Source of the DNA: a virus
Length of the DNA: 34,302 bases
Reading direction: 5' to 3' (one strand)
IMG/VR virus record: IMGVR_UViG_3300027792_000044
Location: 1-34,302 of that record
The position numbers were made by a program, and so were the translations under genes. This document shows, in pieces, positions 1-34,302 of this stretch. Within the stretch, counting starts at the first letter, position 1. Every line of letters begins with the position of its first letter. The notes beneath the pieces were generated by a model. It was given only the letters and a program-made list of their open reading frames with translations. It ran no database searches and was not told the origin of the DNA.

Positions 1-366
1 CATATAAAAATATGTTTTTCCTGATAATGATTTTGCCTTATTATGTATTAATTTTTTTAAACTATATCCATAGTTATATAAACATCTTATCTCTTCTATT
101 GAGGCTTCTAATTCTACTTTTAATCTGTATTTTTTTGAGAAAAAATATAAAAGAAAAAACACCAATGGAGAATAAAATCTTTTTGTTTGTTGTTTTACAT
201 GAACATTCTCATGTACTATAAATGCCTGTTGTTGGTCAGACCCATATGATTTATATATATTCTTATTAATATATATCTTATTCAATATAGTTACTCCAAC
301 AGCACCATATCTAAATAGAATAAAATTACTATCTTTATAAATTATTTTTGGTTTTGAAATATTCAT
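1..366 (-). CDS. Truncated HExxH putative zinc metalloprotein, C-terminus beyond the window
   Basis: An open frame of 122 codons starts at the ATG at 364-366 and runs off the left edge without a stop. It overlaps the end of the upstream T5orf172 gene by 32 bases. Residues 52-56 are H-E-N-V-H, followed by V-K-Q-Q, and an acidic E-L-E-A cluster lies at 85-88. HExxH followed about 30 residues later by Glu is the usual zinc site of gluzincin-type peptidases, and small phage proteins of this layout are known. A hydrophobic stretch at about 66-77 separates the two elements. Reading the same DNA on the plus strand gives only a low-complexity hydrophobic frame, which I take as a shadow. The metal-site motif is seen directly; peptidase activity is inference and the missing C-terminus limits the call. 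Confidence 0.7.
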   Translation of the reverse strand, partial: MNISKPKIIYKDSNFILFRYGAVGVTILNKIYINKNIYKSYGSDQQQAFIVHENVHVKQQTKRFYSPLVFFLLYFFSKKYRLKVELEASIEEIRCLYNYGYSLKKLIHNKAKSLSGKTYFYM

Positions 367-625
367 TTATTTTATTAACCATTTCTTGAACTTCATTATT
401 AGTTATATCTCCTTCAAACCATTCTTTAGAGTTTAAGCATTTTTTATAATTATATTTTAACAATTCATAATGAACTGCTTTTTCACATTTTTTATCAACT
501 ATCTTAAATATACCAGAAACTTTTGCGGTTAAATTATGTGTTTTATAAGAACTAAATCTTTTTTTATAATTAGAAGTATATCCAACCTTAAAACGGTTAG
601 GCTCTTTAATTAAATATAAATGCAT
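335..625 (-). CDS. T5orf172/MUG113-type (GIY-YIG-like) small protein
   Basis: A 96-residue protein beginning M-H-L-Y-L-I-K. It has the family's early F-K-V-G-Y-T-S motif (about residues 12-18) followed by a K-R-F-x-x-Y segment, a central E-K-A-V-H and a late E-W-F-E-G. This is the usual pattern of the T5orf172/MUG113 domain, a compact branch of the GIY-YIG nuclease superfamily common in large phages. Nuclease activity has rarely been shown for stand-alone members, so the biochemical role is open. The start codon overlaps the stop of the 59-codon membrane gene (TAATG), which suggests translational coupling. The gene belongs to the minus-strand group that also holds the ribonucleotide reductase. 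Confidence 0.75.
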   Translation of the reverse strand: MHLYLIKEPNRFKVGYTSNYKKRFSSYKTHNLTAKVSGIFKIVDKKCEKAVHYELLKYNYKKCLNSKEWFEGDITNNEVQEMVNKINEYFKTKNNL

Positions 626-804
626 TACGAATTTAACATTGTTTCTACATCAGTAAATACAAGCGCCAAAACTACCATAATAAATATTGGGGCCCAAAAT
701 AAATTAATTAAAAGCAATAATAAAAACTCCTTTATAGTTAAATATGGAGTTTTTACCAAAGAATAAACAAAAAACAAAAAACTAATTATTAAATATACAA
801 TCAT
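625..804 (-). CDS. Small hydrophobic membrane protein, 59 aa
   Basis: A 59-codon frame from ATG at 802-804 to TAA at 625-627. The stop overlaps the start of the next gene by one base. Two hydrophobic stretches (about residues 2-17 and 27-50) with a short polar loop between them predict a two-pass inner-membrane protein. The upstream sequence has only a weak purine-rich ribosome site (GGTGATGG). No family is recognised. Small phage membrane proteins can be holins, superinfection-exclusion factors or inhibitors of host envelope functions, but nothing here selects among these. The tight junction with its neighbour and good codon content support a real gene. Confidence 0.55.
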   Translation of the reverse strand: MIVYLIISFLFFVYSLVKTPYLTIKEFLLLLLINLFWAPIFIMVVLALVFTDVETMLNS

Positions 805-814
805 ATCATTACCA

Positions 815-883
815 TCACCATCTTATCATAGAATAAATAAAAAACAAAAAAACCATTCCTAAGTACGCAATTATATTAAACAT
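815..883 (-). CDS. Very small membrane peptide, 22 aa
   Basis: A 22-codon frame starting at 881-883, ten bases downstream of a clear AGGAG (894-898 on the complementary strand) and ending in TGA at 815-817. The peptide is one hydrophobic helix (M-F-N-I-I-A-Y-L-G-M...) ending in R-W. It sits between the reductase and the 59-residue membrane gene. The strong ribosome site with no other start nearby is the main argument that it is translated. It could be a single-pass membrane peptide or a leader for the gene behind it; the function is unknown. Confidence 0.4.
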   Translation of the reverse strand: MFNIIAYLGMVFLFFIYSMIRW

Positions 884-911
884 TTTAATCAATCTCCTAT
901 TATTATTTTTT

Positions 912-3365
912 TTAACCACATTTACTCATACCACAAGACATACAAACAAAACAACCTTCATTAAATCTTAATTCACCGCCACAAGAAGAACATTTTTCTT
1001 TAACAACAGCGTCATCAGGAATATATTTTTTAATAGAACGTAAAATAGATTTTGAAAAATCAACTATGGTTCCTTTAGATTTACTTAATTGTTGTGCTAA
1101 AAATTCCATAGGAACTCCATGCCTTAAACTTGTAGAAATCAATCGGGTTAATGCTTCATGATTTTCATTTTCAAATATCTTTGTTACATCTTTTATAATG
1201 GTTTCTCCTTCATATTCAAATGAATATATTCCCTTAGTTTGTTTTGTTAAAGTTCCTGTATCTATTTTAGATGGAATATCAACTAATACAACTTTACCAG
1301 CAAAAACTTCATATGGATGTCCTTTATATAATCCAACAAATACAATCCATTTATCACCCTTAACTGTAATTCTATGCACATGACATGGAATAGATTTAGG
1401 CCTCTTTGGTGCATTACGTTCTATAATATGCCCATTACCATTTAATGGAGCAACAGATAAAACAGATGTCATAGTTCCAGCTCGATATGTTGTAAAACCT
1501 TTAATATATTTAGTATTATAAGCTTTCAAATATATCTCCTTAAAATCTTCAAAAGATATATTATAAACACAATTAATTGTTTTACTTATACTTGCATCAA
1601 TATATTTAGCAAATATTGCCATAGTATCTATATGTTCATCAATACTTAAATCTTGTGCTGTTTTTGTAAATACTTCAACATTAACATTTTCGGTATCATT
1701 ATTAATTAATGAATAATCAAATATTAATTCTTCTTTTGTCAAGCCTCTATTGCGGTCTATTTTGTAAATTGTATTATTAAATTCTTTTCTTAAAATCCAT
1801 TCATCGCCTTCCATTACCCATTTCCATTTATCATGATTACAATCATATTTTTGATTATCCCAAGATATATTTGTTGGTAATATTAAACCTTCTGGTATGT
1901 TTGACTCTATAATTGTTCTTATATATGAAGAATGAAATATTGGTTCTAATCCACCAGAAACACAATTAGCAAAAATACTACTGTTGCCTGTTGGTGCTAT
2001 TGTTGTTAAATGTGAATTTCTTATTCCGTTTTTTTTAATTAGGTCTATTGTTTTTTTATTTAGTGCAGTTTTTATAAATAAAGAATTCAAATATAACTCT
2101 TCATTATAATCCTTAAAACTGCCTTTTTCTTTTGCTAAATTTGCCGAAGCTTCATATAAAGCATTTGTTACTGTACTACATAACATATCTGTAAAATCTA
2201 AAGCTTCCTTTGAACCATATGCCATCTTTAACATATAAAGCATAGAAGCATAACCCATATATCCTATACCAACTCTTCTTGTTTTAAGTGCTTTTTCTTT
2301 TTGAGCGGGTAATGGATAATTAGTTAAATCAATTATAGCATCTTGAAATCTTACTATATGTGGAATATCTTTTAACAATTGATTAAAATCAAAAGAATTA
2401 TTATTAACATATTGAGTTAAATTAATTGAACCTAAACAACATGAACCATCAATAGGCAAAGGTTCTTCAGCACATGGATTGGCTGCAGATAAATATTCAC
2501 AATAATATAAATTATTTAATTTATTTATTCTATCTATAAACAAAACACCAGGTTCATTTCTATTATAAGTAGATGTCATTATCAAATCCCATAATTCATT
2601 TGCGTTTTTATATTCTTTATATATCGTTACGGGATATGATTTATCTATCCATTTTTTTATATTACCATCCCATTCATCATTATATTTTTCAAATGAAGTA
2701 GATGGGAACATTAATGTCCATGGTTTATTATTTATAACAGCATTTATAAATTCATCTGTAATTAAGACAGACATATTAAATTTTGTTAAATTACCTGGGT
2801 TTTGTTTTGCTGTAATAAATTCTTCTATTCCGGGATGCCAACAACTCATAGAAACAAGCATTGCACCTTTTCTAATTTTATTCTTTCCTTTATTGTCTTT
2901 TTTCTTTAGGTCAGAACCTTTTGTTATAACAGAAGAAGATGTATCCCATAGTTTTAATATTTCTACCGTTCCAGGGCTTTCTACACCAATACCACCTATA
3001 TAAGCGCCGCGGGGTCTTAAAACATCACAACAAAATCCATAACCACCTTCGGACTTTAATATTTTCGCTTGTCTTTTTAATTCATCATAAATGCTATCAA
3101 TACTATCTTGATGAGTACCCTTAAAACCAGATACATAACAGTTCATTAGGGTTGTACCTTTTAGGTTTGTTCCTGCGTTGGATAATATTCTTCCGCCGGG
3201 AATATATTTGAAACTTGATAATATATCATAATATATATCTTTATATTCTTTTTCATTTTTAGAAACAAAATTAGCAACACGACGAAATGTATCTTCTGGT
3301 GTATTATCTGTTTCCCATTTATATGTATTTTCCCAAACTTCTTTAGCTATTTTCTGTTGAAACAT
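912..3365 (-). CDS. nrdJ: Class II adenosylcobalamin-dependent ribonucleotide reductase
   Basis: An 817-residue protein that reduces ribonucleotides to deoxyribonucleotides for phage DNA synthesis. Visible family features are: C76 in L-M-N-C-Y as first redox cysteine; S-E-G-G-Y-G-F near 105-111; the active-site loop N296-P-C298-A-E300 with the thiyl cysteine and its Asn/Glu partners; the second redox cysteine in G-S-C-C-L-G-S-I-N-L (309-310); and H-L-T-T-I-A-P-T-G-N. The C-terminus ends in a four-cysteine C-S-S-C...C-M-S-C ribbon with a final C-G, typical of NrdJ and not of NrdA. No small radical subunit gene adjoins it, consistent with B12 chemistry. T4 itself uses a class Ia enzyme, so this is a different solution and depends on host cobalamin. 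The downstream kinase-like gene (3374) begins the same nucleotide-metabolism group. Confidence 0.93.
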   Translation of the reverse strand: MFQQKIAKEVWENTYKWETDNTPEDTFRRVANFVSKNEKEYKDIYYDILSSFKYIPGGRILSNAGTNLKGTTLMNCYVSGFKGTHQDSIDSIYDELKRQAKILKSEGGYGFCCDVLRPRGAYIGGIGVESPGTVEILKLWDTSSSVITKGSDLKKKDNKGKNKIRKGAMLVSMSCWHPGIEEFITAKQNPGNLTKFNMSVLITDEFINAVINNKPWTLMFPSTSFEKYNDEWDGNIKKWIDKSYPVTIYKEYKNANELWDLIMTSTYNRNEPGVLFIDRINKLNNLYYCEYLSAANPCAEEPLPIDGSCCLGSINLTQYVNNNSFDFNQLLKDIPHIVRFQDAIIDLTNYPLPAQKEKALKTRRVGIGYMGYASMLYMLKMAYGSKEALDFTDMLCSTVTNALYEASANLAKEKGSFKDYNEELYLNSLFIKTALNKKTIDLIKKNGIRNSHLTTIAPTGNSSIFANCVSGGLEPIFHSSYIRTIIESNIPEGLILPTNISWDNQKYDCNHDKWKWVMEGDEWILRKEFNNTIYKIDRNRGLTKEELIFDYSLINNDTENVNVEVFTKTAQDLSIDEHIDTMAIFAKYIDASISKTINCVYNISFEDFKEIYLKAYNTKYIKGFTTYRAGTMTSVLSVAPLNGNGHIIERNAPKRPKSIPCHVHRITVKGDKWIVFVGLYKGHPYEVFAGKVVLVDIPSKIDTGTLTKQTKGIYSFEYEGETIIKDVTKIFENENHEALTRLISTSLRHGVPMEFLAQQLSKSKGTIVDFSKSILRSIKKYIPDDAVVKEKCSSCGGELRFNEGCFVCMSCGMSKCG

Positions 3366-3373
3366 ATTTCCCT

Positions 3374-3871
3374 CTAATTATCAACATTTAACAAAACATC
3401 ATAATGTACATCTTCAAAAACTTTTTTATCATGGTATATTCTATCTTTTATTTGTTTTTCAGAATCTCCACGTATCCGCATCCTTTCGGCACAAGTTCTT
3501 TCTGAGGCATGTAAATATACTATTATTAATTCTCTCTTAATTAATCCTTTTTCTTTTGCCTTTAATAAATCGTTAATACCTTTGGGGTCTATTATATAGA
3601 CATGATTATTTTCATCGTTTATATCACTGTAAGTTGTCCAATAAAAATTATTATCAAACTTAGTCCATGCGGCTACAATATCATTAAAGATTTTATTATT
3701 AAATAATTGATTCCACACTTCCATTGATACAAATTTATGTTCTATTCCGTCTTTTTCTTTTGTTCTGATTTTTCTGGTCGTATAACTAACTAATGGAGTT
3801 AAACGAAATGTATCTATCAGATAGTTTTTTCCGCTACCACTTTTTCCAACTAACAAAATCAATGGCTTCAT
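3374..3871 (-). CDS. Guanylate-kinase-like (d)NMP kinase
   Basis: A 165-residue P-loop protein with G-K-S-G-S-G-K at 9-15. At 29-48 it has the guanylate-kinase NMP-binding pattern S-Y-T-T-R-K-I-R...D-G-I-E-H-K-F-V-S. A lid-like R-M-R-I-R-G-D-S segment lies near 132-139. Guanylate kinases transfer phosphate from ATP to GMP/dGMP. The length is a little shorter than the usual 190-205 residues, mainly after the lid. It lies nine bases upstream of the reductase, so both probably serve dNTP supply. T4 gene 1 is a broader deoxynucleotide kinase, but the motif order here looks more like Gmk. Substrate specificity cannot be read from sequence alone. Confidence 0.75.
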   Translation of the reverse strand: MKPLILLVGKSGSGKNYLIDTFRLTPLVSYTTRKIRTKEKDGIEHKFVSMEVWNQLFNNKIFNDIVAAWTKFDNNFYWTTYSDINDENNHVYIIDPKGINDLLKAKEKGLIKRELIIVYLHASERTCAERMRIRGDSEKQIKDRIYHDKKVFEDVHYDVLLNVDN

Positions 3872-3881
3872 ATTTTTTCCT

Positions 3882-4406
3882 TTATGGTAATATTAAAATA
3901 TTGTTAAGTATTATTCCATTATTTTCACTATATAATATATAATTTGATAATTTTATTTCTCTGGTAGGATTATTATCTTCTGAATCTAATATGCTATCAT
4001 ACAAAAATACTTCTTTTACTTCTGCAATACAATAGTCATCTGTAATTTCATCATAACATAAAATTGAATCGTATTCTTGAATATCTTCAAATTTAGAAAC
4101 AATATATTTATCTTCGTCTTCATCATATATTAAAAAATTACATGAGTTATTTAAGTCTTGAAATATAAGAGAACCTAATGTTGTTGATAAAATTTTTATT
4201 ATTATCTCATCAAAGTTTTTTATTTCTTTTTTGGGTATCATTTTTGTTTCTAAATTTTCAACAAGAAAATTTATACTATAGTTTGACAAATCAATGTTAA
4301 ATTTTTTAACCAGATTTCCTTTGCGGTTTTCATTTTCAAAAACTATATTTTTATTTTCACCTACAGTTTCCGTTCCATCATTTGTTCTAATCATTAAAGT
4401 TTTCAT
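3882..4406 (-). CDS. Unknown protein, possible Hint-like fold
   Basis: A 174-residue acidic protein of no family I recognise with certainty. The C-terminal half runs Y-D-S-I-L-C-Y-D-E...C-I-A-E-V-K-E-V-F, then L-S-N-Y-I-L-Y-S-E-N-N-G-I-I-L-N-N-I-L-I. The order 'D-x-I/V-x-x-Y-D, then V-x-x-V, then Y-x-L, then G-x-x-x-N-x-I-L-I' resembles Hint (intein/hedgehog) folds and the Hint-like domains of some phage structural proteins. The N-terminal catalytic Cys/Ser and the terminal His-Asn of active inteins are not evident. The similarity is therefore only suggestive, and a plain beta-rich protein is the alternative. It sits between two metabolic or unknown genes, with a 10-base gap to the kinase. 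Confidence 0.55.
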   Translation of the reverse strand: MKTLMIRTNDGTETVGENKNIVFENENRKGNLVKKFNIDLSNYSINFLVENLETKMIPKKEIKNFDEIIIKILSTTLGSLIFQDLNNSCNFLIYDEDEDKYIVSKFEDIQEYDSILCYDEITDDYCIAEVKEVFLYDSILDSEDNNPTREIKLSNYILYSENNGIILNNILILP

Positions 4407-4414
4407 AAATTCTC

Positions 4415-4762
4415 CTATAAAACGAAATCATCCTTGAGCTGTTTCTTAAAAAACGAAAATAACTTTTTATTTTTTTTAACTTGATTCCGATACTCATATA
4501 ATTCTTTTCTTTGTATAATATCATTTGCAAAATCTGCATCTAAATTATTATAATACTTTTCAAAACACTTACTGCTTGCTAAAAAAATCTTAGGTGCAAC
4601 ATATAAATATTTATAAGTTTCACTTGCAAATGCATTTTTATTATAATTCAAAAATGTTATAAACTTATAATTTATATCTTTTTCTTTACAAAACTTTTTT
4701 ACCATTTTATCAAACTTATTATATTGTTTCATATAATAATTATTTAATATCATCTCTTCCAT
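4415..4762 (-). CDS. Hypothetical basic protein, 115 aa
   Basis: An unrecognised lysine-, tyrosine- and phenylalanine-rich protein, predicted mostly helical. It starts M-E-E-M-I-L-N-N and ends in a very basic segment (V-K-K-N-K-K-L-F-S-F-F-K-K-Q-L-K) before D-D-F-V-L. No signal peptide, membrane segment or catalytic motif is visible. An AAAGGAAA ribosome site lies just upstream of the ATG, and the gap to the next gene (3882-4406) is eight bases, so the two are probably co-translated. It is the first gene after the two-component pair. The basic tail could bind nucleic acid, but that is a guess. Confidence 0.6.
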   Translation of the reverse strand: MEEMILNNYYMKQYNKFDKMVKKFCKEKDINYKFITFLNYNKNAFASETYKYLYVAPKIFLASSKCFEKYYNNLDADFANDIIQRKELYEYRNQVKKNKKLFSFFKKQLKDDFVL

Positions 4763-4780
4763 AGTATTTCCTTTAATTTT

Positions 4781-4805
4781 TATTTATAATTATATAATAT
4801 TTATA
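4781..4805 (-). promoter_or_regulatory. Two TATAAATA boxes upstream of the 4415-4762 gene
   Basis: On the minus strand the octamer TATAAATA, the T4 late promoter consensus, occurs at 4805-4798 and again at 4788-4781, some 18-40 bases ahead of the start at 4762. In a sequence this AT-rich the octamer occurs often by chance, and the genes behind it (kinase, reductase) are not of late type. This is a weak call. Confidence 0.25.
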
Positions 4806-4815
4806 ACCCGTTTAT

Positions 4816-5808
4816 CTATGAAAAATTAAAATTATTATCAATTTTATTAATTATTGGTATTGCAAATTTTACAGCTTCTTCGTTATATAATATGTTTTTA
4901 TTACTATCAAGTTCCATTATTACTTCTTCTTTAAGACCTCTTTCTTTATATGGACGTGGCATAAACATTGCTTCGGCAACATCGGCTACAGCAATTATTT
5001 GTGCTTCTAATAAAATTTCATTACCCTTTAATCCATATGGATAACCACTACCATTTAATCTTTCATGATGTTGTAATACAATATCTGCTATCGGCCATGG
5101 AAATTTAATATTTTTCAAAATTTCATAACCATTTACTACATGTGAATTTAATATTTCTCTTTCAGCTTTAGATAGTTTTTTTGTAGTTGTTAAAAATTCT
5201 CCAGGTATTGATATTTTTCCTATATCATGAACATAACCAGCATAATAAATACTTCGACATTGTTCTTTTGGTAAATGCATAAGTTCTGCAATTCTTGTTG
5301 CTAATCTGCTTACATGTTTTTGATGGCCAGCAGTATATGGATCTCTTTGTTCTGTAATATTAGCAATGGCAATAACTATATCATTAAACAAACTATTTTG
5401 ATCTTCTATTATTTTTCTCATTTTAGCACTTTCTTGATATTTTTGTAGGGCCAATTGTATTGTTAATATAAAAGTGTTATGATCTAATGGTTTTGTTAAA
5501 TATCCATATGGATTTGTTTTAATAATTTTATCTAATGTTGCAACATTTGAATATGCCGTCATAAATACAATTGGTATATCTTTATGTTTTGTAATTTCAT
5601 ATGCGGCATCAATTCCAGATACATTATCTATCAATCTTATATCCATTAATATTAAATCAATATCATTTGATAATGCACATTGTATAGCATCTTGTCCTGT
5701 GTTACATGGACCTATTATTTTATAATTTAATTTATTTAATATATTTCTTATTTCTAGTTGTGTTACTGCTTCATCTTCAACTAATAATATTTTTATTTCT
5801 TTATTCAT
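4816..5808 (-). CDS. Response regulator: receiver + HD-GYP c-di-GMP phosphodiesterase
   Basis: A 330-residue, two-domain protein. The receiver (1-125) is complete: acidic pair E11-D12, phosphoacceptor D56 in L-I-L-M-D-I-R, T84 and K106 in Y-L-T-K-P-L. The HD-GYP domain (about 140-325) has H165, the H194-D195 pair in V-H-D-I-G-K, H223, the H247-H248 pair, G-S-G-Y-P (253-257) and D276 in A-V-A-D-V-A-E-A-M. These are the metal- and substrate-binding residues of active HD-GYP enzymes, which cleave cyclic di-GMP to GMP (some members act on cGAMP-type dinucleotides). It has no DNA-binding domain, so output is enzymatic. It overlaps the histidine kinase gene by eight bases, a strong sign of a cognate pair. 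Nothing looks truncated or decayed. Base composition resembles its neighbours. Confidence 0.93.
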   Translation of the reverse strand: MNKEIKILLVEDEAVTQLEIRNILNKLNYKIIGPCNTGQDAIQCALSNDIDLILMDIRLIDNVSGIDAAYEITKHKDIPIVFMTAYSNVATLDKIIKTNPYGYLTKPLDHNTFILTIQLALQKYQESAKMRKIIEDQNSLFNDIVIAIANITEQRDPYTAGHQKHVSRLATRIAELMHLPKEQCRSIYYAGYVHDIGKISIPGEFLTTTKKLSKAEREILNSHVVNGYEILKNIKFPWPIADIVLQHHERLNGSGYPYGLKGNEILLEAQIIAVADVAEAMFMPRPYKERGLKEEVIMELDSNKNILYNEEAVKFAIPIINKIDNNFNFS

Positions 5809-7021
5809 AGTTATTTTGCCATATAGGAAATGTTATTTTAATTTTCGTACCTTTATCTATTTTTATTTCAATATCATCTTGTAATTGTTGGGCTAAACTG
5901 GTAATTAATTTAAACCCTAAAGTTTTAATATTATTTATGTCCTTAATATCTATTGACTTAGGTAAACCAATACCATCATCTTTTACAGTTAAAACATAAT
6001 TACCATTATTACGATAAAAATCAATAACAATAACTCCCTTTTTCTTATTTATAAAAGCATGTTCAATTGAATTTGAAATAAGTTCATTTAATATTAATGT
6101 AATTGGTACTGCTTGGTTTATATTTAATATTACATTTTTTTCTATATTCAATATAAAATCTATATTTAATTTTGGAGTTTTTAATGTTTCATATATTACA
6201 TTTATTAAACTTTTTAAGTGGTCTTCGACATTTATAGAATCTAATTTTTCTGATTTATATATTTTTTCATGTATAAGACTCATAGACTTAATTCTATTTT
6301 GTGTGTCTTTTAATATTGTTTTTACTCTTTTATTTTTTGTATTATCTAGTTGTAATGAAAATAAGCCAGATATAACAGATAAATTATTTTTAACTCTATG
6401 ATGCACCTCTTTTAATAATAATTCTTTTTCTTTATTTGATTGTTCCAATATATCTTTAATTTTTTTCCTTTTGGTTATATCTGCATAAACTATAATTATT
6501 TCATTTGTTAATAATTTAGATATATAAATCTCTACCCATTTATTATATTGATTATCTATATAATTAAAATTTAATATAGAGTTAGGTGTATTACAACAAT
6601 AAGTGTTATTTATAGCTAAAGATATTTCTTTTTTAAACCCTGGAAAAACATCTTCAAATTCTTTATTTAATATTTCATTTTCTTTTATCTTCCATAATGT
6701 CTCAGACATGTTATTAAATCCTACAATAATATTCTTATTGTCTTTTTTTTGTAAAACCATTATAGCAACATTTACATCCTTAAATAAATTATAATATACT
6801 TTTTTACTTGTTTTAACATATTGTATTAATAAATAAAAAATATAACTAAAAATAGCTATAAATAAAATACTAATTATTCTTTCTATATTTTCATGTAATT
6901 CAATATTATTAACAAAAAAATGTTTATCAAAATAAATATCTAAAAAATAAAATACTATAGAAAAAAAAGATACATATAAAGAAAATATGTATTTATAAAA
7001 TCTTTGATAAAATGATGACAT
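5801..7021 (-). CDS. Membrane PAS sensor histidine kinase (HisKA_2 type)
   Basis: A 406-residue kinase. Two membrane helices (about 11-30 and 49-68) enclose a short loop of under 20 residues, so there is no large extracellular sensor. A PAS domain follows (about 76-185), then the HisKA_2 phosphoacceptor box E-V-H-H-R-V-K-N-N-L (205-214). The ATPase domain has N-E-L-I-S-N-S-I-E-H-A-F (N box, N317), D-D-G-I-G-L-P (348-354) and T-L-G-F (367-370). All catalytic motifs are intact. Its stop overlaps the start of the receiver/HD-GYP gene, so it should phosphorylate that regulator. An AGGTGG ribosome site sits just upstream of the ATG, in the divergent region shared with the Mre11-like gene. The signal sensed is unknown. 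HisKA_2 kinases of this layout are bacterial, so acquisition from a host is likely. Confidence 0.93.
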   Translation of the reverse strand: MSSFYQRFYKYIFSLYVSFFSIVFYFLDIYFDKHFFVNNIELHENIERIISILFIAIFSYIFYLLIQYVKTSKKVYYNLFKDVNVAIMVLQKKDNKNIIVGFNNMSETLWKIKENEILNKEFEDVFPGFKKEISLAINNTYCCNTPNSILNFNYIDNQYNKWVEIYISKLLTNEIIIVYADITKRKKIKDILEQSNKEKELLLKEVHHRVKNNLSVISGLFSLQLDNTKNKRVKTILKDTQNRIKSMSLIHEKIYKSEKLDSINVEDHLKSLINVIYETLKTPKLNIDFILNIEKNVILNINQAVPITLILNELISNSIEHAFINKKKGVIVIDFYRNNGNYVLTVKDDGIGLPKSIDIKDINNIKTLGFKLITSLAQQLQDDIEIKIDKGTKIKITFPIWQNNYE

Positions 7022-7190
7022 GTCTTAACCACCTAACCTTATGTGCTACAGTTTTATTTTATTTTTTTAGTTATTAAAACGTCTATTTTATTTTAGCTTT
7101 TTAAGAAAAAAATATGATTATTTATAGATATACTATGTCGATATTAAATATAATTTAATATTATTTCAAGAGTTTAGGGAGTAGTTTTAG
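7022..7190. promoter_or_regulatory. Divergent intergenic region between the two-component genes and recombination genes
   Basis: A gap of 169 bases separates the minus-strand histidine kinase from the plus-strand Mre11-like gene and must hold promoters for both directions. Each side has a good ribosome site (AGGTGG for the kinase, AGGGAG for the nuclease). A TATAGATA/TATACT element lies at 7123-7134 on the plus strand, but no convincing -35 partner is seen. The exact promoters cannot be fixed by eye. Confidence 0.5.
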
Positions 7191-8270
7191 ATGATAGATT
7201 TGTCAATTATTAATGGATTATATAATAAGAATTTTAAGATTGCATTTATAAGCGATACACACTTAAATATATGGAGAAAAAACAATAGATTTTTTAAGCA
7301 TATAGATAGTATGTTTGAAAATTTTTATAAATTATGTGAAGGACAAAATATAGATATTATTGTACACTTAGGTGATTTGTTTGATAGTAAGCATGTTGTA
7401 GCTACCGAAGGTCTTATAAGGGTTGATAGAATTATTGAAAAGTTTGCAGCTCGTTGGCCGATGATTTTAATTCCAGGTAACCACGATATGGTAATGAACG
7501 ATGACACTGAAATAAATTTAGTTAGCAATTATAAAACCTATAACAATGTATTTGTTGCAGACAAATATTCTTGTATAAACTTAGGAGATAATATATTACA
7601 TTGCTTACCATATATAAAAAATAATTTAATAAATGAAATCAATAATATTAAAATTGATAATAAAAAAAATAATATACTATTAAGTCACTTGGGTGTTATT
7701 GGATTTAAGGTTCATGAAAATGCAAGTGAATATATAAATAATTCGATTGGACAAATTAAAAAAGGATACTTAAAAAAGTTTAATAAAGTTTTCCTTGGCC
7801 ATTATCATGGTTATCAAGATAACAACCATATCGTTTATGTTAGTGCCCCATTACAATCAAGACATGGTGACCAAAAAGATAAACATGGTTTTGTTATATA
7901 TAATACTTATGATGATAAATTTTCTTTTTATGAAAATGTCGCCACACCAAATTTTATAGAAACAACTCTTACAAAAGAGAATATATCAAAATTATTAAAA
8001 TTAAAAAATCATTATATTAAAATAGAGATAACAAAAAAGGTATCAAAAGATTTACTGATACAATTAAAAGCAAAATTATTAAGAAATAATTATGACATAA
8101 AATGGAAATATTCATTTCAAGAGTCTGAATCATTAGCAACAATAGATGGATGGAGTGATATAGTTTATGAGTCACCAGAAACTATTATAAAAAAATATAT
8201 AGATTATTTAGAAAAGAATGAAAAGTTACCATTCTCAAAAAAAGAAATACTAAAAGAAATATTTGATTAA
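7191..8270 (+). CDS. 47: Recombination endonuclease subunit, Mre11/SbcD-like (T4 gp47)
   Basis: A 359-residue metallophosphoesterase. The motifs appear in order: D22-T-H24, G61-D62-L-F-D, G96-N-H-D99, S165-H166, and G-H-Y-H at 203-206. These are the two-metal site of Mre11/SbcD/gp47 nucleases. With gp46 it forms the complex that resects double-strand ends, degrades host DNA and supports recombination-dependent replication. The ATG follows an AGGGAG site. The stop lies ten bases before the Rad50-like gene, in the conserved 47-46 order. Length is close to T4 gp47 (339 aa). No lesion is visible. Confidence 0.93.
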   Translation: MIDLSIINGLYNKNFKIAFISDTHLNIWRKNNRFFKHIDSMFENFYKLCEGQNIDIIVHLGDLFDSKHVVATEGLIRVDRIIEKFAARWPMILIPGNHDMVMNDDTEINLVSNYKTYNNVFVADKYSCINLGDNILHCLPYIKNNLINEINNIKIDNKKNNILLSHLGVIGFKVHENASEYINNSIGQIKKGYLKKFNKVFLGHYHGYQDNNHIVYVSAPLQSRHGDQKDKHGFVIYNTYDDKFSFYENVATPNFIETTLTKENISKLLKLKNHYIKIEITKKVSKDLLIQLKAKLLRNNYDIKWKYSFQESESLATIDGWSDIVYESPETIIKKYIDYLEKNEKLPFSKKEILKEIFD

Positions 8271-8279
8271 GGAAGTAAT

Positions 8280-10211
8280 ATGCTGACATTTCATAAAATA
8301 GAAATAGAAAATTTTTTATCATTCAAAGATAAACAAATCTTTGATTTCCACAAAAACGGAGTATATAGCATTGATGGAATAAATTTAGATAATATGGTTG
8401 ATGGCAACGATAACGATGTTACTAAGTATTCTATTGGTAGTGGTAAAAGTTCATTTACTATGGCCATTGGTTATGCTTTATGGGGGATAGTACAAAAAGA
8501 AGCAATAAGAAATATTAAAAAAGATAGAATTATAAATAAAGAAACAGGAAAAAATTTAAGAGTATCGTTAGATTTTAGTATCAATGGTAATACATATAAA
8601 ATAGAACGATATAGAAAACATAAAGAACATAAAAATTCATTATTTATTTGGGAAAAAATAAATAATGGTTGGAACAATTTATCTAAATTAGATTTAGATG
8701 TAACACAAGATTTAATAAATTCTATAGTGATATTAAACCCAACAACATTTCACAAATCTATATTACTCACACGAGAAGACTCTCAACAGTTTTTAGACTT
8801 TGGACCACCAGACCGTGGTAGAGTATTTGAAAATATAATACAACTAAGTAAACTAAAAGATTGGGGAGAAAAAATTAAAAAGAAAACAAAAGATACTGAA
8901 GAAGAATATTCTTTTGTTACATCAACATTAAATGGTTTTATTATAGCCAATAAAAACTATAAAGAACATATCGATGAAGAACTGTCCGAAATAAGCGCAA
9001 AAGAACAAAAGATTTTTAAGGAGTTAAAAGTGTTGCAAAAGAAAATGATAGCAATAACATCTTCTAATATAACTCCAGAAAAAATTATAGCAACGGCAGA
9101 AAAAATCTATAATACAATATTATCATTAAATATATATAATGAAAAAATAAATAACACTAATAAACAATTAAAACATGTATTAGATAATCTATTAAATACA
9201 AAAGATAGTATTAAAAGAGTGTCTGGATTATTAAATAATCTTAATAATAACTTGAGCACTTTACAACCTATAAAATGTTTTAATTGCGGGGAAATACAAA
9301 ACAAAAAAGAATACGAAGACAATAAAAAAACTTTAGTTAAAGATATAGATTCTTATAAAAAAGTATTAGATAAACTTAATAATGAAAAAGAAACTATACA
9401 ACAAACAGAATTACAATTAAAAAAAGAATTAAAAGAAGAAACAGACCAATGGAATTTGTATAAAAAAGAACTAAATGAATTAGAGCTACCAGCGGACCTA
9501 AAAAATATTGTAATAAATAATGCAAACAATAATAAACCAAATACAACAACAAATGAAATAAGAGAAATAAATCATAAAATAACATTAAAAAAACAAGAAC
9601 TAGAAAATCTTAAAAAGAATAATATATTAAAATTCAAAAACAAAATTAAACAGAACGAAAAAGAGTTAGTCTTATATAGAAAGAAAAAAGAAAAGATAGA
9701 AATCCGATTAAAAATATTAGACTTTTGGAAACAAACATTAGATATGGGAAATGAAAATTCTATGAAGCAACATATTATTGGAAGAGTAATTCCTATATTT
9801 AATAATTTATTACAACAGAATTTGGATTATGTTTATAACGGAAATATGTCTTTAATGTTTGATTCAAATTTTAGAGAAACTATGGTTTATAATGGAGAAG
9901 ATTATAATTATGATGAATTAAGTACAGGAGAAAAGGTAAAAATAAATTTGGCTATTAATTTTTCTATATTTGATATGACTAGAATAAATCTTTCTGGTTC
10001 TAATGTAATATTTCTTGATGAAGTATTTACAAATGTTGACCATTATACTATTGATGCCTTTATAAAACTAATTAAAAAGAAATATGCAAAGGATAGTGCG
10101 GTATATGTAATAAGCCATCAAGAGTCTGTCAAAGAATTATTAAAGCCGTTAAAAATTATAGAAATAGTTAAAGAAAATAATACAAGTAAAATTATAACAA
10201 AAGAAGGGTAA
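8280..10211 (+). CDS. 46: Recombination ATPase subunit, Rad50/SbcC-like (T4 gp46)
   Basis: A 643-residue SMC-like ATPase. Walker A is G-S-G-K-S-S (53-58). Long coiled-coil arms flank a zinc hook C333-F-N-C336. The C-terminal part has the signature L-S-T-G-E-K-V-K, Walker B V-I-F-L-D-E-V-F and a V-I-S-H-Q-E H-loop. The length is larger than T4 gp46 (560 aa), mostly through longer coils rich in Lys, Glu and Asn. It works with the upstream nuclease, tethering and processing DNA ends. The start is preceded by a GGAAG site a few bases after the stop of the nuclease gene, consistent with an operon. Confidence 0.94.
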   Translation: MLTFHKIEIENFLSFKDKQIFDFHKNGVYSIDGINLDNMVDGNDNDVTKYSIGSGKSSFTMAIGYALWGIVQKEAIRNIKKDRIINKETGKNLRVSLDFSINGNTYKIERYRKHKEHKNSLFIWEKINNGWNNLSKLDLDVTQDLINSIVILNPTTFHKSILLTREDSQQFLDFGPPDRGRVFENIIQLSKLKDWGEKIKKKTKDTEEEYSFVTSTLNGFIIANKNYKEHIDEELSEISAKEQKIFKELKVLQKKMIAITSSNITPEKIIATAEKIYNTILSLNIYNEKINNTNKQLKHVLDNLLNTKDSIKRVSGLLNNLNNNLSTLQPIKCFNCGEIQNKKEYEDNKKTLVKDIDSYKKVLDKLNNEKETIQQTELQLKKELKEETDQWNLYKKELNELELPADLKNIVINNANNNKPNTTTNEIREINHKITLKKQELENLKKNNILKFKNKIKQNEKELVLYRKKKEKIEIRLKILDFWKQTLDMGNENSMKQHIIGRVIPIFNNLLQQNLDYVYNGNMSLMFDSNFRETMVYNGEDYNYDELSTGEKVKINLAINFSIFDMTRINLSGSNVIFLDEVFTNVDHYTIDAFIKLIKKKYAKDSAVYVISHQESVKELLKPLKIIEIVKENNTSKIITKEG

Positions 10212-10215
10212 ATTT

Positions 10216-10347
10216 ATGTGGAAAAAATGTAAATTATGTAATAAAGAACATAAAAATACACATCTAGATTATTGCGATAAATGTTTTACAGAACTACAAA
10301 AACAAGAACAAAAACAAAATGCAAAGAATAAGAAAATCAAAAAATAA
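10216..10347 (+). CDS. Tiny zinc-ribbon protein, 43 aa
   Basis: A 43-codon frame starting four bases after the Rad50-like stop. It has two Cys-x-x-Cys pairs, C5-K-L-C8 and C20-D-K-C23, then a polar tail of Gln and Lys ending K-I-K-K. This is the minimal layout of a zinc ribbon. It overlaps the next gene by 29 bases in another frame; the start ATG of that gene lies inside the A-A-T-G of its own codons 35-36. The GAAGGG in the last codons of the upstream gene can serve as ribosome site. Such small zinc proteins in phages often bind nucleic acid or host polymerase, but no function can be assigned here. Confidence 0.6.
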   Translation: MWKKCKLCNKEHKNTHLDYCDKCFTELQKQEQKQNAKNKKIKK

Positions 10348-10759
10348 TATTCAATCATTGTTCTTAGGTATTTTTAGCGGGTTAATTGTTTTAAGTATTA
10401 TATTAATAAGTATATTTTATAGAACAAATAAAACTAAAAATGTTGAATTAAATGGTTATACTATTACGGCTTATTGCCCCGGATATTGTTGTAATAAATC
10501 TTGGGCCGGGCATGTTGTTGATGGTTCTACAATGGATTATTATATTAACAAAGGAGAAAATATTATTGCAGCAGATATATTCTTATTGCCATTAGGAACA
10601 ACAATAATATGGAATAACACAGAATATGTTGTTAGAGATATAGGTTCTAATATCAAAGGAAAACGATTAGATATATTATTAAAAACCCATAAAGATACAA
10701 TAGATTTTGGAATTAAATCAAATCAATCAATTATTATAAAAGATAAAGAGAATAATTAG
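10319..10759 (+). CDS. Membrane-anchored 3D-domain (double-psi beta-barrel) protein, possible cell-wall lytic enzyme
   Basis: A 146-residue protein with a basic N-terminus, one membrane helix (about 13-33) and a 3D domain. The domain shows T-A-Y-C-P-G-Y-C-C, then the three aspartates that name it: D86 (A-A-D), D107 (V-V-R-D-I-G-S) and D118 (I-K-G-K-R-L-D-I). The P-L-G-T turn at 91-94 is typical. 3D domains are the catalytic barrel of MltA-like lytic transglycosylases and of Firmicute wall proteins (YocH, YuiC and stationary-phase muralytic types). An N-in topology would place it outside the inner membrane, facing peptidoglycan. A strong terminator follows. It could be the phage's lysis enzyme (signal-arrest-like) or a wall-remodelling protein; no holin is recognised beside it. 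Confidence 0.85.
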   Translation: MQRIRKSKNNIQSLFLGIFSGLIVLSIILISIFYRTNKTKNVELNGYTITAYCPGYCCNKSWAGHVVDGSTMDYYINKGENIIAADIFLLPLGTTIIWNNTEYVVRDIGSNIKGKRLDILLKTHKDTIDFGIKSNQSIIIKDKENN

Positions 10760-10767
10760 TTCTCTTT
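10745..10767 (+). terminator. Rho-independent terminator after the 3D-domain gene
   Basis: An 8-bp inverted repeat AAAGAGAA / TTCTCTTT (10745-10752 and 10760-10767) with a 7-base loop overlaps the gene's last codons and runs into a T tract. It separates the recombination/3D operon from the following cluster of tagged genes. Confidence 0.65.
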
Positions 10768-10815
10768 TTTTATTTATACGTAAAATAATATTATATTTAA
10801 TTTATGGAATAATTA

Positions 10816-11748
10816 ATGAAAAAATATTTACAACATATTATTTATAATGAATGGATTGATGATATATATCCAAATAATGATTTGTATAAAAATTTATATA
10901 TGTTATATGAGTGGGAATATAAGTATCATAAAGTATCCAGGTCGGAACAGTTTCCACCAAGAATAGAAAGAATAAAACAATCAATAAAAACAAAAATGAC
11001 TCCAGTAATTAAAACTATTACTAAACAATTATCAATTGTTTTTAAGGAATGGTTAGATGAACATAATATAAATTCCGCTGAAGAGTGGGCTAAAAACAGA
11101 TATAAATATAAAGGTAATATTATAGATTTATTAGAAGTAATATTTAATGATAGCGCACGATATGCAGACCGCCATAAACTAGTGAAACAAATAATTATTG
11201 AATTATATGATGATATTTTTTATGATGAAATACAAGATTCAATACGTGACCATATAATTGAAACCATGCCAATTAATAGACAACATGTAATTAGAAGATT
11301 AGATTTGAAAAATCCATTAAATGGAATTCAATTTTTACGTTTAACCAAAATGAATTTACCTACTTTTATTTCTGATGCATTGAATAAAATTGAACGAATT
11401 GGTGGTGCAGAAATTTCACATATAGTTAATATTTTAGTAAATATTGGAAAAACAATGTTTAAGAATTGGCTTAAAACTTGGAATAAAAATAAAAAATTAG
11501 AATATGTAATAAATGATATTTCTAAAGCATATGATATGTTATTAAACTTAGATTTAAATGATTTTTCTAAAACAATAGCGGATTTAAATATAGTCTTAAA
11601 TATATCGCATTCAAATGGATATTTTTTGGAATATATATCGCAAGTACATCCTAATGTTACAAGACGTTCGTTAAGTTTTTTAAGTGATTTGCCACAACAA
11701 ATTTTAGATGAATGGGATAATGAATTAAAAAAAATGGTAGCTATGTAA
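10816..11748 (+). CDS. Unknown protein, 310 aa, first gene of the tagged cluster
   Basis: An unrecognised, mainly helical protein rich in Trp, Asn and Ile. The N-terminus M-K-K-Y-L-Q-H resembles the Tyr-Leu-Glu tag of its neighbours, but with Gln in place of Glu, so it may be a degenerate or uncut version. No signal peptide, membrane helix or catalytic motif stands out. It follows the terminator at 10745 by about 50 bases, so the cluster probably has its own promoter in between. The ribosome site is weak (GGAAT). Its TAA overlaps the ATG of the next gene (TAATG), indicating coupling. I infer a virion-associated or injected protein only from context. Confidence 0.6.
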   Translation: MKKYLQHIIYNEWIDDIYPNNDLYKNLYMLYEWEYKYHKVSRSEQFPPRIERIKQSIKTKMTPVIKTITKQLSIVFKEWLDEHNINSAEEWAKNRYKYKGNIIDLLEVIFNDSARYADRHKLVKQIIIELYDDIFYDEIQDSIRDHIIETMPINRQHVIRRLDLKNPLNGIQFLRLTKMNLPTFISDALNKIERIGGAEISHIVNILVNIGKTMFKNWLKTWNKNKKLEYVINDISKAYDMLLNLDLNDFSKTIADLNIVLNISHSNGYFLEYISQVHPNVTRRSLSFLSDLPQQILDEWDNELKKMVAM

Positions 11749-12053
11749 TGGAACTAAAATATTATATAGAAGATAGCACTATAGATTTTAATAATTGGAA
11801 TATTACAGATGTCTCAAAATGGTTTAATGATGCATTAAAAGATAGTTGGGAAATTATAAAAGGCAGCTACGAAGAGGGACAAGTTCATTTGAAAAAAGAC
11901 AGCATTAAGGCTGTAGTTTATTTTAGTAGTTCAACAAGTTATTATAAAAATCGATGTGGAGTTTATATTTTAAATGAATTTGATTTTGCGACAAAACTTA
12001 ATAATAAAAAATACAATTATGAATATATTAAAACAATTCTTGAAGAGGAATAA
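11748..12053 (+). CDS. Small tagged protein, 101 aa, candidate internal head protein
   Basis: No family is recognised. It opens M-E-L-K-Y-Y-I-E-D, with the Tyr-Ile-Glu tag at 6-8 shared with the four genes that follow. The body contains W-N-I-T-D-V-S-K-W-F-N-D-A and a central beta-like segment, suggesting a small mixed alpha/beta domain. It is translated by coupling (TAATG) from the 310-residue gene, and its own stop directly abuts the next ATG. The AGAGGAA in its last codons provides the ribosome site of that next gene. The tag is the main clue that it is packaged in the head and trimmed. Confidence 0.65.
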   Translation: MELKYYIEDSTIDFNNWNITDVSKWFNDALKDSWEIIKGSYEEGQVHLKKDSIKAVVYFSSSTSYYKNRCGVYILNEFDFATKLNNKKYNYEYIKTILEEE

Positions 12054-12593
12054 ATGTTTAAATTATATATAGAAGCTTTATTAAAAAATACACAAATAAA
12101 ACCATATGCGACAGCCAATACGTCAGTATATGTAACAATATATAAAAATCCTACTTCAGAAGAATTATTATCTTGTGATGAAGATACCCGCGGACTAATT
12201 GATAGCGATGGCAATTTATATGTTATAAGTAATGATGAAGCAATTCATATTGATATATTGCAAGGAATTGCAGATGAAATAAATGCATTTGATGATTTAG
12301 ATAAAGATGAAATGATAAAAAAAATAGAAGAAATAACACCCGAAGAAATTGGGTTCTTAACTGTTCAAAGAATAAGAGATACCAAAGCGTTTATGGCCGG
12401 GGAAAGTCTTAGTAATCTTGATGATATAGCGATAGAAAATGTTAATATACCTAATTATTATAAAAAATGTAAAATAAAAAATCCAAAATTTTTATTTTTT
12501 GTATGTTCTATTGATGAATTATCAAGATTTAGAAATGTAGCAGATACAGATATTGTAATAAGTAAATTAATGGATGAGTACGAATATGTTTAA
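12054..12593 (+). CDS. Tagged protein, 179 aa, paralogous motif with the next gene
   Basis: The protein begins M-F-K-L-Y-I-E-A, the clearest form of the shared tag (Tyr5-Ile6-Glu7, then Ala), which looks like a gp21-type cleavage site. Residues about 44-66 read R-G-L-I-D-S-D-G-N-L-Y-V-I-S followed by I-H-I-D-I-L. The next gene has the matching R-G-V-L...S-N-L-Y-V-I-D and H-D-A-I-L. Both also have a late K-(F/Y)-L-F-F motif. I therefore see the two as diverged duplicates or members of one phage family with an R-G-x-x-x-D-x-N-L-Y-V core. Function is unknown. Confidence 0.7.
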   Translation: MFKLYIEALLKNTQIKPYATANTSVYVTIYKNPTSEELLSCDEDTRGLIDSDGNLYVISNDEAIHIDILQGIADEINAFDDLDKDEMIKKIEEITPEEIGFLTVQRIRDTKAFMAGESLSNLDDIAIENVNIPNYYKKCKIKNPKFLFFVCSIDELSRFRNVADTDIVISKLMDEYEYV

Positions 12594-13257
12594 ATCATAT
12601 ATTGAATGGCTAACAAAAACAGAAAGAATTGAAGCCTTTAGAGGTGGTCAAACTAATTTAGATCCAAAATATAATATGGCTAATGATGATATATATTATA
12701 AAGGATATAATGCATTAAGAGGTAATGAATATGAAACTAACCCTTCGGATTTTTTACCATCAAAAGATTATAGAGGTGTTTTGACGGATAGTAATTTATA
12801 TGTTATAGACGCAGGTACTAATGTTCATGACGCTATATTAGAAACATTGGCTGCACATAAAAAGTTGTTTATTGAAATGTCAGAACTTAAAGCAGATTTT
12901 GCTTTAAATTTTCAAGACTCTTCTTGGCATCGGCCTGGTCGTAGTTGGGATAGTTTGGATTATTTTCTTTGCATTCAGTCTTCACCAAGAATGGTACAAA
13001 AAATAAAAGAATGGATAAAAAACAAAAAACTTATAGAAGCAATAGATTCAAAATATTTATTTTTTGGCAGTGAAAGTTATTTAGAAGGAAAACTAAATAG
13101 TCCAAAAATAAAAAATTATCAAAATATGTTAAAAAGAATATATCCCAATGGTAATGTAATATTAGTTCCAATAGCAGTTAGAAATGATTATGCTTTTGGC
13201 CATAACAGTTGGGAAATGCAAGATGTAATAAATGAAGTTATAAAGGCAATAAAATAA
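12586..13257 (+). CDS. Tagged protein, 223 aa, paralogue of the upstream gene
   Basis: I choose the ATG at 12586, not the one four codons earlier. With this start the protein begins M-F-K-S-Y-I-E-W, matching the M-F-K-L-Y-I-E-A of its neighbour, and GGATGAG sits 6-7 bases upstream. It overlaps the previous gene by eight bases. The core R-G-V-L-T-D-S-N-L-Y-V-I-D...H-D-A-I-L is shared with the 179-residue protein. A Trp/His-rich central part (S-S-W-H-R-P-G-R-S-W-D-S) is its own. The C-terminus has K-Y-L-F-F-G-S. Function is unknown; the tag suggests packaging into the head. Confidence 0.7.
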   Translation: MFKSYIEWLTKTERIEAFRGGQTNLDPKYNMANDDIYYKGYNALRGNEYETNPSDFLPSKDYRGVLTDSNLYVIDAGTNVHDAILETLAAHKKLFIEMSELKADFALNFQDSSWHRPGRSWDSLDYFLCIQSSPRMVQKIKEWIKNKKLIEAIDSKYLFFGSESYLEGKLNSPKIKNYQNMLKRIYPNGNVILVPIAVRNDYAFGHNSWEMQDVINEVIKAIK

Positions 13258-14105
13258 TGAGTAACCAAATATATATAGAGTCAGTTCTTGATTCTGTAAA
13301 AGAAACTTTAGTACCAGAGTTATTTGATAATAACAACAGATTTATACCTAAAGCAAAAGATTTTATTTTAGATATAATAAATCGGTGGAAAGAAAAAGTT
13401 TATCCAAGAATGAAAATTGAAGAAGTAATAGTGCTTGGTAGTTCTGTTACATATCAATATAATGATACAGCCGATGTAGATATAAATCTAAAAATAAGTA
13501 ATATTCCTAATAGTTTATATAAAGAACTTAGAAAAATATTGCCTAATGGTAATATGTTATTTAATACACAACATCCAATAAATTTCTTTTTGGTACTAGA
13601 TGATTATAATTTTGAAAATACTTTTGCCGCATATGATTTATTAAATGATGAATGGATTAAAAAACCACAGAAACAACATGTTAAAATTCCTTATAGTTAT
13701 ATATTAGAGATAGCTAAATTTTTTATGGCTGGCGTTGATAATAGAATTTCAGAATATGAACATGATAATAATGAACTAAAATATTATAAAGATTTATTAA
13801 GTTCAAATAAAGATAAAACAGAACAAGATGATATAAAACAAATTATTACTATAAAACATCAAGAAATGATGGCAGACTTAGATGCAATAAAAATAGCACA
13901 TAATGTAATTAAAGCTTTTAGAAAAGAAGCATTTGTAGACTCAGATACAAAAACAAAATATTTAATAAATATAGAAAATGATAATCCAAATTATTCAATA
14001 AATAATATGGTATATAAAATAATAGAAACCTCTGGCTATTTTGAAAAATTAGAAAAATATGAAAAATTACATAAAGCTTTGAAGGACAAAAATGATGAGG
14101 TTTAA
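13257..14105 (+). CDS. Tagged nucleotidyltransferase-fold protein, 282 aa
   Basis: The protein starts M-S-N-Q-I-Y-I-E-S, with the shared tag at 6-8. Residues 57-79 hold the Pol-beta-type nucleotidyltransferase signature: V-I-V-L-G61-S62-S, then D73-V-D75 at the usual spacing. A third acidic strand is probable in F-L-V-L-D115-D116. These residues bind two Mg ions and the NTP. The rest (about 155-282) is helical and unknown. The fold includes enzymes that add AMP, UMP or other nucleotides to proteins, RNA or antibiotics, and toxins such as MenA/AbiEii types. Substrate cannot be predicted. If the tag is a capsid-targeting signal, this would be an enzyme delivered with the DNA. It overlaps the start of the ankyrin gene by 14 bases. 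Confidence 0.8.
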   Translation: MSNQIYIESVLDSVKETLVPELFDNNNRFIPKAKDFILDIINRWKEKVYPRMKIEEVIVLGSSVTYQYNDTADVDINLKISNIPNSLYKELRKILPNGNMLFNTQHPINFFLVLDDYNFENTFAAYDLLNDEWIKKPQKQHVKIPYSYILEIAKFFMAGVDNRISEYEHDNNELKYYKDLLSSNKDKTEQDDIKQIITIKHQEMMADLDAIKIAHNVIKAFRKEAFVDSDTKTKYLINIENDNPNYSINNMVYKIIETSGYFEKLEKYEKLHKALKDKNDEV

Positions 14106-15519
14106 TAATTACTTAGAAGCAATAAGCCTGTCAAAAGCAAAGTATTATACTCGAATGTATAATAAAGATAAATATAATGATTGGTTTAATAATAAAAACC
14201 GAATATATATACCTCTTAAAACTATAGAAAATAAACCAATTAAAAACAAAAAAATAGAAAATTTATTATCTAAAGAAGGATATGATATTATTGATTATCA
14301 AGCTGGATATGCACAACCTAAAACTGGTAGTAAGAATATAATTAAAATAGGTAAATTATTAAAACGTCTTTTCCCTGAACAACCGGAACTTATTAAAATG
14401 TTTGAGTCAGACCCATTAAGAGCAGGCTCAAAAATGGAAAAAAAACAAATGGTTGTTATATCAAGACATCCAATAGATGTGGCGGGAATGAGCACAGATA
14501 GAAGATGGACATCGTGTATGAGTTTAATAGATGGATGTAACAAAAACAAAGTGAAATATGATGTCCGTGGCGGGTCTATTATTGCATATTTAATAAACGC
14601 AGATGATAAAAATATTAAAAATCCTATATCAAGAATTTTAATGAAACCATATTTTATAGTAAATGATAATAATGAACCAATAGAAGATAAAACTTTTTTA
14701 ATACCAGATAAACAATATGGCATACCTAATAAATTATTTTCACAAACAGTAATGGATTGGTTAAATGAAAAACAAGGTAAATTAGAGGGGATATTTAGAA
14801 TAGCAAATAAAAAAATATATACTGATAGTGGAAAACAACAAGTTGTATTTTTAAATAAAGAAGCACAAGAACTTATAAGAATGTATAGTAAAGGTAAAGA
14901 AGATTTTAAAAAGATAAAAGAAATAATTAATACAGCTGGTTTTATACCAGATAGAATTCAAACTGGATATGGAGAAACATTATTAAGTTTAGTTGTTAGA
15001 GATTGGCCAATAGATATTGTTGAAATGTTATTAAAAAAAGGTGCAGACCCAAATGTAATAGATACAATAAACAATACAACCCTAACAGATAAAATATTAT
15101 ATAATATTGACCCATGGCATCGGATAGTAGTAGCATATGATGATAAAAAATTTCAAGAAAAACAACAGAATGATGCATATCAAAAAATAAAACTACTTAT
15201 AAAATATGGGTTAGATATAAATAAAAAAATAAATAATATACCACCATTATATAGATTTGCAAGAATGATGCCATTTAAATTGTTTAAAGCTTTTATTGAA
15301 GAATTTAATGCCGATTATAAATATAAACTATTTAATACTATATCACTAATAGACATATTAAAACAAGAAGAACCTGATAAATTAACAAGTCAATTGCCAA
15401 CAAAAAACACAACGAATATAAAAAATATACACAATATAAAAGAAATAGAACTTATAAAAATGGTAGATAGAGATTTAAAAATAAATTACTTAAATGAGTT
15501 AAATAAAAAGGGAGCTTAA
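14092..15519 (+). CDS. Tagged ankyrin-repeat protein, 475 aa
   Basis: The start is at 14092 or 14095 (ATGATG), five or eight bases after AAGGA, giving M-M-R-F-N-N-Y-L-E-A with the shared tag at 7-9. Residues about 125-215 form a conserved-looking domain with R-W-T-S-C-M-S-L and G-S-I-I-A-Y-L-I-N-A-D-D...N-P-I-S-R-I-L. I have the impression of this domain from other large-phage proteins of unknown role but cannot name it. From about 300 there are ankyrin-type repeats: G-E-T-L-L-S-L-V-V-R, then I-V-E-M-L-L-K-K-G-A-D-P-N-V, then I-K-L-L-I-K-Y-G-L-D-I-N, and a weaker final repeat. Ankyrin repeats bind proteins, so a host target is plausible. The last codons form the left arm of the terminator hairpin. 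Confidence 0.8.
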   Translation: MMRFNNYLEAISLSKAKYYTRMYNKDKYNDWFNNKNRIYIPLKTIENKPIKNKKIENLLSKEGYDIIDYQAGYAQPKTGSKNIIKIGKLLKRLFPEQPELIKMFESDPLRAGSKMEKKQMVVISRHPIDVAGMSTDRRWTSCMSLIDGCNKNKVKYDVRGGSIIAYLINADDKNIKNPISRILMKPYFIVNDNNEPIEDKTFLIPDKQYGIPNKLFSQTVMDWLNEKQGKLEGIFRIANKKIYTDSGKQQVVFLNKEAQELIRMYSKGKEDFKKIKEIINTAGFIPDRIQTGYGETLLSLVVRDWPIDIVEMLLKKGADPNVIDTINNTTLTDKILYNIDPWHRIVVAYDDKKFQEKQQNDAYQKIKLLIKYGLDINKKINNIPPLYRFARMMPFKLFKAFIEEFNADYKYKLFNTISLIDILKQEEPDKLTSQLPTKNTTNIKNIHNIKEIELIKMVDRDLKINYLNELNKKGA

Positions 15520-15533
15520 ATTCAGCTCCCTTT
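15507..15533. terminator. Bidirectional terminator between convergent clusters
   Basis: A perfect 10-bp stem AAAGGGAGCT / AGCTCCCTTT (15507-15516 and 15524-15533) with a 7-base loop. It is followed by T-rich sequence on the plus strand and by TTTTTATTT on the minus strand. It should stop both the plus-strand tagged cluster and the minus-strand tail genes ending at 15558. Confidence 0.85.
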
Positions 15534-15557
15534 GTTGTCTTAAATATAATTAATATT

Positions 15558-16244
15558 TTATAGAGTTGGTACGTTGTATCTTTCTTCTGGTGTTGTAGCT
15601 TCGTAATTGTATGTTCTAATTTCAAGCGGATAAATATTATCTATAGCAAATTCTACAGTAACCTTTCTTGGTTCAGCTCCATCGGAATGTTCTCCAAAAT
15701 CAACAGATTTTGGAAAGATATTGATGATTTCATATTTTTGTAAATAAGGAATATCAAGTGATGTTTCTACTTCATATCCGGGAGCATCAGGTCCATATAC
15801 AAAGAAATAAGCTTTAGGAAGAACAAAGTCTTGTTTAAATCCTATAGCTCCAGTTTTTTTATCACCAACAAAAGCATGCCATAGTTGCATAATTGCTGAA
15901 GCAGATCCGTTTACATAATCTATAAATGTTATAGACATATCTCCTATTTCAGCAAATTTTGTTACTGCTTTTATTTGGTCATTAAACTTTGGAATAGGTG
16001 CAACTTCAATAGTAACAGCAGGAAGTGATACTGAGCTTAATGAAAGTTCTAATGATGTTGATGGATCATCTCCTAGTGCTAATTGTACCGCGCGGTATCT
16101 TTCTTGTATACCAGGTAAAGATACTGAGCTTTTTGCTTTTACTAATAGTTTATAGTTTAACTCCGGAAAACGTAATGACCATCTATTAGAGTTAATAGTT
16201 TGTAAGTTATTTATTTGTTTTATTTGAAATATATTTCCAGCCAT
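15558..16244 (-). CDS. 19: Tail tube protein (gp19-like)
   Basis: A 228-residue protein directly downstream of the sheath gene, in the T4 order 18-19. The N-terminal part has N-S-N-R-W-S-L-R-F-P-E-L. The middle has P-K-F-N-D-Q-I-K-A and I-T-F-I-D-Y-V-N-G. The C-terminal part has K-Y-E-I-I-N-I-F-P-K-S-V-D-F-G followed by V-T-V-E-F-A-I-D. These match the beta-barrel tube proteins of contractile tails, including the characteristic I-x-x-x-F-P 'describing a structural offset' region. It is longer than T4 gp19 (163 aa) because of inserts in the first half. Hexameric rings of it would form the inner conduit inside the sheath. GGAG lies upstream of the ATG. Confidence 0.85.
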   Translation of the reverse strand: MAGNIFQIKQINNLQTINSNRWSLRFPELNYKLLVKAKSSVSLPGIQERYRAVQLALGDDPSTSLELSLSSVSLPAVTIEVAPIPKFNDQIKAVTKFAEIGDMSITFIDYVNGSASAIMQLWHAFVGDKKTGAIGFKQDFVLPKAYFFVYGPDAPGYEVETSLDIPYLQKYEIINIFPKSVDFGEHSDGAEPRKVTVEFAIDNIYPLEIRTYNYEATTPEERYNVPTL

Positions 16245-16289
16245 ATTGTGTCAATCTCCATTCTAATTTAATATATAATATTTTATGTT

Positions 16290-16297
16290 TATCTATA
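16290..16297 (-). promoter_or_regulatory. TATAGATA late-promoter-like box before the tube gene
   Basis: The 69-base gap between sheath and tube genes carries TATAGATA on the minus strand, one mismatch from the T4 late consensus TATAAATA and about 45 bases ahead of the tube ATG. A separate late promoter would fit the higher need for tube protein, but AT-richness makes chance matches common. Confidence 0.25.
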
Positions 16298-16313
16298 AAA
16301 ATATTATTTTTTT

Positions 16314-18653
16314 TTATCCTATGCTTGTCGTAATTACTCGTCTATCTTTGATAGTCGAAATAATCTTAATTTTTTCAATACTTCCAACAGCTTCCCATTC
16401 TATAGAAGCAACCATACCTCTTGCGGCTTCAACAGCAATAGGATTATTAGAATCATTACATGTTACTATAAATCCAGCCTTAACAGCTTTTCTATCAACT
16501 AATTCATTCATCATAGTTGTTAAAACAGCTTGCATTTCTTCTCTAGTAGCTTTTGTTAATGGTTGCCAGAAAAAGTCAGGCGCTATAGAATATACTTTCT
16601 TCTTAATATATAATGCTGTTCTTAATACATTAAGTCTACTTAATGCATCAAAACTTCTTCTTGTATTTTTTTGACCATCAACAAAGAATCCACGTGTGGT
16701 TGTATATACAACAGGGTTTATAGAATTTCCAAGTTCATCAGCATATAATCTTGCCTTATCATCTTCTCTTAAATATAATGCTAAAGCTTCTATTGATTGC
16801 ATCTCAGATCTTGGTCCTGCCGGCGCTGCAAACTTATGACCACTTAATTTATCATTATTTGAAATCATACCAACTACTCTTGTTGTCGGTGCGTGCCATT
16901 GATTTGGCGTAGTTGTGTTATATGGAACATTTAATAATAACCATGGAAAATAAGTGGTTACATACATGCTATCAAGTTTTTTGGTTCTAAGACTTGGCAT
17001 TAAACCATTATGCCAATTTATCATTGAGTATATATTTCCATCTATACCAGCAACATCTTCTGGTGGATCTATTATTCCAAAACAGTCCATTCTTTGTTCA
17101 CATACTTCTTGAATTTTATCATGTACAGCTTCAGAAACATTACCTGATACAGCTAAAACATCTATATTATATAGGTCAACATTTTTATATTCTTCAAGAG
17201 CTTGAATATATTTTGCATCCGCTATACCAACTGTACCTTCATGTGTTCCAGATGTTCCACCAGATAATTCTGTAACACCATATGGAAATTCATAAATATA
17301 TGTCGATCCAGGAATTACATCTGCTGAAAATTCTAATACTTTATTTACATTTACATCATTTGCTAATAATGTTCCAATATAAGCTGGAGATTCAGTATCA
17401 TAACTATAATTAAAATAGTTTGCAACTATTTGGTTACCAAAGTATATTGTTAAGGAATATCCGTCTTGTGTCGCTATCTTTTCAAAATAGATATTGTTTC
17501 CTTGTGTTCCAGTATATTTTGCTATAAATGAACCAGCATTATTTATAGAATCTTTTCCATAGTTAGCCGTAGCCATTGTAGCTAAACCTAATAAACTATA
17601 AGTTGATGCTGTTGCTGGTGTAGTATTTGCAATCAATATTGATTTAGTACTACCGCTTTCGTTTGTTATTACTTCAAAATATCCAGTTACACCAGAAATA
17701 TATGCCGTTGCAACAGTTCCTAGGTTTGTATTTATTGCACTTAAGATTGTTGATATTGGTGTATTAGCACCAGAAACAATAACAGGAACTGCCGGCGTTG
17801 CATTAAACAGTCTTGGAAGTGAAAATATCTTAATACTTGAATCAACACCTATTTCTATAGATGTTAATTTTATTGTGCTGTTTGTAAAACTTATAATTGA
17901 CGCTTGTATTGTTGTTGCTAATCCAGCCGGAGTAAAAATAAATTCTTTACATGCATCTATCCATCTTTCTTCATATAATCTGTCATCTTGTGTACTTAAT
18001 GTTCCAACAGCTTTATCTGCGATGTTTGTAAAATAATCTGTTGTACCAGTTACACCAGATGCTATAACATGTGTAAAATGATTTCCATCTATTTCAAAAT
18101 CAAGTATTTCTCCAATCGAATAATTCCAAGATGATGTTGTACCATATACTACACTTGCTAATGAAAGGCTAGTTTGAGTTGGTACTGATGGTGTTTGTGA
18201 TAATGTTACAGGAATTACTGTTCCATTAATGTTTAATGCCAATAGATTGTTTTGTAGATTTTCTCCTCTATCGGTTGCATTAATCATGAAGTTGCTATTG
18301 GATATTATTAAATTACCAGTTACTTTTGCAGCTTCAGCTTGTTTAGTAATTACTTTCATTGCTTTTGTATCATGACCATTAGTTACGCGTATAAACCAAG
18401 CTACTGGTGAATAATTTAAATGGTATTCACAAGATAGTCCTGAAGAGTCGCTATAGTCATAATAATCTATTGGAGTTCCAAATAAATTTGAAAAACTTTT
18501 TTCTATTAAAGTTGGTTCGCTAACAGGTCCCCAGTTTGCTCCACCAACAAAAGCGGCAATTGTTCCAGTAAGTTTTTCGATTATATTTTCAACTTCTATT
18601 CTTTGTTCGTATTTAAAGCCTTTACCTAATATATCATTTACAGTTTCTGACAT
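16314..18653 (-). CDS. 18: Tail sheath protein (gp18-like)
   Basis: A 779-residue contractile sheath protein. The conserved C-terminal sheath domain is clear from about 600 on: G-P-R-S-E-M-Q-S-I-E-A-L-A-L-Y-L, then N-P-V-V-Y-T-T-T-R-G-F-F-V-D-G-Q, then L-N-V-L-R-T-A-L-Y-I-K-K, and a terminal W-E-A-V-G-S-I-E-K-I. The central 150-450 region is a Thr/Ser/Ala-rich, beta-type insertion, where sheath proteins vary and face outward; it makes the protein longer than T4 gp18 (659 aa). It polymerises around the tube and contracts on adsorption. AAGGAG precedes the start. Confidence 0.93.
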   Translation of the reverse strand: MSETVNDILGKGFKYEQRIEVENIIEKLTGTIAAFVGGANWGPVSEPTLIEKSFSNLFGTPIDYYDYSDSSGLSCEYHLNYSPVAWFIRVTNGHDTKAMKVITKQAEAAKVTGNLIISNSNFMINATDRGENLQNNLLALNINGTVIPVTLSQTPSVPTQTSLSLASVVYGTTSSWNYSIGEILDFEIDGNHFTHVIASGVTGTTDYFTNIADKAVGTLSTQDDRLYEERWIDACKEFIFTPAGLATTIQASIISFTNSTIKLTSIEIGVDSSIKIFSLPRLFNATPAVPVIVSGANTPISTILSAINTNLGTVATAYISGVTGYFEVITNESGSTKSILIANTTPATASTYSLLGLATMATANYGKDSINNAGSFIAKYTGTQGNNIYFEKIATQDGYSLTIYFGNQIVANYFNYSYDTESPAYIGTLLANDVNVNKVLEFSADVIPGSTYIYEFPYGVTELSGGTSGTHEGTVGIADAKYIQALEEYKNVDLYNIDVLAVSGNVSEAVHDKIQEVCEQRMDCFGIIDPPEDVAGIDGNIYSMINWHNGLMPSLRTKKLDSMYVTTYFPWLLLNVPYNTTTPNQWHAPTTRVVGMISNNDKLSGHKFAAPAGPRSEMQSIEALALYLREDDKARLYADELGNSINPVVYTTTRGFFVDGQKNTRRSFDALSRLNVLRTALYIKKKVYSIAPDFFWQPLTKATREEMQAVLTTMMNELVDRKAVKAGFIVTCNDSNNPIAVEAARGMVASIEWEAVGSIEKIKIISTIKDRRVITTSIG

Positions 18654-18674
18654 TTTTCAATTCTCCTTATAAAT

Positions 18675-18851
18675 TTATTCGCTTATAATTTCAATATTTA
18701 TCTTATTGTTTTTTTGTAATACTAAAAAGTGCTCAGGAATTTCCGGTGATTCTAATATTACAGTATGATTTTTTGGAGGAATTACAAAAGATTCTCCACA
18801 AAAAATAGTTTTAATTGGGTTGTGTTTTTTATTATTTATTTTAAATCTCAT
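18675..18851 (-). CDS. Small unknown protein, 58 aa, between tail completion and sheath genes
   Basis: A 58-codon frame from ATG at 18849-18851 to TAA at 18675-18677, with a strong GAGGGA site upstream. The first part is basic (M-R-F-K-I-N-N-K-K-H). The rest alternates hydrophobic and polar residues (S-F-V-I-P-P-K-N-H-T-V-I-L-E-S), suggesting a small beta fold. No family is recognised. Its place just ahead of the sheath gene suggests a minor tail or head-tail joining part, expressed late. The clear ribosome site makes translation likely. Confidence 0.65.
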   Translation of the reverse strand: MRFKINNKKHNPIKTIFCGESFVIPPKNHTVILESPEIPEHFLVLQKNNKINIEIISE

Positions 18852-18867
18852 ATATATTCCCTCTAAT

Positions 18868-18875
18868 TATTTATA
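18868..18875 (-). promoter_or_regulatory. Candidate T4-type late promoter box ahead of the 58-aa and sheath genes
   Basis: TATAAATA on the minus strand, followed closely by AATTAGAGGGAA and the ATG of the 58-residue gene. The position in one of the few real gaps of the late cluster, ahead of the sheath gene, makes it better than a random match. The octamer alone is not significant at this base composition. Confidence 0.45.
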
Positions 18876-18918
18876 TTATATATTAAGAAAATAAAAACAA
18901 AAAATATATAAAAAACAT

Positions 18919-19713
18919 CTATATATTAACATTTGGGGCAGTAATTGTTATTACGGCTGTATCAACTCTTGCCTTCTTATGAAAATAATTCACAGGTATT
19001 TGTGTTTTTTGTACATCATTTATTTGATTAAACATATATGTATTAATATATGATTCAAAATCTATATATTCAATCGGCACACCATCTATACTACTTGGAA
19101 CATATGCCTTGTATGGCAATAAAGCTTCACATTTTATTGTAAAAGATGTCTTTACTCTATCCCTTGTCTCTTTAACTTCTAAACCTTCTACTTCAGTCTC
19201 ATCATTAAAATTACCATCTACCATTATTGGCATTGCTAAAAAAACTTCTGGATAATTAGCATAATCTGGATAATAAATTAAAGATGTTCCACCTTGAATT
19301 AATTTTGTATTAAAATTATGCAGCATATAATCTCTTTCTCGCATCGAATTATTCCACATATTAATTGAATATGTTATATCAAAACGCATTGGAGCTCGTG
19401 TAAATTCGTATTTACCTTCTGTCGGATTATATGTTTCTTTGGACCATAATCTTATATTAGGACGTTCAAACTGCGGCTTCCTAATTGTATCGGTTACATA
19501 AAAATTAACCATAGGTAATAATATTTGGCCGTTAAATTTTTCTTGATAAAATCTTATTGCCGCTTGAGGAACACCAAAAAAAACTTGAGAATTTATAATA
19601 TCCCCGCCTGGTTTTAATCTAAAACCACTAAATATATCTTTAAGGAATTTACCCATTTCTAATGAATAAATTCCAAAATAATAATATTGATAAATCGGGT
19701 TAACAATTGTCAT
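18919..19713 (-). CDS. 15: Tail completion / sheath stabiliser protein (gp15-like)
   Basis: A 264-residue protein that lines up with the T4 gp15 pattern. Near the N-terminus it has Y-F-G-I-Y-S-L-E-M-G-K-F-L-K-D-I-F-S, compared with the Y-F-Y-N...M-G-D-L-F-S of gp15. Next come V-P-Q-A-A-I-R-F and L-P-M-V-N-F-Y-V-T-D. Then R-A-P-M-R-F-D-I-T-Y-S-I-N-M-W is followed by a M-x-x-x-(D/E)-Y-M-L-H-N-F element. The length is near gp15 (272 aa). It caps the tail tube and sheath end and joins the tail to the neck. Its place upstream of the sheath gene agrees. The start follows the previous gene closely, with a poor ribosome site, so coupling is likely. Confidence 0.75.
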   Translation of the reverse strand: MTIVNPIYQYYYFGIYSLEMGKFLKDIFSGFRLKPGGDIINSQVFFGVPQAAIRFYQEKFNGQILLPMVNFYVTDTIRKPQFERPNIRLWSKETYNPTEGKYEFTRAPMRFDITYSINMWNNSMRERDYMLHNFNTKLIQGGTSLIYYPDYANYPEVFLAMPIMVDGNFNDETEVEGLEVKETRDRVKTSFTIKCEALLPYKAYVPSSIDGVPIEYIDFESYINTYMFNQINDVQKTQIPVNYFHKKARVDTAVITITAPNVNI

Positions 19714-19715
19714 AA

Positions 19716-20066
19716 TTATTCTTTAACTTCTGTTGACTCTTCCGCGTTCTCTTCTTTTTCAGATCTATTTTGTAACTTTTTAATTTCTTTATCTAGAATT
19801 GAATTAACAAATTTATCAAAATCTTTAGTTGTTTGTTTTATATCTTCAATTAAAGTTTTGAATTCTGTTTTAAACTTTTCACTTTGTTTTACCACGCCAT
19901 CAACACTATCTTCTTTTGCCATAACAGACTTAAATGTATCAAGAGTTTTATCTAATTTATTAACAACATTAATAACCGGATTGGCGCTTAAAAATGTTAA
20001 ATTAGTTATACTCATTTCTTCATATTTATACAAACTTTCTAAATACTTACTAAAAGTCTTCTTCAT
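19716..20066 (-). CDS. Tagged coiled-coil protein, 116 aa, candidate internal head protein
   Basis: I place the start at 20064-20066, where AGGAG lies seven bases upstream, not at an in-frame ATG 19 codons earlier that lies inside the upstream gene. The protein then begins M-K-K-T-F-S-K-Y-L-E-S, with the shared tag at 8-10. The body is a long helical segment (K-L-D-K-T-L-D-T-F-K-S and F-K-T-E-F-K-T-L-I-E-D) ending in Glu-rich sequence, likely a coiled coil. No known family. The tag, size and location between gp15 and the other small tagged genes suggest an internal head protein cut by the prohead protease. Confidence 0.7.
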   Translation of the reverse strand: MKKTFSKYLESLYKYEEMSITNLTFLSANPVINVVNKLDKTLDTFKSVMAKEDSVDGVVKQSEKFKTEFKTLIEDIKQTTKDFDKFVNSILDKEIKKLQNRSEKEENAEESTEVKE

Positions 20067-20076
20067 TTTATTTCTC

Positions 20077-20679
20077 CTATTTATCTGGATTAATTTCAAT
20101 CCCTTGTTTTTTATCTGTACCACTTATAATTATATCTGCTGGTGGGAATTTGTTACCTAATAATTTATCAAATCCACCCTTAGCTTCAATACTTTTCCAA
20201 ACTTCAGGATGATTTTTTTGTAACCATGATATAAACATAGCTTTTATATTTTGGCCATTCTTTTTATCTGCAGTACCTAATAATTTATCAAATCCACCCT
20301 TGGCTTCAATACTTTTCCAAACTTCAGGATGATTTTTTTGTAACCATGATATAAACATAGCTTTTATATTTTGGTCATTCTTTTTATCTGCGGGTAAAGA
20401 GTTTATAAATAATTTATCAAATCCACCCTTAGCTTCAATATTTTTCCAAACTTCAGGATGATTTTTTTGTAACCATGATATAAACATAGCTTTTATATTT
20501 TGGCCATTCTTTTTATCTGTAGGTAAAGAGTTCATAAATGTTTGTATTAATTGTGAAATATCTTTACCACCTAATGAACCCTGGACATTTATGCCACCAT
20601 CATTAGTACCAATTACTTCAACAGAGTTAGGTGCCAAATTTTCATTATATTTACTTTTTAAATATTTACCGAATTTCAT
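20077..20679 (-). CDS. Protein with three near-identical 37-residue repeats, 200 aa
   Basis: The N-terminus M-K-F-G-K-Y-L-K-S-K-Y resembles the cluster's Tyr-Leu-Glu tag but has Lys instead of Glu. Residues 55-91, 98-134 and 138-174 are three copies of a 37-residue unit (D-K-K-N-x-Q-N-I-K-A-M-F-I-S-W-L..., then N-H-P-E-V-W-K and E-A-K-G-G-F-D-K-L). The copies differ at only a few residues. Linkers of 3-6 residues follow, two of which repeat I/M-N-S-L-P. The unit looks like a small all-helical bundle. No family is recognised. Flanks are a Gly-rich segment (26-40) and a polar C-terminus. The near identity shows recent duplication, and repeat number may vary between relatives. A structural, packaged or host-binding role is possible. 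Confidence 0.7.
   Translation of the reverse strand: MKFGKYLKSKYNENLAPNSVEVIGTNDGGINVQGSLGGKDISQLIQTFMNSLPTDKKNGQNIKAMFISWLQKNHPEVWKNIEAKGGFDKLFINSLPADKKNDQNIKAMFISWLQKNHPEVWKSIEAKGGFDKLLGTADKKNGQNIKAMFISWLQKNHPEVWKSIEAKGGFDKLLGNKFPPADIIISGTDKKQGIEINPDK
20158..20517 (-). repeat. Three tandem ~111-bp coding repeats
   Basis: Units lie at 20407-20517, 20278-20388 and 20158-20268, almost identical in DNA. The gaps are 18 and 9 bases. Part of the linker (…AAAGAGTT(T/C)ATAAAT) is also duplicated next to two of the units. They encode the 37-residue repeats of the 200-residue protein and keep the frame. Confidence 0.9.
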
Positions 20680-20691
20680 TTTATACCTCGT

Positions 20692-21078
20692 TTAATATTC
20701 CACATCAATTTCTTGATAATTTAAATCTATAATAATTTGGTTTTTATGTTTATCATATTCAACATGAATTTCCTTTAATTCGTAAAAAAACGATTTAATG
20801 TTTTCAATTATTTTTGATATATCGTTATTATTTTGTTTTATGTTATCAATATATATAAAAGTTTCTTCGTTTGATGTTACATCATATTCAATATCTTTTG
20901 GTGATATAGTTGTTGTAGTACCAACGGTAATATCATTTATAAATTTATTGATATTTACTCCAAAAACACTTCCAAATCCGTACACTGTATTTCCTCTACC
21001 ATCTGTTCTATATAAACTATGAAACACTTGCGGCCTGCGTTCATCAATCATTTCTAAATAATAATTTAAATCTTTCAT
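20692..21078 (-). CDS. Tagged protein, 128 aa, candidate internal head protein
   Basis: It begins M-K-D-L-N-Y-Y-L-E-M, with the shared tag at 7-9. After this comes R-R-P-Q-V-F-H-S-L-Y-R-T-D-G-R-G and then alternating beta-type sequence ending V-E-Y-D-K-H-K-N-Q-I-I-I-D-L-N. No family is recognised. Its start overlaps the stop of the next upstream gene by one base (TAATG), and it is close to the repeat protein behind it. The almost identical opening of the next gene (M-K-N-F-N-Y-Y-L-E-Q), together with an unrelated body, argues that the N-terminus is a portable signal. Confidence 0.7.
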   Translation of the reverse strand: MKDLNYYLEMIDERRPQVFHSLYRTDGRGNTVYGFGSVFGVNINKFINDITVGTTTTISPKDIEYDVTSNEETFIYIDNIKQNNNDISKIIENIKSFFYELKEIHVEYDKHKNQIIIDLNYQEIDVEY

Positions 21079-21428
21079 TATTTATCCTCAATTTCTCCAA
21101 TCGATTTTGGGTCAACAGGTATATAAGGTAAATATACATATGTATCATTTTCTTTTATTTCTGTTACTAATGTATTTTCTTGTAAATCCTTCATACTGTC
21201 TAACAAATCAATTGCTTTGGTTTTACCAGTCTTAATATTTTGAATAACTATTTTATTATTTTCTGTGTCAATACCATTTACACGAAATTGATTTTCATCA
21301 TCATCACCGGTAAATTTTTCTTCATCAACGTCTGGTGCATTTAATACTTCTTTTACATCAACACTATCGGTCTCTGTCTTTGTCTTTTCGACTTCTGCTT
21401 GTTCTAAATAATAATTAAAATTTTTCAT
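21078..21428 (-). CDS. Tagged acidic protein, 116 aa, candidate internal head protein
   Basis: The protein opens M-K-N-F-N-Y-Y-L-E-Q, with the tag at 7-9, followed by a Lys/Glu/Thr-rich segment and an acidic stretch (D-V-D-E-E-K-F-T-G-D-D-D-E-N). A short beta region (K-I-V-I-Q-N-I-K-T-G-K-T-K-A-I) with a later V-Y-L-P-Y-I-P motif may form a small SH3-like barrel. No function is known. It lies one base from the upstream gene and overlaps the downstream one by one base, inside a run of seven tightly packed genes. Confidence 0.7.
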   Translation of the reverse strand: MKNFNYYLEQAEVEKTKTETDSVDVKEVLNAPDVDEEKFTGDDDENQFRVNGIDTENNKIVIQNIKTGKTKAIDLLDSMKDLQENTLVTEIKENDTYVYLPYIPVDPKSIGEIEDK

Positions 21429-21429
21429 T

Positions 21430-21894
21430 TTAAAAACTCCTTAATTTACTTGATAACTCATCTGTAAATTGAATATTTTTGCTTGTTGGGTCCATAGTAT
21501 ATTTATCCATTAGTTTTTTTGGATCACCATGTTCCTTTTTATCTATCTTAAAAAAATTTAAAATTTCAGGACGTCGGGCAACATTTATTATGCCACTCCA
21601 TTGTCCAACTAATATCTCACCATATATATCTTTTGAAGTATTTATATTTATATTTATTTCTTTATCAGTAGAAGTTTCTATTTTTTCAACATTTAAAGTA
21701 GTTGGTATTTTTGCGGTAATTGATAAAGATGGAGATTCATTATTATGTATTACAACTTGTTCTAAAGATGGTTTATATTTATCAAATGTTTTTTGGGCTT
21801 GTTGTTCGGTTATTATACAAAATGTATCCCAAACGTACTTTGAATAATCATCTAAAATTTTATCAAACTTCTTTTCATCTATTTCTATTTTCAT
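21430..21894 (-). CDS. Unknown protein, 154 aa, in the tagged cluster
   Basis: No family is recognised. It starts M-K-I-E-I-D-E-K-K-F-D and lacks the clear Tyr-Leu-Glu tag; I-D-E at 5-7 is a possible weak equivalent. A helical N-terminal third is followed by beta-type sequence (P-S-L-S-I-T-A-K-I-P-T-T-L-N-V) and G-Q-W-S-G-I-I-N. The start overlaps the TGA of the upstream gene by four bases (ATGA), so translation is coupled. It may be a partner rather than a packaged member of the group. Confidence 0.6.
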   Translation of the reverse strand: MKIEIDEKKFDKILDDYSKYVWDTFCIITEQQAQKTFDKYKPSLEQVVIHNNESPSLSITAKIPTTLNVEKIETSTDKEINININTSKDIYGEILVGQWSGIINVARRPEILNFFKIDKKEHGDPKKLMDKYTMDPTSKNIQFTDELSSKLRSF

Positions 21895-22100
21895 TTTTCT
21901 AATTCAGCACGTAACGTTGGAAATAATTTATCATAAAACGCCTGGTCATCTATTTGTAATTCACTATTTTCTTGATAAAACTTTTTATATGCTTCCAACA
22001 CATTATCTTTTAAAGACATCAATATTTCATCTGATATATTAAAATCAAATCTTTTAAACTTTAATTCATCTATTTTTTCTAAATAAGTATTAAATTTCAT
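21891..22100 (-). CDS. Small tagged protein, 69 aa
   Basis: The protein begins M-K-F-N-T-Y-L-E-K, with the tag at 6-8, and the rest is one helical, charged domain ending L-R-A-E-L-E-K. It overlaps both neighbours by four bases in ATGA junctions, which also show that TGA is read as stop here. Small size, high charge and the tag resemble the small internal head proteins of T4-like phages. No sequence family is recognised. Confidence 0.65.
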   Translation of the reverse strand: MKFNTYLEKIDELKFKRFDFNISDEILMSLKDNVLEAYKKFYQENSELQIDDQAFYDKLFPTLRAELEK

Positions 22101-22342
22101 TTTATTTTACTATTTATAACATATTGTAGTTCTATAATAAGATTTGTTAATTTAACAAATTGTTCATTTGCCTCTTGATAAAACTTTTCTTGCTCATCTG
22201 TAATTGACCCAAATGAAGCCTTAAAAGTTTTAAACTTTTTATCAACAACTTCTATTTCTTTTGAAATTGTATCAATTTGGGTGAGGATAGTTTTTTTACT
22301 ATCCTCACCTTCACCAATTGCTTCTAAATATTCTTTTAACAT
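22097..22342 (-). CDS. Small tagged coiled-coil protein, 81 aa
   Basis: It opens M-L-K-E-Y-L-E-A-I-G, a very clean version of the tag (Tyr5-Leu6-Glu7, then Ala). The remainder is helical with heptad-like spacing (I-D-T-I-S-K-E-I-E-V-V-D-K-K-F-K) and ends in a hydrophobic helix. It is coupled to the upstream acidic gene (TAATG) and to the downstream 69-residue gene (ATGA). An internal head protein is likely; it is otherwise unknown. Confidence 0.65.
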   Translation of the reverse strand: MLKEYLEAIGEGEDSKKTILTQIDTISKEIEVVDKKFKTFKASFGSITDEQEKFYQEANEQFVKLTNLIIELQYVINSKIK

Positions 22343-22803
22343 TACGCTAGGTTTTCTTCTTCACCAGGCGCACTATCTTCAACAGAGTCCATAGCTGGTT
22401 CTTCATCAGAACTTCCCATGTCTTCTTCACCTTCTTCTTCTTCGTCTTCATATTGGAATTCATTTACTTTATCAAGTATTGCATTCATGAAATCTGAAAA
22501 CTCTTCATCTGTTTCGGAAGATTGTTGTGCGCTATCAATAATAGCTGCAATAAGTTCTATTTTGCCTTCGTTTGATACGCTGTCAATATCAACTTCACTT
22601 AAAATATCATCAGCTTCTTGTGCTGGATCAACTTCGTCGTCCATAGTTTCCATTTCTGGTGCACTTGAAGTATCATCAATATCTTTAACTTCTTCAGCGT
22701 TATCTACGTCTTCTTCATTTATAGATCTTTTTTGACGCTTAAGCATCTTTCCAAGTTCTTCTAAATAAAACTTATCAATTTTTTCCGTAAATTTATCACT
22801 CAT
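22342..22803 (-). CDS. Very acidic tagged protein, 153 aa
   Basis: The N-terminus reads M-S-D-K-F-T-E-K-I-D-K-F-Y-L-E-E, with the tag at 13-15, then a short basic patch (K-R-Q-K-R-S). Almost all the rest is acidic (for example D-E-E-E-E-G-E-E-D-M), with only one likely folded helix region (K-I-E-L-I-A-A-I-I-D-S-A). Such composition suggests a disordered DNA-mimic or a scaffold/core component of the prohead. It is the first gene of the run of small genes and has an AAGGAG site and a TATAAATA box upstream. Confidence 0.7.
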   Translation of the reverse strand: MSDKFTEKIDKFYLEELGKMLKRQKRSINEEDVDNAEEVKDIDDTSSAPEMETMDDEVDPAQEADDILSEVDIDSVSNEGKIELIAAIIDSAQQSSETDEEFSDFMNAILDKVNEFQYEDEEEEGEEDMGSSDEEPAMDSVEDSAPGEEENLA

Positions 22804-22836
22804 CTTTTTCTCCTTAAAACTTAATATAAAATTTTA

Positions 22837-22844
22837 TATTTATA
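22837..22844 (-). promoter_or_regulatory. Candidate late promoter box ahead of the small tagged genes
   Basis: TATAAATA on the minus strand, part of the palindrome TATTTATAAATA, lies about 34 bases upstream of the acidic gene's start in the only gap between the neck gene and the run of tagged genes. The position is suggestive; the octamer alone is common in this AT-rich DNA. Confidence 0.4.
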
Positions 22845-22860
22845 AATATATTACACGAAT

Positions 22861-23400
22861 TTATTCGCTTTCACTATAATTTTTAATAATATCTGGAACA
22901 TTGTTTAATATTGTTTGTTCTGCCGCAATTTGATAATTTACATATCTAGTGTTATACATATCAACTTCAATTATATTACTCACAACATAAAAAAAGAATT
23001 TTCTATCTATTTGTGGGTCTAAACCAAGATATGTAATTCTAAATATATCACCTTCATGTGGAGTATATTCTTCTAAATAATTATACATGGCAGCAATATT
23101 TACATAAAAATCAATTTCTCTTATTTCTAAATGTCCCAATCTACTTAATTCTTTTAATATCGGATTTACTTCTATTCTACCATAAACATTATATGGCCCG
23201 GTAAATATTAATTTATCATCACCCTCCTCTCCATATAATTGATCTAAATTATCTAAATTAGCCTGACTGGCTGTTCGATTTATATTCCACCATTTAATTT
23301 CATGTGAAAATTTTTCAAACAACTCACTAGTCATTGCATCGACTAATGCATGTTCTGGGTTATCAGGCTCATATATCTTAGCGGCAATAGGACGATACAT
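22861..23400 (-). CDS. Probable neck / head-completion protein (gp14-like)
   Basis: A 179-residue protein. The pattern agrees loosely with T4 gp14: an early E-x-x-x-x-x-x-x-H-E-I-K-W-W region, then D-Q-L-Y-G-E, then a strand-rich part, then P-H-E-G-D-I-F-R-I-T-Y followed by K-F-F-F-Y-V-V and a late N-Y-Q-I-A-A-E. In gp14 the matching parts are the 'G-V-E-C-Y-Y', 'L-I-F-G-E-D' and 'P-K-E-G-D-L-I-Y' segments. Position also fits: it lies on the transcript after the gp13-like gene and before gp15. It is shorter than T4 gp14 (256 aa). The match is by eye, so another head-closure protein is possible. Confidence 0.55.
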   Translation of the reverse strand: MYRPIAAKIYEPDNPEHALVDAMTSELFEKFSHEIKWWNINRTASQANLDNLDQLYGEEGDDKLIFTGPYNVYGRIEVNPILKELSRLGHLEIREIDFYVNIAAMYNYLEEYTPHEGDIFRITYLGLDPQIDRKFFFYVVSNIIEVDMYNTRYVNYQIAAEQTILNNVPDIIKNYSESE

Positions 23401-25326
23401 TTATTTTTCCTCAATCTTATTAGATGAAATCGGTGATAATTTTCCGCCGGATTTTTCTCCACCAGACGTTACTGTACCTGTCACATCTTTAACACCTTTT
23501 ACAAAAGAACCAAGTGCCGAACCAAGTGCCGCTGCTTTTGATTGCTTTATATTATGTGCGCTAAATACTTTTGATATAACAGCTTTAACCCAGCTTGGAT
23601 TAGTAAGCGACGATGTTATAGCACTAATCGCTGTTGGTAATCTAGATAAATCTATTCCATATTTTTTAATATCACTTAAATATAATGCTCGCATATTAGA
23701 AACTCTTTGTGTAACAGTATTTACAACTTGGTCTAATGTTTCATTATTTGTAAATATATTTTTAATATAATTTAAAAATACATTATAATCTGCCGTTAAA
23801 TCTTTAAAAGTTAAAATTTGATAATGTTCTCTAAAAACAGATTTTGCCCAAGCTATAGGACCTTCATTATATGTTTCTTCATTATAATATATATCTTCAA
23901 AATATTTTTTAATACTTGGGTCAATATATTGATATAATTCAGCATTTGTTATATTTATTCCCTTTGGTGGTTGTTTTTTAGTTTTTTTAGTTCTTGTTAT
24001 CCTTGATAATTTATTACTTTCTACAGCTTCCGCATTTTCTGCAGCTACATCTTCTTCTGTTTTATTTATACAAAGGTTTATTGTATTGATTGTGGCCCAT
24101 AATAAAAATACCCAAATTGTTTCTCTTCGGGCATCAAGTATTTTATTTTTTTCTGTTGAATTTTTTGTTCCTATTGGAGCAATTACTTCTTCAATTGTTT
24201 TATCAATACCAACAGCGGTTTTTTGTAAAACCTTATGTATACTCTTAAACATTAAACCGTTTTGTTCTTCTAATAATGTTGTATATATTTCTGGAATAGA
24301 TATATTTTTTTCGTCATCGTTTTGTACTTCTTTTTCAAGATTGTTAAAAAATATTTCAAAATTTTCTGGATTATCAATATGAAAGACATCAAAAATTTGT
24401 TCCTTAAAGTCTGGTATATTTTTAACAGCATCTTCAATAAGTTTTTGATCTACATTTGATAATATGTTTTGAATATTTTCATCAGGCATTGCAATAAATT
24501 TACCAATAGCTTTAGTATCGTTTTTTGTATCTGTCATTGAATTCCAAATATTATCTATTTGTTCATCTGTTACTGTTTTATATGCTTCTTTAATTTTATT
24601 GGCAAAAATATTTTTTTTATTTTTGTCTATCTGAAGTTCATCAAATGCATATTCAATGTTCTTCATATCTAATTTTTTAATTTTTAATGCACTTATCATC
24701 TCTAATATTTTTTCAAAAAATAATTTATCAAATAAATTAAAATTAACATTATTCTTTTTTAATTGGTCATTTGTAAATTCTCTAGCAGATCTATCGGCCT
24801 CAGATTTTTTTTGTTCAGTTGTTTGAGGATCTCTGTTATCTCTTACTGGTGGAATGTCATCTTTTCCTGTAATTTCTTTTGCAATATCTTCCACTTTCTT
24901 TTTATTATTTGGATCATTAGCTTTCTTATTTAATAATTCTTGTTGTTTGGTATCTAAATCATATTGATTTGAAACTTTGGTAATATTTTTTTGTTTAATT
25001 TTTTTATCTTTTTTAATAAATTTTTGTTTAGTTTCTTTATCAACCACTTTGGATTCTGGTGAAATAGCACGACCCCTTAATGTATCCCAATCGTCACCTG
25101 TTAAAAACTTTGAAGCAGCATCAGTAGCTTTAGTTTCTTTTTCTTTTGCTTTAAGTGTTTGTTTTTTTACTTTATCTTCACGAGCCTGTTGGGCTTTACT
25201 GACTTCATTATATCCATAAAGTTCATTAATAATTTTATCATACTGTTCGCTTGTTTTTTGAGCTTCATTAATATACTCATCAATATTTGGGTGTAAACAT
25301 AATATGTCTTTAAAAATATTATCCAT
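23401..25326 (-). CDS. Large unknown head-region protein, 641 aa
   Basis: No family is recognised. The N-terminus contains D-E-Y-I-N-E-A-Q at 16-23. The Tyr-Ile-x-Glu-Ala form (18-22) is the same as that in the prohead protease and close to T4's capsid-targeting peptide, so a cut after E21 is possible. Residues about 40-190 are highly charged and Lys-rich, probably disordered or coiled. The middle is helical. One hydrophobic helix lies at 403-421 (I-W-V-F-L-L-W-A-T-I). The C-terminus is Ala/Gly/Ser-rich. It sits between the two neck genes, where T4 has none. It may be a packaged protein delivered into the cell, the hydrophobic helix perhaps inserting in the membrane; this is inference. Confidence 0.7.
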   Translation of the reverse strand: MDNIFKDILCLHPNIDEYINEAQKTSEQYDKIINELYGYNEVSKAQQAREDKVKKQTLKAKEKETKATDAASKFLTGDDWDTLRGRAISPESKVVDKETKQKFIKKDKKIKQKNITKVSNQYDLDTKQQELLNKKANDPNNKKKVEDIAKEITGKDDIPPVRDNRDPQTTEQKKSEADRSAREFTNDQLKKNNVNFNLFDKLFFEKILEMISALKIKKLDMKNIEYAFDELQIDKNKKNIFANKIKEAYKTVTDEQIDNIWNSMTDTKNDTKAIGKFIAMPDENIQNILSNVDQKLIEDAVKNIPDFKEQIFDVFHIDNPENFEIFFNNLEKEVQNDDEKNISIPEIYTTLLEEQNGLMFKSIHKVLQKTAVGIDKTIEEVIAPIGTKNSTEKNKILDARRETIWVFLLWATINTINLCINKTEEDVAAENAEAVESNKLSRITRTKKTKKQPPKGINITNAELYQYIDPSIKKYFEDIYYNEETYNEGPIAWAKSVFREHYQILTFKDLTADYNVFLNYIKNIFTNNETLDQVVNTVTQRVSNMRALYLSDIKKYGIDLSRLPTAISAITSSLTNPSWVKAVISKVFSAHNIKQSKAAALGSALGSFVKGVKDVTGTVTSGGEKSGGKLSPISSNKIEEK

Positions 25327-25334
25327 GTTACCTC

Positions 25335-26102
25335 TTAGATTTGCATAAATGGCATAGGTATTTGCAGCTTCATTAATTCTTCTTTTAATGCGGCCATTTC
25401 TTCTTTTGCTTCACTCTTTAACGCATCTCCATCTGGAGCTATATTCATTCCTGCTGCATTATATGCACTTAATTTACTTCTAATAGTACCTAATATATGT
25501 TTAGCTCGCGCAAGCGCCCAATCTTTTATCCACTGTTCATTATCTAATTCTTGGTCTGTTGGTAATTGTTGATATACTATTCCAACGTGCGGAATTTGTC
25601 TTCTTGCCGGATATAAAACTATTTTATTATTTAATATTTCCCAACCATAATCATAAGATGCTAATTTTTTAAAATCTTCTAATCTTTGTTGATATAAATA
25701 CCAACCGACCATATCAAAGTTTTCTAACAGATTTCCATATTCATGTGTTGCAATAACATACATTCCTGTGTCGTCTGTAATTCCCCCGCCACCAGCAATG
25801 CTTCTTTGAAAAGTATCTAATACTCCTTGTGGAAATACAATATCTATTATACGCTCTTTATTAATATCATCTGGAATAGTTATTGTGTTATCAGCACCAA
25901 CAGGAACAACTCTATATCCATGTGACATTGCAGCATGTTTATAAAATACACCAACAGCTTCAATAATTGATAATAATAAATGTTGTTCTGTTAGCTCAAC
26001 ACGAATTACTGGATAACCAAGATTTAATAAAATATAATTTTTTATATTTTCAAATCTACCTTGATATGTTGTTGAATTTACATTTTGTGCTATATAGCTC
26101 AT
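25335..26102 (-). CDS. 13: Neck protein / head completion (gp13-like)
   Basis: A 255-residue protein with the features of T4-type neck proteins. The N-terminus has an R-x-E-N-I-K-N-Y-I-L-L-N-L-G-Y-P motif followed by L-T-E-Q-H-L-L-L-S-I-I-E-A-V. The middle has P-D-D-I-N-K-E-R-I-I-D-I-V-F-P. Near the end are K-D-W-A-L-A-R-A-K-H-I-L-G-T-I-R-S-K-L and an A-A-L-K-E-E-L helix. Gp13-type proteins bind under the portal and close the filled head for tail attachment. It is nearer in length to other myophage neck proteins than to T4 gp13 (309 aa). An AAGGAA site precedes the ATG. Confidence 0.7.
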   Translation of the reverse strand: MSYIAQNVNSTTYQGRFENIKNYILLNLGYPVIRVELTEQHLLLSIIEAVGVFYKHAAMSHGYRVVPVGADNTITIPDDINKERIIDIVFPQGVLDTFQRSIAGGGGITDDTGMYVIATHEYGNLLENFDMVGWYLYQQRLEDFKKLASYDYGWEILNNKIVLYPARRQIPHVGIVYQQLPTDQELDNEQWIKDWALARAKHILGTIRSKLSAYNAAGMNIAPDGDALKSEAKEEMAALKEELMKLQIPMPFMQI

Positions 26103-26105
26103 ATT

Positions 26106-27326
26106 TTATTCCTTCGCTGGTCTTCCTCTTTCAAAATTACCGCTCTTAATTTCTTTAGCTAATATTCCTGTTAATTCACTTTGCGGGTCATGACTGTCTT
26201 GTCTTAAATATGCTCTTACATCTTTCATTTCTTTTAATATTTTTTCAGATACTTTATCTAATGCAGATGTTAATTCTTTGCCGTCAAAGGTTCTAAAATC
26301 ATTATCATTTACAAATTGTTTTGTAATCTTTCGAATAAATTGTTTAAATGTTTTATAGGTAAATTCATTTTCTTCTTTTTCAACAGTTTTATTTTTCTTT
26401 ATTTTCATTTTATAAGAATTAACTATTTTTTGTCCTCGTGGTCGGTCTTTCTCTATTAAATTAAAATATTTTTCTAAATCTGCCAAGGATGTAATTTTCA
26501 TATCCATTTCCGGCCATAAAATATTTAAGCTATGTATCCTTTCTAATTGTTCTTTGTTTTTATTTAATGTTAAAATATATTTATTTAATTTTGTTTTATA
26601 TTCTGGATTTGTTTGTATTAATGTTTTTAATTCATTTAATGCAACCTCTATTTCCCCAATCAAAGATATATTCCCACCTAATATAAGTTTATTTATAAAA
26701 TCATATACAGGTTGTGAAGTTTCTGTTGAATAGTTTAATATATTATCGATGTTAAAATCATCTGGCATTAATTTAGATAAAATTTGAATAGTTTCTGTTA
26801 TTGCATTTTTGGTTGTAACAATATCTTCTTTTTTAAGTTCATGAGCCAATATTGTTTTTCTTTTATTTGAAGTAGTATTCAATGTATTTCTTATCTGGTC
26901 TAATGTTTCTTTTTCATTATTTAATATATCATTCTTTATTTCTAATGCAATTTTTTTTAGTTCTTCTTCACTTACTTTTCTTTTAATTATATTATTTAGT
27001 ATTGGTATAAATTTCTCACTTATAAATTGTTTTGAGTCAAACATATTTTTAATATCTTCAACATTCCATTTTGGTTTCTGAGAAATTTTACTTAAAGCAA
27101 TACCTACATACACTGCTATGTCATTTAATTTTTCTTTTCTAAGCTCTTGTATTACTTGATATTCTATAGATTTTTTTCCATGTTTTGCGGCTTCACGTTT
27201 AATTATAGCATCTATATTTTCTAATTTTATTTCTTTTCTTCCTCTTCTATCAATCGCTTCAAAATATTTATCAATATCATTTTGGTCGATAAAAAAACTT
27301 TGATAAACTTGATTTAATTTATTCAT
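26106..27326 (-). CDS. Unknown head-region protein, 406 aa, with tag-like N-terminus
   Basis: An unrecognised, helical and very charged protein, without membrane segments. Residues 20-26 read K-Y-F-E-A-I-D; Tyr-Phe-Glu-Ala is the same shape as the Tyr-Leu-Glu-Ala tag of the small internal genes but lies further in. It is the first gene after the capsid terminator and directly precedes the gp13-like gene by a few bases. AGGA lies seven bases upstream of the ATG. T4 has the vertex protein gene 24 in the comparable place after 23, but no capsid-fold similarity is visible here. A core or packaged protein is more likely than a vertex protein. Confidence 0.65.
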   Translation of the reverse strand: MNKLNQVYQSFFIDQNDIDKYFEAIDRRGRKEIKLENIDAIIKREAAKHGKKSIEYQVIQELRKEKLNDIAVYVGIALSKISQKPKWNVEDIKNMFDSKQFISEKFIPILNNIIKRKVSEEELKKIALEIKNDILNNEKETLDQIRNTLNTTSNKRKTILAHELKKEDIVTTKNAITETIQILSKLMPDDFNIDNILNYSTETSQPVYDFINKLILGGNISLIGEIEVALNELKTLIQTNPEYKTKLNKYILTLNKNKEQLERIHSLNILWPEMDMKITSLADLEKYFNLIEKDRPRGQKIVNSYKMKIKKNKTVEKEENEFTYKTFKQFIRKITKQFVNDNDFRTFDGKELTSALDKVSEKILKEMKDVRAYLRQDSHDPQSELTGILAKEIKSGNFERGRPAKE

Positions 27327-27390
27327 GTTATATCCTAATAAAATAATTTTTATAATTATATTTTAAGAACATATAGCAAAAAACAATAAA

Positions 27391-27420
27391 TAAAAAAAGG
27401 GAAGACAATCGTCTTCCCTT
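27391..27420 (-). terminator. Strong rho-independent terminator after the major capsid gene
   Basis: A perfect 10-bp stem AAGGGAAGAC / GTCTTCCCTT (27397-27406 and 27411-27420) with a 4-base loop, followed on the minus strand by TTTTTTTA. It ends the portal-to-capsid transcript 27 bases beyond the capsid stop, so the genes to the left need their own promoter or read-through. Confidence 0.9.
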
Positions 27421-27446
27421 TGAAGTTACATTATTCTACGCTATTT

Positions 27447-29006
27447 TTATTGGAAAATAGCTGGGAAATTCTTAAGAATAAGTCTTGCGTATTGATATTC
27501 TCCCATAAGAATTAAATTCTTAGGTCTTACTGCGGTTGTTCCAAACTCATCTTTATATTTGTCATAGAAAGTTTTTCCATAACGAGTATAGAAGATTTTG
27601 CTAGGATCGCCAGTTTCTTGGTTGATAATAGTTGGTGTTGCTGTTATTGGTAAATATGGGCAGTGTACATATCCTGTATCAAGTGCTCCAGTACCTTTAT
27701 ATCCAATTAACAATTCATTCTTAGGATAGTTAGGATCACGATAGAACTTAATCTTTCCACCTAATGAACCTGTATAAGTAATATCTTTACCATCATAAAC
27801 TACACCAGAACCAACAAATCCAGGAACGCGATCTAAGAATGATAATGTTTCAGGATTTCCTAATACCCAGTTACCATATCCTAAACGACCGATATTCCAT
27901 ATTCTTGCGCAAAGCTTATTTATTGCATCAATAGTAACACGATGTGCATCTTCATAACGTCCAGTGATTGTTATACCACCCGTTGTTGCTAAAACAGAAT
28001 AATCTAATGCTTGTACTGTACCAGCAAGTCTTCTAAGGTCTGCTACGATTTCACGGTTAATTTCAGCAGTTAACTCAGTCTTCATCATCTCAGCTAACTC
28101 TGTGTCTAAATTAATACCATGGTAAGTCTTAAGATCGTAAGCAGCATCAAGAGTATATTTACCTCTCAATTGTCTACGAATTAAAGATACATATTGTTCA
28201 CTTATGCTGAAGCTAATTTCAGGAATATTAGGTTCTGCTTCTCCATAATATTCATAACTTAATTCATAAGTATATGCAGTTGTTAAAGTACCAGATACTG
28301 CTCTTGTAGATTTATTAAATACTAATGAATCCATACCACCAACTGTAATAGTTCCAAATACTGTTGCAGGTCCAACTGTACCAGCTGTTAAATATGAACC
28401 TGGGAAGTTAGCTTGTGCTACAACTTGGTTTGATGCATCAATTGCTGCAACGTTTAAAGAACCGTTCATTACAGTAATTTTAGTACCATAAAGATTAGCA
28501 GTTGATAATGCAAAAGTTCCTAAGCTATAAGTTGCTAATGCTGCAGTTCCAGCAACACACGCTATAACTTGTTGTGATGAATAATAAGGGTCAATACCTA
28601 CGTTTGAAAGTCCTGCAGGAATAGGCGATACAAATAATTCATCACCCTCCGCTGATAATCCCTTATCATTATCTTTTACCCACTTCATTGTAAAGATAGG
28701 TGATTTGGGTGTTGGCATAGCTTGTAGTCCAACTAATTCTGCTCCTACTATGTTAGGAATAACACGAGCTATAAGACCTAATAATGCAAGGTTAACACCT
28801 GTAAAGGCGCTTGATTTGATTTGGTCTTCAGCTATAAGTCTTGGGTCACTGTGAAGATAATTTAAATAGTTTTCTAAAACTATTGCGGTGTTACGAGCCA
28901 TATGTTCGCTACTGATTCCACCGTTTGCGTTTAGGGCTTTGTCCCATTTTTTTAATAAAGTTGCTTCATGTTTACGTCTTGATTCGTATGCTTCGTTGTA
29001 ATACAT
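27447..29006 (-). CDS. 23: Major capsid protein (gp23-like)
   Basis: A 519-residue HK97-fold capsid precursor, almost the length of T4 gp23 (521 aa). The N-terminal region contains R-L-I-A-E60-D-Q-I-K-S-S-A-F-T-G. Ile-Ala-Glu is the gp21-type cleavage motif and falls where T4 gp23 is cut (after residue 65). The following V-I-P-N-I-V-G-A-E-L-V-G-L-Q-A-M and the late K-I-K-F-Y-R-D-P-N-Y motif match the family. A short beta insertion (about 170-255) may be an outward domain. AGGAGG lies upstream of the ATG. The gene is last before the terminator and follows the scaffold gene. Confidence 0.94.
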   Translation of the reverse strand: MYYNEAYESRRKHEATLLKKWDKALNANGGISSEHMARNTAIVLENYLNYLHSDPRLIAEDQIKSSAFTGVNLALLGLIARVIPNIVGAELVGLQAMPTPKSPIFTMKWVKDNDKGLSAEGDELFVSPIPAGLSNVGIDPYYSSQQVIACVAGTAALATYSLGTFALSTANLYGTKITVMNGSLNVAAIDASNQVVAQANFPGSYLTAGTVGPATVFGTITVGGMDSLVFNKSTRAVSGTLTTAYTYELSYEYYGEAEPNIPEISFSISEQYVSLIRRQLRGKYTLDAAYDLKTYHGINLDTELAEMMKTELTAEINREIVADLRRLAGTVQALDYSVLATTGGITITGRYEDAHRVTIDAINKLCARIWNIGRLGYGNWVLGNPETLSFLDRVPGFVGSGVVYDGKDITYTGSLGGKIKFYRDPNYPKNELLIGYKGTGALDTGYVHCPYLPITATPTIINQETGDPSKIFYTRYGKTFYDKYKDEFGTTAVRPKNLILMGEYQYARLILKNFPAIFQ

Positions 29007-29035
29007 TATAAAATCCTCCTATAATTGCTTTTTAA

Positions 29036-29914
29036 TTATTGTACGTTTGGAAAAAGTATTTCCATCATTGCTTTTTCTCTATCATCAAAACCATCAAATT
29101 TATTTTCTTTTGGTTTAACAACTTTGTCAGCTGTTATTGATTCAGATTCAAAGATTGGGGAAACTTTTTCTTTTTTAACGAATTTTTTTTCTTTGATATT
29201 TGCAGTTACTTCTTCTATAACTGGTTGTATCGTTTTACGTTTAAAAGTTTTAACACCCTTTGTGTCACCACCGTTTTCGATCATTTCAACAATAAGGTTA
29301 AATCTTTCATATATTTCATTATTGGATTTTGCACCACTAATAAAAGTCTTTACTTGTTCTGCATATTCAACTGGAAATTCTTTCATTAAAGTAGAAATAA
29401 TTTTTTCTCTTTTTATTTCTTGCTTCTCTTCATTAAGACTCTTTTTTTCTTCTTCAAGAGTTTTCCATTGATCTAGCATTTCTTTTTGTTCTTCATTAAG
29501 TAATATTGGGGCCATTACTTGTTTAACTTTTTCAAGAGTTTTAAATTCAACAGATTCAAAGAAATCATGTTTAACTCTTTCCTCAATATCGACATATACC
29601 TCATGAAGAGCTTTTGTCATATTTTCCGTATATTCTTTTTGTAAATCGTTTGTAGCCAAGTCAAATGCTTTTTCACAATCTTTTTTAAATAAATCAAATG
29701 CTTTTTCAGCATCTTCATAAAATAAATCAAATGATTTTTCAGCATCTTTTTTAAGAACATATTTAGACAAATCAACATCTTTGTCTTCATTAGTAATGCT
29801 TTTCTTTACATTGTTTTCTATCTTGGTCTTATAATCTTCAAAAAAAATATCAAGCGCTTTAATTTGTTCTTCTGTAATTTCTATATTACCTAAAATTTTT
29901 TCTAAATCCTTCAT
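29036..29914 (-). CDS. 22: Prohead core scaffold protein (gp22-like)
   Basis: A 292-residue acidic, helical protein in the exact T4 position between the protease and the capsid gene. It carries three tandem 11-residue repeats at 57-89 (D-A-E-K-S-F-D-L-F-Y-E and variants), then long coiled coil with L-L-N-E-E-Q-K-E-M-L and E-E-K-K-S-L-N-E-E. The C-terminus is D-R-E-K-A-M-M-E-I-L-F-P, much like the conserved ending of gp22-type scaffolds that contacts the capsid protein. It forms the core around which the shell assembles and is degraded by the protease. Direct sequence similarity is weak, as usual for scaffolds; place and structure carry the call. Confidence 0.8.
   Translation of the reverse strand: MKDLEKILGNIEITEEQIKALDIFFEDYKTKIENNVKKSITNEDKDVDLSKYVLKKDAEKSFDLFYEDAEKAFDLFKKDCEKAFDLATNDLQKEYTENMTKALHEVYVDIEERVKHDFFESVEFKTLEKVKQVMAPILLNEEQKEMLDQWKTLEEEKKSLNEEKQEIKREKIISTLMKEFPVEYAEQVKTFISGAKSNNEIYERFNLIVEMIENGGDTKGVKTFKRKTIQPVIEEVTANIKEKKFVKKEKVSPIFESESITADKVVKPKENKFDGFDDREKAMMEILFPNVQ
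29648..29746 (-). repeat. Three tandem 33-bp repeats (hendecads) in the scaffold gene
   Basis: Three in-frame 33-base units encode 11-residue repeats of the form D-(A/C)-E-K-(S/A)-F-D-L-x-x-x. Eleven-residue periods favour a nearly straight, slightly right-handed coiled coil. The DNA units are similar enough to suggest fairly recent duplication. Confidence 0.8.
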
Positions 29915-29933
29915 ATTTTATTAAGCCTCCAAT

Positions 29934-29941
29934 TATTTATA
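29934..29941 (-). promoter_or_regulatory. Candidate T4-type late promoter ahead of scaffold and capsid genes
   Basis: TATAAATA on the minus strand, followed by ATTGGAGGC (ribosome site) and the scaffold ATG about 20 bases on. T4 has extra promoters near genes 22-23 for high capsid output, so the position is sensible. The octamer is the late consensus but is not rare at this AT content. Confidence 0.45.
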
Positions 29942-29981
29942 TATTAAAATATTTAATATAAAAATACTAATTTTTTTTATA

Positions 29982-30650
29982 TTAAACGTTTGTATATTTT
30001 TTATTTAAGTCTATCATTACGTTCCAAAGCGTTTTATTTGTGTTTGTTATATATGATGCAAATTGATATTCTTCTTCAACATATCTATTTAAAATAGCAT
30101 TATGCGTTGATGGGTCAGTCACATAATCATATGTTATCATATTATAATCTTCAGGTACATAAATAAAACCATCAGAAGGATTATAAACAGGTTTACCACC
30201 TAATCCTCTTGATGATACCGCTGGTTTAAATCCTTTACGTACTAATGCTGCCAATTTATCTCCAGTACCATAATCACCTTCTAAAACAGATGATTTACCG
30301 TAAACAGTTTTACCATTCATTTCTAATACTGTACATAAAGCACAAGAATTTTCTAAACCTTTTCTTTGGGTTAAGATTAAATCTTTTTCTGTTTCACCTG
30401 GAAGTGGATGGTCCATACCCATTGGTAAACCATTACGTTCTTCTATAAATTCACGTAATTTTTCGGTTTCTCTTTGTAACAAAGATAACGGATATATTCT
30501 TTTATTTTTATTGGGTTTTTCAGCGGTTTGAAATTCACCTTCTAAAATAATTTGACTTTTAATTCCATCGGCAGTTTCTATTTTTGATTCAGTATATCCA
30601 AACTTTTTAGAAACAAAAGCTTCGGATATATATGGCATTAATTTATTCAT
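29982..30650 (-). CDS. 21: Prohead maturation protease (gp21-like)
   Basis: A 222-residue serine protease that cuts capsid and core proteins during head maturation. N-K-N-K-R-I-Y-P (47-54) is the family's early motif. The catalytic residues are probably H81 in M-D-H-P, S146 or S147 in V-S-S-R-G-L-G (145-151), and an acid in Y-D-Y-V-T-D-P (174-180). E-G-D-Y-G-T-G-D-K-L-A (124-134) is also typical. The N-terminus M-N-K-L-M-P-Y-I-S-E-A has an Ile-Ser-Glu-Ala at 8-11 that looks like a self-cleavage site. Length is close to T4 gp21 (212 aa). It is coupled to the upstream 124-residue gene. Confidence 0.92.
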   Translation of the reverse strand: MNKLMPYISEAFVSKKFGYTESKIETADGIKSQIILEGEFQTAEKPNKNKRIYPLSLLQRETEKLREFIEERNGLPMGMDHPLPGETEKDLILTQRKGLENSCALCTVLEMNGKTVYGKSSVLEGDYGTGDKLAALVRKGFKPAVSSRGLGGKPVYNPSDGFIYVPEDYNMITYDYVTDPSTHNAILNRYVEEEYQFASYITNTNKTLWNVMIDLNKKYTNV

Positions 30651-30652
30651 AT

Positions 30653-31027
30653 TTAACCTTTAATGTTTTTTAATATTAAAGTTATAAGTTGTTCTTCAGA
30701 TCCCATACCTTCAGTACTTTCTTCAAGATGTCTTATAATTTCTTCAAAATGATCTGGAGTCCATTTTTGTTGTATTTCCATAATTTGATCTACTATACCA
30801 TACATTTCTTGCATACAATCCATTGATTCATCTATAAGGTCATCTGCACTATTAAATTCTTCATCATTATCAAATCTTGGATTATCTTCTAACGGCGGTT
30901 GCTCTTGTTGTTCAAATAATTTTGTTATTTTATCTTGTTGTTTTTCTGTGATATTTTTTCCTATGCCAAATGTTTTTTTTGACCCCATAGGAATCATACC
31001 TTCTAAAATTGCTTTATTGTTTTTCAT
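30653..31027 (-). CDS. Probable prohead core protein, 124 aa (position of T4 67/68)
   Basis: A small acidic protein between the portal group and the protease, where T4 has core genes 67 and 68. Residues 6-10 are A-I-L-E-G, matching the protease motif Ile-x-Glu followed by a small residue, so the first nine residues may be removed. The remainder is acidic with a helical E-S-M-D-C-M-Q-E-M-Y-G segment. No sequence family is recognised. The start overlaps the upstream stop by one base (TAATG). The core-protein role is inferred from place and cut site. Confidence 0.65.
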   Translation of the reverse strand: MKNNKAILEGMIPMGSKKTFGIGKNITEKQQDKITKLFEQQEQPPLEDNPRFDNDEEFNSADDLIDESMDCMQEMYGIVDQIMEIQQKWTPDHFEEIIRHLEESTEGMGSEEQLITLILKNIKG

Positions 31028-32193
31028 TATATTGTTACCTCAATGTCTGCTTTTCCTATAACATTATTATCTGTCATTGATTCTACATCATCAAATCCAC
31101 GAGTATTATCGTTCATCATATCTGATGCATCATGTTGAAAACGGTCATTAAAGCTATCAATTATTTCTTTTACAAGTCTGTCATTTATCATTCCAGTTCT
31201 TAACATATATTCAGCTTGCATTTTTCTTTCACTTATAAAGTGCATATCTTCTGGTGTTATAGAACCAATAGAGGATAATGCTAATGTAAGTTCACTTACT
31301 AATTGTCTTAAATCTTCTAATGAATATAGGTCCATATGAAATTTTAGGAACTTTGGCATATCTTGATTTGATTTAGCTAAGTTAAAAACCGAAGAGCTTG
31401 ATACTGATGGTTCTTGTTCTTCAAATATAGTTTTGATAATACTTGTAATTTGTTTTGTATTATCAAGGATATTAAAATCTTCATTTAATGATGCTTTAAT
31501 TTTTACTACAGCTTTTGGTACAGCTATTTTTAATTCTTGTTTTGAAACTGAATTGATTATTTCGTTTGTTATATCTTCGTTATATTTTTTACTTAAGTTT
31601 TCTTGAAGTTTTGTAAACAACGAAATACTATTCTTAAAAGTTTCATATACTTTTTCTGATTCAGTATATACTTTTTCTATTTTATCTATTTCAAATATAC
31701 TTTTTATAATATCATTATTTTCGTCAAATAGATTATAGATTTTTTTATACTCAGCTTTAATTTTTTCCATTTCGTCACATTTGCTTTGTAATGAATTTCC
31801 AATTTTTTTTCTAAATTGTTTAGTACTCTTATGGTACATTATTGGTTCTTCATTATAACTTGCATTTGGTAATGTTTTTATTGTTTCTTTAAGTTCCTTG
31901 ACTGCTGCATTAAAATCTTCTTCAGTAAAGACTTTCTTGATTGTTGTAAAAAGTTTATTAGCGTTTTCGCTAAATGTTTCTTTTTCGGTTTTTGATTTAG
32001 GTGATAATAAAATTGCGTCATTTGTATCAAAAGAAAATTCACCATTACTTTCATTATATTTTATTTCATATAACGCTGATGTTTTTTTGTTTTTAATAAC
32101 TAAAGAATTGTTTTCTGCCAAAGAATAAAATTCAACATCATTAAATTTTTCTACTTTGTCTTTAACAAGCTTGATTTTATCATAATTACTCAT
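31027..32193 (-). CDS. Probable prohead core or portal-associated protein, 388 aa
   Basis: An unrecognised, mostly helical protein just downstream of the portal gene. The N-terminal 50 residues look beta-rich (F-Y-S-L-A-E-N-N-S-L-V-I-K), and long charged helices follow (T-K-L-Q-E-N-L-S-K-K-Y-N-E-D). Near the C-terminus L-A-L-S-S-I-G-S-I-T-P-E-D-M and an M-N-D-N-T-R-G-F-D-D tail are seen. There is no tag at the N-terminus. T4 has small core genes 67 and 68 in this place, but this protein is much larger. Its ribosome site is GAGGAA. A core role is inferred only from context. Confidence 0.6.
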   Translation of the reverse strand: MSNYDKIKLVKDKVEKFNDVEFYSLAENNSLVIKNKKTSALYEIKYNESNGEFSFDTNDAILLSPKSKTEKETFSENANKLFTTIKKVFTEEDFNAAVKELKETIKTLPNASYNEEPIMYHKSTKQFRKKIGNSLQSKCDEMEKIKAEYKKIYNLFDENNDIIKSIFEIDKIEKVYTESEKVYETFKNSISLFTKLQENLSKKYNEDITNEIINSVSKQELKIAVPKAVVKIKASLNEDFNILDNTKQITSIIKTIFEEQEPSVSSSSVFNLAKSNQDMPKFLKFHMDLYSLEDLRQLVSELTLALSSIGSITPEDMHFISERKMQAEYMLRTGMINDRLVKEIIDSFNDRFQHDASDMMNDNTRGFDDVESMTDNNVIGKADIEVTI

Positions 32194-32258
32194 TTATGTT
32201 CCTCGTGTTTATATAAGAATTTATACAATATATTTTAATTTGTTTTTATAAAAAAACT

Positions 32259-34302
32259 TTATTTTTTCTTGATTTTTTTTGTTATTGCAGGTTTAACTCC
32301 TTCATTATAAACAGTGTTTATAGACATATCTAATTGACCTAATTCACCGTTATGCATCATTTCAAATATATTATTCTTCTTTTTCTCATATTTTGTTTTT
32401 ATTGTTTTAATTTTTTCAATGGTGTTAAAATATTGTTCATTATGTTCAACCATTTGTTTTTTAGCCATATTAAGTTTATTTATTAGTTGTCTTTTTTTAT
32501 TTAGGGCAACTTCATATTGTTTATCATCTGTAGACTCTAATATTTCTAACGATACTTTAGTATTAAGTATAGCTTTATCAATTATTTCTTCTATATATGT
32601 ATTTGTATTCTTTTGAATAAATTCTGCATTTTCTGCAGGAGGCGGCGGTCCCAATTGTGCTTCAACTTCTGCTGGCAGTTCTTCTCCTGTTGCTGGTGGC
32701 ACTTCTCCACCTTCTGCTGGCATTTCTCCACCACCAGTAGGTTCAAAACCTCCACCTGCTCCACCACCTCCACCTGCTCCTGTATTAGGTTGAGATTGTA
32801 AATCTTCTGCTCCTTCTGGTCTTTCTTCTGGCTCCATAAAATTAAATATATTTTCCCCAGCTGCTTGTAATTGTGAAAGCTTTAATAGTTCTACAATTTC
32901 GTCATCATTTAGTTTTAGAATGTCTCTATAAATTAAATAATCCGGATAAAAAACTCCTTCGCTGTTATTAGCTTTCATATTTCCTATAAGTCCCCAGCGT
33001 TGTGTTTCTATTTCTATCTGTTCTTTATCAGCAATTGTAGATGGGTTATTCATAAGAATAATTAAATCATTTATATCTTTGTTTGAAAACCCTTGTAATT
33101 TTAATTCTATAATTGCTAATTTATACATTTGATATAAAAAGAAACGTTGTATTCTTTTTATTCTTTTTGAAAATGGAACCGATTTAGAACTTAAGTTTAA
33201 GTTAGCATTTGCAAAAGTATCATCAAATAAATATTGTCTTGGTATTCCCAAAGGTGGAAATATTTTATCTCGTATAAATTCTACGTCTGCAATATCTCCC
33301 AAATTATTCGCTTGTGGTAAAGTATCAATAGAATTTCCATCTGATCCTTGTCTTTTTGGAATTACTATATCTTCTATTGTTCCAAAAACATCTTGAACAA
33401 CATCGGGTCTATTTAAGTCTGTGTTCATTAAATCTAATTTCTTTTTTTTCTTTCCATAGTTTACAGCATCATATGCATACTTGATTGCTTTTTCACCCAT
33501 CAAGTTTCCAACATCAACATTAAATATTCTACGTTCTGCTGCACGAGTTACACGTGCTATAAGCATTGCTTTTTCCATTAGTTTTAATTGTTCTATTGGT
33601 GCTAATATAGAATCAATAATTGATTTGCCATAAACACCATATTTACTTGATGGTATTCTAAAATGTAATATTCTCCATGGAAAAATTGCTTCATCCTCTT
33701 CGCTGTCTTTTGTTAATGATTTTATTTTATAACTATAAAAACCTTCTCTTGGGTCTTGCGTATTTTTTGATGCTTTGAATCCAATTAATACACCATTTTT
33801 TTCTACACGTTCTATTTGTTCTTTTGGTATAGGTAATATTTTTAATATAAAATATCCAGATTGTGATACAACTACTTCGTAAAAATCATCACCAAATCCA
33901 CATAAATTATAAACTATTTGCCAGCCTTTATCATATATACCAATTCTTTCAAACATATTTTCAACACATTGTTTTACTTCTTCTTTTGGATGAATTATAT
34001 GTAAAACATTTCCATCCTGGTCTTCTGTCATTGTTTCATCTGCGTATATAGTTAATGCGCCTTCTATTTCTGGATATGATTGGGCAAATTCCAATCTTTT
34101 ATATCTTTGTGTTCTTAATATTTTATCTTTTTCAATACTGTCTAACATTCCAATAATTCTGTTAGTAGTAAGTCCACCTAAAGAATTAAATACATCATCT
34201 CCACCCTTTAGCATTAAAGGAATATCATCTGGAGATAACATATCATAATTTTTTTCTCCAGTTACTTCATCTTCGCCATCTGTTCTTTGAATTTTACGAT
34301 TT
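32259..34302 (-). CDS. 20: Portal protein (gp20-like), N-terminus beyond the window
   Basis: The frame stays open to the right edge. An ATG at 34241 has its nearest GGAG too far upstream (14 bases), and the preceding codons (R-T-D-G-E-D-E-V-T-G) read as protein, so the true start is probably outside. The visible part has L-T-I-Y-A-D-E-T-M-T-E-D, D-K-G-W-Q-I-V-Y-N-L-C-G-F-G-D-D-F-Y and R-I-P-S-S-K-Y-G-V-Y-G-K-S. It also has I-E-D-I-V-I-P-K-R-Q-G-S-D-G-N-S-I-D-T-L and F-I-R-D-K-I-F-P-P-L-G-I-P-R-Q-Y-L, all classic T4-type portal motifs. A Gly/Pro/Glu-rich disordered segment (about 485-550) precedes a long helical C-terminus. The dodecameric portal is the DNA gate and the head-assembly starter. 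Confidence 0.93.
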   Translation of the reverse strand, partial: NRKIQRTDGEDEVTGEKNYDMLSPDDIPLMLKGGDDVFNSLGGLTTNRIIGMLDSIEKDKILRTQRYKRLEFAQSYPEIEGALTIYADETMTEDQDGNVLHIIHPKEEVKQCVENMFERIGIYDKGWQIVYNLCGFGDDFYEVVVSQSGYFILKILPIPKEQIERVEKNGVLIGFKASKNTQDPREGFYSYKIKSLTKDSEEDEAIFPWRILHFRIPSSKYGVYGKSIIDSILAPIEQLKLMEKAMLIARVTRAAERRIFNVDVGNLMGEKAIKYAYDAVNYGKKKKKLDLMNTDLNRPDVVQDVFGTIEDIVIPKRQGSDGNSIDTLPQANNLGDIADVEFIRDKIFPPLGIPRQYLFDDTFANANLNLSSKSVPFSKRIKRIQRFFLYQMYKLAIIELKLQGFSNKDINDLIILMNNPSTIADKEQIEIETQRWGLIGNMKANNSEGVFYPDYLIYRDILKLNDDEIVELLKLSQLQAAGENIFNFMEPEERPEGAEDLQSQPNTGAGGGGGAGGGFEPTGGGEMPAEGGEVPPATGEELPAEVEAQLGPPPPAENAEFIQKNTNTYIEEIIDKAILNTKVSLEILESTDDKQYEVALNKKRQLINKLNMAKKQMVEHNEQYFNTIEKIKTIKTKYEKKKNNIFEMMHNGELGQLDMSINTVYNEGVKPAITKKIKKK

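Follow-up and report, generated by a model that had tools for sequence, protein, structure and literature searches.

The internal head proteins IPI-IPIII and Alt of T4 carry a capsid targeting sequence, a short N-terminal segment that ends in x-E-A and is cut by the prohead protease gp21. Internal proteins of T4 are either small or have genes at a distance from those of the neck, as is the case for Alt. In the T4 record, the N-terminal sites are MKTYQEFIAE-A in IPII and IPIII, MEGLIE-A in gp67, and MLKEQLIAE-A in gp22, and I/L-x-E-A sites of this type are present in all three core proteins gp67, gp68, and gp22. The gp21 cleavage rule, as given in a part of the text of PMC9026906, is L/I-X-E. 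Large internal head proteins are described for the giant phage SPN3US (gp53 and gp54, with N-terminal propeptides of 124-130 residues and the motif A-x-E) and for P1 (DarB, which has an N-terminal packaging signal, and DarA). The ejection proteins of the T7 gp16 type, known in short-tailed phages, are large, mostly helical, and have predicted membrane segments. Published background was drawn from parts of the texts of PMC9026906, PMC7411985, PMC8954989, PMC10052503, PMC9024508, and PMC9503650.

We analyzed the virus record IMGVR_UViG_3300027792_000044 (34,302 bases, 26.8% G+C; the whole stretch is referred to as the window), in which genes for proteins of 406 and 641 residues lie on the two sides of a gp13-like gene. 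On balance, we incline to regard both products as head proteins of a T4-type phage that are specific to its lineage. They would be packaged in the prohead, where the S77 protease would trim them, the remainders being kept inside the head. Like the T4 internal proteins, they have a short N-terminal segment ending in x-E-A and an S77 protease encoded in the same operon; the I-D-E-Y-I-N-E-A of the 641-residue protein is similar to the Y-Q-E-F-I-A-E-A of IPII and IPIII. However, the T4 internal proteins are 95-193 residues long and have the site at residue 10, rather than at residue 21 or 23 as here, and their genes do not adjoin gp13 and gp14; no sequence relation to them was found. The site type and the location in a head operon are also shared with T4 gp67, gp68, and gp22, although the two proteins are much longer and have no excess of internal sites. 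The T4 precedent fits non-ejected fates too, since the core proteins gp67 and gp22 bear the same N-terminal site type. As far as the partial texts describe them, the SPN3US and P1 proteins resemble the proposed products in being large internal head proteins with N-terminal propeptides or a packaging signal, but the SPN3US propeptides differ in length and motif, and no sequence relation to either system was detected in the phage collection. The 641-residue protein is similar to the T7 gp16-type proteins in size and predicted helicity, but has one hydrophobic helix and no detected homology to them.

The head operon and its gene order

The T4-type head and tail genes of the window are on the minus strand (Table 1), and a tail sheath (phrog_23) and a tail tube (phrog_45) are encoded as well. 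In the protease, H81, S146-S147, and D175 are invariant in comparison with T4 gp21, so the phage encodes an S77 prohead protease. The block of the 406-residue, gp13-like, 641-residue, and gp14-like genes begins downstream of the terminator-like hairpin that follows the capsid gene, and its members follow one another almost without a break, at intervals of 3, 8, and 0 bases. The two open reading frames of 641 and 406 codons reported in the initial annotation are present at their positions, each with an ATG start behind a plausible ribosome-binding site. It is also correct in its remark that T4 lacks such genes at this place, as T4 genes 13 and 14 are adjacent and segD alone is found between 23 and 24. 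The T4 late promoter pattern TATAAATA has 31 matches in the window versus 18.5 expected, but the interval from the capsid gene to the 406-residue gene contains no match.

Table 1. Features of the head operon in the window
Feature	Coordinates	Strand	Evidence
Portal protein, gp20 type	32259..34241	-	PF07230, E 3.2e-50
Prohead protease, peptidase S77 (gp21 type)	29982..30650	-	PF03420, E 6e-16; ISEA at residues 8-11; alignment with T4 gp21
Scaffold-like protein (gp22 position)	29036..29914	-	Position; [LI]xE sites above shuffled sequences
Major capsid protein, Gp23 family	27447..29006	-	PF07068, E 4.5e-57; own YNEA at residues 3-6
Terminator-like hairpin after the capsid gene	27396..27421	-	11-bp stem, then T run
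406-residue protein, between capsid and gp13-like genes	26106..27326	-	Open reading frame; 400-residue homologue, 30% identity, E 5.9e-41
YFEA codons (residues 21-24 of the 406-residue protein), putative prohead-protease site	27255..27266	-	Aligned with YNEA of the homologue
gp13-like neck protein (head-tail adaptor Ad2)	25335..26102	-	phrog_211, E 2.7e-17
641-residue protein, between gp13-like and gp14-like genes	23401..25326	-	Open reading frame; 506-residue homologue at the same place in G001
INEA codons (residues 19-22 of the 641-residue protein), putative prohead-protease site	25261..25272	-	IFEA at residues 10-13 of the homologue
Hydrophobic segment, residues 403-421 of the 641-residue protein	24064..24120	-	Homologue has one at about 310-329
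C-terminal part of the 641-residue protein (residues 504-636), best conserved stretch	23419..23817	-	31% identity, E 8.4e-9
Hypervariable tract of 204 bp in the 641-residue gene	24490..24693	-	18 of 36 differences from the near-identical contig
gp14-like head-closure protein	22861..23400	-	44% identical to the G001 protein

Two relatives of the window were found: a near-identical contig of 22,665 bases (99.7% identity over 13.9 kb) and a distant phage contig of 116,958 bases, G001, whose capsid protein has 58% identity to that of the window in the best segment and 61% in the alignment. The gene order in G001 is the same, with proteins of 400 and 506 residues corresponding to those of 406 and 641. 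The gp13-like proteins match with phmmer E 5.2e-77; the G001 gp14-like protein matches phrog_679 (head closure Hc2, E 1.7e-4), and the window protein itself has no match to this family. Besides the conserved C-terminal stretch, a local alignment of the 641- and 506-residue proteins covers residues 242-636 (E 2e-11 with BLOSUM45, without composition correction), and we consider this homology weak but real.

Among 25 loci with gp13 relatives, several of them short, only the window and G001 contain homologues of either protein. Searches of PHROGs, Pfam, the PDB, and 50,697 phage records gave no convincing match to the two proteins or to their homologues, and no convincing relation to the T7/P22-type ejection proteins was seen in the same sources. 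The collection scans retrieved the near-identical contig and G001 alone, and the genome-contig scans with the capsid alignment and with the 406-residue alignment gave no match. When HHalign profiles of the 406-residue, 641-residue, and gp14-like proteins were compared with 83 open reading frames of at least 180 residues from eight loci, the best probability was 4%. Several marginal hits were taken as chance, namely phrog_11121 (function unknown) to the 406-residue protein (E 0.0019), phrog_2685 to its 400-residue homologue (E 0.015), DUF2999 to the 641-residue protein (E 0.0055, below the family cut-off), and AriB to the 641-residue profile (E 0.049 over 44 positions). Neither protein was found in the literature, where, being nameless, they could not be sought by name.

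N-terminal cut-like motifs

The motifs noted earlier are indeed Y-I-N-E-A at residues 18-22 of the 641-residue protein and Y-F-E-A at residues 21-24 of the 406-residue protein, and their G001 counterparts are IFEA (residues 10-13 of the 506-residue protein) and YNEA (residues 5-8 of the 400-residue protein). In the alignment of the 406- and 400-residue proteins, the first 33 residues share Y, E, and A of the motif and otherwise only the start M. The N termini of the 641- and 506-residue proteins are left unaligned by the aligner, so their common feature is the presence of a motif near the start and not an alignment column. INE-A and IFE-A fit the L/I-X-E rule; YFE-A and YNE-A have Y at P3, outside the strict T4 rule. 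The same motif type occurs in the capsid protein (YNEA) and the protease (ISEA) of both the window phage and G001.

Expected motif counts were derived from the internal parts of these proteins, the sets of 36, 22, and 21 proteins being hand-picked from open reading frame lists with nested and antisense frames excluded. The pattern [YI]xEA, selected after the sequences had been seen, begins in the N-terminal 30 residues in 7/36 proteins of the window (versus 0.3 expected), 2/22 proteins of L005 (versus 0.7), and 2/21 of L030 (versus 0.3); for the window and its relative combined, this is 11/79 versus 1.3, about eight times the background. The looser pattern [ILVYF]xE[AGS] gives 17/79 versus 8.1 expected and is not enriched on L005 (3/22 versus 3.4). 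Thus the N-terminal enrichment is real but depends on the choice of motif.

Fate of the products and competing readings

The initial annotation described a single hydrophobic helix at residues 403-421 of the 641-residue protein, and one hydrophobic segment does stand out there. The usual Kyte-Doolittle cut is 1.6, and the segment falls under it at 1.38, whereas the capsid protein, which is soluble, has a stretch at 1.73. On the Wimley-White octanol scale it scores -10.8 and ranks third among the 36 window proteins, the two above it being evident membrane proteins. The 506-residue homologue also has one strong segment (-7.9, first of 21 on L030), and MAFFT does not align the two segments with each other. 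The segment is probably a helix, membrane or buried, that both proteins have kept. The AlphaFold2 models, built from two sequences for each protein, are all-helical with low confidence (mean pLDDT 51.1 for the 406- and 32.8 for the 641-residue protein). An amphipathic C-terminal helix in the 641-residue protein was considered and dropped as evidence because of the unremarkable moment of the conserved KQ-KAA block (0.21); the helical moment exceeds that of the strongest C-terminal stretch in 21 of 624 stretches of this protein and in 3 of 489 of the homologue.

Potential internal cleavage sites were counted as [LI]xE beyond residue 30 and compared with shuffled sequences. The T4 scaffold gp22 has 13 versus 4.7 in shuffles, the window scaffold 10 versus 5.0, and its G001 homologue 6 versus 4.0; as a rule for core proteins, many internal sites are clear here for T4 gp22 only. 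T4 gp67 has no excess (2 versus 1.6), and IPI-IPIII have no such sites. The 406-residue (7 versus 8.1), 641-residue (9 versus 7.8), and 506-residue (5 versus 4.2) proteins likewise show no excess, and the 400-residue homologue is depleted (1 versus 5.7, lower tail 0.012). For the short motif the test is weak, the window scaffold itself having only one [ILY]xE[AGS] beyond residue 30. The lack of excess weakly favors retention over degradation, and both proteins probably stay in the head.

We suggest that the two proteins would be produced together with the capsid and neck proteins and enter the prohead via their N-terminal ends, where the S77 protease would cut after E23 of the 406- and E21 of the 641-residue protein. 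The long remainders, with predicted starts at Ala24 and Ala22, respectively, would be released by the cut and retained inside the mature head. This reading is supported by the tight gene block in a T4-type head operon with the same order in G001, by motifs kept near N termini that are otherwise poorly conserved, by the same motif type in the capsid protein and protease, and by the T4 precedents; we also count in its favor the lack of an internal site excess, the ranks of the hydrophobic segments, and the all-helical models. Against it we count Y at P3, the unaligned hydrophobic segments, and the stop that the near-identical contig has at codon 225 of the 641-residue gene. The 406-residue product would most simply be an internal helical head protein, and the 641-residue product, with its hydrophobic helix and conserved C-terminal region, is plausibly the better candidate for leaving with the DNA and touching the host inner membrane. 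The initial proposal of tag-like sites and ejection is supported in part: the motifs and the hydrophobic segment have counterparts in the homologues of a distant phage, and presence in the virion, cutting, ejection, and membrane entry are putative.

The same N-terminal sites and the location in the head operon would also suit prohead core proteins like T4 gp67 and gp68, which help to form the prohead and, once cut, leave it or persist only as fragments. This explanation is unlikely, as the 406- and 641-residue proteins show no excess of internal protease sites, the 400-residue homologue is depleted in them, and the usual gp67/gp68 place, between the portal and protease genes, is taken by genes for 388 and 124 residues. 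A bolder reading is a T4-like contractile phage with a dedicated ejection protein: the 641-residue protein, trimmed in the head, would exit together with the DNA and become inserted in the inner membrane, the 406-residue protein being its partner, and would serve a large set of similarly tagged internal cargo proteins encoded nearby. This seems to us rather improbable. An equally possible use of the hydrophobic helix is in the assembly of proheads on the membrane. T4 proheads leave the membrane upon proteolytic maturation, according to the part of PMC9026906 concerned, and a corresponding segment occurs in the homologue. The 641-residue protein would then be an assembly factor that is not ejected, its helix anchoring the prohead until cutting frees it, but the predicted cut near the N terminus is distant from residue 403 and would not remove the helix. 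Such an anchor seems quite improbable.

We give the least credence to outer neck or head-completion proteins at the portal vertex with coincidental motifs. The adjoining genes do encode neck proteins, but the motifs are retained in the homologues of both proteins and absent from the gp13-like and gp14-like proteins, which in both phages have no [ILVYF]xE[AGS] in the first 30 residues. Moreover, the other 23 gp13-relative loci, some of them short, contain neither homologue, so the two proteins are not standard neck parts. If the reading as packaged and trimmed head proteins is right, the mechanism is the ordinary T4-type capsid targeting and trimming, and the proteins themselves are new: two large proteins without a known family, encoded at the neck end of the head operon, would enlarge the set of gp21-type substrates and provide a system in which the ejection of membrane-active proteins by phages with contractile tails could be addressed.

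A variable tract in the 641-residue gene

Positions 20408-34302 of the window differ from the near-identical contig at 36 places, half of which fall within the 204-bp tract. The tract has 16 changed codons, 12 of them in meaning, and includes the stop at codon 225 of the contig; the remaining 19 genes compared, one of them aligned over 272 of 603 bases only, have 16 silent and 4 replacement codons. The stop counts against the protein being essential, so the gene may be dispensable or the contig a mixed assembly. A diversity-generating retroelement was rejected as the origin of the tract, as the differences are not limited to a single base and neither the window nor the near-identical contig nor the examined parts of G001 contain a template-like copy. 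Our reading of the tract is recombination between strains or mixed assembly. Finally, a second small cluster of differences is located in the portal gene, at positions 32673-32715.

N-Terminal Tags of Small Genes

In both the window (10816-15519 and 20077-22803) and L005 (12379-19457), a locus of the distantly related phage contig G001, numerous small genes start with a tag whose last residues are Y-L/I-E. Among proteins hand-picked from the ORF lists, Y[ILF]E lies within the first 30 residues in 11 of 36 from the window (about 1.0 expected), including the 406-aa protein, and in 9 of 22 from L005 (about 0.6 expected). The products of these small genes appear to be cargo that is packaged in the head. 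Some tagged proteins, one of them from a huge phage, carry enzyme or repeat domains. Virion packaging of NADAR and related proteins is already argued in PMC9503650. The 200-aa gene at 20077-20679 of the window contains three internal repeats of 120-129 nt each (20159-20536).

Enzyme and repeat domains identified in tagged proteins
Domain	Source	Coordinates	E-value
Poly(A) polymerase head domain	L005	13475-13846	6.3e-14
NADAR domain	L034, huge phage	16377-16874	2.3e-19
Ankyrin repeats	window	14092-15519	2.6e-4

Neighboring Genes in Other Phages

In G001, a 442-aa protein (L030, 10-1338) is encoded upstream of the homolog of the 406-aa protein. It matches phrog_1250, a family of unknown function (E = 6.1e-24), and has a weak AAA match (E = 0.0091) that falls below the cut-off; no counterpart is found between the capsid and 406-aa genes of the window. 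Vibrio phage 2.275.O encodes an 862-aa coil-containing protein near its gp13 and sheath genes (L033, 12076-14661), with IFEG at residues 7-10, for which homology to the 641-aa protein was looked for and not found.

Variation between Near-Identical Contigs

Differences between the window and its near-identical contig are clustered at two places. The first, at 24490-24693, contains numerous replacement codons and a stop, and the second, at 32673-32715 in the portal gene, consists of six closely spaced differences.
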